NCBI RefSeq assembly: GCF_028553785.1
Contig: NZ_CP067136.1
Location: 372,001-436,000, forward strand
DNA from: Paracoccus fistulariae
Lineage (GTDB): Bacteria; Pseudomonadota; Alphaproteobacteria; Rhodobacterales; Rhodobacteraceae
Length of the DNA: 64,000 nucleotides
Reading direction: 5' to 3'
This document shows positions 1 to 64,000 of this stretch, one piece after another. The notes below the pieces were generated by a model. That model was not told the origin of the DNA and did not search any database. It saw only the letters and a program-made list of their open reading frames with translations. Position numbers and translations under genes: made by a program. The first letter of the stretch is position 1; every line of letters begins with the position of its first letter.

Positions 1-1203
1 CAGAATTTTCCCGGCCAGTTTCCGCATCTGTCGCGGGCGCTGGCTGAACGCGGGCATCAGGTGTTGGCGCTGACCGATGAAAAGAACCAGCGGCCCAGCC
101 CGGTGGATACCGCACGCTACAAGACGCCCGAGGCGGTGCAGACCAGCGGCGCGCTTGGCCGACCCTATTCCAACTTCATGGAGCGCGCCTATCTGGCGGC
201 GCGGGGCGCGCGCGCGCTGCGCGATCGCCATGACTTCGTGCCCGACGTGATCCTGGGCCATACCGGCTGGGGCGAAACCCTGCTGCTGAAAGAGATCTGG
301 CCCGATGCACGTCTGCTGGTCTATGCCGAACTGATGTATCGCACGCGCGGCCATGATGTCGGCTTCGACCCCGAGACCGGTTCGGCGACCGATGAGGGGC
401 GCTTCATGACCGTTGCCCGCTCGGCCCATCTGATCCAGGGCATCGTGCAGGCCGATGCTGCCATTTCGCCCACCCGCTATCAGGCCGACAGCTTTCCGCC
501 CGAATTGCGCCAGAAGATCACCGTGATCCATGATGGCATCGACACCGGCACGGTCTGCCCGAACCCGCAGGCCAGCCTGACCCTGCCGGGCGGGCACGTG
601 CTGAAGCCGGGGGATGAGGTGCTCAGCTATGTCTCACGCTCGCTGGAGCCCTATCGCGGCTTTCATATCTTCATGCGGGCGCTGCCGCAGGTGCTGGCCC
701 AGCGACCCGATGCGCAGGTGGTGCTGATCGGCGGTGACGGTGTCAGCTATGGCGGTGCGCCACGCGATGCCGAGACATGGAAACAGAAGATGCTGCAAGA
801 GGTCGGCGACCGGATCGACCCGGACCGTGTGCATTTTCTGGGCCGCGTGGGGTATCGCGATTATCTGTCGCTGATGCAGTTGACCCGCGTGCATTGCTAT
901 CTGACCTATCCCTTCGTTCTCAGCTGGTCGCTGACCGAGGCGATGGCGACGGGCAGCTATATCGTCGCCTCGGACACCGCGCCGGTGAAAGAGCTGATCC
1001 GGGACGGCGAAAACGGGCGGCTGGTGCCGTTCTTCGATGTCTCTGCGCTGTCGGCGGCGCTGGTGCGCGGGCTGGCGGGCGATCCCGACGCGCCGCGCCT
1101 GAAACAGGCCGCGCGACAGACGATTCTGGATGGCTACGACCTGAACCGTCACAGCCTGCCGCGCCAGATCGAGTGGCTGGAAAATCAGATGGCGGTGCGC
1201 TAG
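1..1203 (+). CDS. Glycosyltransferase family 4 protein, 5' end outside window
   Basis: The frame is open from base 1, so the gene starts upstream; the first visible residues (QNFPGQFPHLSRALAERGH) are the typical N-terminal beta-strand/helix of a GT-B fold enzyme. The C-terminal Rossmann domain is present, with a phosphate/nucleotide-binding region (YVSRSLEPYRGFH), a GGDG turn, and the acceptor/donor motif ending SLTEAMATGSYIVASDTAPVKELI, which matches the EX7E region of GT4 retaining enzymes. It probably transfers a sugar from a nucleotide donor to a cell-surface polysaccharide. Donor and acceptor cannot be read from the sequence. cysS follows after 30 bases. Confidence 0.85.
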   Translation, partial: QNFPGQFPHLSRALAERGHQVLALTDEKNQRPSPVDTARYKTPEAVQTSGALGRPYSNFMERAYLAARGARALRDRHDFVPDVILGHTGWGETLLLKEIWPDARLLVYAELMYRTRGHDVGFDPETGSATDEGRFMTVARSAHLIQGIVQADAAISPTRYQADSFPPELRQKITVIHDGIDTGTVCPNPQASLTLPGGHVLKPGDEVLSYVSRSLEPYRGFHIFMRALPQVLAQRPDAQVVLIGGDGVSYGGAPRDAETWKQKMLQEVGDRIDPDRVHFLGRVGYRDYLSLMQLTRVHCYLTYPFVLSWSLTEAMATGSYIVASDTAPVKELIRDGENGRLVPFFDVSALSAALVRGLAGDPDAPRLKQAARQTILDGYDLNRHSLPRQIEWLENQMAVR

Positions 1204-1233
1204 ACAGGCGCGTATTTTCTGATGAGGCACGTC

Positions 1234-2661
1234 ATGGTCCAGATCCGCCTGACCAATACCCGCACCCGCATGAAAGAGGAATTCGCGCCCATCGATGCCG
1301 ATGATGTGCGCATCTATCTGTGCGGGCCGACGGTTTATGATCGCGCCCATCTGGGCAATGCCCGTCCGGTTCTGGTGTTCGACGTGCTGACCCGGCTGCT
1401 GCACCATGTCTATGGTGCGGATCACGTGACCTATGTGCGCAATTTCACCGACATCGATGACAAGATCAACGCCGAGGCGCAGCGCCGCAAGGGCCTGGGC
1501 AGCCCGCTGTCGCTGGAGGAACTGATCACCGAGCGGACGGATGAGACCATCGCCTGGTATCATGCCGATATGGATGCGCTTGGGGCGATGCGTCCCGATC
1601 ACGAACCGCGCGCGACCGATTATATCGGGCAGATGATCGCGATGATCCAATCGCTGAACGACAAGGGCCATGCCTATGCCGCCGAAGGCCATGTGCTGTT
1701 CGATGTACGCTCCTTTCCCGAATATGGGCGGCTGTCAGGACGCTCGGTCGATGACATGATCGCGGGTGCCCGGGTCGAGGTCGCGCCCTTCAAGCGCGAT
1801 CCGATGGATTTCGTGCTGTGGAAGCCGTCCGACGCGGATCTGCCCGGCTGGGACAGCCCCTGGGGTCGCGGTCGGCCCGGCTGGCATATCGAATGCTCGG
1901 CCATGTCCGAGGCGCTTCTGGGAACCTCCTTCGATATTCACGGCGGCGGGATCGATCTGCAATTTCCGCATCACGAGAATGAGGTCGCGCAAAGCTGCTG
2001 CGCCCATCCGCAGGCGGATTTCGCGCGCGTCTGGCTGCATAATGAGATGCTGCAGGTCGAAGGCAAGAAAATGTCCAAATCGCTGGGCAATTTCTTTACC
2101 GTCCGCGACCTGCTGGACAAGGATATCCCGGGCGAGGTGATCCGCCTTGTCATGCTGTCCACGCATTACCGCAAGCCGATGGACTGGTCGCAGGCCAAGG
2201 CCGATGAGGCGCGCAAGACGCTGTGGGACTGGCACCAGCTGACCCGCGACGTGACGCCCGCGGACAGCCCCGATCCGCGCGTGGTCGAGGCGCTGGCGAA
2301 TGACCTGAATACGGCCGGGGCGATCTCGGTCCTGCATGGGTTGCGGGACGATCCGGCAGTGCTTCTGGCCTCGGCCCGGCTGCTGGGGCTGCTGCAACAG
2401 GATGCGGGCGATTGGACGGCAGCCGGTGCGGGCGGGCATGACGGGATCGGCAAGCTGCTGGAGCGGATCGTGGCCGGTTTCGATCAGATCCGCGCCGAGG
2501 CGATGCAAAGCAAGGATTTCACCCGTGTGGACGAGCTGAAATCGGCGCTGAGCGATGCCGGGCTTGACGTGCGCATGTCCAAGGCCGGTGTCGAACTGGT
2601 CCGGCGCGCCGATACCGATCCGCAGCAGGTTGCCCGCATTGCCGACGCGCTGTCATCGTGA
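1234..2661 (+). CDS. cysS: Cysteinyl-tRNA synthetase
   Basis: Class I aminoacyl-tRNA synthetase that charges tRNA-Cys in the cytoplasm. The N-terminal catalytic domain shows [16 protein letters not shown] (zinc-binding Cys plus the HIGH-type HLGN), IECSAMS and FPHHENE (further zinc ligands), and KKMSKSLGN (KMSKS loop); the C-terminal helical DALR-type anticodon domain follows. The 475-residue length is normal. I chose the ATG at 1234 because GAGG lies 6 bases upstream; an in-frame ATG at 1222 is possible. Its stop overlaps the GTG start of the next gene. Confidence 0.97.
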
Positions 2662-3419
2662 CGCTTGACGCCTGCACCGAGGCGGTCCGGACACAGGATC
2701 CGGACCGTTTCGGCGCCGTTCTGGTCGCGGATCCTGTCGACCGTCCGGCGCTGATCACGCTCTATGCGCTGAACCTTGAAATCGCGCGCGCGCCCTTTCA
2801 GTCGAACGAACCCATGCTGGCCGAGATGCGGCTGCAATGGTGGATCGAGCGGCTGGCCGAGATGGGGCAGGGCCGGGAACCGCCCCTGCATGACGTGCTG
2901 ACGCCGCTATGGGACTGTTGGGGCCGGGATGCCGGCGATTTCGTCGATCTGGCCGAGGCGCGCCGCCGCGATTGCGCCCGCGAGCCCTTTGCGGATGGCA
3001 GCGCCGTGATCGGATATATCGACGCCACGGCAGGCGGGCTGATGTGGTGCGCGGCCCGTCGTCTGGGCGCGCCCGACAGGGCAAGGGACACGGTCGCTTT
3101 GCAGGCGCGCGGGGCCGGGATTGCCAATTGGCTGCGCGCGTTGCCGCAATTGCAACCGCTTGGTCTGGGGCTGGCAGGCGGCGATCCCGCGCAACTGGCG
3201 CAGATCGCGCTGACGGCGCTGACATCCGCCGCTGCCCATCATTCGGATGTTCCGAAAACGGCGGCCGCGGCGCTGTATCCCGGACCGCGGATCCGCCCGT
3301 TTCTGACGCAGATTGCCCGGAAAAAGATCGACCCGCGACAGCAGCAGCAAGAGATCACGCCCTTTCAGCGGCGCGCCTCTTTCGCGTTGCTGGCGATGAC
3401 GAACAGATGGTGGCGTTAG
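2658..3419 (+). CDS. Squalene/phytoene synthase family protein
   Basis: A 253-residue all-helical protein beginning at a GTG that overlaps the cysS stop by 4 bases, so probably translationally coupled. [16 protein letters not shown] and [13 protein letters not shown] match the first helices of the trans-isoprenyl diphosphate synthase head-to-head fold. The classical paired DXXXD motifs of true squalene or phytoene synthases are not evident. It resembles the short alphaproteobacterial/mitochondrial NDUFAF6-like branch, whose members are linked to complex I assembly rather than terpene synthesis. No carotenoid genes are nearby. Family assignment is good; enzymatic activity is uncertain. Confidence 0.75.
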
Positions 3420-3513
3420 GCAATGGGCGAATAAAAACCTCTTCCCATCTTGTTCATCCTGTGGAAACTATTGCGATAACAATCGCGAATAACGCGTATC
3501 AGGGTAGGTGACC

Positions 3514-4386
3514 ATGGCCAAAGCCAGTTGGGACAAAGAAGCACGTCAGGGTCTGACCCTGATATCGCCGCCGTTTCTCTATGCCCTTCTTGTGCTTGCC
3601 GCACCGATCCTGACCATCCTGACCTACAGCTTTCTGACCGACGGCTATCTGACCGTGCTGTGGGAATTCACCTGGGACAATTACATCTATGCCTGGACCG
3701 ATCCCATCGTCCGGCTGGTGATGATCCGATCCCTTGGGGTGGCGGCGCTGGTCACGCTGGTGACGGTGCTGCTGGCCTTTCCGGTCGCCTATTACGTCAG
3801 CTTCATGGTCCGGCCCGAACGGAAATCGATGTGGCTGTTCCTGATCACCATTCCCTTCTGGACCAGCTATCTGATCCGGGTTTTCCTGTGGAAGGTGATC
3901 CTGGGCTATAACGGGGTCATCAACTCGACCCTGACCGGGCTGGGCATCATCGATCAGCCGCTGACCTTCATCCTGTATAACGTCAACTCCATCGTGCTGA
4001 CGCTGGCCCATGCCTATGCGCCCTTTGCGATCCTGCCGATCTTCATCGCGCTGGAAAAGATTGACCGTTCCCTGCTGGAGGCCGGGCGCGATCTGGGGGA
4101 AAGCAAGGCCATGACCTTCTGGCGCGTCACGCTGCCTTTGGCCATGCCGGGGGTGATCGCGGCGACGATGATCGTCTTTATCCCGACCATCGGCGATTAC
4201 GTGACGCCCGAACTGATCGGCGGCGGCAAGATCCCGATGATCGCCAACCTCATTCAGGTGCAGATGCTGGCGCTGGATGACCGGCCCAAGGGATCGGCGC
4301 TGGCCGTCAGCGCCATGCTGATCGTGGCCATCGTCTGCCTGATCTTCCTGTTCCTCAACCGGCGTTTCCTGAAGGTGCGGCAATGA
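3514..4386 (+). CDS. ABC transporter permease, spermidine/putrescine (PotB) type
   Basis: A 290-residue inner-membrane protein with about six transmembrane helices. The EAGRDLGESKAMTFWRVTLPLAMPG segment is the EAA loop that contacts the ATPase. The closest family is the PotB/PotH permease of polyamine importers. The start at 3514 is preceded by AGGGTAGG. Its stop overlaps the next permease by 4 bases, giving a compact permease-permease-ATPase operon. No periplasmic binding-protein gene is adjacent, so the substrate is inferred only from family resemblance. Confidence 0.85.
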   Translation: MAKASWDKEARQGLTLISPPFLYALLVLAAPILTILTYSFLTDGYLTVLWEFTWDNYIYAWTDPIVRLVMIRSLGVAALVTLVTVLLAFPVAYYVSFMVRPERKSMWLFLITIPFWTSYLIRVFLWKVILGYNGVINSTLTGLGIIDQPLTFILYNVNSIVLTLAHAYAPFAILPIFIALEKIDRSLLEAGRDLGESKAMTFWRVTLPLAMPGVIAATMIVFIPTIGDYVTPELIGGGKIPMIANLIQVQMLALDDRPKGSALAVSAMLIVAIVCLIFLFLNRRFLKVRQ

Positions 4387-5204
4387 GCAATCGTCGTTTT
4401 CAGGGCAGCGGGCTGCGCATCTATACGGTGCTTTACCTGCTGTTCCTTTATGCTCCGATCATCCTGCTGCCGATATTCGCCTTTAACTCGGGCACGATCA
4501 TCGCCTTTCCGCTGGAAGGCTTCACGATGAAATGGTTCGACCAGATGGTCGGCAATGCGACGCTGCGTCAGGCGCTGTTCAATTCGCTGACGATTGCGGT
4601 CTCTGCCTCGGTGCTGGCGACCTGTCTGGGGGTCTTCGCGGCCCGTGCCTCGACCCGGTTCGAATTCCCCGGCAAAAGCGGCATCATGGGCTTTATCATG
4701 CTGCCGATGGTTCTGCCCGAAATCATCGTGGCCATGTCCCTTCTGGTGGTGCTGCTGGGCATGGGGATCCAGCTGTCGATCCTGACCGTGATCGTCGGCC
4801 ATACGCTGATGTGCATGCCCTATTCCATCGCGGTGCTGTCCACCGCCTTCGGAACGCTGGACAAATCGCTGGAAGAGGCCGCCTATGACCTTGGCGAAAC
4901 GAAATGGAGCGCGTTCCGGCTGATCACCGTGCCGCTGGTCATGCCGGGCATCATCTCGTCCCTGCTGATCTCGTTCACGATCAGTCTGGATGAATTCATT
5001 ATTGCCTTCTTCCTGGCGGGCAATCAGCCGACCTTGCCGACCTATATCTTCAGCCAGCTGCGCTTCCCCAAGGCGATCCCGATGATCATGGCCCTGGGGA
5101 CGGTGCTGGTTGCCCTGTCCATCATCCTGCTGGCACTGGGTGAATATTTCCGCCGCCGCGGCAATGCGCGGATCGGCGCCAAACCTACCGGGGGCTTCCT
5201 GTGA
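4383..5204 (+). CDS. ABC transporter permease, spermidine/putrescine (PotC) type
   Basis: A 273-residue second permease of the importer. Hydrophobic helices are spaced as in PotC/PotI, and the EAA loop reads EEAAYDLGETKWSAFRLITVPLVMPG. SFTISLDEFIIAFFLAG is a conserved PotC-family segment. The ATG overlaps the stop of the first permease (ATGA), and the stop overlaps the GTG of the ATPase, so the three are likely made in fixed ratio. Confidence 0.86.
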   Translation: MSNRRFQGSGLRIYTVLYLLFLYAPIILLPIFAFNSGTIIAFPLEGFTMKWFDQMVGNATLRQALFNSLTIAVSASVLATCLGVFAARASTRFEFPGKSGIMGFIMLPMVLPEIIVAMSLLVVLLGMGIQLSILTVIVGHTLMCMPYSIAVLSTAFGTLDKSLEEAAYDLGETKWSAFRLITVPLVMPGIISSLLISFTISLDEFIIAFFLAGNQPTLPTYIFSQLRFPKAIPMIMALGTVLVALSIILLALGEYFRRRGNARIGAKPTGGFL

Positions 5205-6316
5205 GCGATACTGCCAAGCCGATGATCGAATGCCGTGATCTGAACAAGTATTACGGCGATTACCACGCCCTGCGGGACATCGATCTGACCATCAATGCGG
5301 GCGAGTTCTTTTCGCTGCTGGGCCCGTCGGGCTGCGGCAAGACCACGCTTCTGCGCACCATCGCCGGGTTCGAGGATATCAGCTCTGGCGTGGTGATGAT
5401 CGACGACAAGCATATGGAGGACGTGCCCGCGAACAAGCGGCCCACCAATATGGTGTTTCAGTCCTATGCCATCTTTCCCCATCTGACGGTGGCGGAAAAC
5501 GTGGCCTTTGGCCTGCGCCGCGATCCGCGCAGCAAGGCAGAGAAAGCCGCCGCGGTCGAAGAGGCGCTGACCATGGTGGGGCTGAAGGGCTTTGGCGGGC
5601 GAGCGGCCCATGCGCTGTCCGGCGGGCAGCGACAGCGTGTGGCGCTGGCACGGGCGCTGATCCTGAAGCCCAAGGTGCTGCTGCTGGATGAACCGCTATC
5701 GGCCCTGGACCGCAAGATGCGGGAACAGATGCAGGTCGAGATGATCAAGCTGCAGCGGCAGGTCGGCATCACCTTTGTTCTGGTCACCCATGATCAGGAA
5801 GAGGCGCTGGTCATGTCCGACCGCATCGCCGTCATGTTCGAGGGCGAGATCGCCCAGCTTGACGGGCCCGAGGCGCTTTATGCCCGCCCGTCGACCCGTC
5901 GCGTCGCGGATTTCATCGGCGTGATGAATTTCCTGCCGGCCAATGTGCTTTCGGATTCGGGCGACAGCGTCTCGGTCGAGGTCGCCGGGCTGGGCAGGGT
6001 CGATCTGCCGCAGAAACAGGTCAGCCGCGCCAATCCGGATGATGACGGCCCGACCATCGGCTTCCGGCCAGAGACCATGACGATTGTCGGCGCGAACCAG
6101 ACGCATTCGCAAACGCATGAGACAGATGCCGTGATTGATGAGGTCGTCTATTACGGCGACATGACCTATTACGATCTGCGGCTGGAAGGTCCGGGCGGTT
6201 CGGCGTCGAAACCGGTGCGGATCTCGATGCGGAACCTGTTCGGACGCGATGTGCCCGATGTCGGCACCCGCGTGCGCGTGGCCTGGTCGCCGGGATCGCT
6301 GGTTCTGTTCCGCTAG
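5201..6316 (+). CDS. ABC transporter ATP-binding protein, PotA type
   Basis: A 371-residue ATPase energising the two preceding permeases. Visible motifs are Walker A (GPSGCGKTT, about residue 45), the Q-loop, the signature LSGGQRQRVALARAL, Walker B (VLLLDEPLSALD) and the H-loop (LVTHDQEEAL). A C-terminal TOBE-type domain of about 130 residues ends in VAWSPGSLVLFR. The start is GTG at 5201, coupled to the upstream stop. The gene ends 4 bases into a convergent minus-strand gene. Polyamine import is the family's usual role; the missing binding protein leaves specificity open. Confidence 0.9.
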   Translation: MSDTAKPMIECRDLNKYYGDYHALRDIDLTINAGEFFSLLGPSGCGKTTLLRTIAGFEDISSGVVMIDDKHMEDVPANKRPTNMVFQSYAIFPHLTVAENVAFGLRRDPRSKAEKAAAVEEALTMVGLKGFGGRAAHALSGGQRQRVALARALILKPKVLLLDEPLSALDRKMREQMQVEMIKLQRQVGITFVLVTHDQEEALVMSDRIAVMFEGEIAQLDGPEALYARPSTRRVADFIGVMNFLPANVLSDSGDSVSVEVAGLGRVDLPQKQVSRANPDDDGPTIGFRPETMTIVGANQTHSQTHETDAVIDEVVYYGDMTYYDLRLEGPGGSASKPVRISMRNLFGRDVPDVGTRVRVAWSPGSLVLFR

Positions 6317-6654
6317 AAATCTTTCAGCGTGATCTGAAGTTTTTTCGGTAACGCCTTGCGAATGATGCGGTAACTGGTCTCGATCCGGTGGCGAAGCTCA
6401 TCTTCAGGGGCGTTTAGCGGCAGTTCGACCCAACTGCGATGGAAATAGGCTGCGCGACGGGCGGGGCCGGCCTCGATCAGCATTTCGGCGGTTTCGATGC
6501 TGTCGGTCTTGACCGCCACGGCCTGATTGACCGCGCCTGTGACGGAGAACATCTTGCCGCCGACCTTCCAGCAATCATGCCCGCCACCCCAAGGGTCTGA
6601 GCGTTCGGCACCGGGCAAATCGGCGCAGATGCGGTTCACTGTCTCGCGGCTCAT
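6313..6654 (-). CDS. MmcQ/YjbR family protein
   Basis: A 113-residue CyaY-like fold protein of the MmcQ/YjbR (DUF419) family. WGGGHDCWKVGGKMFS near the N-terminus and a FHRSWVEL...ETSYRIIRKALPKK C-terminus are characteristic. Family members are small cytoplasmic proteins sometimes annotated as DNA-binding, but the biochemical role is unsettled. It is the last gene of a minus-strand trio (hydrolase, P450, this gene) linked by ATGA overlaps, and converges on the transporter ATPase. Confidence 0.8.
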   Translation of the reverse strand: MSRETVNRICADLPGAERSDPWGGGHDCWKVGGKMFSVTGAVNQAVAVKTDSIETAEMLIEAGPARRAAYFHRSWVELPLNAPEDELRHRIETSYRIIRKALPKKLQITLKDF

Positions 6655-7991
6655 TCCGGCCTCCGGCGTTCCAGCCGGATCAGGATGCCGTCGCGTCCGC
6701 GCACGGTCAATCGCGCGACCGGAACCGGGGGCGTGTCACCCGGGGACAGGCGAAAGGCAGCGCAGATCCGCGCCAGCATGGTCACGCCCTCGATCATCGC
6801 GAAACCCGCTCCGGGGCAGACGCGCGGCCCGGCAGAGAAGGGAATGAAGGCATCACGCGCGCTGGCCTTGCCTTCGGGGCTGGCCCACCGGCCAGGATCG
6901 AACTCATCGGGCCGGTCCCACAGGCGCTGATGGCGGTGCAGATGCCAGGGCGACAGCACCAGCTGCGCCCCGCGCGGCACCCTGCGGTTGCGGAAACGCG
7001 CGTCCTGCGCGGCTTCGCGCACCATCATCGGCACGGGCGGATACAGCCGCAGCGCCTCGCGATAGACGGCGCGGGTGGCGCGCAACCGGCTTAGCGACGC
7101 CAGATCGGTCAGCGCCGCAGCCTCGGCCGCGACCCGGTCCTGCCAGTCGGGATTGCTGGCCAGCAGCCACAGCGCCCAGGCGATCGAGGAGGCGCTGGTC
7201 TCATGCCCGGCCAGAAAGAAGATGGCGATCTGATCGACCATCTCTGCCTCGGTAAAACACCTGCCGCTGTCGGGGTCGGGGGTGGTCATGATCCGTGTCG
7301 CCAGATCGTCGGGCGCCGTGCCATCGCGGATCGCCTTGGCGCGGCGCTGGACAAGCGTATCGATCAGGCCCCGGATCTCGGCGGCGCTGCGGCGGGTGCG
7401 GGCGGAATGCCAGCGCGGCATCCAATCGGGCAAGGGTAGCAGCGCGGCCAGATTGACGATGGGCTGCGCGTCCTGATGGGCGCGAAAGGCGGCAAAGACG
7501 CGGGCGGCCAGGTCATGTTCGATGGGCATCGAGAACATCGCCCGAAAGATCGCATCCGCCGTGCCAAGGCTGGTCAGCGGCTCGATATCGACCTGCCCCT
7601 GTGGCAGATGCCCGACCAGCGCGCGGGCCGCATCGTCGATGGCATGAAAGGCCTCGCGCAGGCGCCCGCCTTCGAAAGCGGGGTCGATGATGCGGCGCTG
7701 AAACGCCCATTCGGGGCCGTTGGTCACAAAGACCGATTTGCCCAGCAGCGGGGTCAGCCCTTCGCGCAGGCGGTTCGATTTCGGAAAATCGCCCGGACGC
7801 TGTTGCAGGATCAGCCGCACCAGTTCGGGATCGTTGCAGAAAAAGCTGTGGATCAGCGGATTGCGATATTCCGCCATCCAGGCGCGGTACAGCCGTTCGG
7901 GCAGCGCCGACAGCAAGTCGCGCCGGAAACCGCGGATATAGCGCAGCAGGCTGGCGCGGCCCTTTGCCGTTTCGGGGCGCGGCGGGATCAT
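6651..7991 (-). CDS. Cytochrome P450
   Basis: A 446-residue soluble bacterial P450 monooxygenase. It shows the I-helix oxygen-activation motif AGHETSASS, the K-helix EALR (ExxR), and the haem-binding loop FSAGPRVCPGAGFAMIE with the cysteine thiolate. There is no fused reductase and no membrane anchor, so it needs separate ferredoxin/reductase partners, none of which lie nearby. The ATG at 7991 overlaps the stop of the upstream alpha/beta hydrolase-like gene by 4 bases, suggesting the two act together on one substrate. Substrate unknown. Confidence 0.93.
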   Translation of the reverse strand: MIPPRPETAKGRASLLRYIRGFRRDLLSALPERLYRAWMAEYRNPLIHSFFCNDPELVRLILQQRPGDFPKSNRLREGLTPLLGKSVFVTNGPEWAFQRRIIDPAFEGGRLREAFHAIDDAARALVGHLPQGQVDIEPLTSLGTADAIFRAMFSMPIEHDLAARVFAAFRAHQDAQPIVNLAALLPLPDWMPRWHSARTRRSAAEIRGLIDTLVQRRAKAIRDGTAPDDLATRIMTTPDPDSGRCFTEAEMVDQIAIFFLAGHETSASSIAWALWLLASNPDWQDRVAAEAAALTDLASLSRLRATRAVYREALRLYPPVPMMVREAAQDARFRNRRVPRGAQLVLSPWHLHRHQRLWDRPDEFDPGRWASPEGKASARDAFIPFSAGPRVCPGAGFAMIEGVTMLARICAAFRLSPGDTPPVPVARLTVRGRDGILIRLERRRPE

Positions 7992-9181
7992 GGCAGGCCC
8001 GGCCCGGCGGGGGTGGTGATGCGTCCGGGCGAATGGCTGCGATGCCCGAAGCGCTGCGACAGGGTTTTCGGCCCGCAGGTGATGGCGAAGTAATCGTAAT
8101 CGCCCGGTCGATCGAAGGCGCAGAGATATTGGAAATGCAGTTTGAACCAATGACCGCGCAGGGCGCGCTGCCGTTCGGCGGATAGGGTCTGGCGATAGGC
8201 TGCCGAGATGACCAGCGGCCAGCGCTGATCCGGCCCGGCGACGCCCGTCACCGCCACCGGATCGCAAAGCGCAAAGCTGCAGGCATCGCCGGGCGCGGTC
8301 ACATCCAGCCAGAACAGATCCGCGCATTCCGACAGCCAGGCCAGATCGGCGCGCAGCCGCTGCGCCTTTGGCAGAAACGCGGCCATCGGCACCACGTGGC
8401 CCAACGTCAGCAGCGACAGCACCGGCGCGCCTGCCGGCAAGGGCTCGTCGCGCAGCAGGTCGGCCAGCGCAGAGACCGCGATATAGGCGCCCGAGGAATG
8501 GCCGACGATCAGCACCTCATCGACATCTTCGCGCAGCGCGGTGCGGATCCGCGTCACAAATTCCGTGATTTTCTGTTCCAGTTCAGGCGGGTAGGCGCCG
8601 TTCAGCTTGGCCGTAAAGGCGTAGTCATGCATCAGGTAATAGGCGAAAATCCGGTGATCCTGCGATCTGAACGCCCACAGCGTGGCCCCGCAGATCGCCA
8701 CCGCGACCAGCCAGCCAAGCCATGCCAGACCGCTCAGCGGGGCCAGCAGCCACCCCGCCAGCCATCCCAGCAGCAGCCCCGCCAGCAATTGCAGGATCAG
8801 CACGACAATCGGATACAGCGCCGCCAGCACCGGCCCCCGCCGCAGCCTGATCAGCCGGAACAGCGCGCCAGAGGCGATATAGGCCCACGCGGTCTGCAGA
8901 AGCTGGCGATAGGTGCCGGGGATCCCTGCCACCATTGAGGCCTGAACCAGATCCGCCCAGGGCAGAACCTCGAACCGGGTCTCGGCCGGACCATCGGGAA
9001 AGTCAGCCGAGGCCGCCCAGCCGAACCTGCCCGCCGCAGGCTGTCCCGCCATCCGCAGCGCATAGCCCGAGATCCGCGCCTGATCTTCGGATTCACGGCG
9101 AAACAGCTCGCGATAGCGTCGGGGCGGGAAGGGATCGAAGCCCGGAAGATACAGGACCAGACGTCGGAAAGGGCGCGTCAT
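7988..9181 (-). CDS. Membrane-associated alpha/beta-hydrolase-like protein
   Basis: A 397-residue protein. The N-terminus (LVLYLPGFDPFPP) resembles the first strand and oxyanion loop of alpha/beta hydrolases, and EVLIVGHSSGAYIAVSAL carries a GxSxG nucleophile elbow at about residue 230. Two or three hydrophobic helices (about residues 115-175) interrupt the fold and should hold it in the inner membrane. First gene of the operon with the P450. The likely role is a lipase or esterase on a lipid or polyketide substrate; that is inference from the fold and neighbour. Confidence 0.65.
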   Translation of the reverse strand: MTRPFRRLVLYLPGFDPFPPRRYRELFRRESEDQARISGYALRMAGQPAAGRFGWAASADFPDGPAETRFEVLPWADLVQASMVAGIPGTYRQLLQTAWAYIASGALFRLIRLRRGPVLAALYPIVVLILQLLAGLLLGWLAGWLLAPLSGLAWLGWLVAVAICGATLWAFRSQDHRIFAYYLMHDYAFTAKLNGAYPPELEQKITEFVTRIRTALREDVDEVLIVGHSSGAYIAVSALADLLRDEPLPAGAPVLSLLTLGHVVPMAAFLPKAQRLRADLAWLSECADLFWLDVTAPGDACSFALCDPVAVTGVAGPDQRWPLVISAAYRQTLSAERQRALRGHWFKLHFQYLCAFDRPGDYDYFAITCGPKTLSQRFGHRSHSPGRITTPAGPGLP

Positions 9182-9238
9182 AAAGGGCTTACCGGGGCAT
9201 CGGAAGGAAAAGGAACCGTGGCGGAACGTGTAAACAGA

Positions 9239-9925
9239 TCAAGGGGTTGTCCAGCGCCGCTCATGCGCTTCGATGGCGGCGATCCGCTGGGCCGCCGGCG
9301 GATGGGACAGGAACCAGGCGGGGGTGGTGCCGCGCCGTCCGCCGGTCCAGCCTTCCAGCTTGCGAAACAGCGATTTCTGCGGTTCGGTGCCCAGTCCCGC
9401 CTTGACCATCAGCGCGCTGGCAAACAGATCGGCCTCGAATTCATCCTGCCGCGACAGTCGGGCCGAGACTGCGGAGGCGACAAGATTGCCGATCCAGACC
9501 CCGATCCCCGGCAGAAAGCGGCCCAGCACCCCCGCCAGCGTCAGGCGGATCGCGTTATGCCCGGCGAAATCGATCATCCGGCGTTTGCTGTGGCCATGGG
9601 CGACATGTCCCAGTTCATGCGCGATGACGCTGGCCAGTTCTTCGGGGCTGACCTCTCCCCTGTCCAGCTTGCGCAGAAAGCCACGGGTCAGGAAGATCCG
9701 CCCGTCCGGCGCGGCCAGACCGTTGATCGGCTCGATCTCGTAAACATGCGCCTGCACCGCCGGCAGGTCCATCGCCGCACCCAATTTCGTCAGCATGGGC
9801 GTCAGACGGGGATGCTGCAGGACCGAAGATTTCTCGGCCAGTTCGCGCTTCAGCCGCCATGCGGAAAAGAACCACATCAGCGCCATGTAGCCGAAGAGAA
9901 GCAGAAGGGGTGTGAACTTCAACAT
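9239..9925 (-). CDS. M48 family zinc metalloprotease
   Basis: A 228-residue peptidase with one N-terminal hydrophobic segment (LLLLFGYMALMWFFSAW) and the catalytic HELGH motif (ASVIAHELGHVAHGH). The third zinc ligand lies in the downstream EFEAD motif, followed by SHPPAAQRIAAIEAHER typical of M48/HtpX/BepA enzymes. I start at the ATG at 9925, where the hydrophobic N-terminus begins. Membrane-anchored proteases of this family process misfolded envelope proteins. Confidence 0.88.
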   Translation of the reverse strand: MLKFTPLLLLFGYMALMWFFSAWRLKRELAEKSSVLQHPRLTPMLTKLGAAMDLPAVQAHVYEIEPINGLAAPDGRIFLTRGFLRKLDRGEVSPEELASVIAHELGHVAHGHSKRRMIDFAGHNAIRLTLAGVLGRFLPGIGVWIGNLVASAVSARLSRQDEFEADLFASALMVKAGLGTEPQKSLFRKLEGWTGGRRGTTPAWFLSHPPAAQRIAAIEAHERRWTTP

Positions 9926-9972
9926 GGGAATAATGTGGAGAGGGTCAGGCCCCGCGTCAATCGCGCAAACGC

Positions 9973-11154
9973 CTAGCCCAGCACGCGCATGGCCTGTGTC
10001 AGGCCTTCCAGCGTCATGGGCATCATCCGGTTCTCGAAGATCTGGCCGATCATGCCGATGGATTGGGTATAGCGCCAATGCGTCTGCGGCACCGGGTTCA
10101 GCCAGATGTGATCGGGCCACGTCTCGCAGGCGCGGCGCAGCCAGACCTCGCCCGATTCCGGGTTCCAATGCTCATTCGCGCCGCCGGGCATGGCGATCTC
10201 ATAGGGCGACATCGAGGCATCGCCCACGAAGATGCATTTATAGTCGCGGCCAAAGCGATGCATGATGTCCCATGTGGCGGTCTGTTCGGTCCAGCGGCGG
10301 TGATTGTCGGTCCAGACGCCCTCATAGAGGCAGTTATGGAAATAGAAATGTTCCATATGCTTGAATTCGGCCCGCGCCGCGCTGAACAATTCGTCCACGA
10401 TGCGGATATGGTCGTCCATGCTGCCGCCGACATCCAGAAACAGAAGCACCTTGACGGCATTTCGCCGCTCGGGCCGGGTCTGGACGTCGATATAGCCGTG
10501 ATCGGCAGTGGCGCGGATCGTCGCGGGCAGGTCAAGCTCTTCTGCGGCGCCATGGCGCGCCCATTGCCGCAGCCGTTTCAGGGCCACCTTGATATTGCGG
10601 GTGCCCAGTTCGACATTATCGTCAAAGTCGCGGAATTCGCGCTTGTCCCAGACCTTGACCGCGCGACGGTGGCGGCTTTCATGCTGGCCGATCCGCACGC
10701 CTTCGGGGTTATAGCCATAGGCGCCGAAGGGGCTGGTTCCCGCCGTGCCGATCCATTTATTGCCGCCCTGATGGCGGCCCTGCTGCTCGGCCAGCCTTTC
10801 GCGCAGCTTCTCCATCAGCGCTTCAAAGCTGCCGCTGCCCTGGATCTGGGCCTTTTCCTCATCGGTCAGCAGCTTTTCGGCCAGCTTTTCCAGCCATTCC
10901 TGCGGGATGGCCTGTTCGGTGACCAAAGCCTCGGTCGGGATCTGTTCCACCCCGGCAAAGGTCTCGGCAAAGGCGCGGTCGAAGCGGTCGATATGGCGTT
11001 CGTCCTTGACCAGGACCAGCCGCGCGAAATGGTAGAACCCATCGGCGGACCAATCGGCCACGCCCGCCTGCAGGCCGCCCATCAGATCCAGCCATTCCCG
11101 CAGCGAGATCGGCACCCCGTGCCGACGCAGGCTGTCAAGAAATGGCAGGAACAT
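9973..11154 (-). CDS. VWA domain-containing protein, CoxE-like
   Basis: A 393-residue protein. The N-terminal half matches VWA-containing CoxE-like proteins (FLDSLRRHGVPISLREWLDLM; a charged Lys/Glu-rich middle). The C-terminal half is a von Willebrand A domain with a MIDAS motif LFLDVGGSMDDH and a second acidic site (FVGDASMSPYEI). Such proteins normally act with a MoxR-type AAA ATPase as metal-insertion chaperones, but no MoxR gene is in this stretch. The start overlaps the stop of the small membrane gene upstream. Confidence 0.8.
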   Translation of the reverse strand: MFLPFLDSLRRHGVPISLREWLDLMGGLQAGVADWSADGFYHFARLVLVKDERHIDRFDRAFAETFAGVEQIPTEALVTEQAIPQEWLEKLAEKLLTDEEKAQIQGSGSFEALMEKLRERLAEQQGRHQGGNKWIGTAGTSPFGAYGYNPEGVRIGQHESRHRRAVKVWDKREFRDFDDNVELGTRNIKVALKRLRQWARHGAAEELDLPATIRATADHGYIDVQTRPERRNAVKVLLFLDVGGSMDDHIRIVDELFSAARAEFKHMEHFYFHNCLYEGVWTDNHRRWTEQTATWDIMHRFGRDYKCIFVGDASMSPYEIAMPGGANEHWNPESGEVWLRRACETWPDHIWLNPVPQTHWRYTQSIGMIGQIFENRMMPMTLEGLTQAMRVLG

Positions 11155-11321
11155 CAGAAGACCATCCGGTCAAGAAGAACCGTGACGAACAGGCCCAGCA
11201 CGGAAAAGATCAGCGCGAAGACAAGGGCATATTGGATCCGGTCGCTACGGTTGCCGCCCACCTTGCCGGCGCGGCGCCAGCCAAGGAATGCGCCGATGAC
11301 AAGTGCTGCGATAAGGATCAT
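11154..11321 (-). CDS. Small membrane protein
   Basis: A 55-residue protein with two hydrophobic segments (LIAALVIGAFLGW and YALVFALIFSVLGLFVTVLL) separated by a basic loop. It is too short for confident family assignment. Its stop overlaps the start of the VWA gene by ATGA, which supports translation and co-expression. It lies divergent from the Fur-family gene. Function not recognised. Confidence 0.6.
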   Translation of the reverse strand: MILIAALVIGAFLGWRRAGKVGGNRSDRIQYALVFALIFSVLGLFVTVLLDRMVF

Positions 11322-11428
11322 CCTGGCCTTCCGGGTTATTCTGTGATGCCAACGCAGATAGCCGCTGACAGCGACCGGCGCAACCTTCTGCAGTTGCAAC
11401 TGGCCCGGCGATCGGGCATCTAAACCGC

Positions 11429-11851
11429 ATGAGCGAAGAGCGGGCAACACAGTTGGAACAGGCCTTGCGGGCGGCCGGCGTACGTGTGACGCGGCAGCGT
11501 GCGGCGCTGTTGCGCGTCATCGCGGCCAGCGACGATCACCCGGATGCCGCAGAATTGCACGCCCGCGCCGAGAAAGCCGGGGTCGGGGTGTCGCTGGCGA
11601 CCGTCTATCGCACCCTGACCACCCTGCAGGCCCAGGGCGTGATCGAGAAGCTGGAATTCCAGGGAGAGCCCGCCCGATGGGAGGCCGCCGATCAGACCCA
11701 TCACGATCATATGATCGATCTTGATACCGGCGAGGTGATGGAATTCACCAATGAGCGCATCGAAAGGCTGCAGGCCGAGATCGCGGCCGAGATGGGCTAT
11801 GACATCGTCCATCACCGGCTGGAGCTTTACGTCCGCCGACGCCGGGATTAG
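11429..11851 (+). CDS. Fur family metal-responsive regulator (Fur/Mur type)
   Basis: A 140-residue repressor with an N-terminal winged helix (RVTRQRAALLRVIAASDDHPDAAELHARA... VSLATVYRTLTTL) and a dimerisation/metal domain with THHDHMIDLDTGEVMEF. The cysteine pairs that bind structural zinc in E. coli Fur (usually LxCxxCG here) are replaced by LDTG, as in alphaproteobacterial Fur/Mur proteins, which often sense manganese or iron. Transcribed divergently from the minus-strand VWA operon. Confidence 0.9.
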   Translation: MSEERATQLEQALRAAGVRVTRQRAALLRVIAASDDHPDAAELHARAEKAGVGVSLATVYRTLTTLQAQGVIEKLEFQGEPARWEAADQTHHDHMIDLDTGEVMEFTNERIERLQAEIAAEMGYDIVHHRLELYVRRRRD

Positions 11852-11911
11852 CGGCTGGACAAGCCGGGCGCGGCACCGTTTCATATGCTCAATTGAAATG
11901 GAGGGAAGCCG

Positions 11912-13084
11912 ATGCGCCTGATCCTTTGCACCGTCGCCATGCTGGCCGGACCGGCCATGGCCTATGAGCCGCTGGTCCAGAAACAGGAATTCACGCTGAC
12001 CGATTTCGTCACTCGCGGCGGCGAGACGATCCCCGAAATGCGGCTGGGCTATGAAACCTATGGCACGCTGAACGAGGCGCGCGACAATGCCATCCTGATC
12101 CCGCATTTCTTCAGCGGCAACAGCCATGCGGCGGGGCGATATTCCGCGGATGATCTTGCGCCCGGCTATTGGGACGCGCTGATCGGGTCGGGCAAGGCCA
12201 TCGATACGGATAAATGGTTCGTCGTCTCGGTCGACAGCCCGGTCAATCTGGGCGCGAATGATCCCAATGTGATCACCACCGGCCCGGCCAGCATCAATCC
12301 GGCGACGGGCGAACCCTGGGGCATGGATTTCCCGATCATGACCATTGGCGATTTCGTCGAGACGCAGAAGGGGCTGATGGATCAGCTGCAGATCCCGAAA
12401 TGGCATGCGGTGATGGGTGCCTCGATGGGGGGCTTGCAAAGCTTCGAATGGGCGGCGCGCTATCCCGACCGGCTGGAACGGGTGATCCCGGTGATCGCCT
12501 CGGGCTGGGCGGATGCCGGTCTGATCGCCTGGCTGGATGTCTGGGCGGCGCCGATCCGTCTGGATCCGAACTGGAATGGCGGCGATTATTACGATGCCGA
12601 GCCGCCCGAGGCCGGGTTGGCGCAGGCGCTGAAGATCGTGTCCCTGCAGGCCAATTCCGCAGAATGGGCGAATGCCACCTTCGGGCGCAGTTGGGCCAAG
12701 CCGGATGCCGATCCGGGGCAAAGCTGGGACAATGACTATATGGTGGTGGACCGGCTGAACATGGCCGGCGCCACGCGGGCGCGGACCTCGGACGCGAACC
12801 ACTTCCTTTATCTGGTGCGCGCCAATCAGCAATTCGTCGCGGGCCATCCGGATGGCAACCTGTTTCAGGGCCTGCTGGATATCGACGTGCCGGTGATGCT
12901 GATCCATACCGATGAGGATCTGGTCTTTCCCGGCAATGCCGTGCGGGAAACCGGCGCGATCATCAAATCCGACGGCACCCCGGTGAAGATCGTCGAGCTT
13001 GAGGGGACGAATGGCCATCTGGACGGGCTTGCGAACCTTGCCCAGGCCGAAAAGCAGATCAAGAGTTTTCTGGAGGAAGAATGA
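11912..13084 (+). CDS. Exported homoserine O-acetyltransferase-like alpha/beta hydrolase
   Basis: A 390-residue protein of the MetX-like alpha/beta-hydrolase family. A Sec signal peptide (MRLILCTVAMLAGPAMAYEP) precedes the mature domain, so it should work in the periplasm, unlike cytoplasmic MetX. The nucleophile elbow is VMGASMGGLQ. A plausible catalytic Asp is in LIHTDEDLVFP and the His in GTNGHLDG. It lacks a role in methionine synthesis that can be inferred here; hydrolysis of an extracellular ester is equally likely. GGAGGGAAG precedes the start. Confidence 0.8.
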   Translation: MRLILCTVAMLAGPAMAYEPLVQKQEFTLTDFVTRGGETIPEMRLGYETYGTLNEARDNAILIPHFFSGNSHAAGRYSADDLAPGYWDALIGSGKAIDTDKWFVVSVDSPVNLGANDPNVITTGPASINPATGEPWGMDFPIMTIGDFVETQKGLMDQLQIPKWHAVMGASMGGLQSFEWAARYPDRLERVIPVIASGWADAGLIAWLDVWAAPIRLDPNWNGGDYYDAEPPEAGLAQALKIVSLQANSAEWANATFGRSWAKPDADPGQSWDNDYMVVDRLNMAGATRARTSDANHFLYLVRANQQFVAGHPDGNLFQGLLDIDVPVMLIHTDEDLVFPGNAVRETGAIIKSDGTPVKIVELEGTNGHLDGLANLAQAEKQIKSFLEEE

Positions 13085-13111
13085 CCCTGTGCCGTTTCCT
13101 CAGGGCGCGTG

Positions 13112-13474
13112 ATGCAGGTCTTTGACAAGATCATCTCGGACCGGGGATCGCGCTATGCGGTATCGGGCGGGCCAGCGCGCGACCGGGCCGGGGTCGAGGC
13201 CCTGCTGGCCGAGTTGAAGCGGAACAAGCGCTTCGCCAAGGCCACCCATCACAGCTGGGCCGCCATTCTGAGCGGAGAGCCGGTCAAGGATGACGATGGC
13301 GAATCCGGCGCTGGACAGTTGATGCTGCAAATGCTGGAGCGCGCGGATCTGCACGATCACGTCATCATCGTGACCCGCTGGTATGGCGGCAAGCACCTGG
13401 GCGGCGACCGCTTCCGCCACATCGCCGATGCAGTGCGCCATTACCTGTCCGAGACCGGGCTTGGGCAGGGCTGA
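13112..13474 (+). CDS. YigZ/IMPACT (UPF0029) family protein, short form
   Basis: A 120-residue protein with the core IMPACT/UPF0029 motif: KATHHSWAAIL, GEPVKDDDGESGAGQLMLQML and VIIVTRWYGGKHLGGDRF. Full-length YigZ proteins have an extra C-terminal ferredoxin-like domain; here only the N-terminal domain is present. The start is ATG 13112 with AGGG just upstream; a GTG one codon earlier is possible. Role is unclear in bacteria; eukaryotic IMPACT modulates translation. Confidence 0.8.
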   Translation: MQVFDKIISDRGSRYAVSGGPARDRAGVEALLAELKRNKRFAKATHHSWAAILSGEPVKDDDGESGAGQLMLQMLERADLHDHVIIVTRWYGGKHLGGDRFRHIADAVRHYLSETGLGQG

Positions 13475-13680
13475 CGCTGGTAGCCGCTGGATAGTGACCA
13501 TGGGACGTCGAAATATCATTGGGCAGAAGGTGAAAATCTCGACGCCAAACCGAGATTGCCTCTCAGATGCCGAACGCCGCGTGCCGCCGCGATAGCGAAC
13601 GTTCAGGCAGCGCGCGGCGAAGGTTTAAAATGAGCCAAATTTGACCGATGCTGCGGGAAGTGTGAATGACCGCTACGGAG

Positions 13681-14346
13681 TTACAAACTTCTCAGGTAGT
13701 CTGCAAACTCTTTGCCCTTTTCCTTCTTGAATACATCGCCCGTTTCGCTGACTGAAACGAGACGGTCCAATCTGAAGTTTCTGAAGCTTTGCCTGAGTTC
13801 ACACCATCCGGTGAGTATCCAAACAGTTTCGAACGCGGTCAGCCCAAGTGGTCTGACGACACGCTCGCTCCGGTTTTCGTGAACATCCTCATAAGATACG
13901 GCCAGCTTTTTCCTGTGTCTGATTGAGGTTCTGAGGGCACTCAAACCCGAAGCGGCATCTGATTTATTCGGTCCGCAAACAGCCAACAGTGGTTGTTGCA
14001 GGTGCTGCCGGTCCTCCGACAAGACGGTTTCGATCTTACCCAAGAGCCGATACGCGGCTTGCCCAAGGGCATCATCGCCACGCGCCGTAACCATTCGAAC
14101 ACCCAAGAGCAACGCATCGAGCTCGTCTGCATCGAAATGCAGTGGCGGCAAAAAAAAGCCTGCCTCGATTTGATAGCCGATGCCACCCTCACCCCGAATG
14201 GGCGCGCCCATGGACTGCAGGGTGGCGATGTCGCGATAGATGGTTCTTACCGAAACCTTCAGGTCGGCGGCGAGCGTATCTGCGGTCATCGGCGTACGCC
14301 GCCCGCGCAGATAATCAAGGATCGAAAAAAGTCTCGTAGTTCGCAT
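13681..14346 (-). CDS. YafY-type WYL-domain transcriptional regulator
   Basis: A 221-residue regulator: an N-terminal helix-turn-helix (RLFSILDYLRGRR, LKVSVRTIYRDIATL) followed by a WYL-like ligand domain (RVVRPLGLTAFETVWILTGWCELR, FRLDRL). Transcribed divergently from the gene at 14417, with a TGACA-N5-TGTCA dyad in the shared promoter region. This arrangement is typical of a repressor controlling itself and its neighbour. Codon usage is less G+C-rich than the genes either side, hinting that the pair was acquired together. Confidence 0.88.
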   Translation of the reverse strand: MRTTRLFSILDYLRGRRTPMTADTLAADLKVSVRTIYRDIATLQSMGAPIRGEGGIGYQIEAGFFLPPLHFDADELDALLLGVRMVTARGDDALGQAAYRLLGKIETVLSEDRQHLQQPLLAVCGPNKSDAASGLSALRTSIRHRKKLAVSYEDVHENRSERVVRPLGLTAFETVWILTGWCELRQSFRNFRLDRLVSVSETGDVFKKEKGKEFADYLRSL

Positions 14347-14354
14347 CACCACCC

Positions 14355-14369
14355 TGACAGTAATTGTCA
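14355..14369. promoter_or_regulatory. Candidate operator of the YafY-type regulator
   Basis: TGACAGTAATTGTCA is a dyad with 5-bp arms TGACA/TGTCA and a 5-bp centre, located between the divergent starts at 14346 and 14417. Its position over both promoters would let the WYL regulator control both genes. Binding is inferred from the geometry only. Confidence 0.5.
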
Positions 14370-14416
14370 ATCTTTTCCAATAGAACGCCAGTCAGCATCA
14401 ATTGAAAGGACTTTCT

Positions 14417-15055
14417 ATGCTACGAAAAAACATTGGCCCGGTGACAGTGATGGGATTTGCGCGGTACTCTGCCAAGCCTGACGTTGATCCTGCGGACCTA
14501 ATTGCAGCCACCCGGCTTTGGCAGAGGGATTTTCTGGCGCATCAACCGGGTATCGCTATGCATTGCTTTCTCGGAAACCTGAAAGGTGAGTTTGCGGACG
14601 CAATTCTTGCGACCGATGAAGCCTCATTTATCGCTATGGCGCAGGAACATCCCAACGCCCCCTCCACGCGACCTGTCATGGATTTACTCGACAGAGACAG
14701 TATACGACTGACCAAAAACAACCTGCTTGGTGGACCTGTACCGTTGCCGGTTGAGTTCTCTTGCGTCGAGTTCGGCACATTCACGCCAAAGGACCTTAAG
14801 TCGTTCTCAGAAGAGGCATTGCTGGATGCATCCAGCAACGTCGAGAGTGCTTACCTTGCGAACTTTGATGAAGCGAAGTCCCACTTCGTTGCTCGGGTAG
14901 ATGAGAGCATCTACTCGGAAATCGCCTTCGTAGAGACATCGGGCGCAGCTCGTGAAATCTGTGGGGGATACATGGACAACAAAGACTGTACCCCCATGCT
15001 GGAGATGTTCGATCCGAAGTCAGTAGATTTGGATTTCTGGCACGTATTGGCTTAA
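14417..15055 (+). CDS. Hypothetical protein paired with YafY-type regulator
   Basis: A 212-residue soluble protein with no signal peptide or membrane helix, preceded by AAAGGA 6 bases before the ATG. The N-terminal stretch (GPVTVMGFARYSAKPDVDPADLIAATRLWQRDFL) looks like a ferredoxin-like dimeric alpha-beta barrel and the C-terminal half repeats a similar pattern; I do not recognise a named family. Likely the regulated target of the divergent WYL regulator. Codon use is relatively A+T-rich for this chromosome. Confidence 0.65.
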   Translation: MLRKNIGPVTVMGFARYSAKPDVDPADLIAATRLWQRDFLAHQPGIAMHCFLGNLKGEFADAILATDEASFIAMAQEHPNAPSTRPVMDLLDRDSIRLTKNNLLGGPVPLPVEFSCVEFGTFTPKDLKSFSEEALLDASSNVESAYLANFDEAKSHFVARVDESIYSEIAFVETSGAAREICGGYMDNKDCTPMLEMFDPKSVDLDFWHVLA

Positions 15056-15065
15056 ATGAACCTAA

Positions 15066-15098
15066 GCTGCCGTTGGTGTGCCAGCAACTAACGGCAGC
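15066..15098. terminator. Hairpin between convergent genes
   Basis: A perfect 9-bp stem (GCTGCCGTT / AACGGCAGC) with a 15-base loop lies 11 bases past the stop at 15055 and upstream of the converging CcdA end. There is no clear U-run, so it may be a weak or bidirectional terminator. Confidence 0.4.
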
Positions 15099-15211
15099 AA
15101 AGTCCGCACTGCCGACGCTCGCGCTAGTCGCAGCGAAATGCCGGTTTGGCTGTCTGGTCCTGTCCGGGTAGTGCTTCTGGAAAGATGGGCAGGGCTACTT
15201 GCTGTCGTTGA

Positions 15212-15934
15212 TCAAAGCAGCATCCCAGACCAGTCGGCCTGCCGCAGCAGCCAGCCTGCCATCGCGGGCAGGGTATCGCTGGCGATCAGCAGCGCGAACA
15301 GGATCAGCATCGCTCCGCAGGCCCGCTGGACATGGCGAAAGGCTCGCCTGTGTCGCGCGATCCGGTCAAGCGCCGGTCCGGCCATTGCCGCGATGGCGAC
15401 AAAGGGCAGCGTCATCGCCAGCCCGTAGCTCAGCAGCAGCGTGGCGCCACGCCAGGCGCTGTCCTCTAATGCCGCCAGAAACAGGATCGCGGTCAGCGTC
15501 GGGCCGATGCAGGGCACCCAGCCAAAGCCGAAGGCAAGGCCCGCAAGCCAGGCGCCGCCCAGCGAGGCGGGCCGGGCTGGCGCAAAGGGCTGACCGTGGC
15601 GGGAAAGCCGGGGCAGGGGCAGCGCGCCCATCAGATGCAGGCCTAGAATCAGCAGCATCGCGGCGGCCAGATAGCGCAGCGGGTCGCGCCATTCCAGAAA
15701 GATCCGGCCCGCCGCGCTGGCCCCCAGACCCATCAGCACGAAGATCGTCGTCACCCCGGCGGCAAAGCCACAGGCCCGCATGATCAGCCCGCGCCCGCCG
15801 CGCCCCGCCCTCAGGTCCTGCGGGCCGAGCCCGGTCAGGTAGCACAGGTAGAAAGGCAGCATGGGCAGGATGCAGGGCGACAGAAAGGCCAGAAGCCCGG
15901 CCAGCACCGCCGCGGGATAGGTGAGATCAGCCAC
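15212..15934 (-). CDS. CcdA-like cytochrome c biogenesis / thiol-reduction membrane protein
   Basis: A 240-residue protein with six predicted transmembrane helices of the DsbD-gamma/CcdA family. The two redox cysteines are in FLSPCILPMLPFY (helix 1) and FGWVPCIGPTLTAIL (helix 4). It passes electrons from cytoplasmic thioredoxin to periplasmic thiols for cytochrome c maturation. I use the GTG at 15934 because the hydrophobic N-terminus starts there; this overlaps the upstream HAD gene by 8 bases. Confidence 0.9.
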   Translation of the reverse strand: MADLTYPAAVLAGLLAFLSPCILPMLPFYLCYLTGLGPQDLRAGRGGRGLIMRACGFAAGVTTIFVLMGLGASAAGRIFLEWRDPLRYLAAAMLLILGLHLMGALPLPRLSRHGQPFAPARPASLGGAWLAGLAFGFGWVPCIGPTLTAILFLAALEDSAWRGATLLLSYGLAMTLPFVAIAAMAGPALDRIARHRRAFRHVQRACGAMLILFALLIASDTLPAMAGWLLRQADWSGMLL

Positions 15935-16583
15935 GCGCGGCGATCTGGTCCAGAAGCCCGGGAAACTCGCGCCAGTCGTCGAAGGCCTGCACATCCTCGA
16001 TCGGCCGGGGCTGATGCGCGCCACCGCGATAATGCAGCACCCGCATGCCTGCGGCGCGGGCAGCGGTCACGCCTGCGGCGCTGTCCTCGATCACCAGACA
16101 ATCGGCGGGATCCGTCTGCATCTGCTGCGCGGCAAACAGGAACAGATCCGGCGCGGGCTTGCCCCGGTCGACCTGAGAGGCGGTGAAGACATTCGGGCCA
16201 AAGACATCGGCCAGTTGCAGCGGCGACAGCGTCCGGGCGACCCGTTCCGGCGCCGAAGAGGTCGCCACGCAAGAGGGTATGCTCAGCCGGTTCAGCATCA
16301 CGGTGAAACCCGGCGTCGTGCGCAGATCCTTTTCAAAGCGCCGCGCCAGTTGTGCGCCGTAATCCTGCTGAAACCCTTCGGGCAGGCCGCGACCGAAACG
16401 TGCCTCCAGTTTCGAGGCCATCGACAGGTAGCTTTGACCCAGAAAATCGCGCTGCACATCGTCAAAGGTGATCTGCATGCCAAGCGCCGACAAATCTTCG
16501 ACCAGCAGATCGGCGGCCAGCCTTTCGCTGTCGGCAATGACCCCGTCGCAATCGAAGATGATCAGCTTGACCGGGGCCGTCAC
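15927..16583 (-). CDS. HAD superfamily hydrolase, beta-phosphoglucomutase/phosphatase-like
   Basis: A 218-residue HAD protein with motif [12 protein letters not shown], motif II ATSSAPE, motif III K in [12 protein letters not shown] and motif [11 protein letters not shown]. The helical cap between motifs I and II indicates subclass IA, acting on sugar phosphates or phosphoglycolate-like substrates. ATGA overlap with recR upstream and 8-base overlap with the CcdA gene downstream place it in the dnaX operon. Exact substrate unknown. Confidence 0.88.
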
Positions 16584-17179
16584 AGCTTTCTCCGCGCGCG
16601 CAGGGCGGCGCTGATCGTGCCGTCATCCAGATAATCCAGCTCTCCACCGATCGGCACGCCCTGGGCCAGCCCGGTGACGGTAATGCCGCTGCTGTCCAGC
16701 GCATCGGCGATGTAATGGGCGGTGGTCTGGCCATCGACGGTGGCGTTCAGGGCCAGGATCACCTCGGACACGCCCTCGCGCGTGACGCGGTCGACCAGCG
16801 CGGGAATGCCCAGATCCTCGGGCCCGATCTCATCCAGCGCCGACAGCGTGCCGCCCAGCACGTGATAGCGGCCGCGAAAGACATGGCCGCGTTCCAGCGC
16901 CCAGAGATCCGCCACATCCTCGACCACGCAGATCTCGCCGCTGGCGCGGGCGGGATCGGTGCAGATCGCGCATTCGTCGCGGTCGGTGATATTGCCGCAG
17001 GTCAGGCATTCGCGCGAATTCACCGCCACGCTGTCCAGCAATTGCGCAAGCTGGGACATCTGCCCGCTGCGCTTGCGGATCAGATGCAGCACGATGCGCC
17101 GGGCCGAGCGTGGCCCAAGCCCCGGCAGCCGCCCCAAAAGCGCGATCAGCGCCTGAATATCGTCGCTGCCCTCGGCCAT
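16580..17179 (-). CDS. recR: Recombination mediator protein RecR
   Basis: A 199-residue RecR. It has an N-terminal helix-hairpin-helix ([20 protein letters not shown]), a C4 zinc finger ([16 protein letters not shown]), a Toprim domain ([14 protein letters not shown]) and a C-terminal Walker-B-like tail. RecR acts with RecF/RecO to load RecA on gapped DNA. It follows ybaB by 8 bases, the usual recR-ybaB-dnaX association. Confidence 0.97.
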
Positions 17180-17187
17180 GCGCCGGA

Positions 17188-17532
17188 TCAGAAGGGCAGT
17201 TTCATATCGGCGGGCAGACCCAGTTCCTGCGTGATGCGGGCCATTTCGGACTGCATCTTGTCCTGCGCGCGCTTCTGGGCGTCCTTGATGGCTGCCAGGA
17301 TCAGATCCTCGACCACTTCCTTTTCGCTGGGCTGAAAGATCGAGGGATCGATCTCCAGCGCGGTCAGTTCGCCCTTGGCGGTGGCCGTGGCCTTGACCAG
17401 ACCGGCGCCGGATTCCCCGATCACCGTGACGGTGGCCAGATCGTCCTGCATCTTCTGCATCTTGTCCTGCATCTCTTTGGCGGCCTTCATCATCTTGGTC
17501 ATGTCGCCAAGTCCGCCCAAACCCTTCAGCAT
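17188..17532 (-). CDS. YbaB/EbfC nucleoid-associated protein
   Basis: A 114-residue nucleoid-associated protein with the family pattern: [23 protein letters not shown] coiled helix, a beta-hairpin ([30 protein letters not shown]) and the [18 protein letters not shown] helix. Dimers bind DNA without strong sequence preference. Lies between dnaX and recR as in many bacteria. Confidence 0.95.
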
Positions 17533-17560
17533 TCTTTCTCCTTTCGGCGTTTCCGCGCCG

Positions 17561-18142
17561 TTATTGCATTTCCAGCCGCGCGGGGAATGTCAGCATTTCG
17601 CGCTTGATCGCAAAGGTGACTTCGCCCGTCAGATCGGTGCCGTCCAGCGTGAAAACGCCAACCGCGTCATTATAGCGGAACTGCACCGTCCTGCCATTCA
17701 CGCTGACATGATAATCGCCGCTGCATCTGTCATCATAATAGATCGACAGGCAGTTTTTCGTCGGATCGCGATACTTGATCGTATAGGCCCGCATCGGGGC
17801 CGCGCGGATTTCGTTGTAATGCGCTTCTGACAGGCCAGAGCGGTCCAGAAGCCTGATGGTGACCGCGTTATTCGCCGCCAGATCGTAGTAAAGCGCCGCT
17901 GACTGGATGTCGACGGTCGCGGTCTTTCCATCCTCGATGGCGCGTTTGCGCACGGCGGGCTGTTCGGAACAGACCAGCGTGGAAAAGGCCACGATGCGGT
18001 CAACCGGATCGGCCTCGGTATTGTTGAGGGTGGCGAAATCCTCTTTCAGCTGGATCGGGTCGATCTCTTGATAGCGATCGCAGGCCAGCGCCGGTGCGGC
18101 GGCAAAGAGGGCAAGGGTCAGGCAGCAGGCAGACAGGCGCAT
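17561..18142 (-). CDS. Exported hypothetical protein in dnaX-recR operon
   Basis: A 193-residue protein with a Sec signal peptide (MRLSACCLTLALFAAAPALA, cleavage before CDRY). The mature part contains five cysteines and a beta-rich C-terminal half. I do not recognise a family. It lies 3 bases from the upstream gene and 28 from ybaB, so it is very likely co-transcribed with dnaX even though it has a periplasmic product. Confidence 0.65.
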   Translation of the reverse strand: MRLSACCLTLALFAAAPALACDRYQEIDPIQLKEDFATLNNTEADPVDRIVAFSTLVCSEQPAVRKRAIEDGKTATVDIQSAALYYDLAANNAVTIRLLDRSGLSEAHYNEIRAAPMRAYTIKYRDPTKNCLSIYYDDRCSGDYHVSVNGRTVQFRYNDAVGVFTLDGTDLTGEVTFAIKREMLTFPARLEMQ

Positions 18143-18145
18143 GGG

Positions 18146-18643
18146 TTACTCCGGAACAGAAAAACGTGCGTAGTCGTTCGAGCTCTCTTCAAAGCCGAGA
18201 AAGGTGACCCGACATCCCGGGTCGATCTCTTGCGGTTCATGCTGGCCCAGCCTGAGATGTTTGTCACCCCGTCGCAGATAGACCGCATCGCCAAGACCAG
18301 AGCCGCGCTTGCGGAAGGTGACGACATAATCGATGCCGCAGAAATTGTCGCTGTCATGGGCCATGACCCGGATCTGTTTCATCGCGCCGCTGCGATCTTG
18401 TCCGGGTTGCGGATCGGGTGCCGTCGGGCGGGTGTCCTGCACTGGCGCCACGGGGGCTTTGGCGGGATCGATTGGCGTGGGCGGTGCCGTATCCTCGGCC
18501 CCTCCGATCCAGCTTGCGGCCTTCCTGGCGAAAGCCGGGATCTGGCCGTCTTCGGTCGCGACAATCACCGCGACCAGCACCCCGATGGCCGAGACGAGCA
18601 GCGTGGCCCAGCGATAGAAACCTCCGCCGGACTGTCTGCTCAT
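18146..18643 (-). CDS. Membrane-anchored hypothetical protein in dnaX-recR operon
   Basis: A 165-residue protein with one N-terminal transmembrane helix (WATLLVSAIGVLVAVIV), a Pro/Ala-rich linker (about residues 50-85), and a C-terminal domain of about 80 residues (FCGIDYVVTFRKRG...CRVTFLGFEESSNDYARFSVPE). Bitopic with the domain in the periplasm is most likely. The start overlaps the dnaX stop by 4 bases. No family recognised. Confidence 0.65.
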   Translation of the reverse strand: MSRQSGGGFYRWATLLVSAIGVLVAVIVATEDGQIPAFARKAASWIGGAEDTAPPTPIDPAKAPVAPVQDTRPTAPDPQPGQDRSGAMKQIRVMAHDSDNFCGIDYVVTFRKRGSGLGDAVYLRRGDKHLRLGQHEPQEIDPGCRVTFLGFEESSNDYARFSVPE

Positions 18644-20448
18644 GCCTCATCCTCGAAAGGATCCCATTCCTCGACCTCGGCCACGGGACCGTCGCTGTCA
18701 TGGGGATTGACCGCGCCTTCGGCGTCGATTTCCGCGACCGCCTCTGGCTTGGGTGCCGCGCGAGAGACCTTTTTCAAATCGGCCCCCGGAAAGGCTGCCA
18801 GCACCTGCTGCACGATCGGCAGTTCCAGCGCGCGGGCGCGCATCGCCTGTTCCTCGGCCGTTCGGGTTTCGGCGATGGTGGGCTGGCCGCCGCTATTGGT
18901 GACACTGACCGCCCAGCGATTGCCACCGGTCCAGCCACGCAGGCGTTCGCCCAGACGCTGCGCCAGATCGGCGGGGGCGTTCCCGCGCGGCTCGAACTCG
19001 ATCCGGCCGGGGCTGTAGCGGACCAGCGCGACATGGTTTTCGACCTGCACCAGCAACAGCATGTCGCCCATGCGCCGGATCAGTTCCAGCACCGAGGCGA
19101 AATCGGGATAGGCGGCAAAGGCATCGGGCGACAAGGCCAGCGCAGTCGCGGCCCCGTTCGGCTGGGCGGCGACACCGGCGGCGATACTGGGGGCGGGACG
19201 CGCGGCGCGCGGCGCCTGCGACGGCGCGGCGCCTGGGGCTGCGCCCTGACGCGCGAAATCGCCTGCGGCCTGCGCCTGCTGCACCTTGCGGATCAGCGCC
19301 TCGGGATCGGGCAGATCGGCCACATGGGTCAGACGGATGATCGCCATCTCGGCCGCCATCATCGCATTGGGCGCGGCCGAGACCTCTTCCAGTGCTTTCA
19401 GCAGCATCTGCCACATGCGGGTCAGCACGCGCATGGGCAGCTTTTCCGACAGGTCCTGCCCGCGACTGCGCTCATCGGGGGAAATCGTCGGGTCTTCGAT
19501 GGCGCCCGGCGTGATTTTGACCACGGAAATCCAATGCGTGATCTCGGCCAGATCGCGCAGGACCGCAATCGGGTCGGCGCCATCGGCATATTGCGCCTGC
19601 AATTCGGTCAGCGCGGCTGCCGCATCGCCGCGCAGGATCATCTCGAACAGGTCAATCACGCGGCCACGATCAGCCAGCCCCAGCATGGCGCGCACCTGAT
19701 CGGCGCTGGTTTCGCCCGCGCCATGGCTGATCGCCTGATCCAGCAGGCTGGTCGCATCGCGGGCGCTGCCCTCGGCCGCGCGGGTGATCAGCGCCAGCGC
19801 GTCATCGGTGATCTGCGCCCTTTCCGCCGTGGCGATCTTGCGCAGCAGGGCGATCATCACCTCGGGCTCGATCCGGCGCAGGTCGAAACGCTGGCAGCGC
19901 GACAGCACGGTGACCGGCACCTTGCGGATTTCGGTCGTGGCAAAGATGAATTTCACATGCGGCGGCGGTTCCTCCAGCGTCTTGAGCAGCGCGTTGAACG
20001 CGCTGGTCGAGAGCATGTGCACCTCGTCGATGATATAGATCTTGTAGCGCGCGCTGGCCGCCCGGTAATGTACGCTTTCGATGATCTCGCGGATATCGCC
20101 CACGCCGGTGCGGCTGGCAGCATCCATTTCCAGCACATCGACATGGCGGCCTTCGCTGATCGCGACGCAATGTTCGCAGACCCCACAGGGCTGCGTCGTC
20201 GGCCCGCCCTGACCATCGGGGCCGATACAGTTCATGCCCTTGGCGATGATCCGCGCGGTGGTGGTTTTGCCGGTCCCGCGAATGCCGGTCATGATGAAGG
20301 CCTGGGCGATGCGGTCGGCGGCAAAGGCGTTTTTCAGCGTGCGGACCATGGCATCCTGCCCGACCAGATCGGCAAAGGTCTCGGGCCGGTATTTCCGGGC
20401 AAGCACTTGATAGGTCGGCGCGGGTGCGGCGTCGTCGCTGGCAGGCAT
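18640..20448 (-). CDS. dnaX: DNA polymerase III subunits gamma and tau
   Basis: A 602-residue clamp-loader ATPase. The N-terminal AAA+ domain has Walker A (GIRGTGKTTTARI), a zinc module (CIGPDGQGGPTTQPCGVCEHC), Walker B/DEXX (IIDEVHML), sensor 1 and the SRC motif (LSRCQRFDL). A Pro/Ala-rich tau region follows from about residue 395. It ends with an acidic tail. First gene of an operon with two exported-protein genes, ybaB, recR, a HAD gene and ccdA. Confidence 0.97.
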   Translation of the reverse strand: MPASDDAAPAPTYQVLARKYRPETFADLVGQDAMVRTLKNAFAADRIAQAFIMTGIRGTGKTTTARIIAKGMNCIGPDGQGGPTTQPCGVCEHCVAISEGRHVDVLEMDAASRTGVGDIREIIESVHYRAASARYKIYIIDEVHMLSTSAFNALLKTLEEPPPHVKFIFATTEIRKVPVTVLSRCQRFDLRRIEPEVMIALLRKIATAERAQITDDALALITRAAEGSARDATSLLDQAISHGAGETSADQVRAMLGLADRGRVIDLFEMILRGDAAAALTELQAQYADGADPIAVLRDLAEITHWISVVKITPGAIEDPTISPDERSRGQDLSEKLPMRVLTRMWQMLLKALEEVSAAPNAMMAAEMAIIRLTHVADLPDPEALIRKVQQAQAAGDFARQGAAPGAAPSQAPRAARPAPSIAAGVAAQPNGAATALALSPDAFAAYPDFASVLELIRRMGDMLLLVQVENHVALVRYSPGRIEFEPRGNAPADLAQRLGERLRGWTGGNRWAVSVTNSGGQPTIAETRTAEEQAMRARALELPIVQQVLAAFPGADLKKVSRAAPKPEAVAEIDAEGAVNPHDSDGPVAEVEEWDPFEDEA

Positions 20449-20520
20449 TCTGTCGTCCGTCTGAGGGTCGCAGAAAGACTAATCCGCGTGGCGGCAGGGA
20501 ACAAGGGCGCGAAATGGGAA

Positions 20521-20544
20521 AGGGCGCCGCGGGGGCGCCCTTTT
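20521..20544 (-). terminator. Terminator hairpin between dnaX and the DUF1194 gene
   Basis: AGGGCGCC and GGCGCCCT form a perfect 8-bp G+C stem with a 5-base loop. It lies 21 bases past the stop of the minus-strand gene at 20565. A run of four T follows on the plus strand and three T on the minus strand, so it may act in both directions, insulating dnaX. Confidence 0.6.
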
Positions 20545-20564
20545 GAACCATCATGCCTTGCGGA

Positions 20565-21347
20565 TCAGGCCTCGCGCTTTTTGCGCCGCCGCATCGCGCC
20601 GATGCCGCCAAGCGCGGTTCCCAGCAGCCAGACCCCGGCGGGCAGCGGCACGGGCGAGGGCTCGCCACTGATTTCAAGGGCCAGCTTTTTCTGGATGGCG
20701 TTGGAGAAGTCACCGAACGTCGCAGCCGCGATCAGGAATGACCCGCTGCCGCCGACGACCGAGTTCGCGTAGAAATTTTCGACAGTGGCCCCGCCACCGA
20801 TGGGCAGGCCATTGATCCGGTCGATACCTGCGGCAAGCGCCGCATCGCGGGCCGCCTCGGTGGCCGCGGCGCCGCTGGTGCCATCACCGGAGACGTCCAT
20901 GACCTGCGACTTGCCGTCGTAATCATTCAGCGCGAAACGCTGATAGCCAAAGTTGATCGCGGAATCGACACGTGTTCCGGCGCTAAATGGCCGGGCGTAA
21001 TTTGCGATGTCATCTGCAAAGGTGTTGATCGCTGCGGCGCTGTCAAGCAAGGTCCAGCCAACAGCGGCGATCTGCTGGCTTGCGCTTGACCAATAGATCA
21101 GTTCCGCGGCGATTTTTCCCAGACGGCCATTGGATGTGTTCAGAATGGCGTTCTGGATCGAGGCGCTGCGGAATGCACTGACATATCCATCGCGCTGCAA
21201 CTTGAATTCGTTACTGTCGACGCTGCCCGATACGTCGACAAGCATTTGCAATTCGACATCGACACTTATGGGTGCGGCATCGCCTTTATTGATCGGGGCC
21301 GCGATCAGGGCAATCGCGGCGGTGACTGACAAAAGCAGACTCTTCAC
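20565..21347 (-). CDS. DUF1194 VWA-domain protein with VPLPA-CTERM sorting signal
   Basis: A 260-residue secreted protein. It has a signal peptide (MKSLLLSVTAAIALIAAPIN), then a VWA-like domain of the DUF1194 family with MIDAS motif LVDVSGSVDSNEF and a second site MDVSGDGTSG. The C-terminus has VPLPAGVWLLGTALGGIGA followed by RRRKKR: the VPLPA-CTERM tripartite signal recognised by exosortase/archaeosortase-type enzymes, found in Rhodobacteraceae. No exosortase lies in this window. A very A+T-rich stretch lies upstream. Confidence 0.88.
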   Translation of the reverse strand: MKSLLLSVTAAIALIAAPINKGDAAPISVDVELQMLVDVSGSVDSNEFKLQRDGYVSAFRSASIQNAILNTSNGRLGKIAAELIYWSSASQQIAAVGWTLLDSAAAINTFADDIANYARPFSAGTRVDSAINFGYQRFALNDYDGKSQVMDVSGDGTSGAAATEAARDAALAAGIDRINGLPIGGGATVENFYANSVVGGSGSFLIAAATFGDFSNAIQKKLALEISGEPSPVPLPAGVWLLGTALGGIGAMRRRKKREA

Positions 21348-21414
21348 GGCGTTATCTCCATCCTTGGATATTCGTATAATCGTACGAAGTCATTCGACCC
21401 GGTATTGAATTGGG

Positions 21415-21540
21415 GAGGGTCGTGAAGATGGTAACTTTATTTTTATTTATTTTTATGAAATTTTTATTTTAATATGTACGCTAATATAGGGGAAATATAA
21501 AAATTAAAATTAAAACATAAGATGATCAAGGCCTTACATG
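21415..21540. other. A+T-rich intergenic stretch upstream of the DUF1194 gene
   Basis: About 125 bases made mostly of A and T, including long TTTTATTTATTTTTATG-like tracts, between the divergent-facing start at 21347 and the convergent end at 21576. It contrasts sharply with the surrounding G+C-rich chromosome. It may be curved promoter DNA for the minus-strand gene at 21347. No gene seen. Confidence 0.6.
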
Positions 21541-21575
21541 ACTGACCCGTTCAGTTTTATTTTGCGATGGCATGC

Positions 21576-22292
21576 CTAGGTGGCTAAGCTACTGTGCATA
21601 TTGCGAAAGTTGTCCCAGGCTTCATTCAATCGGCGCGTGCGCGCTTCGGCCAGGCGAATCGCTTCGGGGGGCAGGCCGCGGGCGATGGCGCGATCGGGAT
21701 GGGATTCGCGGATCAGCTTGCGCCAGCGCTTGCGTGCCTCGGGCAGGGGGGTCTCGATCGGGATGCCAAGGATGTCGCAGGGCGGGCATTCGACCGAGGA
21801 ATCGTGACGCATGCGGATCTTGGTGATCTCGGCCGGGGACATCTGGAAAATCGCGCCGACCGTGTCGATGAAGTCGATCTCGGACTGGTGCATGTCGCCA
21901 TCGGCCAGCGCGATGATGACCAGACCTTCGACCACATCGCTCAGCACAGGGTCGCCGGGCTTGAACATCTGCGCGATGCGCCGTGCCCAGGCGTCATATC
22001 CGGCCACGTCCTGACGCGCCAGATCAAAGACGCGGGCGGCGTTCTTTTCCTCGGCGCGGGGAATGACGAACAGCCTGCGGAATGCCGAAACCTCGGACCG
22101 GACCACGGTGCCATCGGCCTTGGCCAGCTTCGCGCCAAGGGCAATCACGGCGATGGTAAAGGCGACCGAGCGCTCGGGCGGGACCGCCGCGCGCTTGCTG
22201 CCCATCAGTGCCGCAAGGCGGTCGCCGATGCGCTGCCAGAAGCTGCGGGGCTTTGGCAGGTCGGGGCAGGAAGGAGAGGCGCTGTTAACCAT
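21576..22292 (-). CDS. DjlA-like protein (TerB domain plus DnaJ domain)
   Basis: A 238-residue protein with an N-terminal TerB-like helical domain (VIALGAKLAKADGTVVRSEVSAFRRLF; IIALADGDMHQSEIDFI) and a C-terminal J domain with the HPD motif (IRESHPDRAIARGLPPEAIRLAEARTRRLNEAWD). It should stimulate DnaK ATPase. Unlike E. coli DjlA I see no N-terminal membrane helix, so it is probably cytoplasmic. Confidence 0.88.
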   Translation of the reverse strand: MVNSASPSCPDLPKPRSFWQRIGDRLAALMGSKRAAVPPERSVAFTIAVIALGAKLAKADGTVVRSEVSAFRRLFVIPRAEEKNAARVFDLARQDVAGYDAWARRIAQMFKPGDPVLSDVVEGLVIIALADGDMHQSEIDFIDTVGAIFQMSPAEITKIRMRHDSSVECPPCDILGIPIETPLPEARKRWRKLIRESHPDRAIARGLPPEAIRLAEARTRRLNEAWDNFRNMHSSLAT

Positions 22293-22356
22293 GTGGCAGA
22301 GACTATCCGCTAACGCAGCCGAACGATAGGGGCAGGATCGCCCTTGCCGATGACGT

Positions 22357-22848
22357 TCAGGTCAGCTTGTGGCCCATCAGGACAACATCATGATATGTCC
22401 CGAATTTATAGCCGGCATCCGGTATCCGGCCCCAATCGTCATATCCCATGCGACGGTGAAAGCGGATGGAGTCGTCATTCGATCCGGTGACCGCGCCGAT
22501 CATCAGGTTATGGCCCGCCGCGCGAGCGTGATCTTCCACCGCACGCAGCAGCGCCGCGCCCAGACCGGCGCCCTTGGCCTCCGGCGCGACATAGACGGTA
22601 TGTTCCATGCAATGCCGATAGCCGCCGCCATCGCGGAATTGCTTATAGGTCGCAAAGCCTGCAACCTGCCCATCCCGCAGGGCGACGAAAAAGGCGTGAT
22701 CGGCAAGACGCTGGGCAATGATGGCGGCGACCTCGGCCTCGCTGCGTTCGGTGGGCCAGAAGGTGATGGCGGTGTCGCGGATGATCTGGTTCCAGATCGC
22801 GGCCACCGCAGGGGCATCTTCGGCACGGGCAGGGCGGATCGCGCTCAT
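22357..22848 (-). CDS. GNAT family N-acetyltransferase
   Basis: A 163-residue GNAT enzyme resembling phosphinothricin/methionine sulfoximine acetyltransferases: IRPARAEDAPAVAAIWNQII at the start, VYVAPEAKGAGLGAALL (acetyl-CoA pyrophosphate loop, R/QxxGxG/A) and NDDSIRFHRRMGYDDWG near the end. Substrate unconfirmed. The start at 22848 overlaps the stop of the upstream glyoxalase-like gene by ATGA, the third gene of a trpA operon. Confidence 0.88.
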   Translation of the reverse strand: MSAIRPARAEDAPAVAAIWNQIIRDTAITFWPTERSEAEVAAIIAQRLADHAFFVALRDGQVAGFATYKQFRDGGGYRHCMEHTVYVAPEAKGAGLGAALLRAVEDHARAAGHNLMIGAVTGSNDDSIRFHRRMGYDDWGRIPDAGYKFGTYHDVVLMGHKLT

Positions 22849-23417
22849 AGAAGGACGGTTCCCTGCGGCGTCCACAGGCTGGCGGTGAACGCCGCGCCCG
22901 TCACGATGCGCGGATCGTCCAGCGGGGTGGTTGGCAGGGGCAGGGTCAGGCGCTGCAGGCGGATGCCGTGATCGGGCAGGCTGTCCGCCGGGTGGCGGCT
23001 GTCGCCCCAGTCGATCAGCATCGGCGCCGCGCCGGCATGAGGCATCTGTCCGCTGTCGGGCAGGGTCAGCCGCCAGTGCAGATCGCCCCGGCTCAGCGCG
23101 ACGGCACGGCTGCCCGGCGGCGCGGGCGTCTGGTCCAGATCGGCGCGCATGACCCAGCCGGCCAGACGCGGTGCGCCATCGAAATCATCCAGCCCGAACC
23201 AGCGATATTGTGGCGCGGCAACGGCATCGGGATCAAAGGCCAACAATTCCAGATAAGCCCCCGGACCAAGTGACAGCAGCCTGTTATGCGTGCCCATCAA
23301 CGGGTGCTTGCCGCCCGGGCTTGCATCAACGCCAAGCCTGTCGCGCAGCCATGCGGCCCCTTCGGTCAGGCTGCGCGTGGCGATGGCGATATGGTCGAAG
23401 GCGAAAGCCGGTGTCAC
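22845..23417 (-). CDS. VOC/glyoxalase-like domain protein
   Basis: A 190-residue protein of the glyoxalase-like (Glyoxalase_3) family: [24 protein letters not shown] at the N-terminus, [22 protein letters not shown] in the middle, and a second weaker beta-alpha-beta unit. It overlaps trpA by 4 bases upstream. Family members are presumed metal-dependent isomerases or dioxygenases; the reaction is not assignable here. Confidence 0.8.
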
Positions 23418-24211
23418 CCGCGATGCGCCCCCTGAGCCAGTTCCCCGACGAAAGAAAGGATCTCGGCCACCGGACGGCCTTCGGCGATGCGCTTGACGAT
23501 GGCGCTGCCGACCACGCAGCCATCGGCCACCGCAGCGATCTGTTCGGCCGCCTCGGGGGTCGAGATCCCGAAGCCCACCACCACCGGCAGATTTGCCGCC
23601 CTGGCGACGCGGGCAACCTCTGGCGCGATCTCTGCCGCATTGGCGGAGGGTCCGCCGGTGATGCCCGTGACGCTGACGTAATAGACAAAGCCGCTGGTAT
23701 TCTTGACCACGGCGGGCAGGCGGCGGTCATCGGTCGTGGGCGTGGCCAGACGGATGAAGTTCAGACCGGCCTTCTGGGCGGGAATGCACAGTTCGTCATC
23801 CTCTTCCGGCGGCAGATCGACGATGATCAGCCCGTCCACGCCCGCATCAACCGCATCCGTCAGAAACTGATCGACACCACCCGGGCGCGCATAGATCGGG
23901 TTGTAATAGCCCATCAGCACGACCGGCGTTTCGTTATCGGTCTTGCGGAACTCTTTCAGGATCGACAGCGTGCGGGTGACGCTGCCCCCGGCGGCCAGCG
24001 CGCGCTGACCTGCCGCCTGGATCGTCGCGCCATCGGCCATCGGATCGGTAAAGGGCATGCCCAGTTCGATCACGTCCACGCCAGCCTCTGGCAGGCCGCG
24101 CATGATCTCCAGCGTGGTGGCATCATCGGGATCGGAGGCCATGATATAGGTCACGAAGGCCTTCTTGCCCTGGGCTTTCAGCGCCGCAAACTTGTCGTCG
24201 ATTCTGGTCAT
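23414..24211 (-). CDS. trpA: Tryptophan synthase alpha subunit
   Basis: A 265-residue TIM barrel that cleaves indole-3-glycerol phosphate to indole, passed to TrpB. Key signatures: [19 protein letters not shown] (catalytic Glu and Asp), [22 protein letters not shown] and GFGISTPE phosphate-binding loop. I start at the ATG at 24211 (MTRIDDKF); an upstream in-frame extension lacks family similarity. trpB and trpF are not in the window; the downstream partners are a glyoxalase-like and a GNAT gene. Confidence 0.97.
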
Positions 24212-24366
24212 GTCCTCACCGGTCCCGTCCCGTCCTTTGGCCAAGCACTAGCCCGCATGGCCGCCATGCGCAATGCAGACGGGCGGGACATGCGGACGGG
24301 CGGTCAGGCTGGACTTGCGCGGGTGCGCATCTTATGTGTGCGCGGAACTGAGACAAGGGTGATGAC

Positions 24367-25464
24367 ATGGGCTTTCGCATGGGGATCGTCGGGCTTCCGA
24401 ATGTCGGAAAATCGACGCTGTTTAATGCGCTGACGAAAACCGCCGCCGCGCAGGCCGCGAATTTTCCCTTTTGCACGATCGAGCCGAATGTCGGTGAGGT
24501 CGCGGTTCCGGATCCGCGACTGGACAAGCTGGCGGGCATTGCCGGGTCGAAACAGATCATCCCGACGCGGATCACCTTTGTGGATATTGCCGGTCTGGTG
24601 AAGGGCGCGTCCAAGGGTGAGGGGCTGGGCAACCAGTTCCTGGCCAATATCCGAGAGGTTGACGCCATCGCCCATGTGCTGCGCTGTTTCGAGGATGGCG
24701 ACGTCACCCATGTCGAGGGCCGCGTCGATCCGCTGGCCGATGCCGAGACCATCGAGACCGAGCTGATGATCGCGGATCTGGAAAGCCTGGAAAAGCGCCT
24801 GTCCAACCTGTCACGCAAGATCAATGCGGGCGACAAGCAGGCCAAGGAAGATGCGCGGCTGATGAATGCCGCCAAAGAGGCGCTGGAAGCCGGGCGTCCC
24901 GCCCGCACGGTCGAGGTGGCCGAGGACGACCTGAAAGCCTGGAACATGCTGCAATTGCTGACCGCGAAGCCCGTGCTCTATGTCTGCAATGTCGAAGAGG
25001 ACAAGGCCGCCACCGGCAATAGCCAAAGCGACCGCGTGGCCGAAATGGCGGCCGGGCAGGGGGCGGGACATGTGGTGATCTCGGCCAAGATCGAAGAGGA
25101 AATCAGCCAGCTGTCCGATGACGAGGCGGCGATGTTCCTGGAAGAGATGGGCCTGCAAGAGGCCGGTCTGGATCGTCTTATCCGTGCGGGCTACGACCTG
25201 CTGGGCCTGCAGACCTATTTCACCGTCGGCCCGAAAGAGGCCCGCGCCTGGACCATCCGCAAGGGCACCCTTGCCCCGCAGGCGGCGGGCGTGATCCATG
25301 GCGATTTCGAACGCGGCTTCATCCGTGCGGAAACCGTGGCTTATGACGATTACATCGCCGGTAATGGCGAGGCCGGTGCGCGCGAATCGGGCAAGTTCCG
25401 GGTCGAGGGCAAGGGCTACGAGGTGAAGGACGGCGACGTGCTGCACTTCCTCTTCAACGCCTGA
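24367..25464 (+). CDS. ychF: Ribosome-binding ATPase YchF/OLA1
   Basis: A 365-residue Obg-family P-loop protein. N-terminal G domain with G1 [14 protein letters not shown], switch region [17 protein letters not shown], and G3 [20 protein letters not shown]; a coiled-coil insert follows, then a C-terminal TGS domain ([31 protein letters not shown]). The G4 motif deviates from NKxD (CNVEE), as expected for ATP-preferring YchF. It follows trpA divergently. Confidence 0.97.
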
Positions 25465-25478
25465 AACAGGCAGCGGAA

Positions 25479-25517
25479 GACAAAGCCTGATCAGGGAGGA
25501 AGAACTCAGGCTTTGTC
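25479..25517. terminator. Hairpin between convergent ychF and exported-protein gene
   Basis: A perfect 12-bp stem (GACAAAGCCTGA / TCAGGCTTTGTC) with a 15-base loop, 14 bases after the ychF stop and before the convergent gene ending at 25544. No strong U-run, but position and stem suit a bidirectional terminator. Confidence 0.6.
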
Positions 25518-25543
25518 CTCCCGATCCGATATGCGGGTCGGGA

Positions 25544-26074
25544 TTACGAGTTAAGCGAGGCCGTGCAGGCGCTGGCTTCCTCGATGGCTTTCTTGGTGCC
25601 GGTCAGGTCCACCACGATCCCGTCACCGCGATCCGAAAATGCTATCATCGCCTCGCCATTCTCTATATCGGCGACGAAATTCGGATTGTTGGCCAGAATA
25701 TAGCCGCCATGATAGCCACGGGCCAGGCGCTTCGTTTCCATCTCGCCTTCACCGGTATAGACATTGCCATTCACGGTGATCACCAGCGGCGCATCCTTGG
25801 GCGCGTCGCCGCCATAGATATCGGCCTGCGTGAAGACCCCGATATAGCCCAGATCGCGGTCCTTGTTCAGCCCCATCTGCACCACGGTCCCGGCGGCATC
25901 GACAGCCTCGGCAAGGCAGGTCATGCGCTCTGCATTGGCATAGATCGTGTAGTTTTCCACCTCGCCATAGACGGCGAAGCCGGATCCCTGCTTGGAAATC
26001 ACCCCGCTTTCGGCCCAGGCTGCGCTGGCCATGGTGCCAAGTGAAAGGGCAAGAATGATGTGACGAAAATGCAT
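25544..26074 (-). CDS. Exported hypothetical protein
   Basis: A 176-residue protein with a clear Sec signal peptide (MHFRHIILALSLGTMASAAWA, cut before ESGV). The mature part is beta-rich with a WD-free repeat-less pattern: VISKQGSGFAVYGEVENYTIYANAERMTCLAEA and a C-terminal Cys (ASACTASLNS) that could pair with the first Cys. No family recognised with confidence; probably periplasmic. Confidence 0.65.
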   Translation of the reverse strand: MHFRHIILALSLGTMASAAWAESGVISKQGSGFAVYGEVENYTIYANAERMTCLAEAVDAAGTVVQMGLNKDRDLGYIGVFTQADIYGGDAPKDAPLVITVNGNVYTGEGEMETKRLARGYHGGYILANNPNFVADIENGEAMIAFSDRGDGIVVDLTGTKKAIEEASACTASLNS

Positions 26075-26320
26075 GCGGAAGCCTCCTTCGAATTGAAAAA
26101 ACCTCGGTCACTGCGGACATCCTGATGCCTGCAATGTGATCTTAGGTGAATTACCGTGATTTGACAGGGGTATTTGTATGTTTTGTTTGTATGGGTTCGC
26201 GATTCGCAAGAATCCGCTGCCGCAGCCATATGTTGCACCGCGCGATCACGGCATCTGCTCCGCCGAAAAGGCTTGATTTTCCGCTTGTCATCCCCGGCGA
26301 GGATCCATAAACAAGCCAGC

Positions 26321-26410
26321 GGAGTGGTGGCCGAGTGGTCGAAGGCACACCCCTGCTAAGGGTGCAGGCGGGAAACCGTCTCGAGGGTTCGAATCCCTTC
26401 CACTCCGCCA
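26321..26410 (+). tRNA. tRNA-Ser (GCU anticodon)
   Basis: Cloverleaf with a 7-bp acceptor stem (GGAGTGG / CCACTCC), discriminator G and encoded CCA at 26408-26410. The anticodon arm is CACCC-CTGCTAA-GGGTG, giving anticodon GCT; a long variable arm and the T-loop GGTTCGAATCC complete a class II tRNA. It decodes AGC/AGU. It marks the boundary between core genes on the left and accessory DNA on the right, a common integration site. Confidence 0.97.
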
Positions 26411-26436
26411 CTTGCCCCTGCGAAAGCGTTCTCCCC

Positions 26437-26458
26437 ATCCGGCTGCGGCCGGATTTTC
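26437..26458 (+). terminator. Rho-independent terminator of tRNA-Ser
   Basis: ATCCGGC and GCCGGAT form a 7-bp stem with loop TGCG, followed by TTTCTC, 27 bases after the tRNA CCA end. Confidence 0.75.
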
Positions 26459-26803
26459 TCGTTGTATTCGAGGGTTATGCGGCTGGGGCTGAGCACCGAC
26501 CTCCGCACCAAGACGCCCGAAAGCGGTCTCTCAGGGCCGATATTCTCCGGACCTCATGACTGCGCCATTTTGGTGAATTTTCTCCAAAGTACTGGAAAGA
26601 CGACAATAATAGAGCGTCGTCGCTGAGCACTTCGATTTCAGGGGCGTTCACTGAAAGCTCCTGAAATCCAACATCTGTCGGCTGAGACCAGGCGCATCAG
26701 CATCGCCTTGATCTGTCGTAGCAATGGCCGTCGACGCCAACGAGTTCCGGATTGTGAAATCGGACTCTTTTGTCCATTGTGACCCAAAGCGGGGAGCAAT
26801 GCC
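26459..26803. other. Intergenic junction between tRNA-Ser and the defence block
   Basis: No supportable gene in about 345 bases. Composition shifts to more A+T-rich DNA. The right part must hold the promoter for the downstream phd-hsd operon; a GGGGAG ribosome-binding site precedes the start at 26804. I see no integrase gene or remnant and no second copy of the tRNA 3' end. Confidence 0.6.
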
Positions 26804-26986
26804 ATGAAGGCCATGTCCGCACGGGACGCGAAGCATCAGTTCGGCCTGCTCATCGACACCGCCCGAGCCGAACCGGTGGTGATCGAGAAACATGGCCGCC
26901 CGGTCGTGGTGGTCGTGGCCGTGGAAGAATTCGAACGGCTGAAGGCGCTGGACGACGCAGCGACTGACAAGCCGCGGAAAAATTGA
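26804..26986 (+). CDS. Phd/YefM family antitoxin-like protein without toxin
   Basis: A 60-residue protein with the Phd/YefM DNA-binding N-terminus: SARDAKHQFGLLIDTARAEPVVIEKHGRPVVVVVAVEEFERL. The toxin-neutralising C-terminal tail is short and lysine-rich. No Doc, RelE or other toxin gene follows; instead hsdM starts 12 bases later. It therefore probably serves as an autoregulator of the restriction operon. GGGGAG lies 7 bases before the ATG. Confidence 0.85.
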   Translation: MKAMSARDAKHQFGLLIDTARAEPVVIEKHGRPVVVVVAVEEFERLKALDDAATDKPRKN

Positions 26987-26998
26987 GGGGAAGAGAAA

Positions 26999-28823
<1,825 letters not shown>

Positions 28824-28834
<11 letters not shown>

Positions 28835-30116
28835 CTGGAACGAAGTAACCCTCGGAGAAATCTCTGATTTCCGGGCGGGCTCAGTTTTCAAGCCGTCACA
28901 TCAAGGGAACGCCGATGGCGAAATTCCGTTCATCAAGGTCAGTGACATGAACCTCCCCGAGAATGCTGTTCGCATTCTTAGTGCAAATAACTGGGTTTCT
29001 AAGGCGGTTGCCCGAGACCTGCGGGCAAAACCTCTCCCACCGGGTGCAGTAGTTTTTGCTAAGATTGGCGAAGCGCTACGTCAAAATCGTCTACGCCAAG
29101 TCGTGCGTGATACAATTGTCGACAATAATATGATGGGTGCCATTCCGCGTCGAGATCGTGTGGATGAGGGCTTTTTCTACTACACTCTCTCCCAGTTCGA
29201 CTTCGCCGAAATCGCACAGGGAACAGCGCTACCGTATCTCACGGTTTCGTCGATATCGAACCTAAAACTAAGTCTGCCGGAATTGCATGAGCAGCGGGCT
29301 ATCGCGCACATTCTAAGTTCGTTGGACAACAAGATCGAGCTGAACCGGCGCATGAGTGCGACGCTGGAGACAATGGCACGATCGCATTTCAAAGCGTGGT
29401 TCGTCTATTTTGCACCCGTCCGCGCCAAAGCCGAAGGCCACGATCCCGGCCTTCCTCCGCACCTCGCTTCCGTCTTTCCCGATCGATTGATTGTTACTGA
29501 GCATGGGGAGGTTCCGGAGGGGTGGGAAGTGAAGCCACTGTCGGAAATTGCAGAATTCCTCAATGGTCTCGCGCTGCAGAAGTATCCCGCCACCGACCCA
29601 GCCGATAGCTTGCCCGTCATCAAGATTGCCGAACTACGCAATGGCGTGACAGCAAAAAGCGACAGGGCATCGCGAGATGTTCCAGACAAGTATATCGTAA
29701 GGGACGGAGACTTCCTATTCTCATGGTCAGGCAGCCTTCTTGCTAAATTCTGGACAGAAGGCGACGGAGCCTTAAACCAGCATCTATTCAAAGTATCATC
29801 GGACCGCTATCCTACCTGGTTTATTGCGGAATGGGTTCAGGTTCATCTCGAGGAATTCCAGAACATCGCCGCTTCGAAGGCAACGACAATGGGCCACATT
29901 CAGCGTGGTCATCTGAATGCAGCAATGACAAACTGCCCACCAAACAGTGGTCTCGCTGATCTCGGATCCGTCATCTCGCCTTTGGTGGAGCGGAGAATCC
30001 AGATTGATTTGGAGTCCCGTACCCTAGCCGCAATACGCGACACGCTTCTGCCTAAGCTCATTTCCGGCGACTTGCGTGTGAAGGACGCCGAAACCTACCT
30101 CGACCGGGTGTTGTGA
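28824..30116 (+). CDS. hsdS: Type I restriction-modification system specificity subunit
   Basis: A 430-residue DNA-recognition subunit. Two target-recognition domains (about residues 1-155 and 230-360) are each followed by a conserved helical region: [27 protein letters not shown] in the centre and [33 protein letters not shown] at the end. The bipartite target cannot be read from sequence. The TRD-coding stretches are visibly less G+C-rich than hsdM, as is common where TRDs are exchanged. I use ATG 28824, which overlaps the hsdM stop. Confidence 0.95.
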
Positions 30117-30822
30117 TGGCCGCGCCTGCGCCTCAACCCTTCGTCATGCATGGTGCCCGTGACGCCATGTCGGCGGGCCTAGCGCATATCGAGGAACAGG
30201 TGAAGGGGATCGAACAGGCCGTAGTGGAGAACCCCGGCCTCGCGTTCGACCTAGCAAAAACACTGGTCGAGAGCACGTGCCGCGCGATCCTCGACCAACG
30301 GACCATCACCTACAGCCACAAGGATGATCTGCCGAAGCTCTTCAAGGCAGCTGCCCGTTCAGTGCCCATGTTGCCTCCGACAGCCGCTGCGGCGGCGAGT
30401 GTGCGCGCAAGCCTCGACCAAACCATCGGCGGGCTGCACACGGCCATTCAGGGCATCTGCGAGTTGCGCAACCAATGCGGCTTCGCCTCGCATGGCGCAG
30501 GAGAGCCGCGCCCAGTCATGGAGGCGGTCCAGGCGTTGCTCGCGGCCGAGGCGGCCGACGCCATCGTCGGCTTCCTCCACCGGGTTCACCGGCAGGATCG
30601 GACACCCCCGCCGCCCGCCGGTCCGACCTTCGACGACAGCGGCCCCTTCAACGATCATGTTGACGAAACGTTCGGGCCGGTTCGCGTCTTCGATGTCGAG
30701 TTCAGAGCTAGTGAGGTCCTGTTCCGTTTGGAGCCCGAGACCTACCGCATCTACCTCGCAGAATTCGACGGCACCAGTGCCGAAGCTGACGCCGAATCCC
30801 CAGCCGAAGAGGAGGCCCAGCC

Positions 30823-30826
<4 letters not shown>
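30116..30826 (+). CDS. Abortive-infection-family protein embedded in the hsd operon
   Basis: A 236-residue protein. [19 protein letters not shown] followed by [44 protein letters not shown] matches the C-terminal Abi domain family (RNxxG...HG...). The C-terminal third is acidic. Start and stop overlap hsdS and hsdR by 1 and 4 bases, so it is part of the restriction operon and probably assists or safeguards it. Known proteins of this family are linked to phage-induced abortive infection, but the mechanism is not established here. Confidence 0.7.
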
Positions 30827-33942
<3,116 letters not shown>

Positions 33943-34019
33943 AACCGTGCATCGAGAAAAAGGTATCTATGTTTAGGATGAATCAAACTTCGGTTTTTAC
34001 CTTCAACGGGGGGCTTTGA

Positions 34020-35804
34020 TTGACTATTCAGCGCATTCAGAGCGAGGACTGCTCAGTCGCCAGCCTCTTGCAATCATTCTACGCGGTGCCGGATTATCAA
34101 CGTGAATACGTCTGGGACACGGACGAGGTCGAACAACTTCTGAAAGATGTTTGTGAAGAGATGGGCGACGGCGAAGCTCAGGATGCGCCCGAGTACTTCA
34201 TTGGCAGTATCGTTGTCTGTCCTGGTCGAGATGGTGTGCTCGATCTCATCGACGGGCAGCAGCGCATGACGACCCTCTACATTATGCTATGCGCCATCCG
34301 GGATCGCCTGGAAGAGCTCCGTGCACCTGCTTCGTCCGTACTAAATGCCCAGATCGCAGATGCTGCCGTGGACGTATCGGGCGAGGAACGGCTGCGATAT
34401 CGGCTGGATTTGCAGTATGAGGACAGCGGCGACGCGCTAACATCCCTTGCCGACGGTAAGGCTATAGAAACGCCATCGACGCAATCGATGCGCAACATGC
34501 AAAATGCGCACCACGTCGCACTCCGCTTCCTGCACTCGGAATTCGGTGAGGACGTCAAGGCCGTCCGCAAGTTCTATGGTTATCTCACAAACAAGGTGAA
34601 ACTGATCCGCATTCAGACCGAAGATGTAGCCAAGGCACTGAAGATATTCGAGACGATCAATGACCGTGGCGTCGGCCTAAACTCCATGGACCTGTTGAAG
34701 AACCTACTCTTCATGAAGACACCCAAGGGGCAATTTGACCGGCTCAAGCACACATGGAAGGAGCTGCAGGACACGATTTTCCGCATGGGTGAAAAGCCCT
34801 TGCGTTTTCTGCGATATTTCATTTTCAGCCGCTACGATGTTGAACTCCTGCGCGAGGACGAGATCTACGGATGGCTCTCAAAGAACGACGCTTTGGTCGG
34901 ATATGGGCGCGATCCCGTCGGCTTCGCCAAGGAACTTGTTTCGGCGGCTAGAGCCTACGAGTGCTTCCGTGCTGGCAAGAATGAAAAGGGCGAGCGGAAT
35001 CGATTCCTCGACAACATCCGGTTTCTCGGTGGCAAAGCCGCGCGTCAGCATTTGATCTTATTGCTTGCGGGTCGTCATCTCGGCCCCGCGCTTTTCGATC
35101 GTCTGACCGCCGAGGTGGAAAATTTGTTCTTCTGCTACGTGATTACCCGAGAACCGACGCGAGATTTTGAGCGGGATTTCGCGAAGTGGGCGACTGAGCT
35201 TAGGCAGATTACATCTGAAGATGAACTCGACGTTTTCATCGTTGCGCGCTTTGACAGAGCGAAGGCCGACCTAGTCAACAGGTTTGATGATGCAATGGGA
35301 CGCCTCGCGCTCAGCAGCCTGCAGCTCTACCGGTTCCGGTATGTTCTGGCAAAACTAACGCAGCAGGTGGACCTGCGAGCCTACGGGGATACCGAGGGCA
35401 CGATGTGGCTCGGAAACTATGTCAGCGGCGGGTACGAGGTCGAACACATCTTTCCACAGACACCAAGCGCAGAGGCTGCTGCGGAGTTCGGCGGGGTAAG
35501 CGATCCCGAAGTCGTTCAGAGGCTAGGCAATTTGGTTCTGGTTGAAAAGTCCATCAACACGTCACTTGGCAATCGGCCATACAGCGAAAAAAGGCCGGTT
35601 TACCAGCAGTCTAAATTATTGCTCACGCGGGCGTTGAGCGAACGGCCGCAGGTTGGCGCAAATACTCGGATCGACAGAGCCGTAGCCTCGATTGAACCTT
35701 ATGCCGAATGGAACGAGACATCTTTGCATAAACGTCAGCGCTCCCTTGTAACGCTTGCGCGAGCGGTTTGGGGGCTTCCTGAGCAAGCTCCTTCATTGCC
35801 TTGA
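34020..35804 (+). CDS. DUF262/DUF1524 protein, GmrSD-like restriction factor
   Basis: A 594-residue protein starting with TTG (GGGGGG lies just upstream; no in-frame ATG fits). The N-terminal DUF262 domain has the nucleotide-linked motif IDGQQRMTTLYIM (about residue 79) and DYQREYVW; the C-terminal DUF1524 domain has the HNH-like nuclease motif GGYEVEHIFPQ plus NLVLVEKSINTSLGN and a K. This domain pair occurs in GmrSD and SspE-type factors that degrade modified phage DNA. It ends 12 bases inside the converging cassette. Modified-base specificity is inferred. Confidence 0.85.
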   Translation: MTIQRIQSEDCSVASLLQSFYAVPDYQREYVWDTDEVEQLLKDVCEEMGDGEAQDAPEYFIGSIVVCPGRDGVLDLIDGQQRMTTLYIMLCAIRDRLEELRAPASSVLNAQIADAAVDVSGEERLRYRLDLQYEDSGDALTSLADGKAIETPSTQSMRNMQNAHHVALRFLHSEFGEDVKAVRKFYGYLTNKVKLIRIQTEDVAKALKIFETINDRGVGLNSMDLLKNLLFMKTPKGQFDRLKHTWKELQDTIFRMGEKPLRFLRYFIFSRYDVELLREDEIYGWLSKNDALVGYGRDPVGFAKELVSAARAYECFRAGKNEKGERNRFLDNIRFLGGKAARQHLILLLAGRHLGPALFDRLTAEVENLFFCYVITREPTRDFERDFAKWATELRQITSEDELDVFIVARFDRAKADLVNRFDDAMGRLALSSLQLYRFRYVLAKLTQQVDLRAYGDTEGTMWLGNYVSGGYEVEHIFPQTPSAEAAAEFGGVSDPEVVQRLGNLVLVEKSINTSLGNRPYSEKRPVYQQSKLLLTRALSERPQVGANTRIDRAVASIEPYAEWNETSLHKRQRSLVTLARAVWGLPEQAPSLP

Positions 35805-36215
35805 ATGCGGTAAGGCTGAAGCATTCCTTTCGACACCGATGTCCGACAGCTGCTCATTCCATTTCAATGAATTCGGCTCCAACACCCGCGCCAGCGTGAC
35901 TTCCGGCCCCTGCTTCCCGTCCAGGATCGTTTCGATGATGTCGGGCGCGAGCAGCGTTAGCCGCAGGACCCGGGTCATGTAGGACGGCGCGATCCCCTCG
36001 CGCTCGGCCAGTTCGGCGATGGTGGCGAACTCGCCCGACTCGAGCATCCGCTTCCAGCGGAAGGCGCGGGCCAGCGCCTTGAGCAACGTGCTGTCCGCCT
36101 TGCACGGCTGCACGGCGCCATGTGGTAGCTGCATCTCCTTCCGTCCGCCGCGCTTAACGATGCGGAACGGGACGTGCAGCGTCACCGTCTCGGGGATTGG
36201 CGCCCAACGGGTCAT
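35793..36215 (-). CDS. HTH protein of the recombinase cassette
   Basis: A 140-residue protein with a central KorB/ParB-type helix-turn-helix (ATIAELAEREGIAPSYMTRVLRLTLLAPDIIETILDG). The N-terminal region (HVPFRIVKRGGRKEMQLPHG) is conserved in homologues located next to recombinase genes. ATG 36215 overlaps the recombinase stop by 4 bases. Probably binds DNA, perhaps the recombination or control site of the cassette. Confidence 0.75.
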   Translation of the reverse strand: MTRWAPIPETVTLHVPFRIVKRGGRKEMQLPHGAVQPCKADSTLLKALARAFRWKRMLESGEFATIAELAEREGIAPSYMTRVLRLTLLAPDIIETILDGKQGPEVTLARVLEPNSLKWNEQLSDIGVERNASALPHSRQ

Positions 36216-37537
36216 GCAGCTTCTCCCATTCCGCCGGCCAGCATATCGCGCGCGAGGTCGCGGAGGCCGTCGACGCGGAGGCGGACGTTCAGCCCGTCCG
36301 TGCCGATGTCCACGCGCTCGACCAGAAGCGCCACGATGCGGGCCTGCTCTGCCGGGAAGAGTTCGTCCCACAGCGGGTCGATCTGCTGAAGTGCCGCGCG
36401 GGCATCTGCCTCAGTGATGTCGTCGGCATGCGTGCGCGCCGCCTTCCACGTTCCCGCCACGATCTCCGGCTGGCGGAACACGACGCGGAGCTGGTCGATG
36501 ACGGCCGCCTCGATCTCGCCCGCGGGCACGCGGCCGACAGGACACGAACCCGCACCATGCTTCAGCACCGTCTGGCTGACATAGTAGCGGTAGAGCCTGT
36601 CGCCCTTCTTGGTGTGCGTTGGCGAAAAGGCTGCCCCGTCTGGGCCGAACATCAGTCCCTTAAGCAGCGCCGGTGTCTCGGCGCGGGTCCGTGCGGCGCG
36701 CTTTCTTGGGCTCTCCTGCAGGATGGCGTGGACACGGTCCCATGTCTCTCGGTCGACGATCGCGTCGTGCTCGCCGGGATAGCTGTCGCCCTTGTGGACC
36801 GCCTCGCCGATATAGGCGCGGTTGTTCAGCATCCGGTAGAGGTACTTCTTGTCGATCCGGTTGCCGCGCGGCGTCCGGATGCCGCGTTTGGCAACCCCTC
36901 GCGCGAGCTCCGTGCCCGATCCGATCTCGACGAAGCGGGCGAAGACCCAGCGGACATGCTCGGCGGCGTCCTCATCGATCACCAGTTTCCGGTTCTCGAC
37001 GCGGTAGCCGTAGGGCGGCACCCCACCCATCCACATGCCCTTCTTGCGGCTGGCGGCGACCTTGTCGCGGATGCGCTCGGCCGTCACCTCGCGCTCGAAC
37101 TGGGCAAAGCTGAGCAGAATGTTCAGCGTCAGCCGCCCCATGGACGTGGTCGTGTTGAACGATTGCGTGACCGAGACGAAGGTAACTCCGTTTCTGTCGA
37201 ACACCTCGACCAGCTTGGCGAAGTCGGCCAGTGACCGCGACAGTCGGTCGATTTTGTAGACCACCACCACGTCGACCAAACCGTCCTCGATGTCTTCAAG
37301 CAGCCGCTTCAATCCGGGCCGTTCCAGCGTGCCGCCGGAGATGCCGCCGTCGTCATACTGATCGCGGACCAGCACCCAGCCCTCGGAACGCTGGCTGGCG
37401 ATGTACGCCTCGCAGGCCTCCCGCTGGGCGTGGAGGCTGTTGAACTCCTGCTCCAGCCCTTCCTCGGAGGATTTCCGGGTGTAGACCGCGCAGCGCTGCT
37501 TGCGGACGACCTTCGATTTTTCCGGCGGCCTCATCAT
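36212..37537 (-). CDS. Serine recombinase (resolvase/invertase superfamily), zinc-ribbon cysteines lost
   Basis: A 441-residue serine recombinase. The N-terminal catalytic domain has AVYTRKSSEEGL (active-site serine), YDDGGISGGTLERPGLKRLLEDI and YKIDRLSRSLADF; the Recombinase domain (PPYGYRVENRKLVIDEDAAEHVRWVFARF... IGEAVHKG) follows from about residue 165. Where large serine integrases carry a zinc ribbon, this protein reads GLMFGPDGAAFSPTHTKKGDRLYRYYVS, with the cysteines gone. It may integrate or invert the element it lies in. Start ATG 37537, overlapping the DUF2924 stop. Confidence 0.93.
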   Translation of the reverse strand: MMRPPEKSKVVRKQRCAVYTRKSSEEGLEQEFNSLHAQREACEAYIASQRSEGWVLVRDQYDDGGISGGTLERPGLKRLLEDIEDGLVDVVVVYKIDRLSRSLADFAKLVEVFDRNGVTFVSVTQSFNTTTSMGRLTLNILLSFAQFEREVTAERIRDKVAASRKKGMWMGGVPPYGYRVENRKLVIDEDAAEHVRWVFARFVEIGSGTELARGVAKRGIRTPRGNRIDKKYLYRMLNNRAYIGEAVHKGDSYPGEHDAIVDRETWDRVHAILQESPRKRAARTRAETPALLKGLMFGPDGAAFSPTHTKKGDRLYRYYVSQTVLKHGAGSCPVGRVPAGEIEAAVIDQLRVVFRQPEIVAGTWKAARTHADDITEADARAALQQIDPLWDELFPAEQARIVALLVERVDIGTDGLNVRLRVDGLRDLARDMLAGGMGEAA

Positions 37538-37989
37538 GTCCGACCCCTGTGATTCTTGAGGCCGAAGAAGACCCACCCGTTCCAGCGCGTGCCGGTGATG
37601 GCCCGGGCGATGGCAGACAGCGACTTGTAGGGCCGCCCCTGCCATTCGAAGCCGTCGGCGGTGACGGTGACGATGTGTTCGACGCCCTGCCATTCGCGCA
37701 GGAGGCGCGTGCCGGTGATGGGGCGGTCGCGGTCGAGGCACATTCCGCGCTTCTTCTTGTCCCCGCCGTCCAGTTCCTCACCCAGCCGTTCCAGCCGCCG
37801 GATGGTCTCCGGCTTCAGCCCGCCATAGGCGAGTTCCTGGATGCGGTAGGCCAGGCGGCTTTCCAGGTAGCGGCGATTGAACGGCGGCGGCTCGCTGTCG
37901 AACAGGTCGCGCCACTGTTTCTTCAGGTCCGGCGTTGGCGTGGTCTTCAGCGTGGCCAGGCGCGCGGGGATGGGGTCGGGCTTGTTCAT
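37534..37989 (-). CDS. DUF2924 family protein
   Basis: A 151-residue DUF2924 protein: WRDLFDSEPPPFNRRYLESRLAYRIQELAYGG (helix bundle), PITGTRLLREWQGVEHIVTVTADGFEWQGRPYKSLSAIARAITGTRWNGWVFFGLK. The second half resembles the RAMA-type fold and may bind DNA. It is almost always found beside this type of serine recombinase. It lies between the small gene and the recombinase with ATGA overlaps. Biochemical role unknown. Confidence 0.9.
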   Translation of the reverse strand: MNKPDPIPARLATLKTTPTPDLKKQWRDLFDSEPPPFNRRYLESRLAYRIQELAYGGLKPETIRRLERLGEELDGGDKKKRGMCLDRDRPITGTRLLREWQGVEHIVTVTADGFEWQGRPYKSLSAIARAITGTRWNGWVFFGLKNHRGRT

Positions 37990-38210
37990 GCATTTCTCCG
38001 ATGAGTTGGAGTTGCATGACGGCATTGGTCGCTGGACAAGTGTAGGCAACCTTCTCCAGTATCGTCAGATGCTTCGCCTGTATCCCGCATGCGCAACCGA
38101 ACCAGCCCGAGCGCCAGCAGGCCGCACAGCTCGGCGCGGCGTTCTGCGGGCGTCATCGCCGAAGGGGCGAGTGGGTTGGGGCGGCGAATGGGACCGGGAT
38201 CGAACATCAT
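37986..38210 (-). CDS. Small leading protein of the recombinase cassette
   Basis: A 74-residue protein (ATG at 38210; a second ATG one codon later). SAMTPAERRAELCGLLALGLVRLRMR is the conserved core seen in short proteins upstream of DUF2924 in alphaproteobacteria. The rest is low-complexity. Its stop overlaps the DUF2924 start by ATGA, making it the first gene of a four-gene operon ending at 35793. Confidence 0.7.
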   Translation of the reverse strand: MMFDPGPIRRPNPLAPSAMTPAERRAELCGLLALGLVRLRMRDTGEASDDTGEGCLHLSSDQCRHATPTHRRNA

Positions 38211-38293
38211 GATCCATCGGTGCCGGATTGCGCCGATGACCGCGACCTCGGAACGGGTCAGCCCGTGCCCGGCCGGAAAGGGTGAACCCCTCC

Positions 38294-38307
38294 GGTGTTG
38301 CAACACC
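38294..38307. promoter_or_regulatory. Perfect palindrome GGTGTTGCAACACC in divergent promoter region
   Basis: A 14-bp perfect palindrome centred between the cassette start (38210, minus) and the gene at 38378 (plus). The same GTGTTGCAACAC core recurs at 44184-44195 in another phage control region. Candidate operator for a prophage regulator. Confidence 0.5.
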
Positions 38308-38377
38308 GCGATGGGTTGAGGGGTCAGGGCGTTCCCATTATGTTCGAACTGTCCCCTATCGATTCACGAGGCCGCCC

Positions 38378-39091
38378 ATGTCGCTGCAGACGCTCGACCG
38401 TACCCAATGGAGTTTTGCAGAGGCGCTGGCCCATGTGCAGACCGTGACGGTCGCGCGGCGCGCCGTGGAAGCGGCAAAGCTGCCGCCGAAGCCAGCGCCG
38501 GCATACCAGACTTGGAACCCGCCGCAGGATCCCGCGGTGGCTTGGAAGGCAGAGGCGGAGACGGAGCTGCTCGTCGCGCTGCGGGACGGCGATCTTCTGG
38601 CACAGGGGCGCTTCACCGAGGAGCGGACCCATGGCTGGGGCCATGGCGGCAGCAGCAGCGGCTTCGGTCTGCATTCGGGCTATCACACCAGCATCCGCCC
38701 GGAGCAGTGGCGCGAGGGCAAATACTCCTTCGGTCGTCTGACCGCGCGGGATTGGGAATTCATCGACATCCGGGTGGCGCGTTTTCTCGTGAAGGCGATC
38801 TGGCCAGATTTTATTCCGGAGCCTATGCGGTCAATGCAGGGCGCGGCGGATGCGATTTACACGACGCCTTATCTCGACCTGATGCAGGCCGCGATTGCGC
38901 ATTTCGGGATTTCGCCGCGGAACCAGGGCAAGAAGGAATGCCTGATGGACTGGTTTCTCGAGCAGCAGATCGAGGGCGAACCGGTGTCGAACAAGCTGGC
39001 CGACGCCATGGCCACGTTGATCCGGCTGCCGTCGGCACAGCGCGGCGGCGCGAAGCGGGTGCTGGGGCCCGATCTGCGCCAGACCGGATAG
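38378..39091 (+). CDS. Phage hypothetical protein
   Basis: A 237-residue soluble protein, ATG at 38378. It contains a Gly/Ser/His-rich segment (HGWGHGGSSSGFG), an acidic/aromatic core (FIDIRVARFLVKAIWPDFIPEP) and a C-terminal basic helix. I do not recognise a family. First gene of the rightward phage transcription unit, under the same palindrome-bearing promoter region as the leftward recombinase cassette. Confidence 0.65.
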   Translation: MSLQTLDRTQWSFAEALAHVQTVTVARRAVEAAKLPPKPAPAYQTWNPPQDPAVAWKAEAETELLVALRDGDLLAQGRFTEERTHGWGHGGSSSGFGLHSGYHTSIRPEQWREGKYSFGRLTARDWEFIDIRVARFLVKAIWPDFIPEPMRSMQGAADAIYTTPYLDLMQAAIAHFGISPRNQGKKECLMDWFLEQQIEGEPVSNKLADAMATLIRLPSAQRGGAKRVLGPDLRQTG

Positions 39092-39581
39092 AATCGGCGA
39101 AGGCGTCGGCAAACGCGTTAACGACGACAACGCGACTATGACGGCGGCTGACTTGGGCCCGTCCCGTTAGCCTTGCCCTCAATACGTCTGGTATAGATGC
39201 GGCCCCCGGACGCTGGGGGTCTCGATGAAGGGCGGAACCGTTCAACCTGTTCGCGCGGACGAGGGGTCACCCCACTGAACGGCTGCGGCCGCCATGGGCA
39301 TTGCAAACGGCTCACTTGACCCTTTGGGGTCCACCCATGATCTGACCTGATTCCAATGCCTTGCCGGAAGGGGTCACCCCTTTCCGCTGAGGCTTCGCGT
39401 GACCGGGCGGACCGGTTCCGACGTCGCGAGGGTGGTCTGATGCGCGGCAGAACCGGGGGCAACGACGCCCTCCATCCGGTTCCGCAGCACCCGTGTCCGC
39501 CCGTCTCCGCCACCTCCTGCGCCCCGCCGCATCGGCCAATCGGCCGACCGGTTGGGATGCGGCCGTTCCGCGGGGCCGGCG
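39092..39581. other. 490-base phage control region with repeated GGGGTCACCCC
   Basis: No supportable gene. The region holds two exact copies of GGGGTCACCCC, at 39263-39273 and 39370-39380, 107 bases apart, each close to CTGAACGG or CCGCTGAGG-like sequence, plus TTGACC and other GGGGTC fragments. It precedes the primase-helicase gene, so an origin, iteron set or operator is plausible. Inference from position and symmetry only. Confidence 0.5.
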
Positions 39582-42500
39582 ATGAGCGGACGGGACTGGC
39601 AGGCCTTCGACGCTGAGCTGCGCGCCCGCGTGCCGGAGCTGGCGGTGGAGCTTCTGGGCAAGCCGACATTTCGTGCCGGCCAGGAATGGCGATGGGGCCG
39701 CAAGGGCAGCCTTTCGGTCGTGATCGGCGGCGCCAAGGCGGGCATGTGGTTCGACCACCAAGAAGGCCGGGGCGGCTGGTTCTCCGACCTTGTCGGCCGC
39801 GACCTCGGGATGGCGCGCGAGGATGCCACCGACTGGATCGCCGACCGGATAGGCATGGAGGCGCTGCCCCGACCGGCTCGTCAGCGGTCAACACCAGGCG
39901 CAACGCCCGCGAACGATCCGGGCGAGCCGCCAACGGCACCGGCCACGGCGCCGCCCGAGACCATCCCCGATGACGATACTGCGTCTGCGCCAAACCGGGC
40001 GGTTGAGGCAGCCGTGCGGGCCACCCGGATCTGGTCCAGCGGGCGTCCCGCCCTGAACGACCATCCCTATCTCGTCGCCAAGCATGCCGCGCCTCTCGCT
40101 CTGCGCATGGATACGAGCGGCCGGCTCGTCGTGCCGCTGCAGGACATCGACGGCAGGATCCACAGTCTGGAAAAGATCGCTCCGGATGGGGCCAAACGTT
40201 TCCTAGCCGGTGGCGCCAAGAAGGGGCACTTCGCGGTGGTGGGCGCGGAGCCCGGGCCGATTGCCAAACCCACCGGCCCCATCCTGATCTGCGAGGGCTG
40301 GGCGACCGGCGCCAGCCTGCACATCGCCACGGGCCATACCGTGATTGCGGCCATGGACGCGGGTAATCTCATGCCGGTGGCTGAGGCGCTGCGGGCGCGC
40401 TTTTCGGTGGCCGACCTCGTCCTGGTCGCCGACAACGATAAGAAGCCCGACCGCGATACCAATCCTGGCGTCGAGGTCGCGCGCAAGGTGGCGCTTGCGG
40501 TCAAGGGCCGTCTTGCCGTGCCGGACAGCCCGGGTGATGCCAACGATCTGTTCTGCGCCGAGGGACCGGAGGCCGTCGCGGCACTTGTCGCCGGCGCGGC
40601 CGGGATCCCGCCGCCACCGCCGACCTATCCCGCACCGGTCCTCACGCCCGACGAGGCCCGCGCCAGCCTTGCCGAGGCCATCGCCGGCTTCATGGCCGCG
40701 ATCCCGGATTACTGGGCAGCCGTGGAGGCGGCGCAGGAGGAGGCGAAAAACCCCGACGCGGACCGCGACCCGCTGGATTTCAACATCGTGGCGCGCGCCG
40801 CGCTGCCGCCGCTCCTCGGCCTGCCGGTGGACGTGGGTCTCGGCAAGACCTCGAGCGCGCGCGCCGCTATCGCCGAGCTGATCGCTGCGGGCGCCCTCGG
40901 CAAACGCAAGGTCGTCTATGCCGTCCCCCGCCACGATCTCGGAGCCGAGCAGGTCGCGGCCGTCGAGGCATTGGGTGTCAGCGCCATGCTCTGGAAGGGC
41001 CGCACGGCGCCCGATCCCACCGACGACAAGCCCGACCGGCTCATGTGCCTCGACACCGAGGCCACCTTCGACGCGCTCGAGATTGAGCACCCCGTCGAGC
41101 AGAGCTGCTGCAAGGTCAAGAACGGGGCGGAACTGCTCCTCTGTCCACTGTTCCACGACTGCGGTTACCAGCGCCAGAAGCCGCTGGCGCAGGCCGCGCA
41201 GGTCATCGTCTGCGCCCATGACAGCCTCTTCCACATGAAGCCCGAGGCCATCGGCGAGGTCGGGCTCCTCGTCATCGACGAGGCCTTCTGGCAGTCGGGC
41301 CTGCGCGGTCTCGACGGCAAGGCGACGCTGACGCAGGACGGGCTCGAGCCCGGCCGGACCTCGCTCACCTGCTACAACGGCAAGGGAAAGATGGATGTCG
41401 GCGCCACGGCCGACCTGGTCGCCGCGCGGGAGCGGCTCTGCAAGGCGCTGCGGGTCACGGAGCCGGGGCCGCTGCGTCTGGGCTTGCTGGAAGCCGTCGG
41501 CCTCACCCCGGACGACTGTCGCCATACCGCGACGCTGGAACGCCGCCGGATGCGCGACGCAGGCCTCCGCCCCGGCATGTCGCCTGTCGAACGGCGCAAG
41601 CGCATCGAGGCGATCCTGCCGCAAGCGGGCGAGCCATGGGCGCCGCCCGGGCGCTGCGCCACGCTCTGGCTGATCCTCGCCGAGGCGCTGGAGAACGGCC
41701 ATGACGCCGCCGGCGCGGAACTCGTGCACGAGATGACCGAGGCCGGTTCGGTCCGCGCGCTGCGCCTGCGCTGGCGCAGCACAATGAGGAAAGGTTGGGC
41801 CGCCCAGGCAGCGATCCTGCATCTCGACGCGACGCTGCGGCCGGAGCTCGTCCAGACCTACCTGCCACGGATCGACATCGGCACGCCCGTCGCCGCGCGC
41901 CAGCCCCATGTCCGCGTGCGCCAGGTGACCGGCAGCCCGACCTCGGCCCGCGCCCTGACGCCATCCCCCGACGCACCCGAGCGGGACCGCAAGGCCGCCG
42001 CCACCCGGCTGCGCGATCTCCGGGCCTGGATCGACCTCCGGGCGCGGCAGTGCCATCGCCCCGGCCGGGCCATCAATCTCCTGGTGGTGGGCCAGAAGGC
42101 CGCCATCGATGCGCTCAGGTCGGCCGGGCTGCCGCCGCGGGTCGAGGCGGTGCATTTCAACGCGCTGAGCGGGCTCGACCGCTGGGGCGGGATCGGCGGC
42201 ATGGTCGTGCTCGGCCGCACACTGCCCACGCCACGCACGGTCGAGCTGATCGCCATGGCCCTGACCGGCCGCGTGCCCGCGCCGAACCCGGACGATGCGG
42301 GCTGGTGGTATCCCATGGTCGAGCGCCGCATGCGTCTCGCGGGCGACCGGACCGCGCCGCTCGCGATGGAGGCACATGTCGATCCCATCGCCGAGGCCGT
42401 GCGCTGGTGCATCTGCGAGGGCGAGCTGATCCAGGCGATAGGCCGCGGGCGTGGCGTCAACCGCACCGCCGCCACGCCGCTCGAGATCGACCTGCTCACG

Positions 42501-43073
42501 GATGTGGTCCTGCCGGTCACCGTGGATGCGCTGGTGCCCTGGTCCGACTTCCGCCCGACCCGGCGCGACCTGATGGCGCTGACCGGCATGGTGCTCGAGA
42601 ACGCCGCCGACATGGCGGCTTGCTTTCCGGAGCTCTGGCCAACCCGCGAGGCCGCGAAGAAGGACGGCCAGAGGAAGGGGACAAATGACTATTATAGAGA
42701 CCTCTATAATAGCAGATTGTCCCCATCCTCTGCGGAAGTGACCTACCGCCCGACAGGTGCTGGCCATCGCACCCGGACCGCCCGCGCCGATCTCACCCGC
42801 ATCCCTGATCCTGAAGCCTGGCTCACCAACCGCCTCGGGCCACTCGCCAGCTTCGAGCTGACAGTGTGCAACAGCGATGCATCCGAGGCCAATGGTCCGT
42901 CAAGCGCGGTGCGTCTCGACGCCCTCGCATCCCGTCTGACCGCCAGCATGCAGGCCGTCCTCGTCGCGCGCCGCGCCGCCCTCGATGTGCTCTCGGCACG
43001 GCTGGAGGCGGCGAAGCCCGTCGCTCCGAGGCGGTCCGTTCACCCCAAACCCACAGAGGAGATAGATGCATGA
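39582..43073 (+). CDS. Phage replication protein, Toprim primase fused to SF2-type helicase
   Basis: A 1163-residue protein. The N-terminal domain (about 1-120) resembles zinc-free primase modules (WFDHQEGRGGWFSDLVGRD). A Toprim domain at about 230-310 shows GPILICEGWATG and VLVADND. A helicase-like part follows, with a Walker A variant VDVGLGKTSSA (about 418), a cysteine cluster CCKVKNGAELLLCPLFHDCGYQ (about 508-530) and Walker B LLVIDEAF (about 561). The C-terminal region includes an in-frame 60-bp palindrome. ATG 43070 of the next gene overlaps its stop. Confidence 0.85.
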   Translation: MSGRDWQAFDAELRARVPELAVELLGKPTFRAGQEWRWGRKGSLSVVIGGAKAGMWFDHQEGRGGWFSDLVGRDLGMAREDATDWIADRIGMEALPRPARQRSTPGATPANDPGEPPTAPATAPPETIPDDDTASAPNRAVEAAVRATRIWSSGRPALNDHPYLVAKHAAPLALRMDTSGRLVVPLQDIDGRIHSLEKIAPDGAKRFLAGGAKKGHFAVVGAEPGPIAKPTGPILICEGWATGASLHIATGHTVIAAMDAGNLMPVAEALRARFSVADLVLVADNDKKPDRDTNPGVEVARKVALAVKGRLAVPDSPGDANDLFCAEGPEAVAALVAGAAGIPPPPPTYPAPVLTPDEARASLAEAIAGFMAAIPDYWAAVEAAQEEAKNPDADRDPLDFNIVARAALPPLLGLPVDVGLGKTSSARAAIAELIAAGALGKRKVVYAVPRHDLGAEQVAAVEALGVSAMLWKGRTAPDPTDDKPDRLMCLDTEATFDALEIEHPVEQSCCKVKNGAELLLCPLFHDCGYQRQKPLAQAAQVIVCAHDSLFHMKPEAIGEVGLLVIDEAFWQSGLRGLDGKATLTQDGLEPGRTSLTCYNGKGKMDVGATADLVAARERLCKALRVTEPGPLRLGLLEAVGLTPDDCRHTATLERRRMRDAGLRPGMSPVERRKRIEAILPQAGEPWAPPGRCATLWLILAEALENGHDAAGAELVHEMTEAGSVRALRLRWRSTMRKGWAAQAAILHLDATLRPELVQTYLPRIDIGTPVAARQPHVRVRQVTGSPTSARALTPSPDAPERDRKAAATRLRDLRAWIDLRARQCHRPGRAINLLVVGQKAAIDALRSAGLPPRVEAVHFNALSGLDRWGGIGGMVVLGRTLPTPRTVELIAMALTGRVPAPNPDDAGWWYPMVERRMRLAGDRTAPLAMEAHVDPIAEAVRWCICEGELIQAIGRGRGVNRTAATPLEIDLLTDVVLPVTVDALVPWSDFRPTRRDLMALTGMVLENAADMAACFPELWPTREAAKKDGQRKGTNDYYRDLYNSRLSPSSAEVTYRPTGAGHRTRTARADLTRIPDPEAWLTNRLGPLASFELTVCNSDASEANGPSSAVRLDALASRLTASMQAVLVARRAALDVLSARLEAAKPVAPRRSVHPKPTEEIDA
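42671..42730. repeat. 60-bp imperfect palindrome inside the primase-helicase gene
   Basis: An A+T-rich perfect 11-bp inverted repeat CTATTATAGAG-AC-CTCTATAATAG (42689-42712) is flanked by 8-bp arms GGGGACAA / TTGTCCCC and further by GAGGA / TCCTC. The translated peptide (YYRDLYNSRLSPSS) is nearly the same on the opposite strand. It is an insertion-like, low-G+C island in a G+C-rich gene and keeps the frame open. Confidence 0.85.
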
Positions 43074-43597
43074 TGTTCGACCGGATGCGCCTTTACGACG
43101 CCGGCCGCTTCCATGACACGGAACTGCCCGACTGGTATCGCGAGGCCCAACGCCTCAGCCAGGCGGAACGCATTGATTGGCATTGCGCCCTCGAGCGTGT
43201 GCTCGATTGCGAATACACGCTGCTGACGGAGGACTGCACGGCCAGCGCCGGCCTCGAAATCCGCTTCTGGCCGAGCGAGATGAACGGCATCCTTGTCCTG
43301 ATCGAGGCCCCCCTCGAGCTCGTCGAGCAGGTCGTCATCCTGAACCCGACCGACTGGCTGCCGTTCCTCTCGAAATACCTCGCACCCCTGATCGCAACCT
43401 CGACGCAGAGCGCCGTGCTGCAGATGCAGAGCAAGATCGGGAACGCCTTCATCGCTTGGGCACGCCATGGCGAAGGCAGCCATGTCGATCGCGGCACCGG
43501 CCTCAGCCGCATCGATCTCGACAACGACCGGAACCGGCGCCGGGCCGAACAGGTCCGTCAGGCCATGGCAAAAGGCGGCAAGGGGTCCGCCGCATGA
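43070..43597 (+). CDS. Phage hypothetical protein
   Basis: A 175-residue soluble protein (ATG 43070, overlapping the stop of the primase-helicase). It is rich in acidic and aromatic residues with a C-terminal basic helix (RNRRRAEQVRQAMAKGGKG). No family recognised. Part of the rightward early operon; ATGA overlap with the next gene. Confidence 0.65.
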   Translation: MMFDRMRLYDAGRFHDTELPDWYREAQRLSQAERIDWHCALERVLDCEYTLLTEDCTASAGLEIRFWPSEMNGILVLIEAPLELVEQVVILNPTDWLPFLSKYLAPLIATSTQSAVLQMQSKIGNAFIAWARHGEGSHVDRGTGLSRIDLDNDRNRRRAEQVRQAMAKGGKGSAA

Positions 43598-43803
43598 CCG
43601 GGATGCGGTTCATGCCGAACGGCTACGGCGGCCAACGCCGGGATCCCGAGCAGGTCAAGCGCGAGGGCTGGCAGGAACAGGGCGTCCTCGCGGTCTCCGC
43701 CGATGACGACCGCCTCACCTGGCCCGAGCGTGAACTGGTCCGCCAGCTGGGTGAGAAGCTCTACGGCCCGCGTCCGTCCGACAGGGAGGCGCGCCATGGC
43801 TGA
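43594..43803 (+). CDS. Small phage protein
   Basis: A 69-residue protein starting at ATG 43594 that overlaps the preceding stop. It is polar, with RRDPEQVKREGWQEQGVLAV and LTWPERELVRQLGEKLYG motifs conserved in related prophages. Overlaps the next gene by 8 bases. Function unknown. Confidence 0.65.
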   Translation: MTGMRFMPNGYGGQRRDPEQVKREGWQEQGVLAVSADDDRLTWPERELVRQLGEKLYGPRPSDREARHG

Positions 43804-44176
43804 TCGCGAATGGACCGCCGACTGCGTCGCCGACCATTTCGAGGAAGCGTTCAGCACCCTCCGCAAGCTGCCGCCCGTCAAGGCGCAGGGCTACTTCAAC
43901 ACCTGGCCCGACATCGTGCGGACCAGCCGCGAGATCGCGGCGATGGAGCCGCAGCCGATGCGGGTCTGGCCCTCGGCCGCCGCGATCACCCGGCTCGAGC
44001 AGACCTTCGACTGGGTGCTCTGGATCGAGGAGGCGGAGCGCAAGCTGGTCTGGTCGCGCGCGGCTCGGGTGCCGTGGAAGCAGATCAGCGGCGAACTCGG
44101 TTGCGACCGCACCACCGCGTGGCGTCGCTGGCAGCTGGCGCTGACCAAGATCGCCGCGCGCCTGAATGCGCAGTGA
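43796..44176 (+). CDS. DUF6362 family phage protein
   Basis: A 126-residue protein, ATG 43796. FNTWPDIVRTSREIAAMEPQPMRVWPSAAAITRLEQTFDWVLWIEEAERKLVWSRAARVPWKQISGELGCDRTTAWRRWQLAL is a helix-rich region ending in a helix-turn-helix (ISGELGCDRTTAWRRWQ). It probably binds DNA and resembles small phage regulators that control late genes. Last gene of the early run before a 428-base control region. Confidence 0.75.
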   Translation: MADREWTADCVADHFEEAFSTLRKLPPVKAQGYFNTWPDIVRTSREIAAMEPQPMRVWPSAAAITRLEQTFDWVLWIEEAERKLVWSRAARVPWKQISGELGCDRTTAWRRWQLALTKIAARLNAQ

Positions 44177-44604
44177 CTCCAATGTGTTGCAACACTTTTC
44201 CCTTCGACATCTGCAACAGATCCATGCTATTCCGAAGGCAAGATGGGGAGAGTGCGCTGGAAAGCTCGCTCTCCCCTTTGCGTTGACGGGGGCCACTTGG
44301 ACCCCGGTATCCAGCGAGGGTCCGGCCGGGGTCCAGCCCACGGCAGTTTCCGGTTCCTTCCTGGCGATATTCGTATGCTGGCGGGCGCAGCTCGGCATTT
44401 CGCCAGCGACAGGGCCGGAATTTTGGGAAGCCGCCGGAATCCAGCATCCACCCGCGGCGTCCTGAAAGCCTCGTGAATTCAAACATCTGACCGGCCGCCC
44501 GGGGTGGATACCCCGCGGATACCGGAGTCCAGCCGGAAGCCGGTGGACCCCGCCGTGCCGGAGTCCACCCGGCGGATGCCGATCGACCATCGACAGGAAC
44601 CTTC
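44177..44604. other. 428-base control region between early and late phage genes
   Basis: No supportable gene. It begins with the GTGTTGCAACAC palindrome (44184-44195) followed by CATCTGCAACAGATCC. The remainder holds degenerate GTCCA(G/C)CC repeats in both orientations. It likely contains the promoter for the genes from 44605 onward. Confidence 0.5.
44184..44195. promoter_or_regulatory. Palindrome GTGTTGCAACAC, second copy of the candidate operator
   Basis: A perfect 12-bp palindrome identical to the core of that at 38294-38307. It lies 8 bases after the stop at 44176, at the head of a long intergenic region. Confidence 0.5.
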
Positions 44605-45369
44605 ATGACCCTCGCCCACGGCACTGCGGCGGGCACGGACGCCGTCGCGACGCGCGCCAGGTCGCGCAACCGCGGGATGCGCCTCCGGACCTGCGCGGAG
44701 TGCGGCAAGGTCGAGGAGGTGCGCGCCGACAACCCCGCCACTCGGTGTCGAGCCTGCGGCTCCCGACCAGCGCTGGATAGAGGCCACTGCAGGCGATCCG
44801 CGGATCGGAACCATGAGACGTGCCGGCACTGCGGCAGGGTCTTCCCGGCGCCGCCGAGCAGCCGCCAGCAGTTTTGCTGCCTCGCGTGTCGTCGCGCCGC
44901 GCAGTCGGTCGAACTATGCTGCGCGACCTGCGGGAGCTCGTTTCACATTCCCCGGTCGGTCCTGTCGGGTCGCACCAACGCCAGCGGACGGTTCTGCTCG
45001 CGGTCTTGCTACGAGCGCCATCTGTGCCGGACGCCGCGCATCCGCGGGCGCGGCTCGCGATGGAAAACGATCCGCAAGGCTGCGCTCCGGCAGACGCCCT
45101 TCTGCGCCTGCTGCGGAAGGACCAGGCACCTTCAGGTGCACCACATCATCCCGTTCCGCCTGACGCGGGACAACTCGCCGACCAACCTGATCCCGCTCTG
45201 CCGCGCCTGCCACAAGCGCGTGGAGAGCGTGTTCCACGATGTCGAGGCGGTCGATCCGCCGCTCCCAGTCACCAAGCTCGTCCTGTTCTGCAGCATCCAT
45301 GCGCGCCGGACGGTGACCCTTCACATGCTCAAGAGTTCCGCCCATGCCGGCCAACGCGCTGCAGCTTGA
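44605..45369 (+). CDS. HNH endonuclease with zinc-ribbon modules
   Basis: A 254-residue protein with four Cys pairs forming zinc ribbons: CAECGKVEEV, CRACGSRP, CRHCGRVFPAP and CATCGSSF...CSRSC. A C-terminal HNH domain follows: FCACCGRTRHLQVHHIIPFRL...NLIPLCRACHKRVE. Phage HNH proteins assist packaging or act as homing nucleases. It precedes two methyltransferases and overlaps the next gene by 26 bases. Confidence 0.85.
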   Translation: MTLAHGTAAGTDAVATRARSRNRGMRLRTCAECGKVEEVRADNPATRCRACGSRPALDRGHCRRSADRNHETCRHCGRVFPAPPSSRQQFCCLACRRAAQSVELCCATCGSSFHIPRSVLSGRTNASGRFCSRSCYERHLCRTPRIRGRGSRWKTIRKAALRQTPFCACCGRTRHLQVHHIIPFRLTRDNSPTNLIPLCRACHKRVESVFHDVEAVDPPLPVTKLVLFCSIHARRTVTLHMLKSSAHAGQRAAA

Positions 45370-46702
45370 ACAATGGCCCATCGGCCGCCTCGTCGAATAC
45401 GAGCGCAACCCGCGCAAGAACGACGATGTGGTCGACCGGATGGCGCAGGCCATCGTCGAGTTCGGCTTCCGCATCCCGATCGTCGCGCGCAGCGACGGGC
45501 TGGTGGTCGACGGGCACCTGCGGCTGAAGGCGGCCCGTCTGCTCGGTCTCGACACCGTGCCGGTGGTCCTCGCCGACGAGCTGTCGGAGACGCAGATCAA
45601 GGCGTTCCGTCTGCTGGCCAACCAATCGGCGAACTGGGCGGAGTGGGATGAACTGCTCCTCTCGGCCGAGCTGCAGGACCTGCTCGCGGACGACTACGAC
45701 CTGTCGCTGGTCGGCTTTTCGGACGGCGAGCTGGACAAGCTTCTGGCGTTCGATCCGGACGGGGGCGGTGAAGAAGAGGGTGGCGCCGGGGGCTCCGTGC
45801 CGCCGGTGACCATCCCCGAACCGCCGCGCAATCCTGCGTCGCGCACCGGCGATCTCTGGATCCTCGGCGACCACCGCCTCCTCTGTGGCGACAGCACCAG
45901 CGCTGCCGACGTGCGCCGTCTGATGAATGGCGAGCGGGCGATCCTGTTCGCGACCGACCCACCGTATCTCGTCGATTACGATGGCTCGAACCATCCGACC
46001 CGCAACAAGGACTGGTCGGCGTCCTACGGCACGACCTGGGACGACAGTTCGCAGGGGGCGGAACTTTACGACGGGTTCATCGCGGCGGCCGTGGCCGAGG
46101 CGATCACCGAAGACGCCGCCTGGTACTGCTGGCACGCCTCGCGCCGCCAGGCGATGCTCGAAGCCTGCTGGGAGAAGGCGGGCGCTTTCGTCCACCAGCA
46201 GATCATCTGGGTGAAGGACCGCGGCGTCCTGACCCGCTCGCACTACCTCTGGAAGCACGAGCCCTGCTTCATGGGCTGGCGCCGCCCCAACCGTCCGCCG
46301 AAGGTGGCCGAGGAAACGCTGCCATCGACATGGGCGCTTCCCAGCTTCGCCAAGGATGACCGGCCTGACCATCCGACGCCGAAGCCGCTCGACGCCTTCG
46401 GGATCCCGATGCGCCAGCATGTGGCGCGGGGCGGCCTCTGCTATGAGCCGTTCTCCGGCTCCGGGTCGCAGATCATGGCGGGCGAGGCCAATGGCCGCCG
46501 CGTCTTCGCAATGGAGATCAGCGCGGCGTATGTCGATGTCGCCGTGGAGCGTTGGCAGGCCGAAACCGACAAGGACGCGATCCTCGACGGCGACGGCCGG
46601 ACCTTCGCGCAGGTGAAGGCGGAGCGGCTGGGCGACGTCACCGATACGCCGGACACGGACGCCGAACCCGAACCCGCGCGAAAGCGCCAGACCGCCGCGT
46701 GA
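45344..46702 (+). CDS. ParB-like domain fused to N4/N6 DNA methyltransferase
   Basis: A 452-residue phage protein. The N-terminal ParB/Srx-like domain (about 10-80) has YERNPRKNDDVVDRM and DGLVVDGHLRLKAARLLG. The C-terminal beta-class methyltransferase has the catalytic DPPY (FATDPPYLVDYDG, about residue 203) and SAM-binding FSGSGSQIMAGE (about 370). It methylates adenine or cytosine amino groups, probably protecting phage DNA. Common as orphan methylases in Rhodobacteraceae prophages. Confidence 0.92.
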   Translation: MPANALQLEQWPIGRLVEYERNPRKNDDVVDRMAQAIVEFGFRIPIVARSDGLVVDGHLRLKAARLLGLDTVPVVLADELSETQIKAFRLLANQSANWAEWDELLLSAELQDLLADDYDLSLVGFSDGELDKLLAFDPDGGGEEEGGAGGSVPPVTIPEPPRNPASRTGDLWILGDHRLLCGDSTSAADVRRLMNGERAILFATDPPYLVDYDGSNHPTRNKDWSASYGTTWDDSSQGAELYDGFIAAAVAEAITEDAAWYCWHASRRQAMLEACWEKAGAFVHQQIIWVKDRGVLTRSHYLWKHEPCFMGWRRPNRPPKVAEETLPSTWALPSFAKDDRPDHPTPKPLDAFGIPMRQHVARGGLCYEPFSGSGSQIMAGEANGRRVFAMEISAAYVDVAVERWQAETDKDAILDGDGRTFAQVKAERLGDVTDTPDTDAEPEPARKRQTAA

Positions 46703-46703
46703 C

Positions 46704-47885
46704 ATGCATGACCTGGCTCTACCTTCCTCCGGAGACGCTTCCGGAGCCGGAGACGCATGTCTGTTCGGCCTCTCCCTCTGCTCCGGCGCGGGCGGTATCG
46801 ACCTCGGGCTCACCATCGCCATCCCCGGATATCGTGCTGTGGGCCATGTCGAACGGGAAACCTTCGCCGCAGCCACTCTCGTGGCGCGGATGGAAGACGC
46901 GTCCCTGGATCAGGCTGTTGTCTGGGACGATGTTGCAACTTTCGACGGCCGCCCGTGGCGCGGCGCGGTGGACATCGTCACTGCGGGCTATCCGTGCCAG
47001 CCGTTCTCCGTCGCGGGCAAACGCCGGGGCGCCGACGACCCGCGCCACCTCTGGCCGCATGTCGCCCGCATCATCGGCGAGGTCGAACCGCCCTTCGTCT
47101 TCCTCGAGAATGTCGCCCATCATCTCCGCCTCGGCTTCCCCGAAGTCGCCGCAGGACTGGTCGGCATGGGCTACCGCCTTGCGGCAGGCCTCTTCACGGC
47201 GGCGGAAGTCGGCGCGCCCCACAAGCGCGAGCGGCTCTTCATCCTCGCCATCCGCGAAGGGGACGAGCTGGCCGACCCCGCGCGCCTGCTCTGGCACCCG
47301 GTCGAGTGGCGGGAACCGGACGGAACTGCTGCGGCTCTGGCCGACGCCAAGGGCCAGCGCCAACGAGAACAGGCAGACAATACCGACGCCGTCGCAGAAA
47401 GCGGGCCAGCACGGCATGAACCTGGCGACCACGGCTGCGATGTGGCCCACGCCGCAGACCGACAGTTTCCGCAGCCGGGGCGGCGAACGACGAGACGAGA
47501 AGGGTCTGGACCGCATGGCGCGGGACTGGCCGACGCCGATGGCGAACGACGGCTGCAAGCCGAGCGCGGGCAACCGCAAGACGGCCGATCTGACCCATGC
47601 GGTGGGATTGTGGATGACGCCGACGGCGCGGGATCACAAGGACGGGGCGACGACACTCGCGAACACGCCGGTGAACGGCCTGCTTGGCCGCCAGGTCCTG
47701 GTGACGCCGATGGCTGGGAGCGATACCTCCGAGCCGCGCCGGACCTTGAACCCGCTGTTCGTCGAGGCACTGATGGGTTGGCCCACCGGGTGGACCGGCT
47801 TCGCCTCTGTGGCAACGGCGTGGTCCCCTTGGTTGCGGCGCATGCGCTGCGAACTCTCGCGGCTGAACTGCTGGCCGATGGATGA
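46704..47885 (+). CDS. C5-cytosine DNA methyltransferase
   Basis: A 393-residue m5C methyltransferase. Motif I is LSLCSGAGGIDLGL, motif IV with catalytic Cys GYPCQPFSVAGKRRG, motif VI FLENV, motif VIII HKRERLFILA, and motif X CGNGVVPLVAAHALRTL at the end. The region where the target recognition domain should lie (about residues 190-340) is low-complexity with repeated LADADG-like units. This region is also open in the +1 frame. Starts 1 base after the preceding stop. Confidence 0.9.
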   Translation: MHDLALPSSGDASGAGDACLFGLSLCSGAGGIDLGLTIAIPGYRAVGHVERETFAAATLVARMEDASLDQAVVWDDVATFDGRPWRGAVDIVTAGYPCQPFSVAGKRRGADDPRHLWPHVARIIGEVEPPFVFLENVAHHLRLGFPEVAAGLVGMGYRLAAGLFTAAEVGAPHKRERLFILAIREGDELADPARLLWHPVEWREPDGTAAALADAKGQRQREQADNTDAVAESGPARHEPGDHGCDVAHAADRQFPQPGRRTTRREGSGPHGAGLADADGERRLQAERGQPQDGRSDPCGGIVDDADGAGSQGRGDDTREHAGERPAWPPGPGDADGWERYLRAAPDLEPAVRRGTDGLAHRVDRLRLCGNGVVPLVAAHALRTLAAELLADG

Positions 47886-47898
47886 GGCAGCGGCATGA
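47269..47898 (+). CDS. Overlapping alternate-frame WPTP-repeat coding region
   Basis: In the frame +1 to the methyltransferase, an open stretch carries repeated WPTP units (SWPTPRA, LWPTPRASA, MWPTPQTD, DWPTPMAND, WMTPTARD, VTPMAGSD) and ends NPLFVEALMGWPTGWTGFASVATAWSPWL. This is the ending seen in phage methyltransferase-associated proteins. No strong start is visible; the first ATG in frame is at 47416. It could arise by frameshift, start internally, or be a relic of an older in-frame methyltransferase C-terminus. Confidence 0.4.
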   Translation, partial: WPTPRACSGTRSSGGNRTELLRLWPTPRASANENRQTIPTPSQKAGQHGMNLATTAAMWPTPQTDSFRSRGGERRDEKGLDRMARDWPTPMANDGCKPSAGNRKTADLTHAVGLWMTPTARDHKDGATTLANTPVNGLLGRQVLVTPMAGSDTSEPRRTLNPLFVEALMGWPTGWTGFASVATAWSPWLRRMRCELSRLNCWPMDEAAA

Positions 47899-48119
47899 AG
47901 CAGACCCGCCTCATGTCGCTGGTCGAGTCCGTCGCCAACGTGATCGTCGGCTACGGCGTCGCGGTCGTGACGCAGATCCTGATCTTCCCGATCTTCGGGC
48001 TGCACACGACGCTGGCGCAGAACCTGAAGATGGGCGCCATTTTCACCGTCGTCTCGATCGCCCGTTCCTTCGCCTTGCGGCGGGTGTTCGAGGCGATCCG
48101 GATGCGGAGCGCCAAATGA
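47895..48119 (+). CDS. DUF7220 family small membrane protein
   Basis: A 74-residue protein with two hydrophobic segments (ESVANVIVGYGVAVVTQILIFPIFGL and MGAIFTVVSIARSFALRRVFEAI), a common phage protein encoded beside methyltransferases. Membrane location is clear; function unknown. ATG 47895 overlaps the alternate-frame stop by 4 bases. Confidence 0.75.
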   Translation: MKQTRLMSLVESVANVIVGYGVAVVTQILIFPIFGLHTTLAQNLKMGAIFTVVSIARSFALRRVFEAIRMRSAK

Positions 48120-48121
48120 TC

Positions 48122-48148
48122 GACCGCCGCCCCGTAGGGACGGCGGTC
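48122..48148. terminator. Hairpin between convergent phage genes
   Basis: GACCGCCG and CGGCGGTC form an 8-bp stem around a 11-base loop directly after the stop at 48119 and 25 bases before the converging gene end at 48173. No U-run. Confidence 0.4.
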
Positions 48149-48172
48149 ATCAGCTTGTCGGGGTCCGGCGCG

Positions 48173-48745
48173 TCAGGCGGCGGGGAGTTTGTACACGCGC
48201 CCCCGATCCTCGACCTTCTCCGAGGTCACCTCGAGCCCGAGCTTCTTCTTCAGCGCCCCCGCCATCGCGCCGCGCACCGTGTGCGACTGCCAGCCCGTCG
48301 CGGCCATGATCTCCTCGATGGTCGCGCCGTCCGGTGCGCGCAGCATGGCGATCAGCGTGGCCTGCTTGGTGCCCTCGCGCGGTGTGCGCGTCTTGGGCGC
48401 GGTTTCGGCTACGGTGGGGGTGTCCGGCGCGGCCTCCTCGGTAGGCGCGTCCGTCGCGCCCGCAGGCGCGGGGTTCGCGTCCTCGGTCTCGATCCCGATG
48501 GCGGCAAGGCCCGCGTCGGTGGCAACCAGCGTGACGCCGTGGCCGTCTCCGGTCTCGCGCCACATAAGCTCGCCCTTGCGCGTGTCGGCGTCGACCTCCT
48601 GCAGGAAGTTCTTCGCGAGCATCGCGCCGACCACCTTGGCAGCGGCGCCGCCGCGCAGGCTCTCGGGCAGCGGCAGTGCGATGCGGTCCTCGCGCTGTGC
48701 GGCGGCGCTGAGGATGATGGCTTGGGTGTCAGAAAGCTTGGTCAT
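48173..48745 (-). CDS. DUF3489 family protein
   Basis: A 190-residue DUF3489 protein. N-terminal MTKLSDTQAIILSAAAQREDRIALPLPESL and a C-terminal winged-helix-like half: TKQATLIAMLRAPDGATIEEIMAATGWQSHTVRGAMAGALKKKLGLEVTSEK. The middle is Ala/Pro/Glu-rich linker. Typical of prophages, probably DNA-binding. Faces the late genes. Confidence 0.9.
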   Translation of the reverse strand: MTKLSDTQAIILSAAAQREDRIALPLPESLRGGAAAKVVGAMLAKNFLQEVDADTRKGELMWRETGDGHGVTLVATDAGLAAIGIETEDANPAPAGATDAPTEEAAPDTPTVAETAPKTRTPREGTKQATLIAMLRAPDGATIEEIMAATGWQSHTVRGAMAGALKKKLGLEVTSEKVEDRGRVYKLPAA

Positions 48746-48840
48746 GGGATCGTCTCCGTATTCGGGCCCGCGTCATGCGGCGCCTCCTACGACCCCGAGC
48801 CGCGCAGGGCGCGCGGCGGGAGTTCCGGCAGTGCCGGAGA

Positions 48841-49113
48841 TCAGCGGGCGTGCTCGCCCTCGCCGAAGGCGCTGTCGGTGATGCGCTTCAGGAGGCTGGC
48901 GTAGTGTTCGAGGGTGCCGACATGGCCCCAGTTGATCTCGTCGGGGTGGGCGTTGAAGTGGTCGTCGCTCAGCGTCTGCAGCCGGGCGAGCATCTCGTCG
49001 ATCTCGGCCTTCTTGCCGATGAAGGCCGCGAGCGCGGCTTCCTTATTCCGGCGCGCCTTCTCGGCGCGGAGTTCGTGGCGCGGGGTGGTGATCGGGTTCA
49101 GGCGCGTGGTCAT
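48841..49113 (-). CDS. Phage hypothetical protein
   Basis: A 90-residue helical, charged protein (ELRAEKARRNKEAALAAFIGKKAEIDEMLARLQTL). Found beside DUF3489 in related prophages. No function assignable. Divergent from the terminase small subunit gene at 49225. Confidence 0.65.
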   Translation of the reverse strand: MTTRLNPITTPRHELRAEKARRNKEAALAAFIGKKAEIDEMLARLQTLSDDHFNAHPDEINWGHVGTLEHYASLLKRITDSAFGEGEHAR

Positions 49114-49175
49114 CGTGATGGCTCCTTGGTGAGTTGCATCGTCCTTCTGAACGGACGTTCGCTCCGGTCGCGCTG

Positions 49176-49192
49176 CTTATCAACTCGATAAG
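49176..49192. promoter_or_regulatory. Dyad CTTATC-N5-GATAAG upstream of terminase
   Basis: A perfect 6-bp inverted repeat with a 5-bp centre, in the 111-base region between a leftward gene and the late genes. Candidate operator or late control site. Confidence 0.4.
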
Positions 49193-49224
49193 AACATGAT
49201 TTCGATAGATAATCGGAGCCGTCG

Positions 49225-49821
49225 ATGCAGGGCATGAGCGAGCGCCAGTACGCCGCGCATGTCGGGCTGTCGCGGGGCGCGATCCAGAAGGCGAAGACGG
49301 CCGAGCGGCTGGTCCTCTATCCCGATGGCAGCATCAACGCGGCCGCCAGCGACGCCCGGCGGGCAGAGACAACGGACCCTTCGAAGACGAGGAAGCCGCC
49401 CGCGCCGAAGCTGAAGCCCGTCCCCGAGGCGGCCGTGGCCGCTGTTGGCGACACGCTGCGTGAACAGGGGCTGGCAGTCCCGGCCGTCGGCGGCGGCACG
49501 ACCTTCCTGCAGGCGAAGACCGCGAACGAGGTGCTGAAAGCGCAGGAGCGGCGCATCCGGCTCCAGAAGCTGAAGGGGGAGTTGATCGAGCGGGCCCGCG
49601 CGCTGGCGCTGGTGTTCCGGCTGGCGCGGGAGGAACGGGACGCGTGGGTGAACTGGCCTGCACGCGCGGCGGCGCTGATGGCGGCCGAACTGTCAGCCTC
49701 GTGCGCCGACGTGACCGGCCAGCAGATCACCGTGGAGCCAGCCGCGATGCAGAAGGTCCTGGAGAAACATGTACGCGCCCACCTCGACGAACTCGCCGAG
49801 GTCCGGCCCGACTTCCGGTGA
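49225..49821 (+). CDS. Terminase small subunit
   Basis: A 198-residue protein with an N-terminal HTH (MSERQYAAHVGLSRGAIQKAKTAERLVLYPDGSINAAASD) and a C-terminal region (ARALALVFRLAREERDAWVNWPARAAALMAAELSASCADV) found in phage TerS-like proteins. It should recognise phage DNA for packaging. GGAG precedes ATG 49225. Overlaps the next gene by 53 bases. Confidence 0.75.
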   Translation: MQGMSERQYAAHVGLSRGAIQKAKTAERLVLYPDGSINAAASDARRAETTDPSKTRKPPAPKLKPVPEAAVAAVGDTLREQGLAVPAVGGGTTFLQAKTANEVLKAQERRIRLQKLKGELIERARALALVFRLAREERDAWVNWPARAAALMAAELSASCADVTGQQITVEPAAMQKVLEKHVRAHLDELAEVRPDFR

Positions 49822-52318
49822 CGATGATGGCCTGATCGACTTCGACGGCGCGGGCGAGATCCTCCGCGCCTGGGGCAACGGGTTGCGGCCCGACCCGGAC
49901 CTGACCGTTTCGGAATGGGCGGACCGGCACCGGATGCTCTCGGGGCGGGCTTCAGCCGAACCGGGGCGGTATCGCACCGTGCGCACGCCCTACATGCGCG
50001 AGATCATGGACCGGCTGTCGCCGGGGGATCCCACGCAGCGGATCGTGTTCATGAAGGCGGCGCAGGTCGGCGCGACCGAGGCGGGCAACAACTGGATCGG
50101 GTTCGCGATCCACCAGGCGCCGGGTCCGATGCTGGCGGTCCAGCCGACCGTGGAACTGGCCAAGCGCAACTCGCGCCAGCGCATCGACCCGCTGATCGAT
50201 GAAAGCCCAGAGCTGCGGGAGCGGGTGAAGCCCGCGCGATCCCGCGATGCGGGCAACACGATGCTCTCGAAGGAGTTCGCGGGCGGCATCCTGATCATGA
50301 CGGGCGCGAACTCGGCGGTCGGGCTTCGGTCCACCCCGGCGCGCTACATCTTCCTCGACGAGGTCGACGCCTATCCCGCCTCGGCCGACGAGGAAGGCGA
50401 TCCGGTCACGCTCGCCGAGGCGCGCTCCCTGACCTTCGCCCACCGGCGCAAGGTGCTGCTGGTCTCGACGCCCACGATCCGGGGGCTGTCGCGCATCGAG
50501 CGCGAGTACGAGGCCAGCGACCAGCGTCGGTTCTTCGTGCCGTGCCCACAATGCGGCCACGCACAATGGCTGAAGTTCGACCGGCTGCGCTGGCAAAAGG
50601 GCCGCCCGGAGACGGCCGAGTATCACTGCGAGGGCTGCGACGCGGCAATCGCGGAACACCACAAGACGGCGATGCTGGAGGGCGGCGAATGGCGGGCGAC
50701 CGCCACGGCCGCCGATCCGACCACGGTCGGGTATCACCTTTCGGCGCTCTATTCGCCGATCGGCTGGCTGAGCTGGGAGCGGATCGTGCGGTCATGGGAA
50801 GCAGCCCAAGGGTCGGACGAGGCGATCAAGGCGTTCCGCAACACGATCCTCGGCGAGACATGGGTCGAGACCGGGGAAGCGCCCGACTGGCAGCGGCTCT
50901 ACGACCGGCGCGAACGCTGGAAATCCGGCACGGTGCCAGCAGGCGGGTTGTTCCTGACAGCCGGAGCCGACGTGCAGAAGGACCGGATCGAGGTCGATGT
51001 CTGGGCCTGGGGTCGCGGCTTGGAAAGCTGGCTCGTCGATCACGTCGTCATCGAGGGCGGGCCCGACCGCGTCTCCACCATTTACGATCTGGCCGGGCGG
51101 CTGAACCTCGAGCGCGGCTTCGCCGAGGATCTGGTCAAGCGCGGCGTCAGCATCGACGAGTCCCGCCGACTGATCCTCGACCAGGTCGCCGCGAAATCCG
51201 ACGAGACCCGGAACTTCCCCCATGTCTCCGTCCCGCTCGGCGGCCGAGACGAGTGCATCACCCGCCGTGACGCGGTGGCGAACGCACTGCTGCACCGCTA
51301 CAGCCCAACGCTGTTCCAGCTCGAGGACGCCGCGCGCCAGTATCGCGGCATGACGCTGCTGGAGCTCGCCCGCGAAAGCCTCGGCAATGCCGGGGTCAAC
51401 ACGCGCGGCCTGTCGCGTGACGAGGTGGCGACGCGCGCGCTGCACTCGACCTCGGACTTCCCCGAGATCCTGTCGGCCGTCACCAACAAGACGCTGCGGC
51501 AGGCCTACGAGGCCTATCCCCGCACCTTCATGCTGTTCTGTCGCCAGGTGCTGGCGACCGACTTCAAGGCGATGCATCGCGTCCAGCTCGGCGAAGCCCC
51601 GCAGCTGCTCGAGGTCGGCGAAAGCGGCGAGTTCAAGCGCGGCACGCTGGGCGAGAGCAAGGAGAGCTACAAGGTCAAGACCTATGGCCGGGTGGTCGCC
51701 ATCACCCGTCAGACGCTGATCAACGACGATCTCGACGCCTTCACCCGCATCCCGGCGATGTACGGCAACTCCATCGCCCAGCTGGAGTCGGACGTGGTCT
51801 GGGGCATCATCACCGCCAACCCGGCGATGGCCGACGGCAATGCGCTCTTCCACACCACCCACAAGAACCTGGCAGGCACCGGCGCGGCGCTCGATGTCAG
51901 CAGCGTCGGAGCGGCGCGCGCGGCGATGGCCAAGCAGACCGGCCTCGACAAGAAGACGGTGCTGAACGTCCGGCCTGCCTTCCTGATCGTGCCGGCCTCA
52001 CTGGAACTGAAAGCCGAACAGCTGGTGGCCCAGAACCTCGTGCCCGCCGCGACGTCCAGCGTGGTGCCGCAGTCGATCAGGACGCTGGCGCCGATCAGCG
52101 AGCCCCGGCTCGACGCCGCTAGCGAGACCGCCTGGTATCTGGCGGCCAGCCCGAACCAGATCGACACCATCGAGTACGCCTATCTCGAGGGCCAGCAGGG
52201 CGCCTATATCGAGACGCGCAACGGCTTCGACGTCGACGGGGTCGAGATCAAGTGCCGCCTCGACTTCGGAGCCAAGGCCATCGACTGGCGCGGCCTCTAC
52301 AAGAACCCGGGCGCGTAA
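49769..52318 (+). CDS. Terminase large subunit fused in frame to prohead protease/major capsid protein
   Basis: One 849-residue frame. Residues 1-433 match a GpA-type terminase: P-loop variant KAAQVGATEAG (97-107), Walker B FLDEVD (195-200), zinc ribbon CPQC...CEGC (259-262, 287-290) and the first nuclease Asp in AGADVQ (401). At residue 432-435 (about 51062-51073) it switches, without stop or frameshift, to a gpT-like prohead protease/major capsid protein: QYRGMTLLELARESLGNAGVNTRG, HSTSDFPEILSAVTNKTLRQAYE, VVAITRQTLINDDLDAFTRIP. Nuclease end, portal and protease start are missing. Confidence 0.9.
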   Translation: MYAPTSTNSPRSGPTSGDDDGLIDFDGAGEILRAWGNGLRPDPDLTVSEWADRHRMLSGRASAEPGRYRTVRTPYMREIMDRLSPGDPTQRIVFMKAAQVGATEAGNNWIGFAIHQAPGPMLAVQPTVELAKRNSRQRIDPLIDESPELRERVKPARSRDAGNTMLSKEFAGGILIMTGANSAVGLRSTPARYIFLDEVDAYPASADEEGDPVTLAEARSLTFAHRRKVLLVSTPTIRGLSRIEREYEASDQRRFFVPCPQCGHAQWLKFDRLRWQKGRPETAEYHCEGCDAAIAEHHKTAMLEGGEWRATATAADPTTVGYHLSALYSPIGWLSWERIVRSWEAAQGSDEAIKAFRNTILGETWVETGEAPDWQRLYDRRERWKSGTVPAGGLFLTAGADVQKDRIEVDVWAWGRGLESWLVDHVVIEGGPDRVSTIYDLAGRLNLERGFAEDLVKRGVSIDESRRLILDQVAAKSDETRNFPHVSVPLGGRDECITRRDAVANALLHRYSPTLFQLEDAARQYRGMTLLELARESLGNAGVNTRGLSRDEVATRALHSTSDFPEILSAVTNKTLRQAYEAYPRTFMLFCRQVLATDFKAMHRVQLGEAPQLLEVGESGEFKRGTLGESKESYKVKTYGRVVAITRQTLINDDLDAFTRIPAMYGNSIAQLESDVVWGIITANPAMADGNALFHTTHKNLAGTGAALDVSSVGAARAAMAKQTGLDKKTVLNVRPAFLIVPASLELKAEQLVAQNLVPAATSSVVPQSIRTLAPISEPRLDAASETAWYLAASPNQIDTIEYAYLEGQQGAYIETRNGFDVDGVEIKCRLDFGAKAIDWRGLYKNPGA

Positions 52319-52344
52319 GGCGCGCTTCCTGAACCCTGACACAC

Positions 52345-52369
52345 GGGCGGTCCTGACGGGCCGCCCTTC
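52345..52369 (+). terminator. Hairpin after the capsid part
   Basis: GGGCGG (52345-52350) and CCGCCC (52361-52366) with loop TCCTGACGGG, followed by TTCGTCTTT. It lies between the fusion stop and the DUF2190 gene. Partial terminator or processing site. Confidence 0.45.
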
Positions 52370-52392
52370 GTCTTTCCACGAGGATCCCCATC

Positions 52393-52728
52393 ATGAAAAC
52401 CTACGTCCAGCCCGGCAACACCATCACCCTGACCGCGCCCTATGCCGTCGCCTCCGGCGATGGCCTGCTCGTCGGCTCCATCTTCGGCATCGCCGCGGGT
52501 GCCGCCGCCATTGGCGAGCCCGTCGAGACCGCGCTCGTCGGCGTGTTCGACATCACCAAGGTCGGCTCCCAGGCGTGGACGGTTGGCGCCAAGGTCTATT
52601 GGGACGACACCAACAAGCGCACCACGACCGTCGCGACCGACAACACCCTCATCGGCGCGGCCGTCGAGGCGGTGGCGAGCGGCGCCGGCGACACCATCGG
52701 CCGGGTGCGCCTGAACGCGACGTTCTGA
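52393..52728 (+). CDS. DUF2190 head decoration protein
   Basis: A 111-residue DUF2190 protein: VQPGNTITLTAPYAVASGDGLLVGSIFGIAAGAAA and KVYWDDTNKRTTTVATDNTLIGAAVEAV. Family members are capsid decoration or stabilisation proteins encoded directly after the major capsid gene, consistent with the C-terminal identity of the preceding fusion. Confidence 0.85.
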   Translation: MKTYVQPGNTITLTAPYAVASGDGLLVGSIFGIAAGAAAIGEPVETALVGVFDITKVGSQAWTVGAKVYWDDTNKRTTTVATDNTLIGAAVEAVASGAGDTIGRVRLNATF

Positions 52729-53039
52729 TGTCGGCCTTCGCCGCCGCCATCGGCGCGCTCTTCGCCGATCCGAACATCGGCCGGGACGCGGTCTACATCG
52801 CCGACGGCGGTACACCCGTGCTGGTGCGTGCCGTCGCCCGTCGCGCCGACGCGGTCACCGACTTCGGCGACGCGCGGCTCTGGTCCGAAACCACCCGGAT
52901 CGACCTGCGCGTGGCCGAGGTGGCGAACCCGCGTCCCGGCGACCGCATCGAGATCGACGGCGACGCCTTCCTCATACAGGGCGAGCCGGTCCGCGACCGC
53001 GAGCGGCTGGTCTGGACCGTCGACCTGAGGCCCGCGTGA
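52728..53039 (+). CDS. Head-tail joining protein
   Basis: A 103-residue protein with ATG 52728 overlapping the preceding stop. Beta-rich, with DRIEIDGDAFLIQGEPVRDRERLVWTVDLRPA. Matches small phage head-tail connector proteins located between decoration and tail completion genes. Overlaps the next gene by 4 bases. Confidence 0.7.
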   Translation: MSAFAAAIGALFADPNIGRDAVYIADGGTPVLVRAVARRADAVTDFGDARLWSETTRIDLRVAEVANPRPGDRIEIDGDAFLIQGEPVRDRERLVWTVDLRPA

Positions 53040-53665
53040 AACTGAAGCTCGACATCGATCCCGACATCGTCGCGATGATGGCGGCCGAGGTCGCGGCGGG
53101 TGAACGGGCCGTCACCGCCGCCATTCGCGAGGCCGGGACTGGGCTGAAGACGGCGTGGCGGTTGCAGATCACCGGCGCGGGGCTTGGTACACGGCTCGCC
53201 AACTCGATCCGGAGCCAGAACTTCCCGAGGTCGGGCGAGAGCCTTGAGGCTGCGGCGCTGGTCTGGTCGAAGGCGCCGGTAATCGTCGGTGCGCATGACA
53301 CCGGGCCGCTGATCCGATCGAAGAACGGGTTCTGGCTGGCGATCCCGCTGCCCGCGGCGGGCAAATCCCTGCGCGGCGGCCGGATCACCCCCGGTGAATG
53401 GGAGCGGCGACGCGGCCTCCGCCTGCGTTTCGTCTATCGCCGGACGGGCCCCAGCCTGCTGGTCGCCGAGGGGCGGCTGAACACGAAAGGCCAGGCGGTG
53501 GTGTCGCGGTCGAAGACCGGGCGCGGAAAGGTCACTGCGCCGATCTTCCTGCTGGTGCCGCAGGTCAAGCTGCCGAAGCGGCTGGATCTGGCGCGGGATG
53601 CAGACCGGGCGTTGGACAGCGTGCCGGGGCTGATCGTGGCGAACTGGGTGGGGGGTAGGTTGTGA
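53036..53665 (+). CDS. DUF6441 family phage protein
   Basis: A 209-residue virion-assembly protein: MKLKLDIDPDIVAMMAAEVAAGERAVTAAIREAGTGLKTAWR and a C-terminal LLVPQVKLPKRLDLARDADRAL. Family function in head-tail completion is inferred from its fixed position. In other phages the next gene is the tail completion protein; here a mer operon lies between. Confidence 0.75.
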   Translation: MKLKLDIDPDIVAMMAAEVAAGERAVTAAIREAGTGLKTAWRLQITGAGLGTRLANSIRSQNFPRSGESLEAAALVWSKAPVIVGAHDTGPLIRSKNGFWLAIPLPAAGKSLRGGRITPGEWERRRGLRLRFVYRRTGPSLLVAEGRLNTKGQAVVSRSKTGRGKVTAPIFLLVPQVKLPKRLDLARDADRALDSVPGLIVANWVGGRL

Positions 53666-53715
53666 TCGCATCGATGCGCAATCTTGCTCGGCAGCCACGA
53701 AACCGACGGCTCGGG

Positions 53716-55152
53716 TTACCCCGCGCAGCACGACAGCTTCGCGACATCCTTGTCGAAGGTCTGCGCGGCGAGCTTCAGCCCCTCTACCGTGGTCAGATAG
53801 GGGAAGATCGTCTCGCCGAGCGCCTTTGTCGTCATGCCGAACTTGAGCGCCATGGCGAGCGTCTGGACACTGTCGGCTCCCTCCGGCGCCATGATCACGC
53901 CGCCCAGGAGGCGGTCGGTCGCCCGGTCCGCGACGAGCTTGATCAGGCCGCGCGTGTCGCGGGCGGCGAGCGCGCGGGGCACGTTGTCGAGCGTCAGCAC
54001 ACTGGTCTTGACGTCATGACCCGCGGCGCGCGCCTGCGCCTCGGTCAGCCCGACGCCGGCGACCTGCGGATCGGTGAACACCACCCACGGCATCGCGGCG
54101 TTGTCGTAGCGCTCCGCCCCGCCCAGAACGGCGTTGCGGGACGCGAGCTTGGCGCCATAGGCGGCCATGTAGACGAACTGGTCGCGGTCGGTCACATCGC
54201 CCGCCGCGAAGATGCCGGCCTTCGTGGTCTGCATGTCGTCGCCCACCCGGATCGCGCCACGCGCGTCGGTCTCGACGCCCATCTCCGCGAGGCCCAGCCC
54301 CTCGGTGTTGGCTGCGCGTCCCGTCGTCAGGACGAGGCGGTCGGCCGTCAGATCGCGGTCTGCGCCGTCCACCGTCACCGTCAGGACCGCACGGGCCCCG
54401 TCGCGCCGTGCGGCGTCGTAGGTCGCGCCATCGACAACCGCGACGCCCTCGGCGCGCAGCGTCTCCGTCAGCGCCCGGGACACCTCCGGCTCTGTGCGCG
54501 GCAGCAGGCGCGAGCGGCAGACAATGGTGACGCGGGTGCCCATCCGCGCCATCATCTGCGCCAGCTCCACGCCGATGTAGCCGCCGCCGAGGAAGATCAG
54601 GCTTTCGGGCAACCGGTCCAGCTCCAGCAGCGACGTGCTGTCGAGCGTTGGTGCGTCCTGGATCCCAGGGATGTCGGGCACGGCGGGTCGGCCACCGGTC
54701 GCGACGATCACCTTGGGAGCCGTGATCCTGCGCCCGCCGACCTCGACCCCGCCGAGGACGAGACGCGCCGGACCCTCGTCGAGATAGGTCACACCGCCGT
54801 AGCCCGGCAGCAGATCGGCGTACTTCTTCTGGCGCAGTGTCGCGACAAGATCGTCCTTGGCCGCAATCAGCGCCGACCAGTCGGCGACCTGCGCCTCGCT
54901 GTTCAGGCCCGGGAACCGATGTGCTGTCTGCGCACCGTGCAGGGCTTCCGCGGCCCGGATCATCGTCTTGGAGGGCACACAGCCCACGTTCACGCAGGTC
55001 CCGCCGATGGTGCCATGGCCGATCAGCGCGACGCGCTTGCCTCCCTCGGCGGCGGTGATCGCGGCCGAGAACCCGGCCGATCCGGCGCCGATCACGGCAA
55101 GGTCGAAATCGCCCTTGGGCGCGCAGCAATCGTCTTTCATCAAGTCATCCAT
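53716..55152 (-). CDS. merA: Mercuric reductase without NmerA domain
   Basis: A 478-residue flavoprotein disulfide reductase. FAD-binding VIGAGSAGFSAAITAAEGG at the N-terminus, redox-active disulfide GGTCVNVGCVPSK, NADPH-binding GGGYIGVELAQ, second FAD motif IFAAGDVTD, and the C-terminal Hg(II)-binding vicinal Cys pair (LSCCAG end). It reduces Hg(II) to volatile Hg(0) using NADPH in the cytoplasm. The N-terminal heavy-metal-associated domain present in some MerA is absent; DDCCAP replaces it. Last gene of merTPFA; overlaps merF by 8 bases. Confidence 0.96.
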   Translation of the reverse strand: MDDLMKDDCCAPKGDFDLAVIGAGSAGFSAAITAAEGGKRVALIGHGTIGGTCVNVGCVPSKTMIRAAEALHGAQTAHRFPGLNSEAQVADWSALIAAKDDLVATLRQKKYADLLPGYGGVTYLDEGPARLVLGGVEVGGRRITAPKVIVATGGRPAVPDIPGIQDAPTLDSTSLLELDRLPESLIFLGGGYIGVELAQMMARMGTRVTIVCRSRLLPRTEPEVSRALTETLRAEGVAVVDGATYDAARRDGARAVLTVTVDGADRDLTADRLVLTTGRAANTEGLGLAEMGVETDARGAIRVGDDMQTTKAGIFAAGDVTDRDQFVYMAAYGAKLASRNAVLGGAERYDNAAMPWVVFTDPQVAGVGLTEAQARAAGHDVKTSVLTLDNVPRALAARDTRGLIKLVADRATDRLLGGVIMAPEGADSVQTLAMALKFGMTTKALGETIFPYLTTVEGLKLAAQTFDKDVAKLSCCAG

Positions 55153-55378
55153 CCGTTCGAGTGGTCTGGCGCCGCTGCCGTCTCCAGACCGCGTACACGG
55201 TCAGCGCGACGAAAAAGGCGAGCGCGGGCAGCAGAACGTAGTCGAGCCAACCCAGCCAGGCCGACAGGCCCACGGCACCCAGAAGCACCACCAGCACCGG
55301 AGTGAAGCAGCAGAGCGCCGCGATGACGGTGCCGACGATCCCTGTCGCGATCAGCTTGCGGTCGGACTGCTCGGTCAT
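55145..55378 (-). CDS. merF: Mercuric transport protein MerF
   Basis: A 77-residue inner-membrane protein with two helices; the first contains the Hg-binding vicinal Cys motif IAALCCFTPVLVVLLG. Start taken at ATG 55378 (MTEQSD). Brings Hg(II) across the membrane to MerA. Confidence 0.92.
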   Translation of the reverse strand: MTEQSDRKLIATGIVGTVIAALCCFTPVLVVLLGAVGLSAWLGWLDYVLLPALAFFVALTVYAVWRRQRRQTTRTDG

Positions 55379-55382
55379 CTCG

Positions 55383-55688
55383 TCAGCCCGCGACACGCGC
55401 CGGGTAGCCTGCATTGGCCGACGCGGTCGCGATGGCGTCGGCGCTCGTCGCGGCGGTGTCGAAGATCACCGTGGCGGTGCGGGCATCGAAGTCGATCTCG
55501 ACGGCGCGCACGCCCGCGACGCCCTCCATCGCACGCTTCACGGTGACTGGGCAGAGCGCGCAGGTCATGTTGTCCACCGCGAAGGTGACGGTCTGCTCGG
55601 CGGCGACGGTCTGCGCGGCAACAGGGATGGCGGTGATCGGCACAACGGCGGTCAGGCCGAACAAGGCGAGTGCAAGGATCTTCTTCAT
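55383..55688 (-). CDS. merP: Periplasmic mercury-binding protein MerP
   Basis: A 101-residue protein with a signal peptide (MKKILALALFGLTAVVPITAIPVAAQ) and a heavy-metal-associated domain with NMTCALCPVTVKRAM (MTCxxC). It binds periplasmic Hg(II) and hands it to MerT or MerF. 4 bases from merF. Confidence 0.96.
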   Translation of the reverse strand: MKKILALALFGLTAVVPITAIPVAAQTVAAEQTVTFAVDNMTCALCPVTVKRAMEGVAGVRAVEIDFDARTATVIFDTAATSADAIATASANAGYPARVAG

Positions 55689-55706
55689 GTGGATGTCCTT
55701 TCGGGG

Positions 55707-56096
55707 TCAGTAGAGAAGCGGGGCCCACCAGTCGATGGTGAGGGCTGCGAGAACGAGGATCAGGGAGGCCCAGAGAGCCGACTTGGTGATGCGCGCCGAT
55801 GCTGGCCTTGCGCAGTAGGAACCGGGTTCGCAGACGGTTGGCTTGCGGAAATAGACCTGCCAGAAACCCGCCGCGATGAAGCCGAGCGCGATCACGGCGA
55901 AGATCGGCTTGTAAGGCTCCAGAGCCGTCAGGTTGCCGATCCAGGCGCCCGAGATGCCGAGAGTCAGAAGCACCAGCGGCCCGATGCAGCAGGCCGAGGC
56001 GAGAAAGGCGCCCACCACACCGCCCGCCGCGAGCCAGCCCTTTCGGGCGGGGCGATCCGCGCCCGTGCTGTCCGTTCTGTCGTCTGTCAGCGCCAT
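55707..56096 (-). CDS. merT: Mercuric transport protein MerT
   Basis: A 129-residue membrane protein with three predicted helices. Helix 1 has LASACCIGPLVLLTLG (vicinal Cys), and the cytoplasmic-periplasmic loop has CEPGSYC. ATG at 56096. First structural gene of the merTPFA unit. Confidence 0.94.
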   Translation of the reverse strand: MALTDDRTDSTGADRPARKGWLAAGGVVGAFLASACCIGPLVLLTLGISGAWIGNLTALEPYKPIFAVIALGFIAAGFWQVYFRKPTVCEPGSYCARPASARITKSALWASLILVLAALTIDWWAPLLY

Positions 56097-56127
56097 GTCG
56101 CGCACCTCTCGTCTGTGATTGACGATG

Positions 56128-56158
56128 GGTGTAGGGTCTGTAGCAACTACAGGCTCAA
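56128..56158 (-). promoter_or_regulatory. MerR-type operator/promoter of merTPFA
   Basis: On the minus strand -35 TTGAGC (56158-56153) and -10 TACACC (56133-56128) are separated by 19 bp instead of 17. Inside the spacer is a dyad CTGTAG-TTG-CTACAG (56138-56152). The overlong spacer with a central dyad is the hallmark of promoters that MerR activates by DNA distortion on Hg(II). It lies between the merR and merT starts and could control both. Confidence 0.85.
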
Positions 56159-56172
56159 GAGGAAACTTGCCC

Positions 56173-56598
56173 ATGACCGATCACGAGCGCGAGAGCGGCT
56201 TCACACGCGGCGACCTGGCCCGGGCGACCGGCTGCAACATCGAGACGATCCGCTATTACGAGAAGACCGGCCTGCTGCCCGACCCGCCCCGCACGGACGC
56301 CGGCTACCGGGTCTATTCCGCCGCACACGCCACACGCCTCCGCTTCATCCTGCGCGCCCGCGAACTCGGGTTCTCGATGGAGGACATCCGCGGGCTGATG
56401 GGGCTCGGCGACGGCGCCGCGCCGACCTGCGCCGAGGTCAAGGAACGGACGGAGCGGCACCTTGCCGATGTCCGCGCGAGGATCGCGGATCTTCGGCGTA
56501 TCGAATCCGTCCTCGCTACAACTGCATCCAGGTGTTCGGGCGCCGAAGTCCCCGATTGTCCGGTGCTCGAAGCGATTTCCAACTCGGCCGACCCATGA
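56173..56598 (+). CDS. merR: Mercury-responsive regulator MerR
   Basis: A 141-residue MerR: N-terminal winged helix (FTRGDLARATGCNIETIRYYEKTGLLPDPPRT), coiled-coil dimerisation helix, and Hg-binding Cys residues 86, 121 and 129 (TCAEVKER, RCSGAEVPDCPV). The last two cysteines are separated by 7 residues, versus 8 in Tn501 MerR, so the site is of a variant class. ATG 56173. Its stop overlaps the ATG of the phage gene at 56595. Confidence 0.95.
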   Translation: MTDHERESGFTRGDLARATGCNIETIRYYEKTGLLPDPPRTDAGYRVYSAAHATRLRFILRARELGFSMEDIRGLMGLGDGAAPTCAEVKERTERHLADVRARIADLRRIESVLATTASRCSGAEVPDCPVLEAISNSADP

Positions 56599-57011
56599 CA
56601 CCTCGCGAAACCATCCTCGTCGCGCTGCACGCGCGGCTCTCGGCGCTGCCCGCCACCGCTCTGCGCGGGGACGTGCTGCCCGAGCGCATGCCGGTCGAGG
56701 GCCTGATGATCCTGCGCGATGGCGAACCAGGTGCGCCCGAAGTCACGCTGTCGCCGCTGCGCTATCACTACCAGCACCGAGCCGAGATCGAGGCGGTCGT
56801 TCAGGGTGCCGATCGCGACGCCGCCTTTGACACGCTGACCGCCAGCATCGGCGCAGCGCTCGCCGCCGACCGGACGCTGGGCGGGTTCTGCGACTGGGTC
56901 GAGGCCGAAGCCCCGCGCCCGGTCGATCTGCCGGTCGAGGGCGCGGCGAGTCTGAAGGCCGCCGTTATCCCGGTCGTGCTGCACTATTCCACGGCCGACC
57001 CGCTGGCCTGA
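56595..57011 (+). CDS. Phage tail completion/terminator-like protein
   Basis: A 138-residue protein: TPRETILVALHARLSALPATALRGDVLPERMPVEGLMILRDGEPG and YHYQHRAEIEAVVQGADRDAAFDTLTASIGAAL. Fits tail terminator/completion proteins between head-joining and tube genes. ATG 56595 overlaps merR. Ends 24 bases before the tube gene. Confidence 0.75.
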   Translation: MTPRETILVALHARLSALPATALRGDVLPERMPVEGLMILRDGEPGAPEVTLSPLRYHYQHRAEIEAVVQGADRDAAFDTLTASIGAALAADRTLGGFCDWVEAEAPRPVDLPVEGAASLKAAVIPVVLHYSTADPLA

Positions 57012-57035
57012 CCCAACCGACCACAGGAGACGAAC

Positions 57036-57977
57036 ATGGCACGAGCCCAAGGGGCGCGAGCGCTGATGGCGCTTGCGTTCGAGACGACCTATGGAACGCC
57101 GCCCGTCAGCGGCTTCACCCGCATGCCCTTCGCCAGCACGTCGCTCGGCGCGGAGCAGCCGCTGCTGAATTCGGAGCTTCTCGGCTACGGCCGCGATCCG
57201 CTAGCGCCGATCAAGGACGCCGTGACGGCCGACGGCGACGTCGTCGTGCCGCTGGACGCCGAGGCGTTCGGCTTCTGGCTGAAGGCAGCCTTCGGCGCGC
57301 CCACGACCACGGGCGCGGAGGCCCCGTACAGCCACGAATTTCAGTCGGGGTCCTGGACGTTGCCCTCGATGTCGATCGAGACCGGCATGCCCGAGGTGCC
57401 CCGCTATGCGATGTACTCGGGCTGCGTGCTCGACCAGATCACCTGGCAGATGCAGCGCTCGGGCCTGCTCACCGCGACCGCGCGGCTGGTGGCGCAGGGC
57501 GAGACGGTCGGCACCACGACCAGTGCCGGAACGCCCGCCGCACTGGAGTTGAAGCGCTTCGGCCATTTCAACGGGGCGATCACCCGGAACGGCACCGCCC
57601 TCGGCAATGTGGTCTCGGCCGAGATCACCTACGCCAACAACCTCGACCGGATCGAGACCATCCGCTCGGACGGCCGCATCGATGGCGCGGATCCATCCAT
57701 TGCCGCGCTGACGGGCCGGATCGAGGTGCGCTTCGCCGACCAGACGCTGGTGACGCAGGCGATCAACGGCGAGGCCTGCGAGATGGAATTCGCCTACGTC
57801 CTGCCTTCAGGCGAAAGCTTCTCCTTCACCGTGCACGCCGTCTACCTGCCGCGTCCACGGATCGAGATTTCCGGGCCGCAGGGCGTCCAGGCGACATTCG
57901 ACTGGCAGGCCGCGCGCGACAGCGTCGTCGGCCGGATGTGCACCGCCACCCTCGTGAATGACGTGGAGACGTATTGA
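57036..57977 (+). CDS. Phage tail tube protein
   Basis: A 313-residue protein: MARAQGARALMALAFETTYGTPP, then beta-rich repeats such as LDQITWQMQRSGLLTATARLVAQGE and NVVSAEITYANNLDRIETIRSDGRIDGADPS. Matches the tail tube/structural protein family of Rhodobacteraceae phages. AGGAG precedes the start. Its stop overlaps the next gene. Confidence 0.8.
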   Translation: MARAQGARALMALAFETTYGTPPVSGFTRMPFASTSLGAEQPLLNSELLGYGRDPLAPIKDAVTADGDVVVPLDAEAFGFWLKAAFGAPTTTGAEAPYSHEFQSGSWTLPSMSIETGMPEVPRYAMYSGCVLDQITWQMQRSGLLTATARLVAQGETVGTTTSAGTPAALELKRFGHFNGAITRNGTALGNVVSAEITYANNLDRIETIRSDGRIDGADPSIAALTGRIEVRFADQTLVTQAINGEACEMEFAYVLPSGESFSFTVHAVYLPRPRIEISGPQGVQATFDWQAARDSVVGRMCTATLVNDVETY

Positions 57978-58414
57978 TGCTGACGCTCGACCTGACCAAC
58001 GCGCCGCGCTGGCATGACCTCGCCCCCGGCGTCCGGGTGCAACTGCGCCCGCTGACGACCGCCCTGATGGTCGCGACGCGCAGCGACCCCGCCGTCGAGG
58101 CGGTGCCCGAGGAGGCTTCCGACGAGGAGCGCGCCGTCGCCTTCGCCAAGGCGCTGGCGCGACGGGCTGTGCTCGGCTGGGAGGGCATCGGCGATGCCGA
58201 CGGCAACCCGATCGATCCCACCCCCGAGGCCATCGACGCGCTGCTCGACGTCTGGCCGATCTTCGAGGCCTTCCAATTGACCTACGTGTCCAAAGGCCTG
58301 CTGCTGGAACAGGAAAAAAACGCCTCCGCGCTCTCGCCGAGTGGTCCTTCGGCGGGGGCGAGCGCTACTGCGAAGCCTGCGCGCAAGCGTGCGAAGACTG
58401 CCCGACGCGCCTGA
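57977..58414 (+). CDS. Tail assembly chaperone, upstream (unshifted) product
   Basis: A 145-residue protein (ATG 57977, overlapping the tube stop): LTLDLTNAPRWHDLAPGVRVQLRPLTTALMVATRSDPAV and IDALLDVWPIFEAFQLTYVSKGLLLEQEKNAS. Like lambda gpG, it is the short product of the pair that ends after a slippery site; a tail of Ala/Lys/Arg follows. The longer shifted product uses the next frame. Confidence 0.75.
   Translation: MLTLDLTNAPRWHDLAPGVRVQLRPLTTALMVATRSDPAVEAVPEEASDEERAVAFAKALARRAVLGWEGIGDADGNPIDPTPEAIDALLDVWPIFEAFQLTYVSKGLLLEQEKNASALSPSGPSAGASATAKPARKRAKTARRA
58315..58321 (+). other. Slippery heptamer A AAA AAC for -1 frameshift
   Basis: In the frame of the upstream chaperone the codons read GAA AAA AAC, giving a canonical X XXY YYZ heptamer A AAA AAC at 58315-58321. 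Shift by -1 continues as codon CGC at 58321 with an open frame to 58641, as in lambda gpG/gpGT. Confidence 0.8.
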
Positions 58415-58641
58415 ACCGGCCGCTTACCCATGAGGGCTGGCAGGTCTGGGATCTCGTCGGCCGCCTCGGCGGTCAGTTGCGCGTGCTGCCCGGCGCGGTG
58501 GTCGGCTGGGACCTGTCCGCGGCCCTCGCTCTGGGAAATGCGCTCGGCGTCCCGCCCGCTGCTGCGGGTGAACTCTTGCCCGTCATCGAAGCGGTGATGG
58601 TGGCCAAGCTCAACGAAAAGATGGATCATTCCCATGGCTGA
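58321..58641 (+). CDS. Tail assembly chaperone, -1 frameshift extension
   Basis: After the slip the frame reads RLRALAEWSFGGGERYCEACAQAC...PLTHEGWQVWDLVGRLGGQLRVLPGAVVGWDLSAALALGNALGVPPAA...EAVMVAKLNEKMDHSHG and stops at 58641, 106 residues. It has no start codon of its own near its beginning, and it overlaps the tape measure start by 8 bases. Four Cys in the first half could bind zinc. The long fusion product should escort the tape measure during tail assembly. Confidence 0.75.
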   Translation, partial: RLRALAEWSFGGGERYCEACAQACEDCPTRLNRPLTHEGWQVWDLVGRLGGQLRVLPGAVVGWDLSAALALGNALGVPPAAAGELLPVIEAVMVAKLNEKMDHSHG

Positions 58642-61051
58642 GAAGAGGGTCAGCGTCCGCCTCGCGGCCGTGGGCGGACGGCAGGTGCGCGCCGAACTCG
58701 AAGGCGTGGGCGAGGCCGGGTCGCGCGGCTTCGGACGGCTGAGCCGGGAGATGGAAGCCGCGAACGCCCGGCTCGCGGCCTTCTCGCGGCGGGTGCGGGT
58801 CGCGGCTGCCGCTGCCGTGGCCGCCGCAGCCGCTGCTGGCGTGGCGATGATCCGGTCCAGCCTGCAGACGGTCGATGCGCAGGCCAAGCTGGCGCAGTCG
58901 CTCGGCACCACCGTCGCCTCGATCCAGACGCTGGAGCGCGCGGGCGATCTGGCGGGCGTCTCCATGTCCGGCATCGAGCAGGCCACCAAGGATCTGACGC
59001 GCCGTCTCAGTCAGGCGGCCGCCGGGACCGGCCCTGCTGCCGACGCGCTCGACCGGCTGGGGCTTTCAGCAAATGAGCTGATCGCCTTGCCGCTGGACCA
59101 GCGCGTGGGCGCGATCAACGCGGCGATCGAGAGCTTCGTGCCTGCCGCCGAGCGCGCGGCGGTCGCGGGCCAGCTCTTCGGCGAGGAAGGCTCCATCGCG
59201 ATGAGCCGGATCGACACCGCGACGCTGCGCCAGGCGACAGAGGACGTCCTCGCCTTCGGGGTTGTCGTCTCCGAGCAGGACGCCGACCAGATCGAGCGGA
59301 CGAACGACGCCATCTCGCGGCTCGGGTTGGTCTGGCGCGGGCTCTCGAACCAGTTGGCGGTCGCAGCGGCACCTGCGCTGGAAGCCGTCGCCGATGCCAT
59401 GGCGGCGGTGGCCAGCCGCACCGGGCCGCTCGGCATCGCGATCCGCGGTCTCTTGGACAACATCGGCCGCCTGACCACCTATGCCGCCACCTTCGCGGCG
59501 TTCCTCGCGGGACGTTGGGTCGCCGGCATGGCGGCTGCGGCGCTCTCGGTCCGGGGCCTCGCCACGGCGCTCGTTGTCCTGCGCGGGGCGCTGATCCGCA
59601 CCGGCATCGGCGCGCTGATCGTCGGCGCGGGCGAGCTCGTCTACCAGTTCACCCGGCTCGTCTCCGGCGCCGGCGGTTTCGGAGAAGCGATGTCGCTCCT
59701 GAAGGACCTCGCGGTCGAGGTCTGGGAACGCATCAGTATGGGCGCGGCGGCGGCGGGCGCGGCCGCCACGGCGATGTTCTTCGACCTGAAGGCGGATGCC
59801 GCATCGGGCATGCAGAGCGCCATCGAGAGCGTGGTGGGCTTCGGCAACACGGCCGCGAACACCTTCGAAGGCGCCTACGAGGCGATCAAGGCGATCTGGG
59901 GCCTGCTGCCCGCCGCCATCGGCGATCTCGCGTTCCAGGCGGCCAACAGCCTGGTCGATGGCGTCGAGGCGATGCTGAACGGGGTGGTCTCGCGGATCAA
60001 CGGCTTTATCGGCGGCATCAACCAGGGGCTCGAAGCGCTCGGGTCGGAGCGGCGCATATCGCTGGTTCCGGACCTCGACCTCGGCGAGATCGAGAACCGC
60101 TTCGAGGGAGCGGCGACTGCCGCAACCACGGCAGCTCAGGCGGCCTTCGATCGGGCCTTCGAGGACAATCCGCTCTCCGCGCCCGATCTCGGTCTGACCG
60201 AGGCGGCGAACAGGGCGCTCGAGTCCGCCAACCTTTACCGCGGCGCGGCGCGCGACCTGGCGGAGGGGGCCCGTGCGCCCCTCGAAAGCTGGCAGGCGCT
60301 GCGCGATGCCGTACGCGGCACCGACGAGGACGGCGCCGACGCACTGGCCGAGACCACCGCTGCGGCGGAGCGCCTGGAGACGTCCCTCGGCGACGCCGGG
60401 CGCGCCGCAACAGATGCAGGTGTGGCGGCCGGAGCTGCTGCTGCGGTAGCGGAGCCCGCGACCGACGCGGCCGTCACCGGCTGGCGGGCGGTCACCGCCG
60501 CGCTCTCCGACTACGCCAGCAAGGCCCGCGAGATCGGTGGCGACATCGGCCAGAGCCTCGTCGGCGCCTTCCAGTCGGCCGAGAACGCGGTGGGCCAGTT
60601 CGTGAAGACCGGCAAGCTCGACTTCCGCGATCTGGTGACGTCGCTGCTGGCCGATCTCGCCCAACTGGCGGCGCGGCGGTTCATCCTCGGGCCGATCGCC
60701 AATGCGCTCTCCGGCGTCTTCTCCGGGGCGGGCGGCATCTTCGCCAACGTCCTGCATGCGGGCGGGATGGTCGGATCGGCTGGACCCTCGCGGATGGTCC
60801 CGGCCATGGCCTTCGCCGCCGCGCCGCGGATGCATGGTGGCGGCATGGCCGGGCTTCGTCACGACGAGGTGCCCGCGATCCTGCAGCGCGGGGAACGCGT
60901 GCTGTCGCGGCGGGAGGCACAGAGCTACGGCGCGGGCGGCGGGGTCAACGTGACCATCATGGCCCGCGACGCCGAGAGCTTCCGGCAATCGCGAACGCAG
61001 GTCGCCGCGGATATCGCCCGCGCCGTGTCGCTCGGTCGGAGGGGCATGTGA
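58634..61051 (+). CDS. Phage tail tape measure protein
   Basis: An 805-residue protein with Ala-rich helical segments and coiled coils typical of tape measures (about residues 30-110), hydrophobic stretches (about 270-330), and a C-terminal HDEVPAILQRGERVLSRREAQSYGAGG motif common in such proteins. By the usual 1.5 A per residue the tail would be about 120 nm. Stop overlaps the next gene by 1 base. Confidence 0.92.
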   Translation: MAEKRVSVRLAAVGGRQVRAELEGVGEAGSRGFGRLSREMEAANARLAAFSRRVRVAAAAAVAAAAAAGVAMIRSSLQTVDAQAKLAQSLGTTVASIQTLERAGDLAGVSMSGIEQATKDLTRRLSQAAAGTGPAADALDRLGLSANELIALPLDQRVGAINAAIESFVPAAERAAVAGQLFGEEGSIAMSRIDTATLRQATEDVLAFGVVVSEQDADQIERTNDAISRLGLVWRGLSNQLAVAAAPALEAVADAMAAVASRTGPLGIAIRGLLDNIGRLTTYAATFAAFLAGRWVAGMAAAALSVRGLATALVVLRGALIRTGIGALIVGAGELVYQFTRLVSGAGGFGEAMSLLKDLAVEVWERISMGAAAAGAAATAMFFDLKADAASGMQSAIESVVGFGNTAANTFEGAYEAIKAIWGLLPAAIGDLAFQAANSLVDGVEAMLNGVVSRINGFIGGINQGLEALGSERRISLVPDLDLGEIENRFEGAATAATTAAQAAFDRAFEDNPLSAPDLGLTEAANRALESANLYRGAARDLAEGARAPLESWQALRDAVRGTDEDGADALAETTAAAERLETSLGDAGRAATDAGVAAGAAAAVAEPATDAAVTGWRAVTAALSDYASKAREIGGDIGQSLVGAFQSAENAVGQFVKTGKLDFRDLVTSLLADLAQLAARRFILGPIANALSGVFSGAGGIFANVLHAGGMVGSAGPSRMVPAMAFAAAPRMHGGGMAGLRHDEVPAILQRGERVLSRREAQSYGAGGGVNVTIMARDAESFRQSRTQVAADIARAVSLGRRGM

Positions 61052-61677
61052 TGGCGTTTCACGAGGTCCGGTTTCCCGACAACATCAGCCGAGGTGCGCG
61101 GGGCGGACCGGAGCGGCGCACGCAGATCGTCGAGCTCGCCTCGGGCGACGAGGAGCGCAACGCCAGCTGGGCCAATTCGCGCCGCCGCTACGATGTCGCC
61201 TATGGCATCCGCCGCGCCGACGATCTGGCCGCCGTCGTCGCCTTCTTCGAGGCGCGCAATGGCCGCCTGCATGGCTTCCGGTTCAAGGACTGGGGTGACC
61301 ACAAGTCCTGCCTGCCTTCGGGCACGCCGTCGCCCACCGATCAGTCTATCGGCACGGGCGACGGCGCGACGACCGCCTTCCAGCTGGTCAAGCGCTACGC
61401 CTCGGGTGCGCAATCCTGGACGCGCGCCGTCGCGAAGCCGGTGACCGGAACCGCGCGCATCGCGCTCGGCGGGGTCGAGCAGCCTTCCGGCTGGTCGGTC
61501 GACACCGCCACCGGCGTCGTCACCTTCAGCACCGCGCCGGGCGCTGGCGCCGCCATCACCGCGGGCTTCGAGTTCGACGTGCCGGTCCGTTTCGACACCG
61601 ACGCGCTCGACGTGACGCTCGACCTCGAGCGGCTCGGCTCGATCACCTCCATCCCGCTTCTGGAACTGCGCCGATGA
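61051..61677 (+). CDS. DUF2460 distal tail protein (GTA gp12-like)
   Basis: A 208-residue DUF2460 protein: FHEVRFPDNISRGARGGPERRTQIVELASGDEERNASWANSRRRYDVAYGIR and FFEARNGRLHGFRFKDWGDHKS. Equivalent to RcGTA gp12, a distal tail component. ATG 61051 overlaps the tape measure stop; the 3' end overlaps the next gene by 4. Confidence 0.93.
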   Translation: MAFHEVRFPDNISRGARGGPERRTQIVELASGDEERNASWANSRRRYDVAYGIRRADDLAAVVAFFEARNGRLHGFRFKDWGDHKSCLPSGTPSPTDQSIGTGDGATTAFQLVKRYASGAQSWTRAVAKPVTGTARIALGGVEQPSGWSVDTATGVVTFSTAPGAGAAITAGFEFDVPVRFDTDALDVTLDLERLGSITSIPLLELRR

Positions 61678-62558
61678 AGTCCCTCGACCCCGACCTGCAG
61701 GCCCATCTCGACGAGGGAACGACGACGCTCGCCTGGTGCTGGCGGATCGTGCGCGCCGACGGCACGAGTTTCGGCTTCACCGACCACGATCGGACGCTCA
61801 GCTTCGAGGGGACGGATTTCGAGCCCGAGAGCGGGCTGACGGCCTCCGAGGTCCGTTCCGGCTCGGACCTCTCGGTCGATGCGCAGGACGCCGAGGGCGT
61901 GCTGACCTCGGACCGGATTACCGAGACCGACATCCTCGACGGCCGCTGGGATAACGCCGAGGTCGAAGTCTGGCGGGTGAACTGGGCCGACACGAACCAG
62001 CGCGTGCTGATGCGGCGCGGGGCCATCGGCCAGATCCGGCGCGGGCGGCTGGCCTTCGTCGCCGAAGTCCGCTCGCTCGCGCATGTGCTTGGCCAGACGA
62101 TCGGGCGGACGTTCCAGGCGACCTGCGATGCCGCGCTCGGCGATGCGCGCTGCGGCGTCGATCTGGAGAACCCGGCGTTCAAGGGCACGAGCGTCGTGAT
62201 CGACCTTCTGCGCGACCGCGCCTTCACCGCTTCGGGCCTCGGCGGCTTCGCCTCCGGCTGGTTCACCTTCGGGACCATCGAATGGACCAGTGGCTCCAAC
62301 GCGGGGCGTCGGGCCGAGGTTCTCGGCCATGATGTGACGGACGGCATCGCCGTGCTGACCCTTCTCGAGGCGCCGGTGCGCGAGATCTCCGAGGGCAATG
62401 CCTTCACCATCCGTGCGGGCTGCGATAAGCGGATCGAGACCTGCGGCGCCAGGTTCGCCAACACGGCCAACTTCCGGGGGTTCCCGCACATCCCCGGCCA
62501 GGATGCCGTGCTGCGCTACGCCACCAAGGATGGCGGCCACGAGGGAGGCGTGCTGTGA
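61674..62558 (+). CDS. DUF2163 hub protein (GTA gp13-like)
   Basis: A 294-residue protein of the DUF2163/phage BR0599 family: LAWCWRIVRADGTSFGFTDHDRTLSFEGTDF and a C-terminal part with four cysteines (TCDAAL, ARCGV, GCDKR, ETCGARF) plus FRGFPHIPGQDAVLRYA. In lambda gpL, a relative, such cysteines bind an iron-sulfur cluster. Equivalent to RcGTA gp13. Confidence 0.92.
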   Translation: MKSLDPDLQAHLDEGTTTLAWCWRIVRADGTSFGFTDHDRTLSFEGTDFEPESGLTASEVRSGSDLSVDAQDAEGVLTSDRITETDILDGRWDNAEVEVWRVNWADTNQRVLMRRGAIGQIRRGRLAFVAEVRSLAHVLGQTIGRTFQATCDAALGDARCGVDLENPAFKGTSVVIDLLRDRAFTASGLGGFASGWFTFGTIEWTSGSNAGRRAEVLGHDVTDGIAVLTLLEAPVREISEGNAFTIRAGCDKRIETCGARFANTANFRGFPHIPGQDAVLRYATKDGGHEGGVL

Positions 62559-63001
62559 CGCAACCTCTCGCATCGGCCGACCCCGCGCGTGTCGTCGCCG
62601 TCGCACGCTCCTGGCTCGGCACGCCGTACCACGACCAGGCCAGCCTGCGCGGCGTCGGTTGCGATTGCCTCGGGCTCGCGCGGGGGGTCTGGCGCGACGT
62701 GGTGGGGCCGGAGCCGTTCCCGATTCTGCCTTACAGCCGCGACTGGGGCGAGACCGGCCCGCGCGAGGTTCTGGCCGAAGGCGCGCGGCGCATGATGATC
62801 GAGGTGTCGCCTGCCGAGGCCGGTCCCGGCGCGCTGGTCCTCTTCTGCATGAGGCCCCGCGCCATCGCCAAGCATGTCGGGATCCTGACCGGTCCCGATT
62901 CCTTCCTCCACGCCTACGAGCGGCTCGGCGTGATCGAGGAACCGCTCATCCCATCCTGGCGGCGGCGCATCGCCTTCGCCTTCCTGTTCCCGCAACGCTG
63001 A
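62555..63001 (+). CDS. NlpC/P60 tail peptidase (GTA gp14-like)
   Basis: A 148-residue NlpC/P60 enzyme starting with GTG 62555: WLGTPYHDQASLRGVGCDCLGLARGVW holds the catalytic Cys and KHVGILTG the His. It likely cuts peptidoglycan peptides during entry. Matches RcGTA gp14. Confidence 0.93.
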   Translation: MTQPLASADPARVVAVARSWLGTPYHDQASLRGVGCDCLGLARGVWRDVVGPEPFPILPYSRDWGETGPREVLAEGARRMMIEVSPAEAGPGALVLFCMRPRAIAKHVGILTGPDSFLHAYERLGVIEEPLIPSWRRRIAFAFLFPQR

Positions 63002-63010
63002 GACCCCTAC

Positions 63011-64000
63011 ATGGCAACGCTTGTCCTCGGTGCCGCTGGCGCCGCCATTGGCGGCAGCATCGGCGGGGCGATCCTCGGCGTGAGCGCCGCGACCATCGGC
63101 GGCTTCATCGGCTCGAGCATCGGCTCGGTCGTCGACAGCTGGATCATCTCGTCGCTGGCGCCTACGCAACGCATTGAGGGCGCGCGGCTCGACACGCTGC
63201 GCATCACCTCGGCCACCGAGGGCGCGGTGATCCCGCGGCTCTATGGCCGGATGCGGATGGGCGGCAACATCATCTGGGCGACCGATTTCCGCGAGGAGAC
63301 GAAGACCACGACGCAGGGCGGCGGCAAGGGCGGCGGGGGCGGCAAGGTCAAGACCACCGAGTATCTGTACTACGCCAGCTTCGCGGTGGCCTTGTGTGAA
63401 GGCCCGATCACCGGCATTGGCCGGATCTGGGCCGACGGCAAGCCGATGGACCTCTCCGGCGTCACCTGGCGCTGGTATCCCGGCGACGAGGCGCAGACGG
63501 CGGACCCGTTCATTGCGGGGAAGATGGGTGCGGCCGGCACGCCCGCCTATCGTGGTACGGCCTACGTGGTCTTCGAGGAGCTGGCGCTCTCGACCTACGG
63601 CAACCGCCTGCCGCAGCTCTCCTTCGAGGTCTTCCGCCCACTCGCCGATCCCGACACCGCCGAGGGGCTGACCCGCGCCGTCACCATGATCCCGGCCTCG
63701 GGCGAGTTCACATATGCCACGCAGGCCATCCGCAAGACCGATGGCGGCGCGACGATGCCCGAGAACCTGAACGCGCTGGCCGACTCCACGGACATGGTCG
63801 AAGCGCTCGACCGGCTGCAAGCGATGGCGCCTGCGGTCGAGAGCGTCAGCCTCGTCGTCGCGTGGTTCGGCGACGATCTTCGGGCGGGATCCTGCAAGGT
63901 GCGGCCCGGCGTCGAGGTCTCGGCCAAGTCGACCACGCCCGCCAGCTGGTCGGTTAGTGGCGTCAGCCGCGCCAACGCCTTTCTGATCAGCCGCGACGAC
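63011..64000 (+). CDS. Host specificity / central tail tip protein (GTA gp15-like), 3' end outside window
   Basis: 330 residues visible, open to the edge. The N-terminus has Gly-rich hydrophobic helices (LVLGAAGAAIGGSIGGAILG), then EGAVIPRLYGRMRMGGNIIWATDFREE, a Gly-rich loop and YLYYASFAVALCEGPITGIGRIWADGKPMDL, typical of the phage host-specificity/TIM-barrel family (rcc01698). It should be about 1,300 residues in full. Confidence 0.93.
   Translation, partial: MATLVLGAAGAAIGGSIGGAILGVSAATIGGFIGSSIGSVVDSWIISSLAPTQRIEGARLDTLRITSATEGAVIPRLYGRMRMGGNIIWATDFREETKTTTQGGGKGGGGGKVKTTEYLYYASFAVALCEGPITGIGRIWADGKPMDLSGVTWRWYPGDEAQTADPFIAGKMGAAGTPAYRGTAYVVFEELALSTYGNRLPQLSFEVFRPLADPDTAEGLTRAVTMIPASGEFTYATQAIRKTDGGATMPENLNALADSTDMVEALDRLQAMAPAVESVSLVVAWFGDDLRAGSCKVRPGVEVSAKSTTPASWSVSGVSRANAFLISRDD

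Follow-up and report, generated by a model that had tools for sequence, protein, structure and literature searches.

A set of predicted mercury resistance (mer) genes lies among the head and tail genes of a prophage in Paracoccus fistulariae, and the question raised by this locus is whether the operon is a single accidental passenger or the occupant of a place where such phages carry cargo.

The mer cassette and its prophage

The window, i.e., the whole stretch of 64,000 nucleotides that was analyzed, contains the following features in and around the locus (coordinates are those of the window).

36212..37741, minus strand: integrase of the prophage (phrog_95, E 3.8e-114; DNA-invertase families also matched)
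49769..52318, plus strand: in-frame fusion of the N-terminal part of the terminase large subunit with the C-terminal part of the capsid protein (PHROG/Pfam matches to both halves)
52393..52728, plus strand: head decoration/cement protein (PF09956)
52725..53039, plus strand: head-tail attachment protein (PF05354)
53036..53665, plus strand: DUF6441 phage protein, bordering the slot on the left (Pfam PF20039, E 3e-46; phrog_6367)
53666..56594, no strand: content of the cargo slot, a 2,929-bp mer cassette (from the sequence; mer lies at the equivalent seam in 13 distinct cargo sequences)
53716..55152, minus strand: merA, mercury(II) reductase, 478 aa (TIGR02053, 524.5 bits, cut-off 454.5)
55145..55414, minus strand: merF, transporter (NF033565, 111.9 bits, cut-off 50)
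55383..55688, minus strand: merP, periplasmic Hg-binding protein (TIGR02052, 77.1 bits, second hit, under the cut-off of 92.6)
55707..56096, minus strand: merT, transporter (NF010314, 106.8 bits, top hit, under the cut-off of 150)
56128..56158, minus strand: predicted MerR-type promoter/operator of merTPFA (TTGAGC, 19-bp spacer with the dyad CTGTAG-TTG-CTACAG, TACACC; read by eye)
56173..56598, plus strand: merR, regulator (TIGR02051, 125.4 bits, top hit, under the cut-off of 150.9)
56595..57011, plus strand: tail terminator, bordering the slot on the right (phrog_4204, E 1.1e-41)
57036..57977, plus strand: tail tube protein (PF18906, E 6.5e-60)

An earlier note on this DNA had placed merR and merTPFA between the DUF6441 gene and a tail gene, and this was confirmed, with the DUF6441 stop at 53665 and the terminator ATG at 56595. 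The gene names that it gave stand to different degrees: MerA and MerF exceed the cut-offs of the curated models, and MerR, MerT (both as top hits) and MerP (as the second hit) stay under the equivalog cut-offs. The order and neighbors of merRTPFA, a candidate narrow-spectrum operon, agree with annotated mer operons on plasmids. MerA has the CVNVGC motif and a C-terminal CC, both Cys pairs being read by eye from the translation, as was the MTCALC motif of MerP; the domain search of the 478-aa MerA matched no N-terminal metal-binding domain. MerR would sense Hg(II), which MerT, MerP, and MerF would import and MerA reduce to Hg(0).

The merR gene runs in the same direction as the late operon, merTPFA is reversed, and the merR stop shares four bases (ATGA) with the ATG of the tail terminator, as described before. 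The classic mer operator was likewise found again, by eye, from its spacer and dyad, which fit the MerR-type promoter motif. Scanning of positions 53000-57200 gave no match to a terminator or a sigma-70 promoter, so the cassette may not be insulated from the late operon. The GC content of the cassette (68%, versus about 70% in the flanks) does not deviate.

Mercury transposons of the Tn21/Tn5053 type are marked by terminal inverted repeats, a transposase, and target duplication. In agreement with the earlier statement that no transposon ends are visible, an end-to-end inverted repeat was absent among the 25 longest repeat pairs listed and no transposase was recognized by eye among the cargo ORFs, nor did the repeat listing show a target duplication; a transposon origin at this seam was rejected on these grounds.

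The earlier note had missed both a duplication and a deletion. A second copy of the mer segment, 100% identical to the first, lies in another prophage on the same chromosome, and that prophage also has the genes damaged or lost in the window. By comparison with this second copy and with other mer phages, the window prophage has lost its portal in a deletion of ~3.3 kb in the head module, with the junction near 51.06 kb. Identity between the two prophages extends over about 14.4 kb and has sharp edges; a further stretch of identity stops at the contig end. Because the portal gene and parts of the terminase and capsid genes are missing, the window prophage is unlikely, as judged from its gene content, to form particles by itself. 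Its integrase is probably of the large serine type.

Occupancy, contents, and exchange at the seam

The earlier note regarded the module as normally contiguous, with the mer genes as an insertion into it. Among the matches listed, this does not apply to close relatives: where DUF6441 is at least 75% identical, none of 179 loci, and none of 117 further loci, had contiguous border genes. When counted by distinct cargo sequence, 0 of 287 were contiguous and all were occupied, with 375-3,347 bp between the border genes. Contiguity appeared only below 75% identity, among the matches listed, in distant prophages and in the cultured phages RcKemmy and Sc-Yong805-1. Occupied loci of all identities comprise 306 distinct cargo sequences of 152 types, 308-3,976 bp long with a median of 1,043 bp, and in two locus sets no spacing fell between 17 and 307 bp (matches listed). 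Furthermore, when ten late-gene seams were compared, the cargo seam was open in 179 of 179 loci and the other nine in 1-17% (matches listed). On a tree, occupied and contiguous loci were clustered (6 changes versus a mean of 15.4 in shuffles), with bootstraps unsettled and branches long.

According to the earlier note, flanking genes that are always separated in non-mer phages would speak against mer as an inserted cargo. They are always separated in the close non-mer relatives among the matches listed, which does not support a single insertion into genes that were otherwise adjacent, but the separation is due to a slot with changing contents. The cargo reading is therefore strengthened, and the proposal of a phage-borne, moron-like metal-resistance cargo is well supported.

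These counts depend on how loci were scored. The locus sets first held 205 and 126 loci, including some duplicates that end at different points; counting by distinct cargo sequence gives the 287 loci at 75% identity or more, or 293 when the flanks are also counted. Excluded were 35 of 278 DUF6441 places without a downstream terminator gene, 29 of which had <3 kb of sequence left; the other six (L012, L188, L205, L223, L275, and L282) had >3 kb and no recognizable terminator gene, and rearranged or empty seams could be hidden there. Nine more loci were excluded from the second set, that of the 117 loci. The second place in L235 (<60% identity) was scored as occupied, and it is a partial DUF6441 lying within other cargo. 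An empty-seam pattern gave 0 matches in viral_contigs, versus at least 120 stretches for the right seam alone; the pattern requires an exact AACTGGGT, and because the third base of AACTGGGT is conserved at only about 78%, it would overlook some empty seams.

The 287 distinct cargos represent 143 types among the matches listed, an unsaturated sample with a Chao1 estimate of about 380, and 105 of all 152 types were seen once. Predicted functions include mer, chromate and cation efflux, toxin-antitoxin (TA), kinase, and HEPN proteins, along with many unknown proteins. Antiviral-type family matches comprise kinase, PD-T4-6, MkoA, RmrA, HEPN, and TA (25 of 89 PADLOC families listed), a Hailong HalA/HalB match occurs in the distant locus L258, and many of the scanned proteins have no family match. 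A broad cluster of 34 members, ParE-type toxin loci among them, is the largest (matches listed). That mer is the typical cargo was rejected, as it accounts for only 13 of the 306 distinct occupied sequences (matches listed), even though starting from the DUF6441 of the mer phage itself as the first query had enriched the sample for mer. By-eye readings of L182 as ACR3-like (no NCBIfam match at 1e-10) and of a gene beside a cation-efflux gene as CsoR-like were dropped.

Cargo has a GC content of 54% versus 70% in the flanks, and 97 of 98 types are lower by >5 points; the GC-rich mer cargo departs from this usual pattern. The reversed orientation of merTPFA, reported before, is real and is the commoner layout: the main predicted ORF opposes the late operon in 58 of 94 cargo types, and in 38 of 52 when only the best-supported ORFs are taken. 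Late transcription would run antisense through merTPFA, and transcriptional interference may follow. Automatic choice took antisense ORFs in GC-rich cargo, merA being a case, and composition was used for the later choice; for cargos without family matches the choices are provisional. Five types had zero ORFs past the filters, of which three showed ORFs of 64-141 aa in a plainer listing; for another of the five, L190, that listing shows none of 60 aa. Some occupants may thus not be genes.

Cargo moves between backbones, with crossovers close to the slot. The left flanks of L102 and L107 are identical and their cargo is different, and the mer mosaics diverge from 56756 onward in L130, from about 57050-57179 in L128, and outside about 52964-58207 in L133. 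Among 248 same-cargo pairs, cargo identity was >2 points above both flanks in 77 and below both in 16, and in 120 it did not clearly exceed the identity of either flank. In the boundary comparison (among the rows listed), the mer cargo of relatives ends at the same phage codons, the final few DUF6441 codons differ with the cargo, and no conserved element is apparent upstream of the terminator ATG. In several of 20 same-cargo pairs, identity falls only tens of bases away from the ends of the cargo, a sharper drop than would often result from simple flank recombination. The conservation scan of the border genes found no specific recombination site at the slot, and a special recombination signal was rejected, third-position entropy near the seam being similar to that elsewhere (about 0.8 bits). 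Codons 5-12 of the terminator gene are somewhat more conserved than the rest. A conserved ribosome-binding site before this gene was also rejected, with SD-like matches only mildly enriched (26% versus 10%).

Among the matches listed, mer backbones 99.0-99.9% identical to that of the window are spread over seven genera from two orders of the alphaproteobacteria: identity is 99.4-99.9% over 10.6 kb in Rhodovulum, Tropicimonas, Paracoccus marcusii, Amaricoccus, and Histidinibacterium, and 99.0% in Jiella and Roseibium.

Explanations for the arrangement

Very probably, the mer operon now occupies a hypervariable slot for swappable cargo, located within the late (head-tail) operon of alphaproteobacterial temperate phages that form a widespread family. 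This reading is built on observed facts, namely the position, the constant occupancy in the sample, the diversity of the cargo, the mosaicism, and the near-identity of mer phages across hosts. The slot would extend from the final DUF6441 codons to the start codon of the tail terminator, in place of what was probably the ancestral state, an ATGA overlap of 4 bases. Phages would exchange cargo with each other, the probable route being homologous recombination in the conserved genes that flank it; these genes would thus act as exchange arms, and polylysogeny would supply the partners. The cargo probably benefits the lysogen, and its tendency to oppose late transcription leads us to expect that, while the phage is a prophage, a promoter of the cargo itself drives its expression.

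An assembly error that wrongly joined mer and phage genes can practically be dismissed. Collapsed repeats could produce the two sharp-edged, identical prophage blocks and the identity that ends at the contig end, but the same mer-phage arrangement recurs in independent isolate assemblies and MAGs, and the merR-terminator junction also occurs in three viral contigs, so that for the mer-slot junctions an artifact is refuted. It is also quite improbable that a mercury transposon, or a remnant of one, hit the late operon by chance and then decayed to the bare operon. Roseobacter plasmids do have the same mer gene order at 88-92% identity, TniQ/TniB/Mu-type transposase genes adjoin mer in Celeribacter pP73C, and Salmonella phage SJ1 contains mer inside a Tn21-like unit; however, besides the lack of listed terminal repeats and of a recognized transposase, the mer cargo of relatives that ends at the same phage codons (among the rows listed) and the other cargo that fills the seam in scored close non-mer relatives argue against it. 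The transposon account may hold for how the cassette arose, though not for the slot.

Less improbable, although still unlikely, is a structural need of the phage for a coupling element, or for spacing of a few hundred bases, between the DUF6441 and terminator genes, the identity of the cargo being incidental. Such a spacer would agree with the occupancy of all 287 close relatives, with the vacant range below the shortest occupied spacing of 308 bp (both among the matches listed), and with the doubtful ORFs of some short cargos. However, distant relatives, including cultured phages, manage without the spacing, the sequence before the terminator ATG is not apparently conserved (among the rows listed), and many occupants have recognizable functions by family matches.

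Returning to the swappable slot, every scorable close relative holds foreign cargo, and the phage family therefore behaves as a vehicle with one swappable cargo bay. Why it is never empty is a testable question. Tentatively, and with some doubt, the seam might be an obligate cargo port, where a passenger is required or where recombination among prophages of the same host keeps the place filled. If so, the late operon would be an exchange platform by which one mer cassette has traveled, with hardly any change, through several genera and two orders, and which draws on hundreds of small antiviral and stress genes, most of them unknown, from an open pool. A phage route without visible transposon parts appears to have carried resistance to mercury and, as predicted, to other metals from one bacterial genus to another. 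In practice, the anchor pair of DUF6441 and tail terminator extracts a small cargo module (308-3,976 bp in the scored loci), and because most types were seen once and many proteins lack a family match, the seam can guide searches for new phage-defense and stress genes.

Likeness to known systems

Morons of lambdoid and Mu-like phages are extra genes among conserved structural genes, mostly of lower GC content and apparently autonomous. Their marks are an extra gene between genes adjacent in relatives, a promoter and terminator of its own, and a deviating base composition. The slot resembles them in its extra genes between structural genes, the border genes being adjacent in RcKemmy, Sc-Yong805-1, and distant prophages, and in the deviating GC content of all but one of the 98 cargo types, which mer does not share. 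It is unlike them in having one fixed seam, >140 types, and cargo that is oftener against the late operon. Rhodobacter phage RcKemmy has the same head-tail gene order and a DUF6441 homologue (48.8%), but it is without cargo and this homologue overlaps the next gene by 4 bases; ten further Rhodobacter capsulatus phages have a DUF6441 match. The P1-like Salmonella phage SJ1 (OQ595196) also has a mer operon in its genome, of the Tn21 type, but there merR, T, P, C, A, D, and E lie amid IS and Tn21-type genes with no annotated structural neighbors.

The literature searched, mostly outside subscription journals, did not name the DUF6441/tail-terminator slot or mention "DUF6441". Decewicz et al. 2019 (PMC6536676) reported, in the parts covered, metal genes in 10 Paracoccus (pro)phages and, in two 99% identical prophages from different continents, an arsB opposite to the surrounding structural genes; these parts mention neither a shared slot nor a mer operon.

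The P2/P4-type prophage hotspots of antiviral systems, as described in the covered parts of Rousset et al. 2022 (PMC9122126), are loci of ~1-5 kb with high turnover, two conserved phage genes as borders, and anti-phage systems of shown activity as cargo. The DUF6441 slot is similarly small and of high turnover, many of its cargos being <1 kb and thus smaller at the low end, with conserved phage genes on both sides and predicted defense-type cargo. Unlike these hotspots, as far as they are described there, it belongs to another phage family, lies within the head-tail genes and not beside cos, is always occupied in the sample, and has metal resistance as a prominent content. The slot is best read as a moron-type hotspot, unusual in its constant occupancy in the sample and in its richness in metal resistance.

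The mer cassette and its prophage

The mer cassette lies in the late operon of the prophage, in the interval (the slot) between a DUF6441 gene and a tail-terminator gene. The features concerned, in window positions, are as follows.

36212-37741, minus strand, serine-type integrase
Left of the slot, terminase, capsid, cement and head-tail attachment genes
53036-53665, DUF6441 gene, left border of the slot
Between the DUF6441 and tail-terminator genes, minus strand, merA, merF, merP and merT
Between the DUF6441 and tail-terminator genes, plus strand, merR
56128-56158, putative MerR-type promoter with a 19-bp spacer, read by eye
56595-57011, tail-terminator gene, right border of the slot
Right of the slot, after the tail terminator, tail tube
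Right of the slot, presumed chaperone and tape-measure genes (from length, order and the annotation of Rhodobacter phage RcKemmy)

MerA (524.5 bits against a cut-off of 454.5) and MerF (111.9 against 50) pass their NCBIfam thresholds. MerR and MerT find their own models as best match, both under the cut-off (125/151 and 107/150 bits), and for MerP the MerP model is the second match, also under the cut-off (77/93 bits). The 4-base overlap of merR with the phage start codon, reported in the earlier note, is ATGA, shared by the stop of merR and the ATG of the terminator gene. The note's remark that no transposon ends are visible also held: terminal inverted repeats were looked for among the longest repeat pairs listed and a transposase, by eye, among the cargo ORFs, and neither was seen. 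A scan of 53000-57200 returned no terminators and no sigma-70 matches. The GC content of the mer cargo is 68% versus about 70% in the phage flanks of the family, so its composition is not unusual.

At 49769-52318 lies an 849-aa ORF whose first half matches terminase and whose second half matches capsid. Relative to the second mer prophage on the chromosome and to other mer phages, some 3.3 kb is missing here (terminase end, portal and start of the protease-capsid gene). As its sequence reads, this ORF is an in-frame terminase/capsid fusion produced by internal deletion, with removal of the portal gene; undeleted relatives were found, including the second prophage. The latter (C1:3.58-3.62 Mb, where C1 is the window's own chromosome) has an identical mer cassette, and the two prophages (the second taken at C1:3.60-3.62 Mb) are identical across 46295-60702, about 14.4 kb, the deletion excepted, and diverge by about 10-12% on each side of this block. 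This identity could reflect recent recombination or conversion, or collapsed repeats in the assembly. The second prophage has no counterpart of about 61440-68561.

The window's genome contains a total of seven DUF6441 places. Three further slot-bearing relatives on the same chromosome, C1:1696500-1707000 (L228), 2259000-2269500 (L237) and 2789500-2800000 (L230), carry cargo different from mer, of 672, 701 and 3,258 bp, respectively, with an IS3-like transposase recognized by eye in L230; a fourth place (L252) is contiguous. Elsewhere in the window, a Type I restriction-modification system (26999-35801; M, S and R subunits and an AbiJ-like protein, then an Orf5/HEC-06-like protein) closely follows a tRNA-Ser (26321-26410), and the tRNA-Gly (acc) called by ARAGORN at 60434-60524, on the opposite strand inside the presumed tape-measure gene, is probably a false positive.

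Occupancy and contents of the slot

DUF6441 loci were gathered from viral contigs, named genomes and family genomes (83/295 of the last with a match), irrespective of the downstream gene. In a first collection, the terminator gene lay downstream in 243 of 278 places, the other 35 being dropped, and at least 300 bp separated the two genes in 179/179 loci with at least 75% DUF6441 identity. A second collection, based on a divergent DUF6441 query and a terminator-start pattern, gave 126 new loci, with 9 undetermined; all 126 were occupied, 117 of them at or above 75%. The earlier note had described the mer operon as inserted into a normally contiguous module. This description does not hold for close relatives, since in a stricter recount, one per distinct cargo sequence, the flanking genes are separated in 287/287 at 75% identity or more. 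Constant separation, which the note had named as its refutation, applies to this class, but as a slot with changing contents, which strengthens the reading of mer as cargo. It breaks down in distant relatives: occupancy is 11/13 at 70-75%, 4/8 at 60-70%, 4/9 below 60%, and 0/4 for loci whose best match was one of the two cultured-phage queries (both phages counted). In these phages, RcKemmy and Synechococcus phage Sc-Yong805-1, the genes share a 4-base overlap, which is likely the ancestral state. An exact empty-seam sequence pattern, which would miss some such seams, had no matches on the viral contigs; the right seam alone gave at least 120 stretches.

When ten pairs of adjacent late-operon genes were compared at the same 300-bp threshold, the DUF6441-terminator gap was open in 179/179 loci and the nine other pairs in 1-17%. 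The most open of these, chaperone-tape measure (21/124) and terminator-tube (16/164), are secondary cargo seams in relatives. Among the boundaries listed, the slot borders are sharp: the last few DUF6441 codons differ with the cargo, and conservation restarts at the terminator ATG.

Among the 306 distinct occupied cargo sequences, 152 types were distinguished, 105 of them singletons; the subset at 75% or more has 287 sequences and 143 types (Chao1 about 380). Slot spacing is 308-3,976 bp (median 1,043), and mean cargo GC is 54% versus 70% in the flanks, with 97/98 types more than 5 points lower. Family matches include mer, chromate transporter, cation efflux together with a metal-binding domain, SulP, LysE, HTH plus Gp49-like toxin, ParE, HEPN, PLD, GIY-YIG, molybdopterin oxidoreductase, Ser/Thr kinase, IrrE-type peptidase, histidine kinase, QueC with deoxyribosyltransferase, and DapA. 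With PADLOC on 111 cargo proteins, the PD-T4-6, MkoA, RmrA and Orf5 models match 1-2 members each (among the 25 of 89 families listed); Hailong HalA/HalB occurs in one distant locus, L258. Of 40 cargo proteins run singly against Pfam, 15 had no family. The main ORF opposes the late operon in 58/94 types (38/52 among the best-supported ORFs).

Cargo exchange and the spread of mer

Among 248 usable of 270 same-cargo pairs, cargo was more than 2 points more alike than both flanks in 77 and than at least one flank in 128, and less alike than both in 16. In one pair a 1,457-bp cargo is 99.9% identical between flanks of 91% and 89%; two loci whose left flanks are 100% identical hold unrelated cargo. 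In Paracoccus aminovorans the match to the window extends through the mer cassette, with divergence from 56756 on; P. shanxieyensis diverges from about 57050-57179, and a Hyphomonadaceae MAG is near-identical only within about 52964-58207. Crossovers inside the border genes or close to them would explain these mosaics. In some other pairs identity changes no more than tens of bases from the cargo ends, for which short-homology events may be needed. A specific recombination site was looked for around the slot and not found.

At the seam, a mer cassette 99.7-100% identical to that of the window, bin by bin, occurs in Rhodovulum, Tropicimonas, Hoeflea, three Paracoccus species, Jiella, Roseibium, Amaricoccus, Histidinibacterium and four MAGs. 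A 10.6-kb backbone is 99.4-99.9% identical in the Rhodobacterales Rhodovulum, Tropicimonas, P. marcusii, Amaricoccus and Histidinibacterium, and 99.0% in the Hyphomicrobiales Jiella and Roseibium; other backbones are more mosaic. Two further genomes have diverged mer (82-86%) beside slot genes. The nearest relatives in the plasmid collection are roseobacter plasmid mer operons, 88-92% identical over nearly the whole cassette, which therefore would have been acquired almost end to end. Mer-like DNA was present in 63/394 family genomes, with a slot gene within the sequence stretch in 6 of 30 mer-like places fetched. The mer cargo measures 2,125 bp in L137, L043 and L044, and in L137 a stretch holding merP and the greater part of both merF and merT fails to align; L289 (genome G320) holds a diverged mer cassette (83%) with about 1.1 kb extra between merR and the terminator gene, a stacked cargo.

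Proposed working and known systems

From the gene families, MerR in the lysogen would control merTPFA from the divergent promoter, so that Hg(II) would be taken up and reduced. Late transcripts made after induction would cross the cargo antisense to merTPFA and continue along merR into the terminator gene, the start of which overlaps the stop of merR. Recombination within the border genes would exchange one cargo for another, and the slot would stay filled through selection acting on lysogens (metal stress, competing phages). Alternatively, the slot might be a structurally required spacer in which cargo identity is incidental; the constant filling speaks for this reading, which appears improbable.

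Prophage hotspots flanked by conserved phage genes are already well known (Rousset et al. 2022, PMC9122126), and Decewicz et al. (2019, PMC6536676) describe Paracoccus prophages with metal genes, including arsB opposed to structural genes. As far as literature searches show, the seam, its constant occupancy and its breadth appear to be new, as does a mer cassette that has apparently spread with the seam and lacks transposon parts, unlike the transposon-borne mer of Salmonella phage SJ1 (OQ595196).
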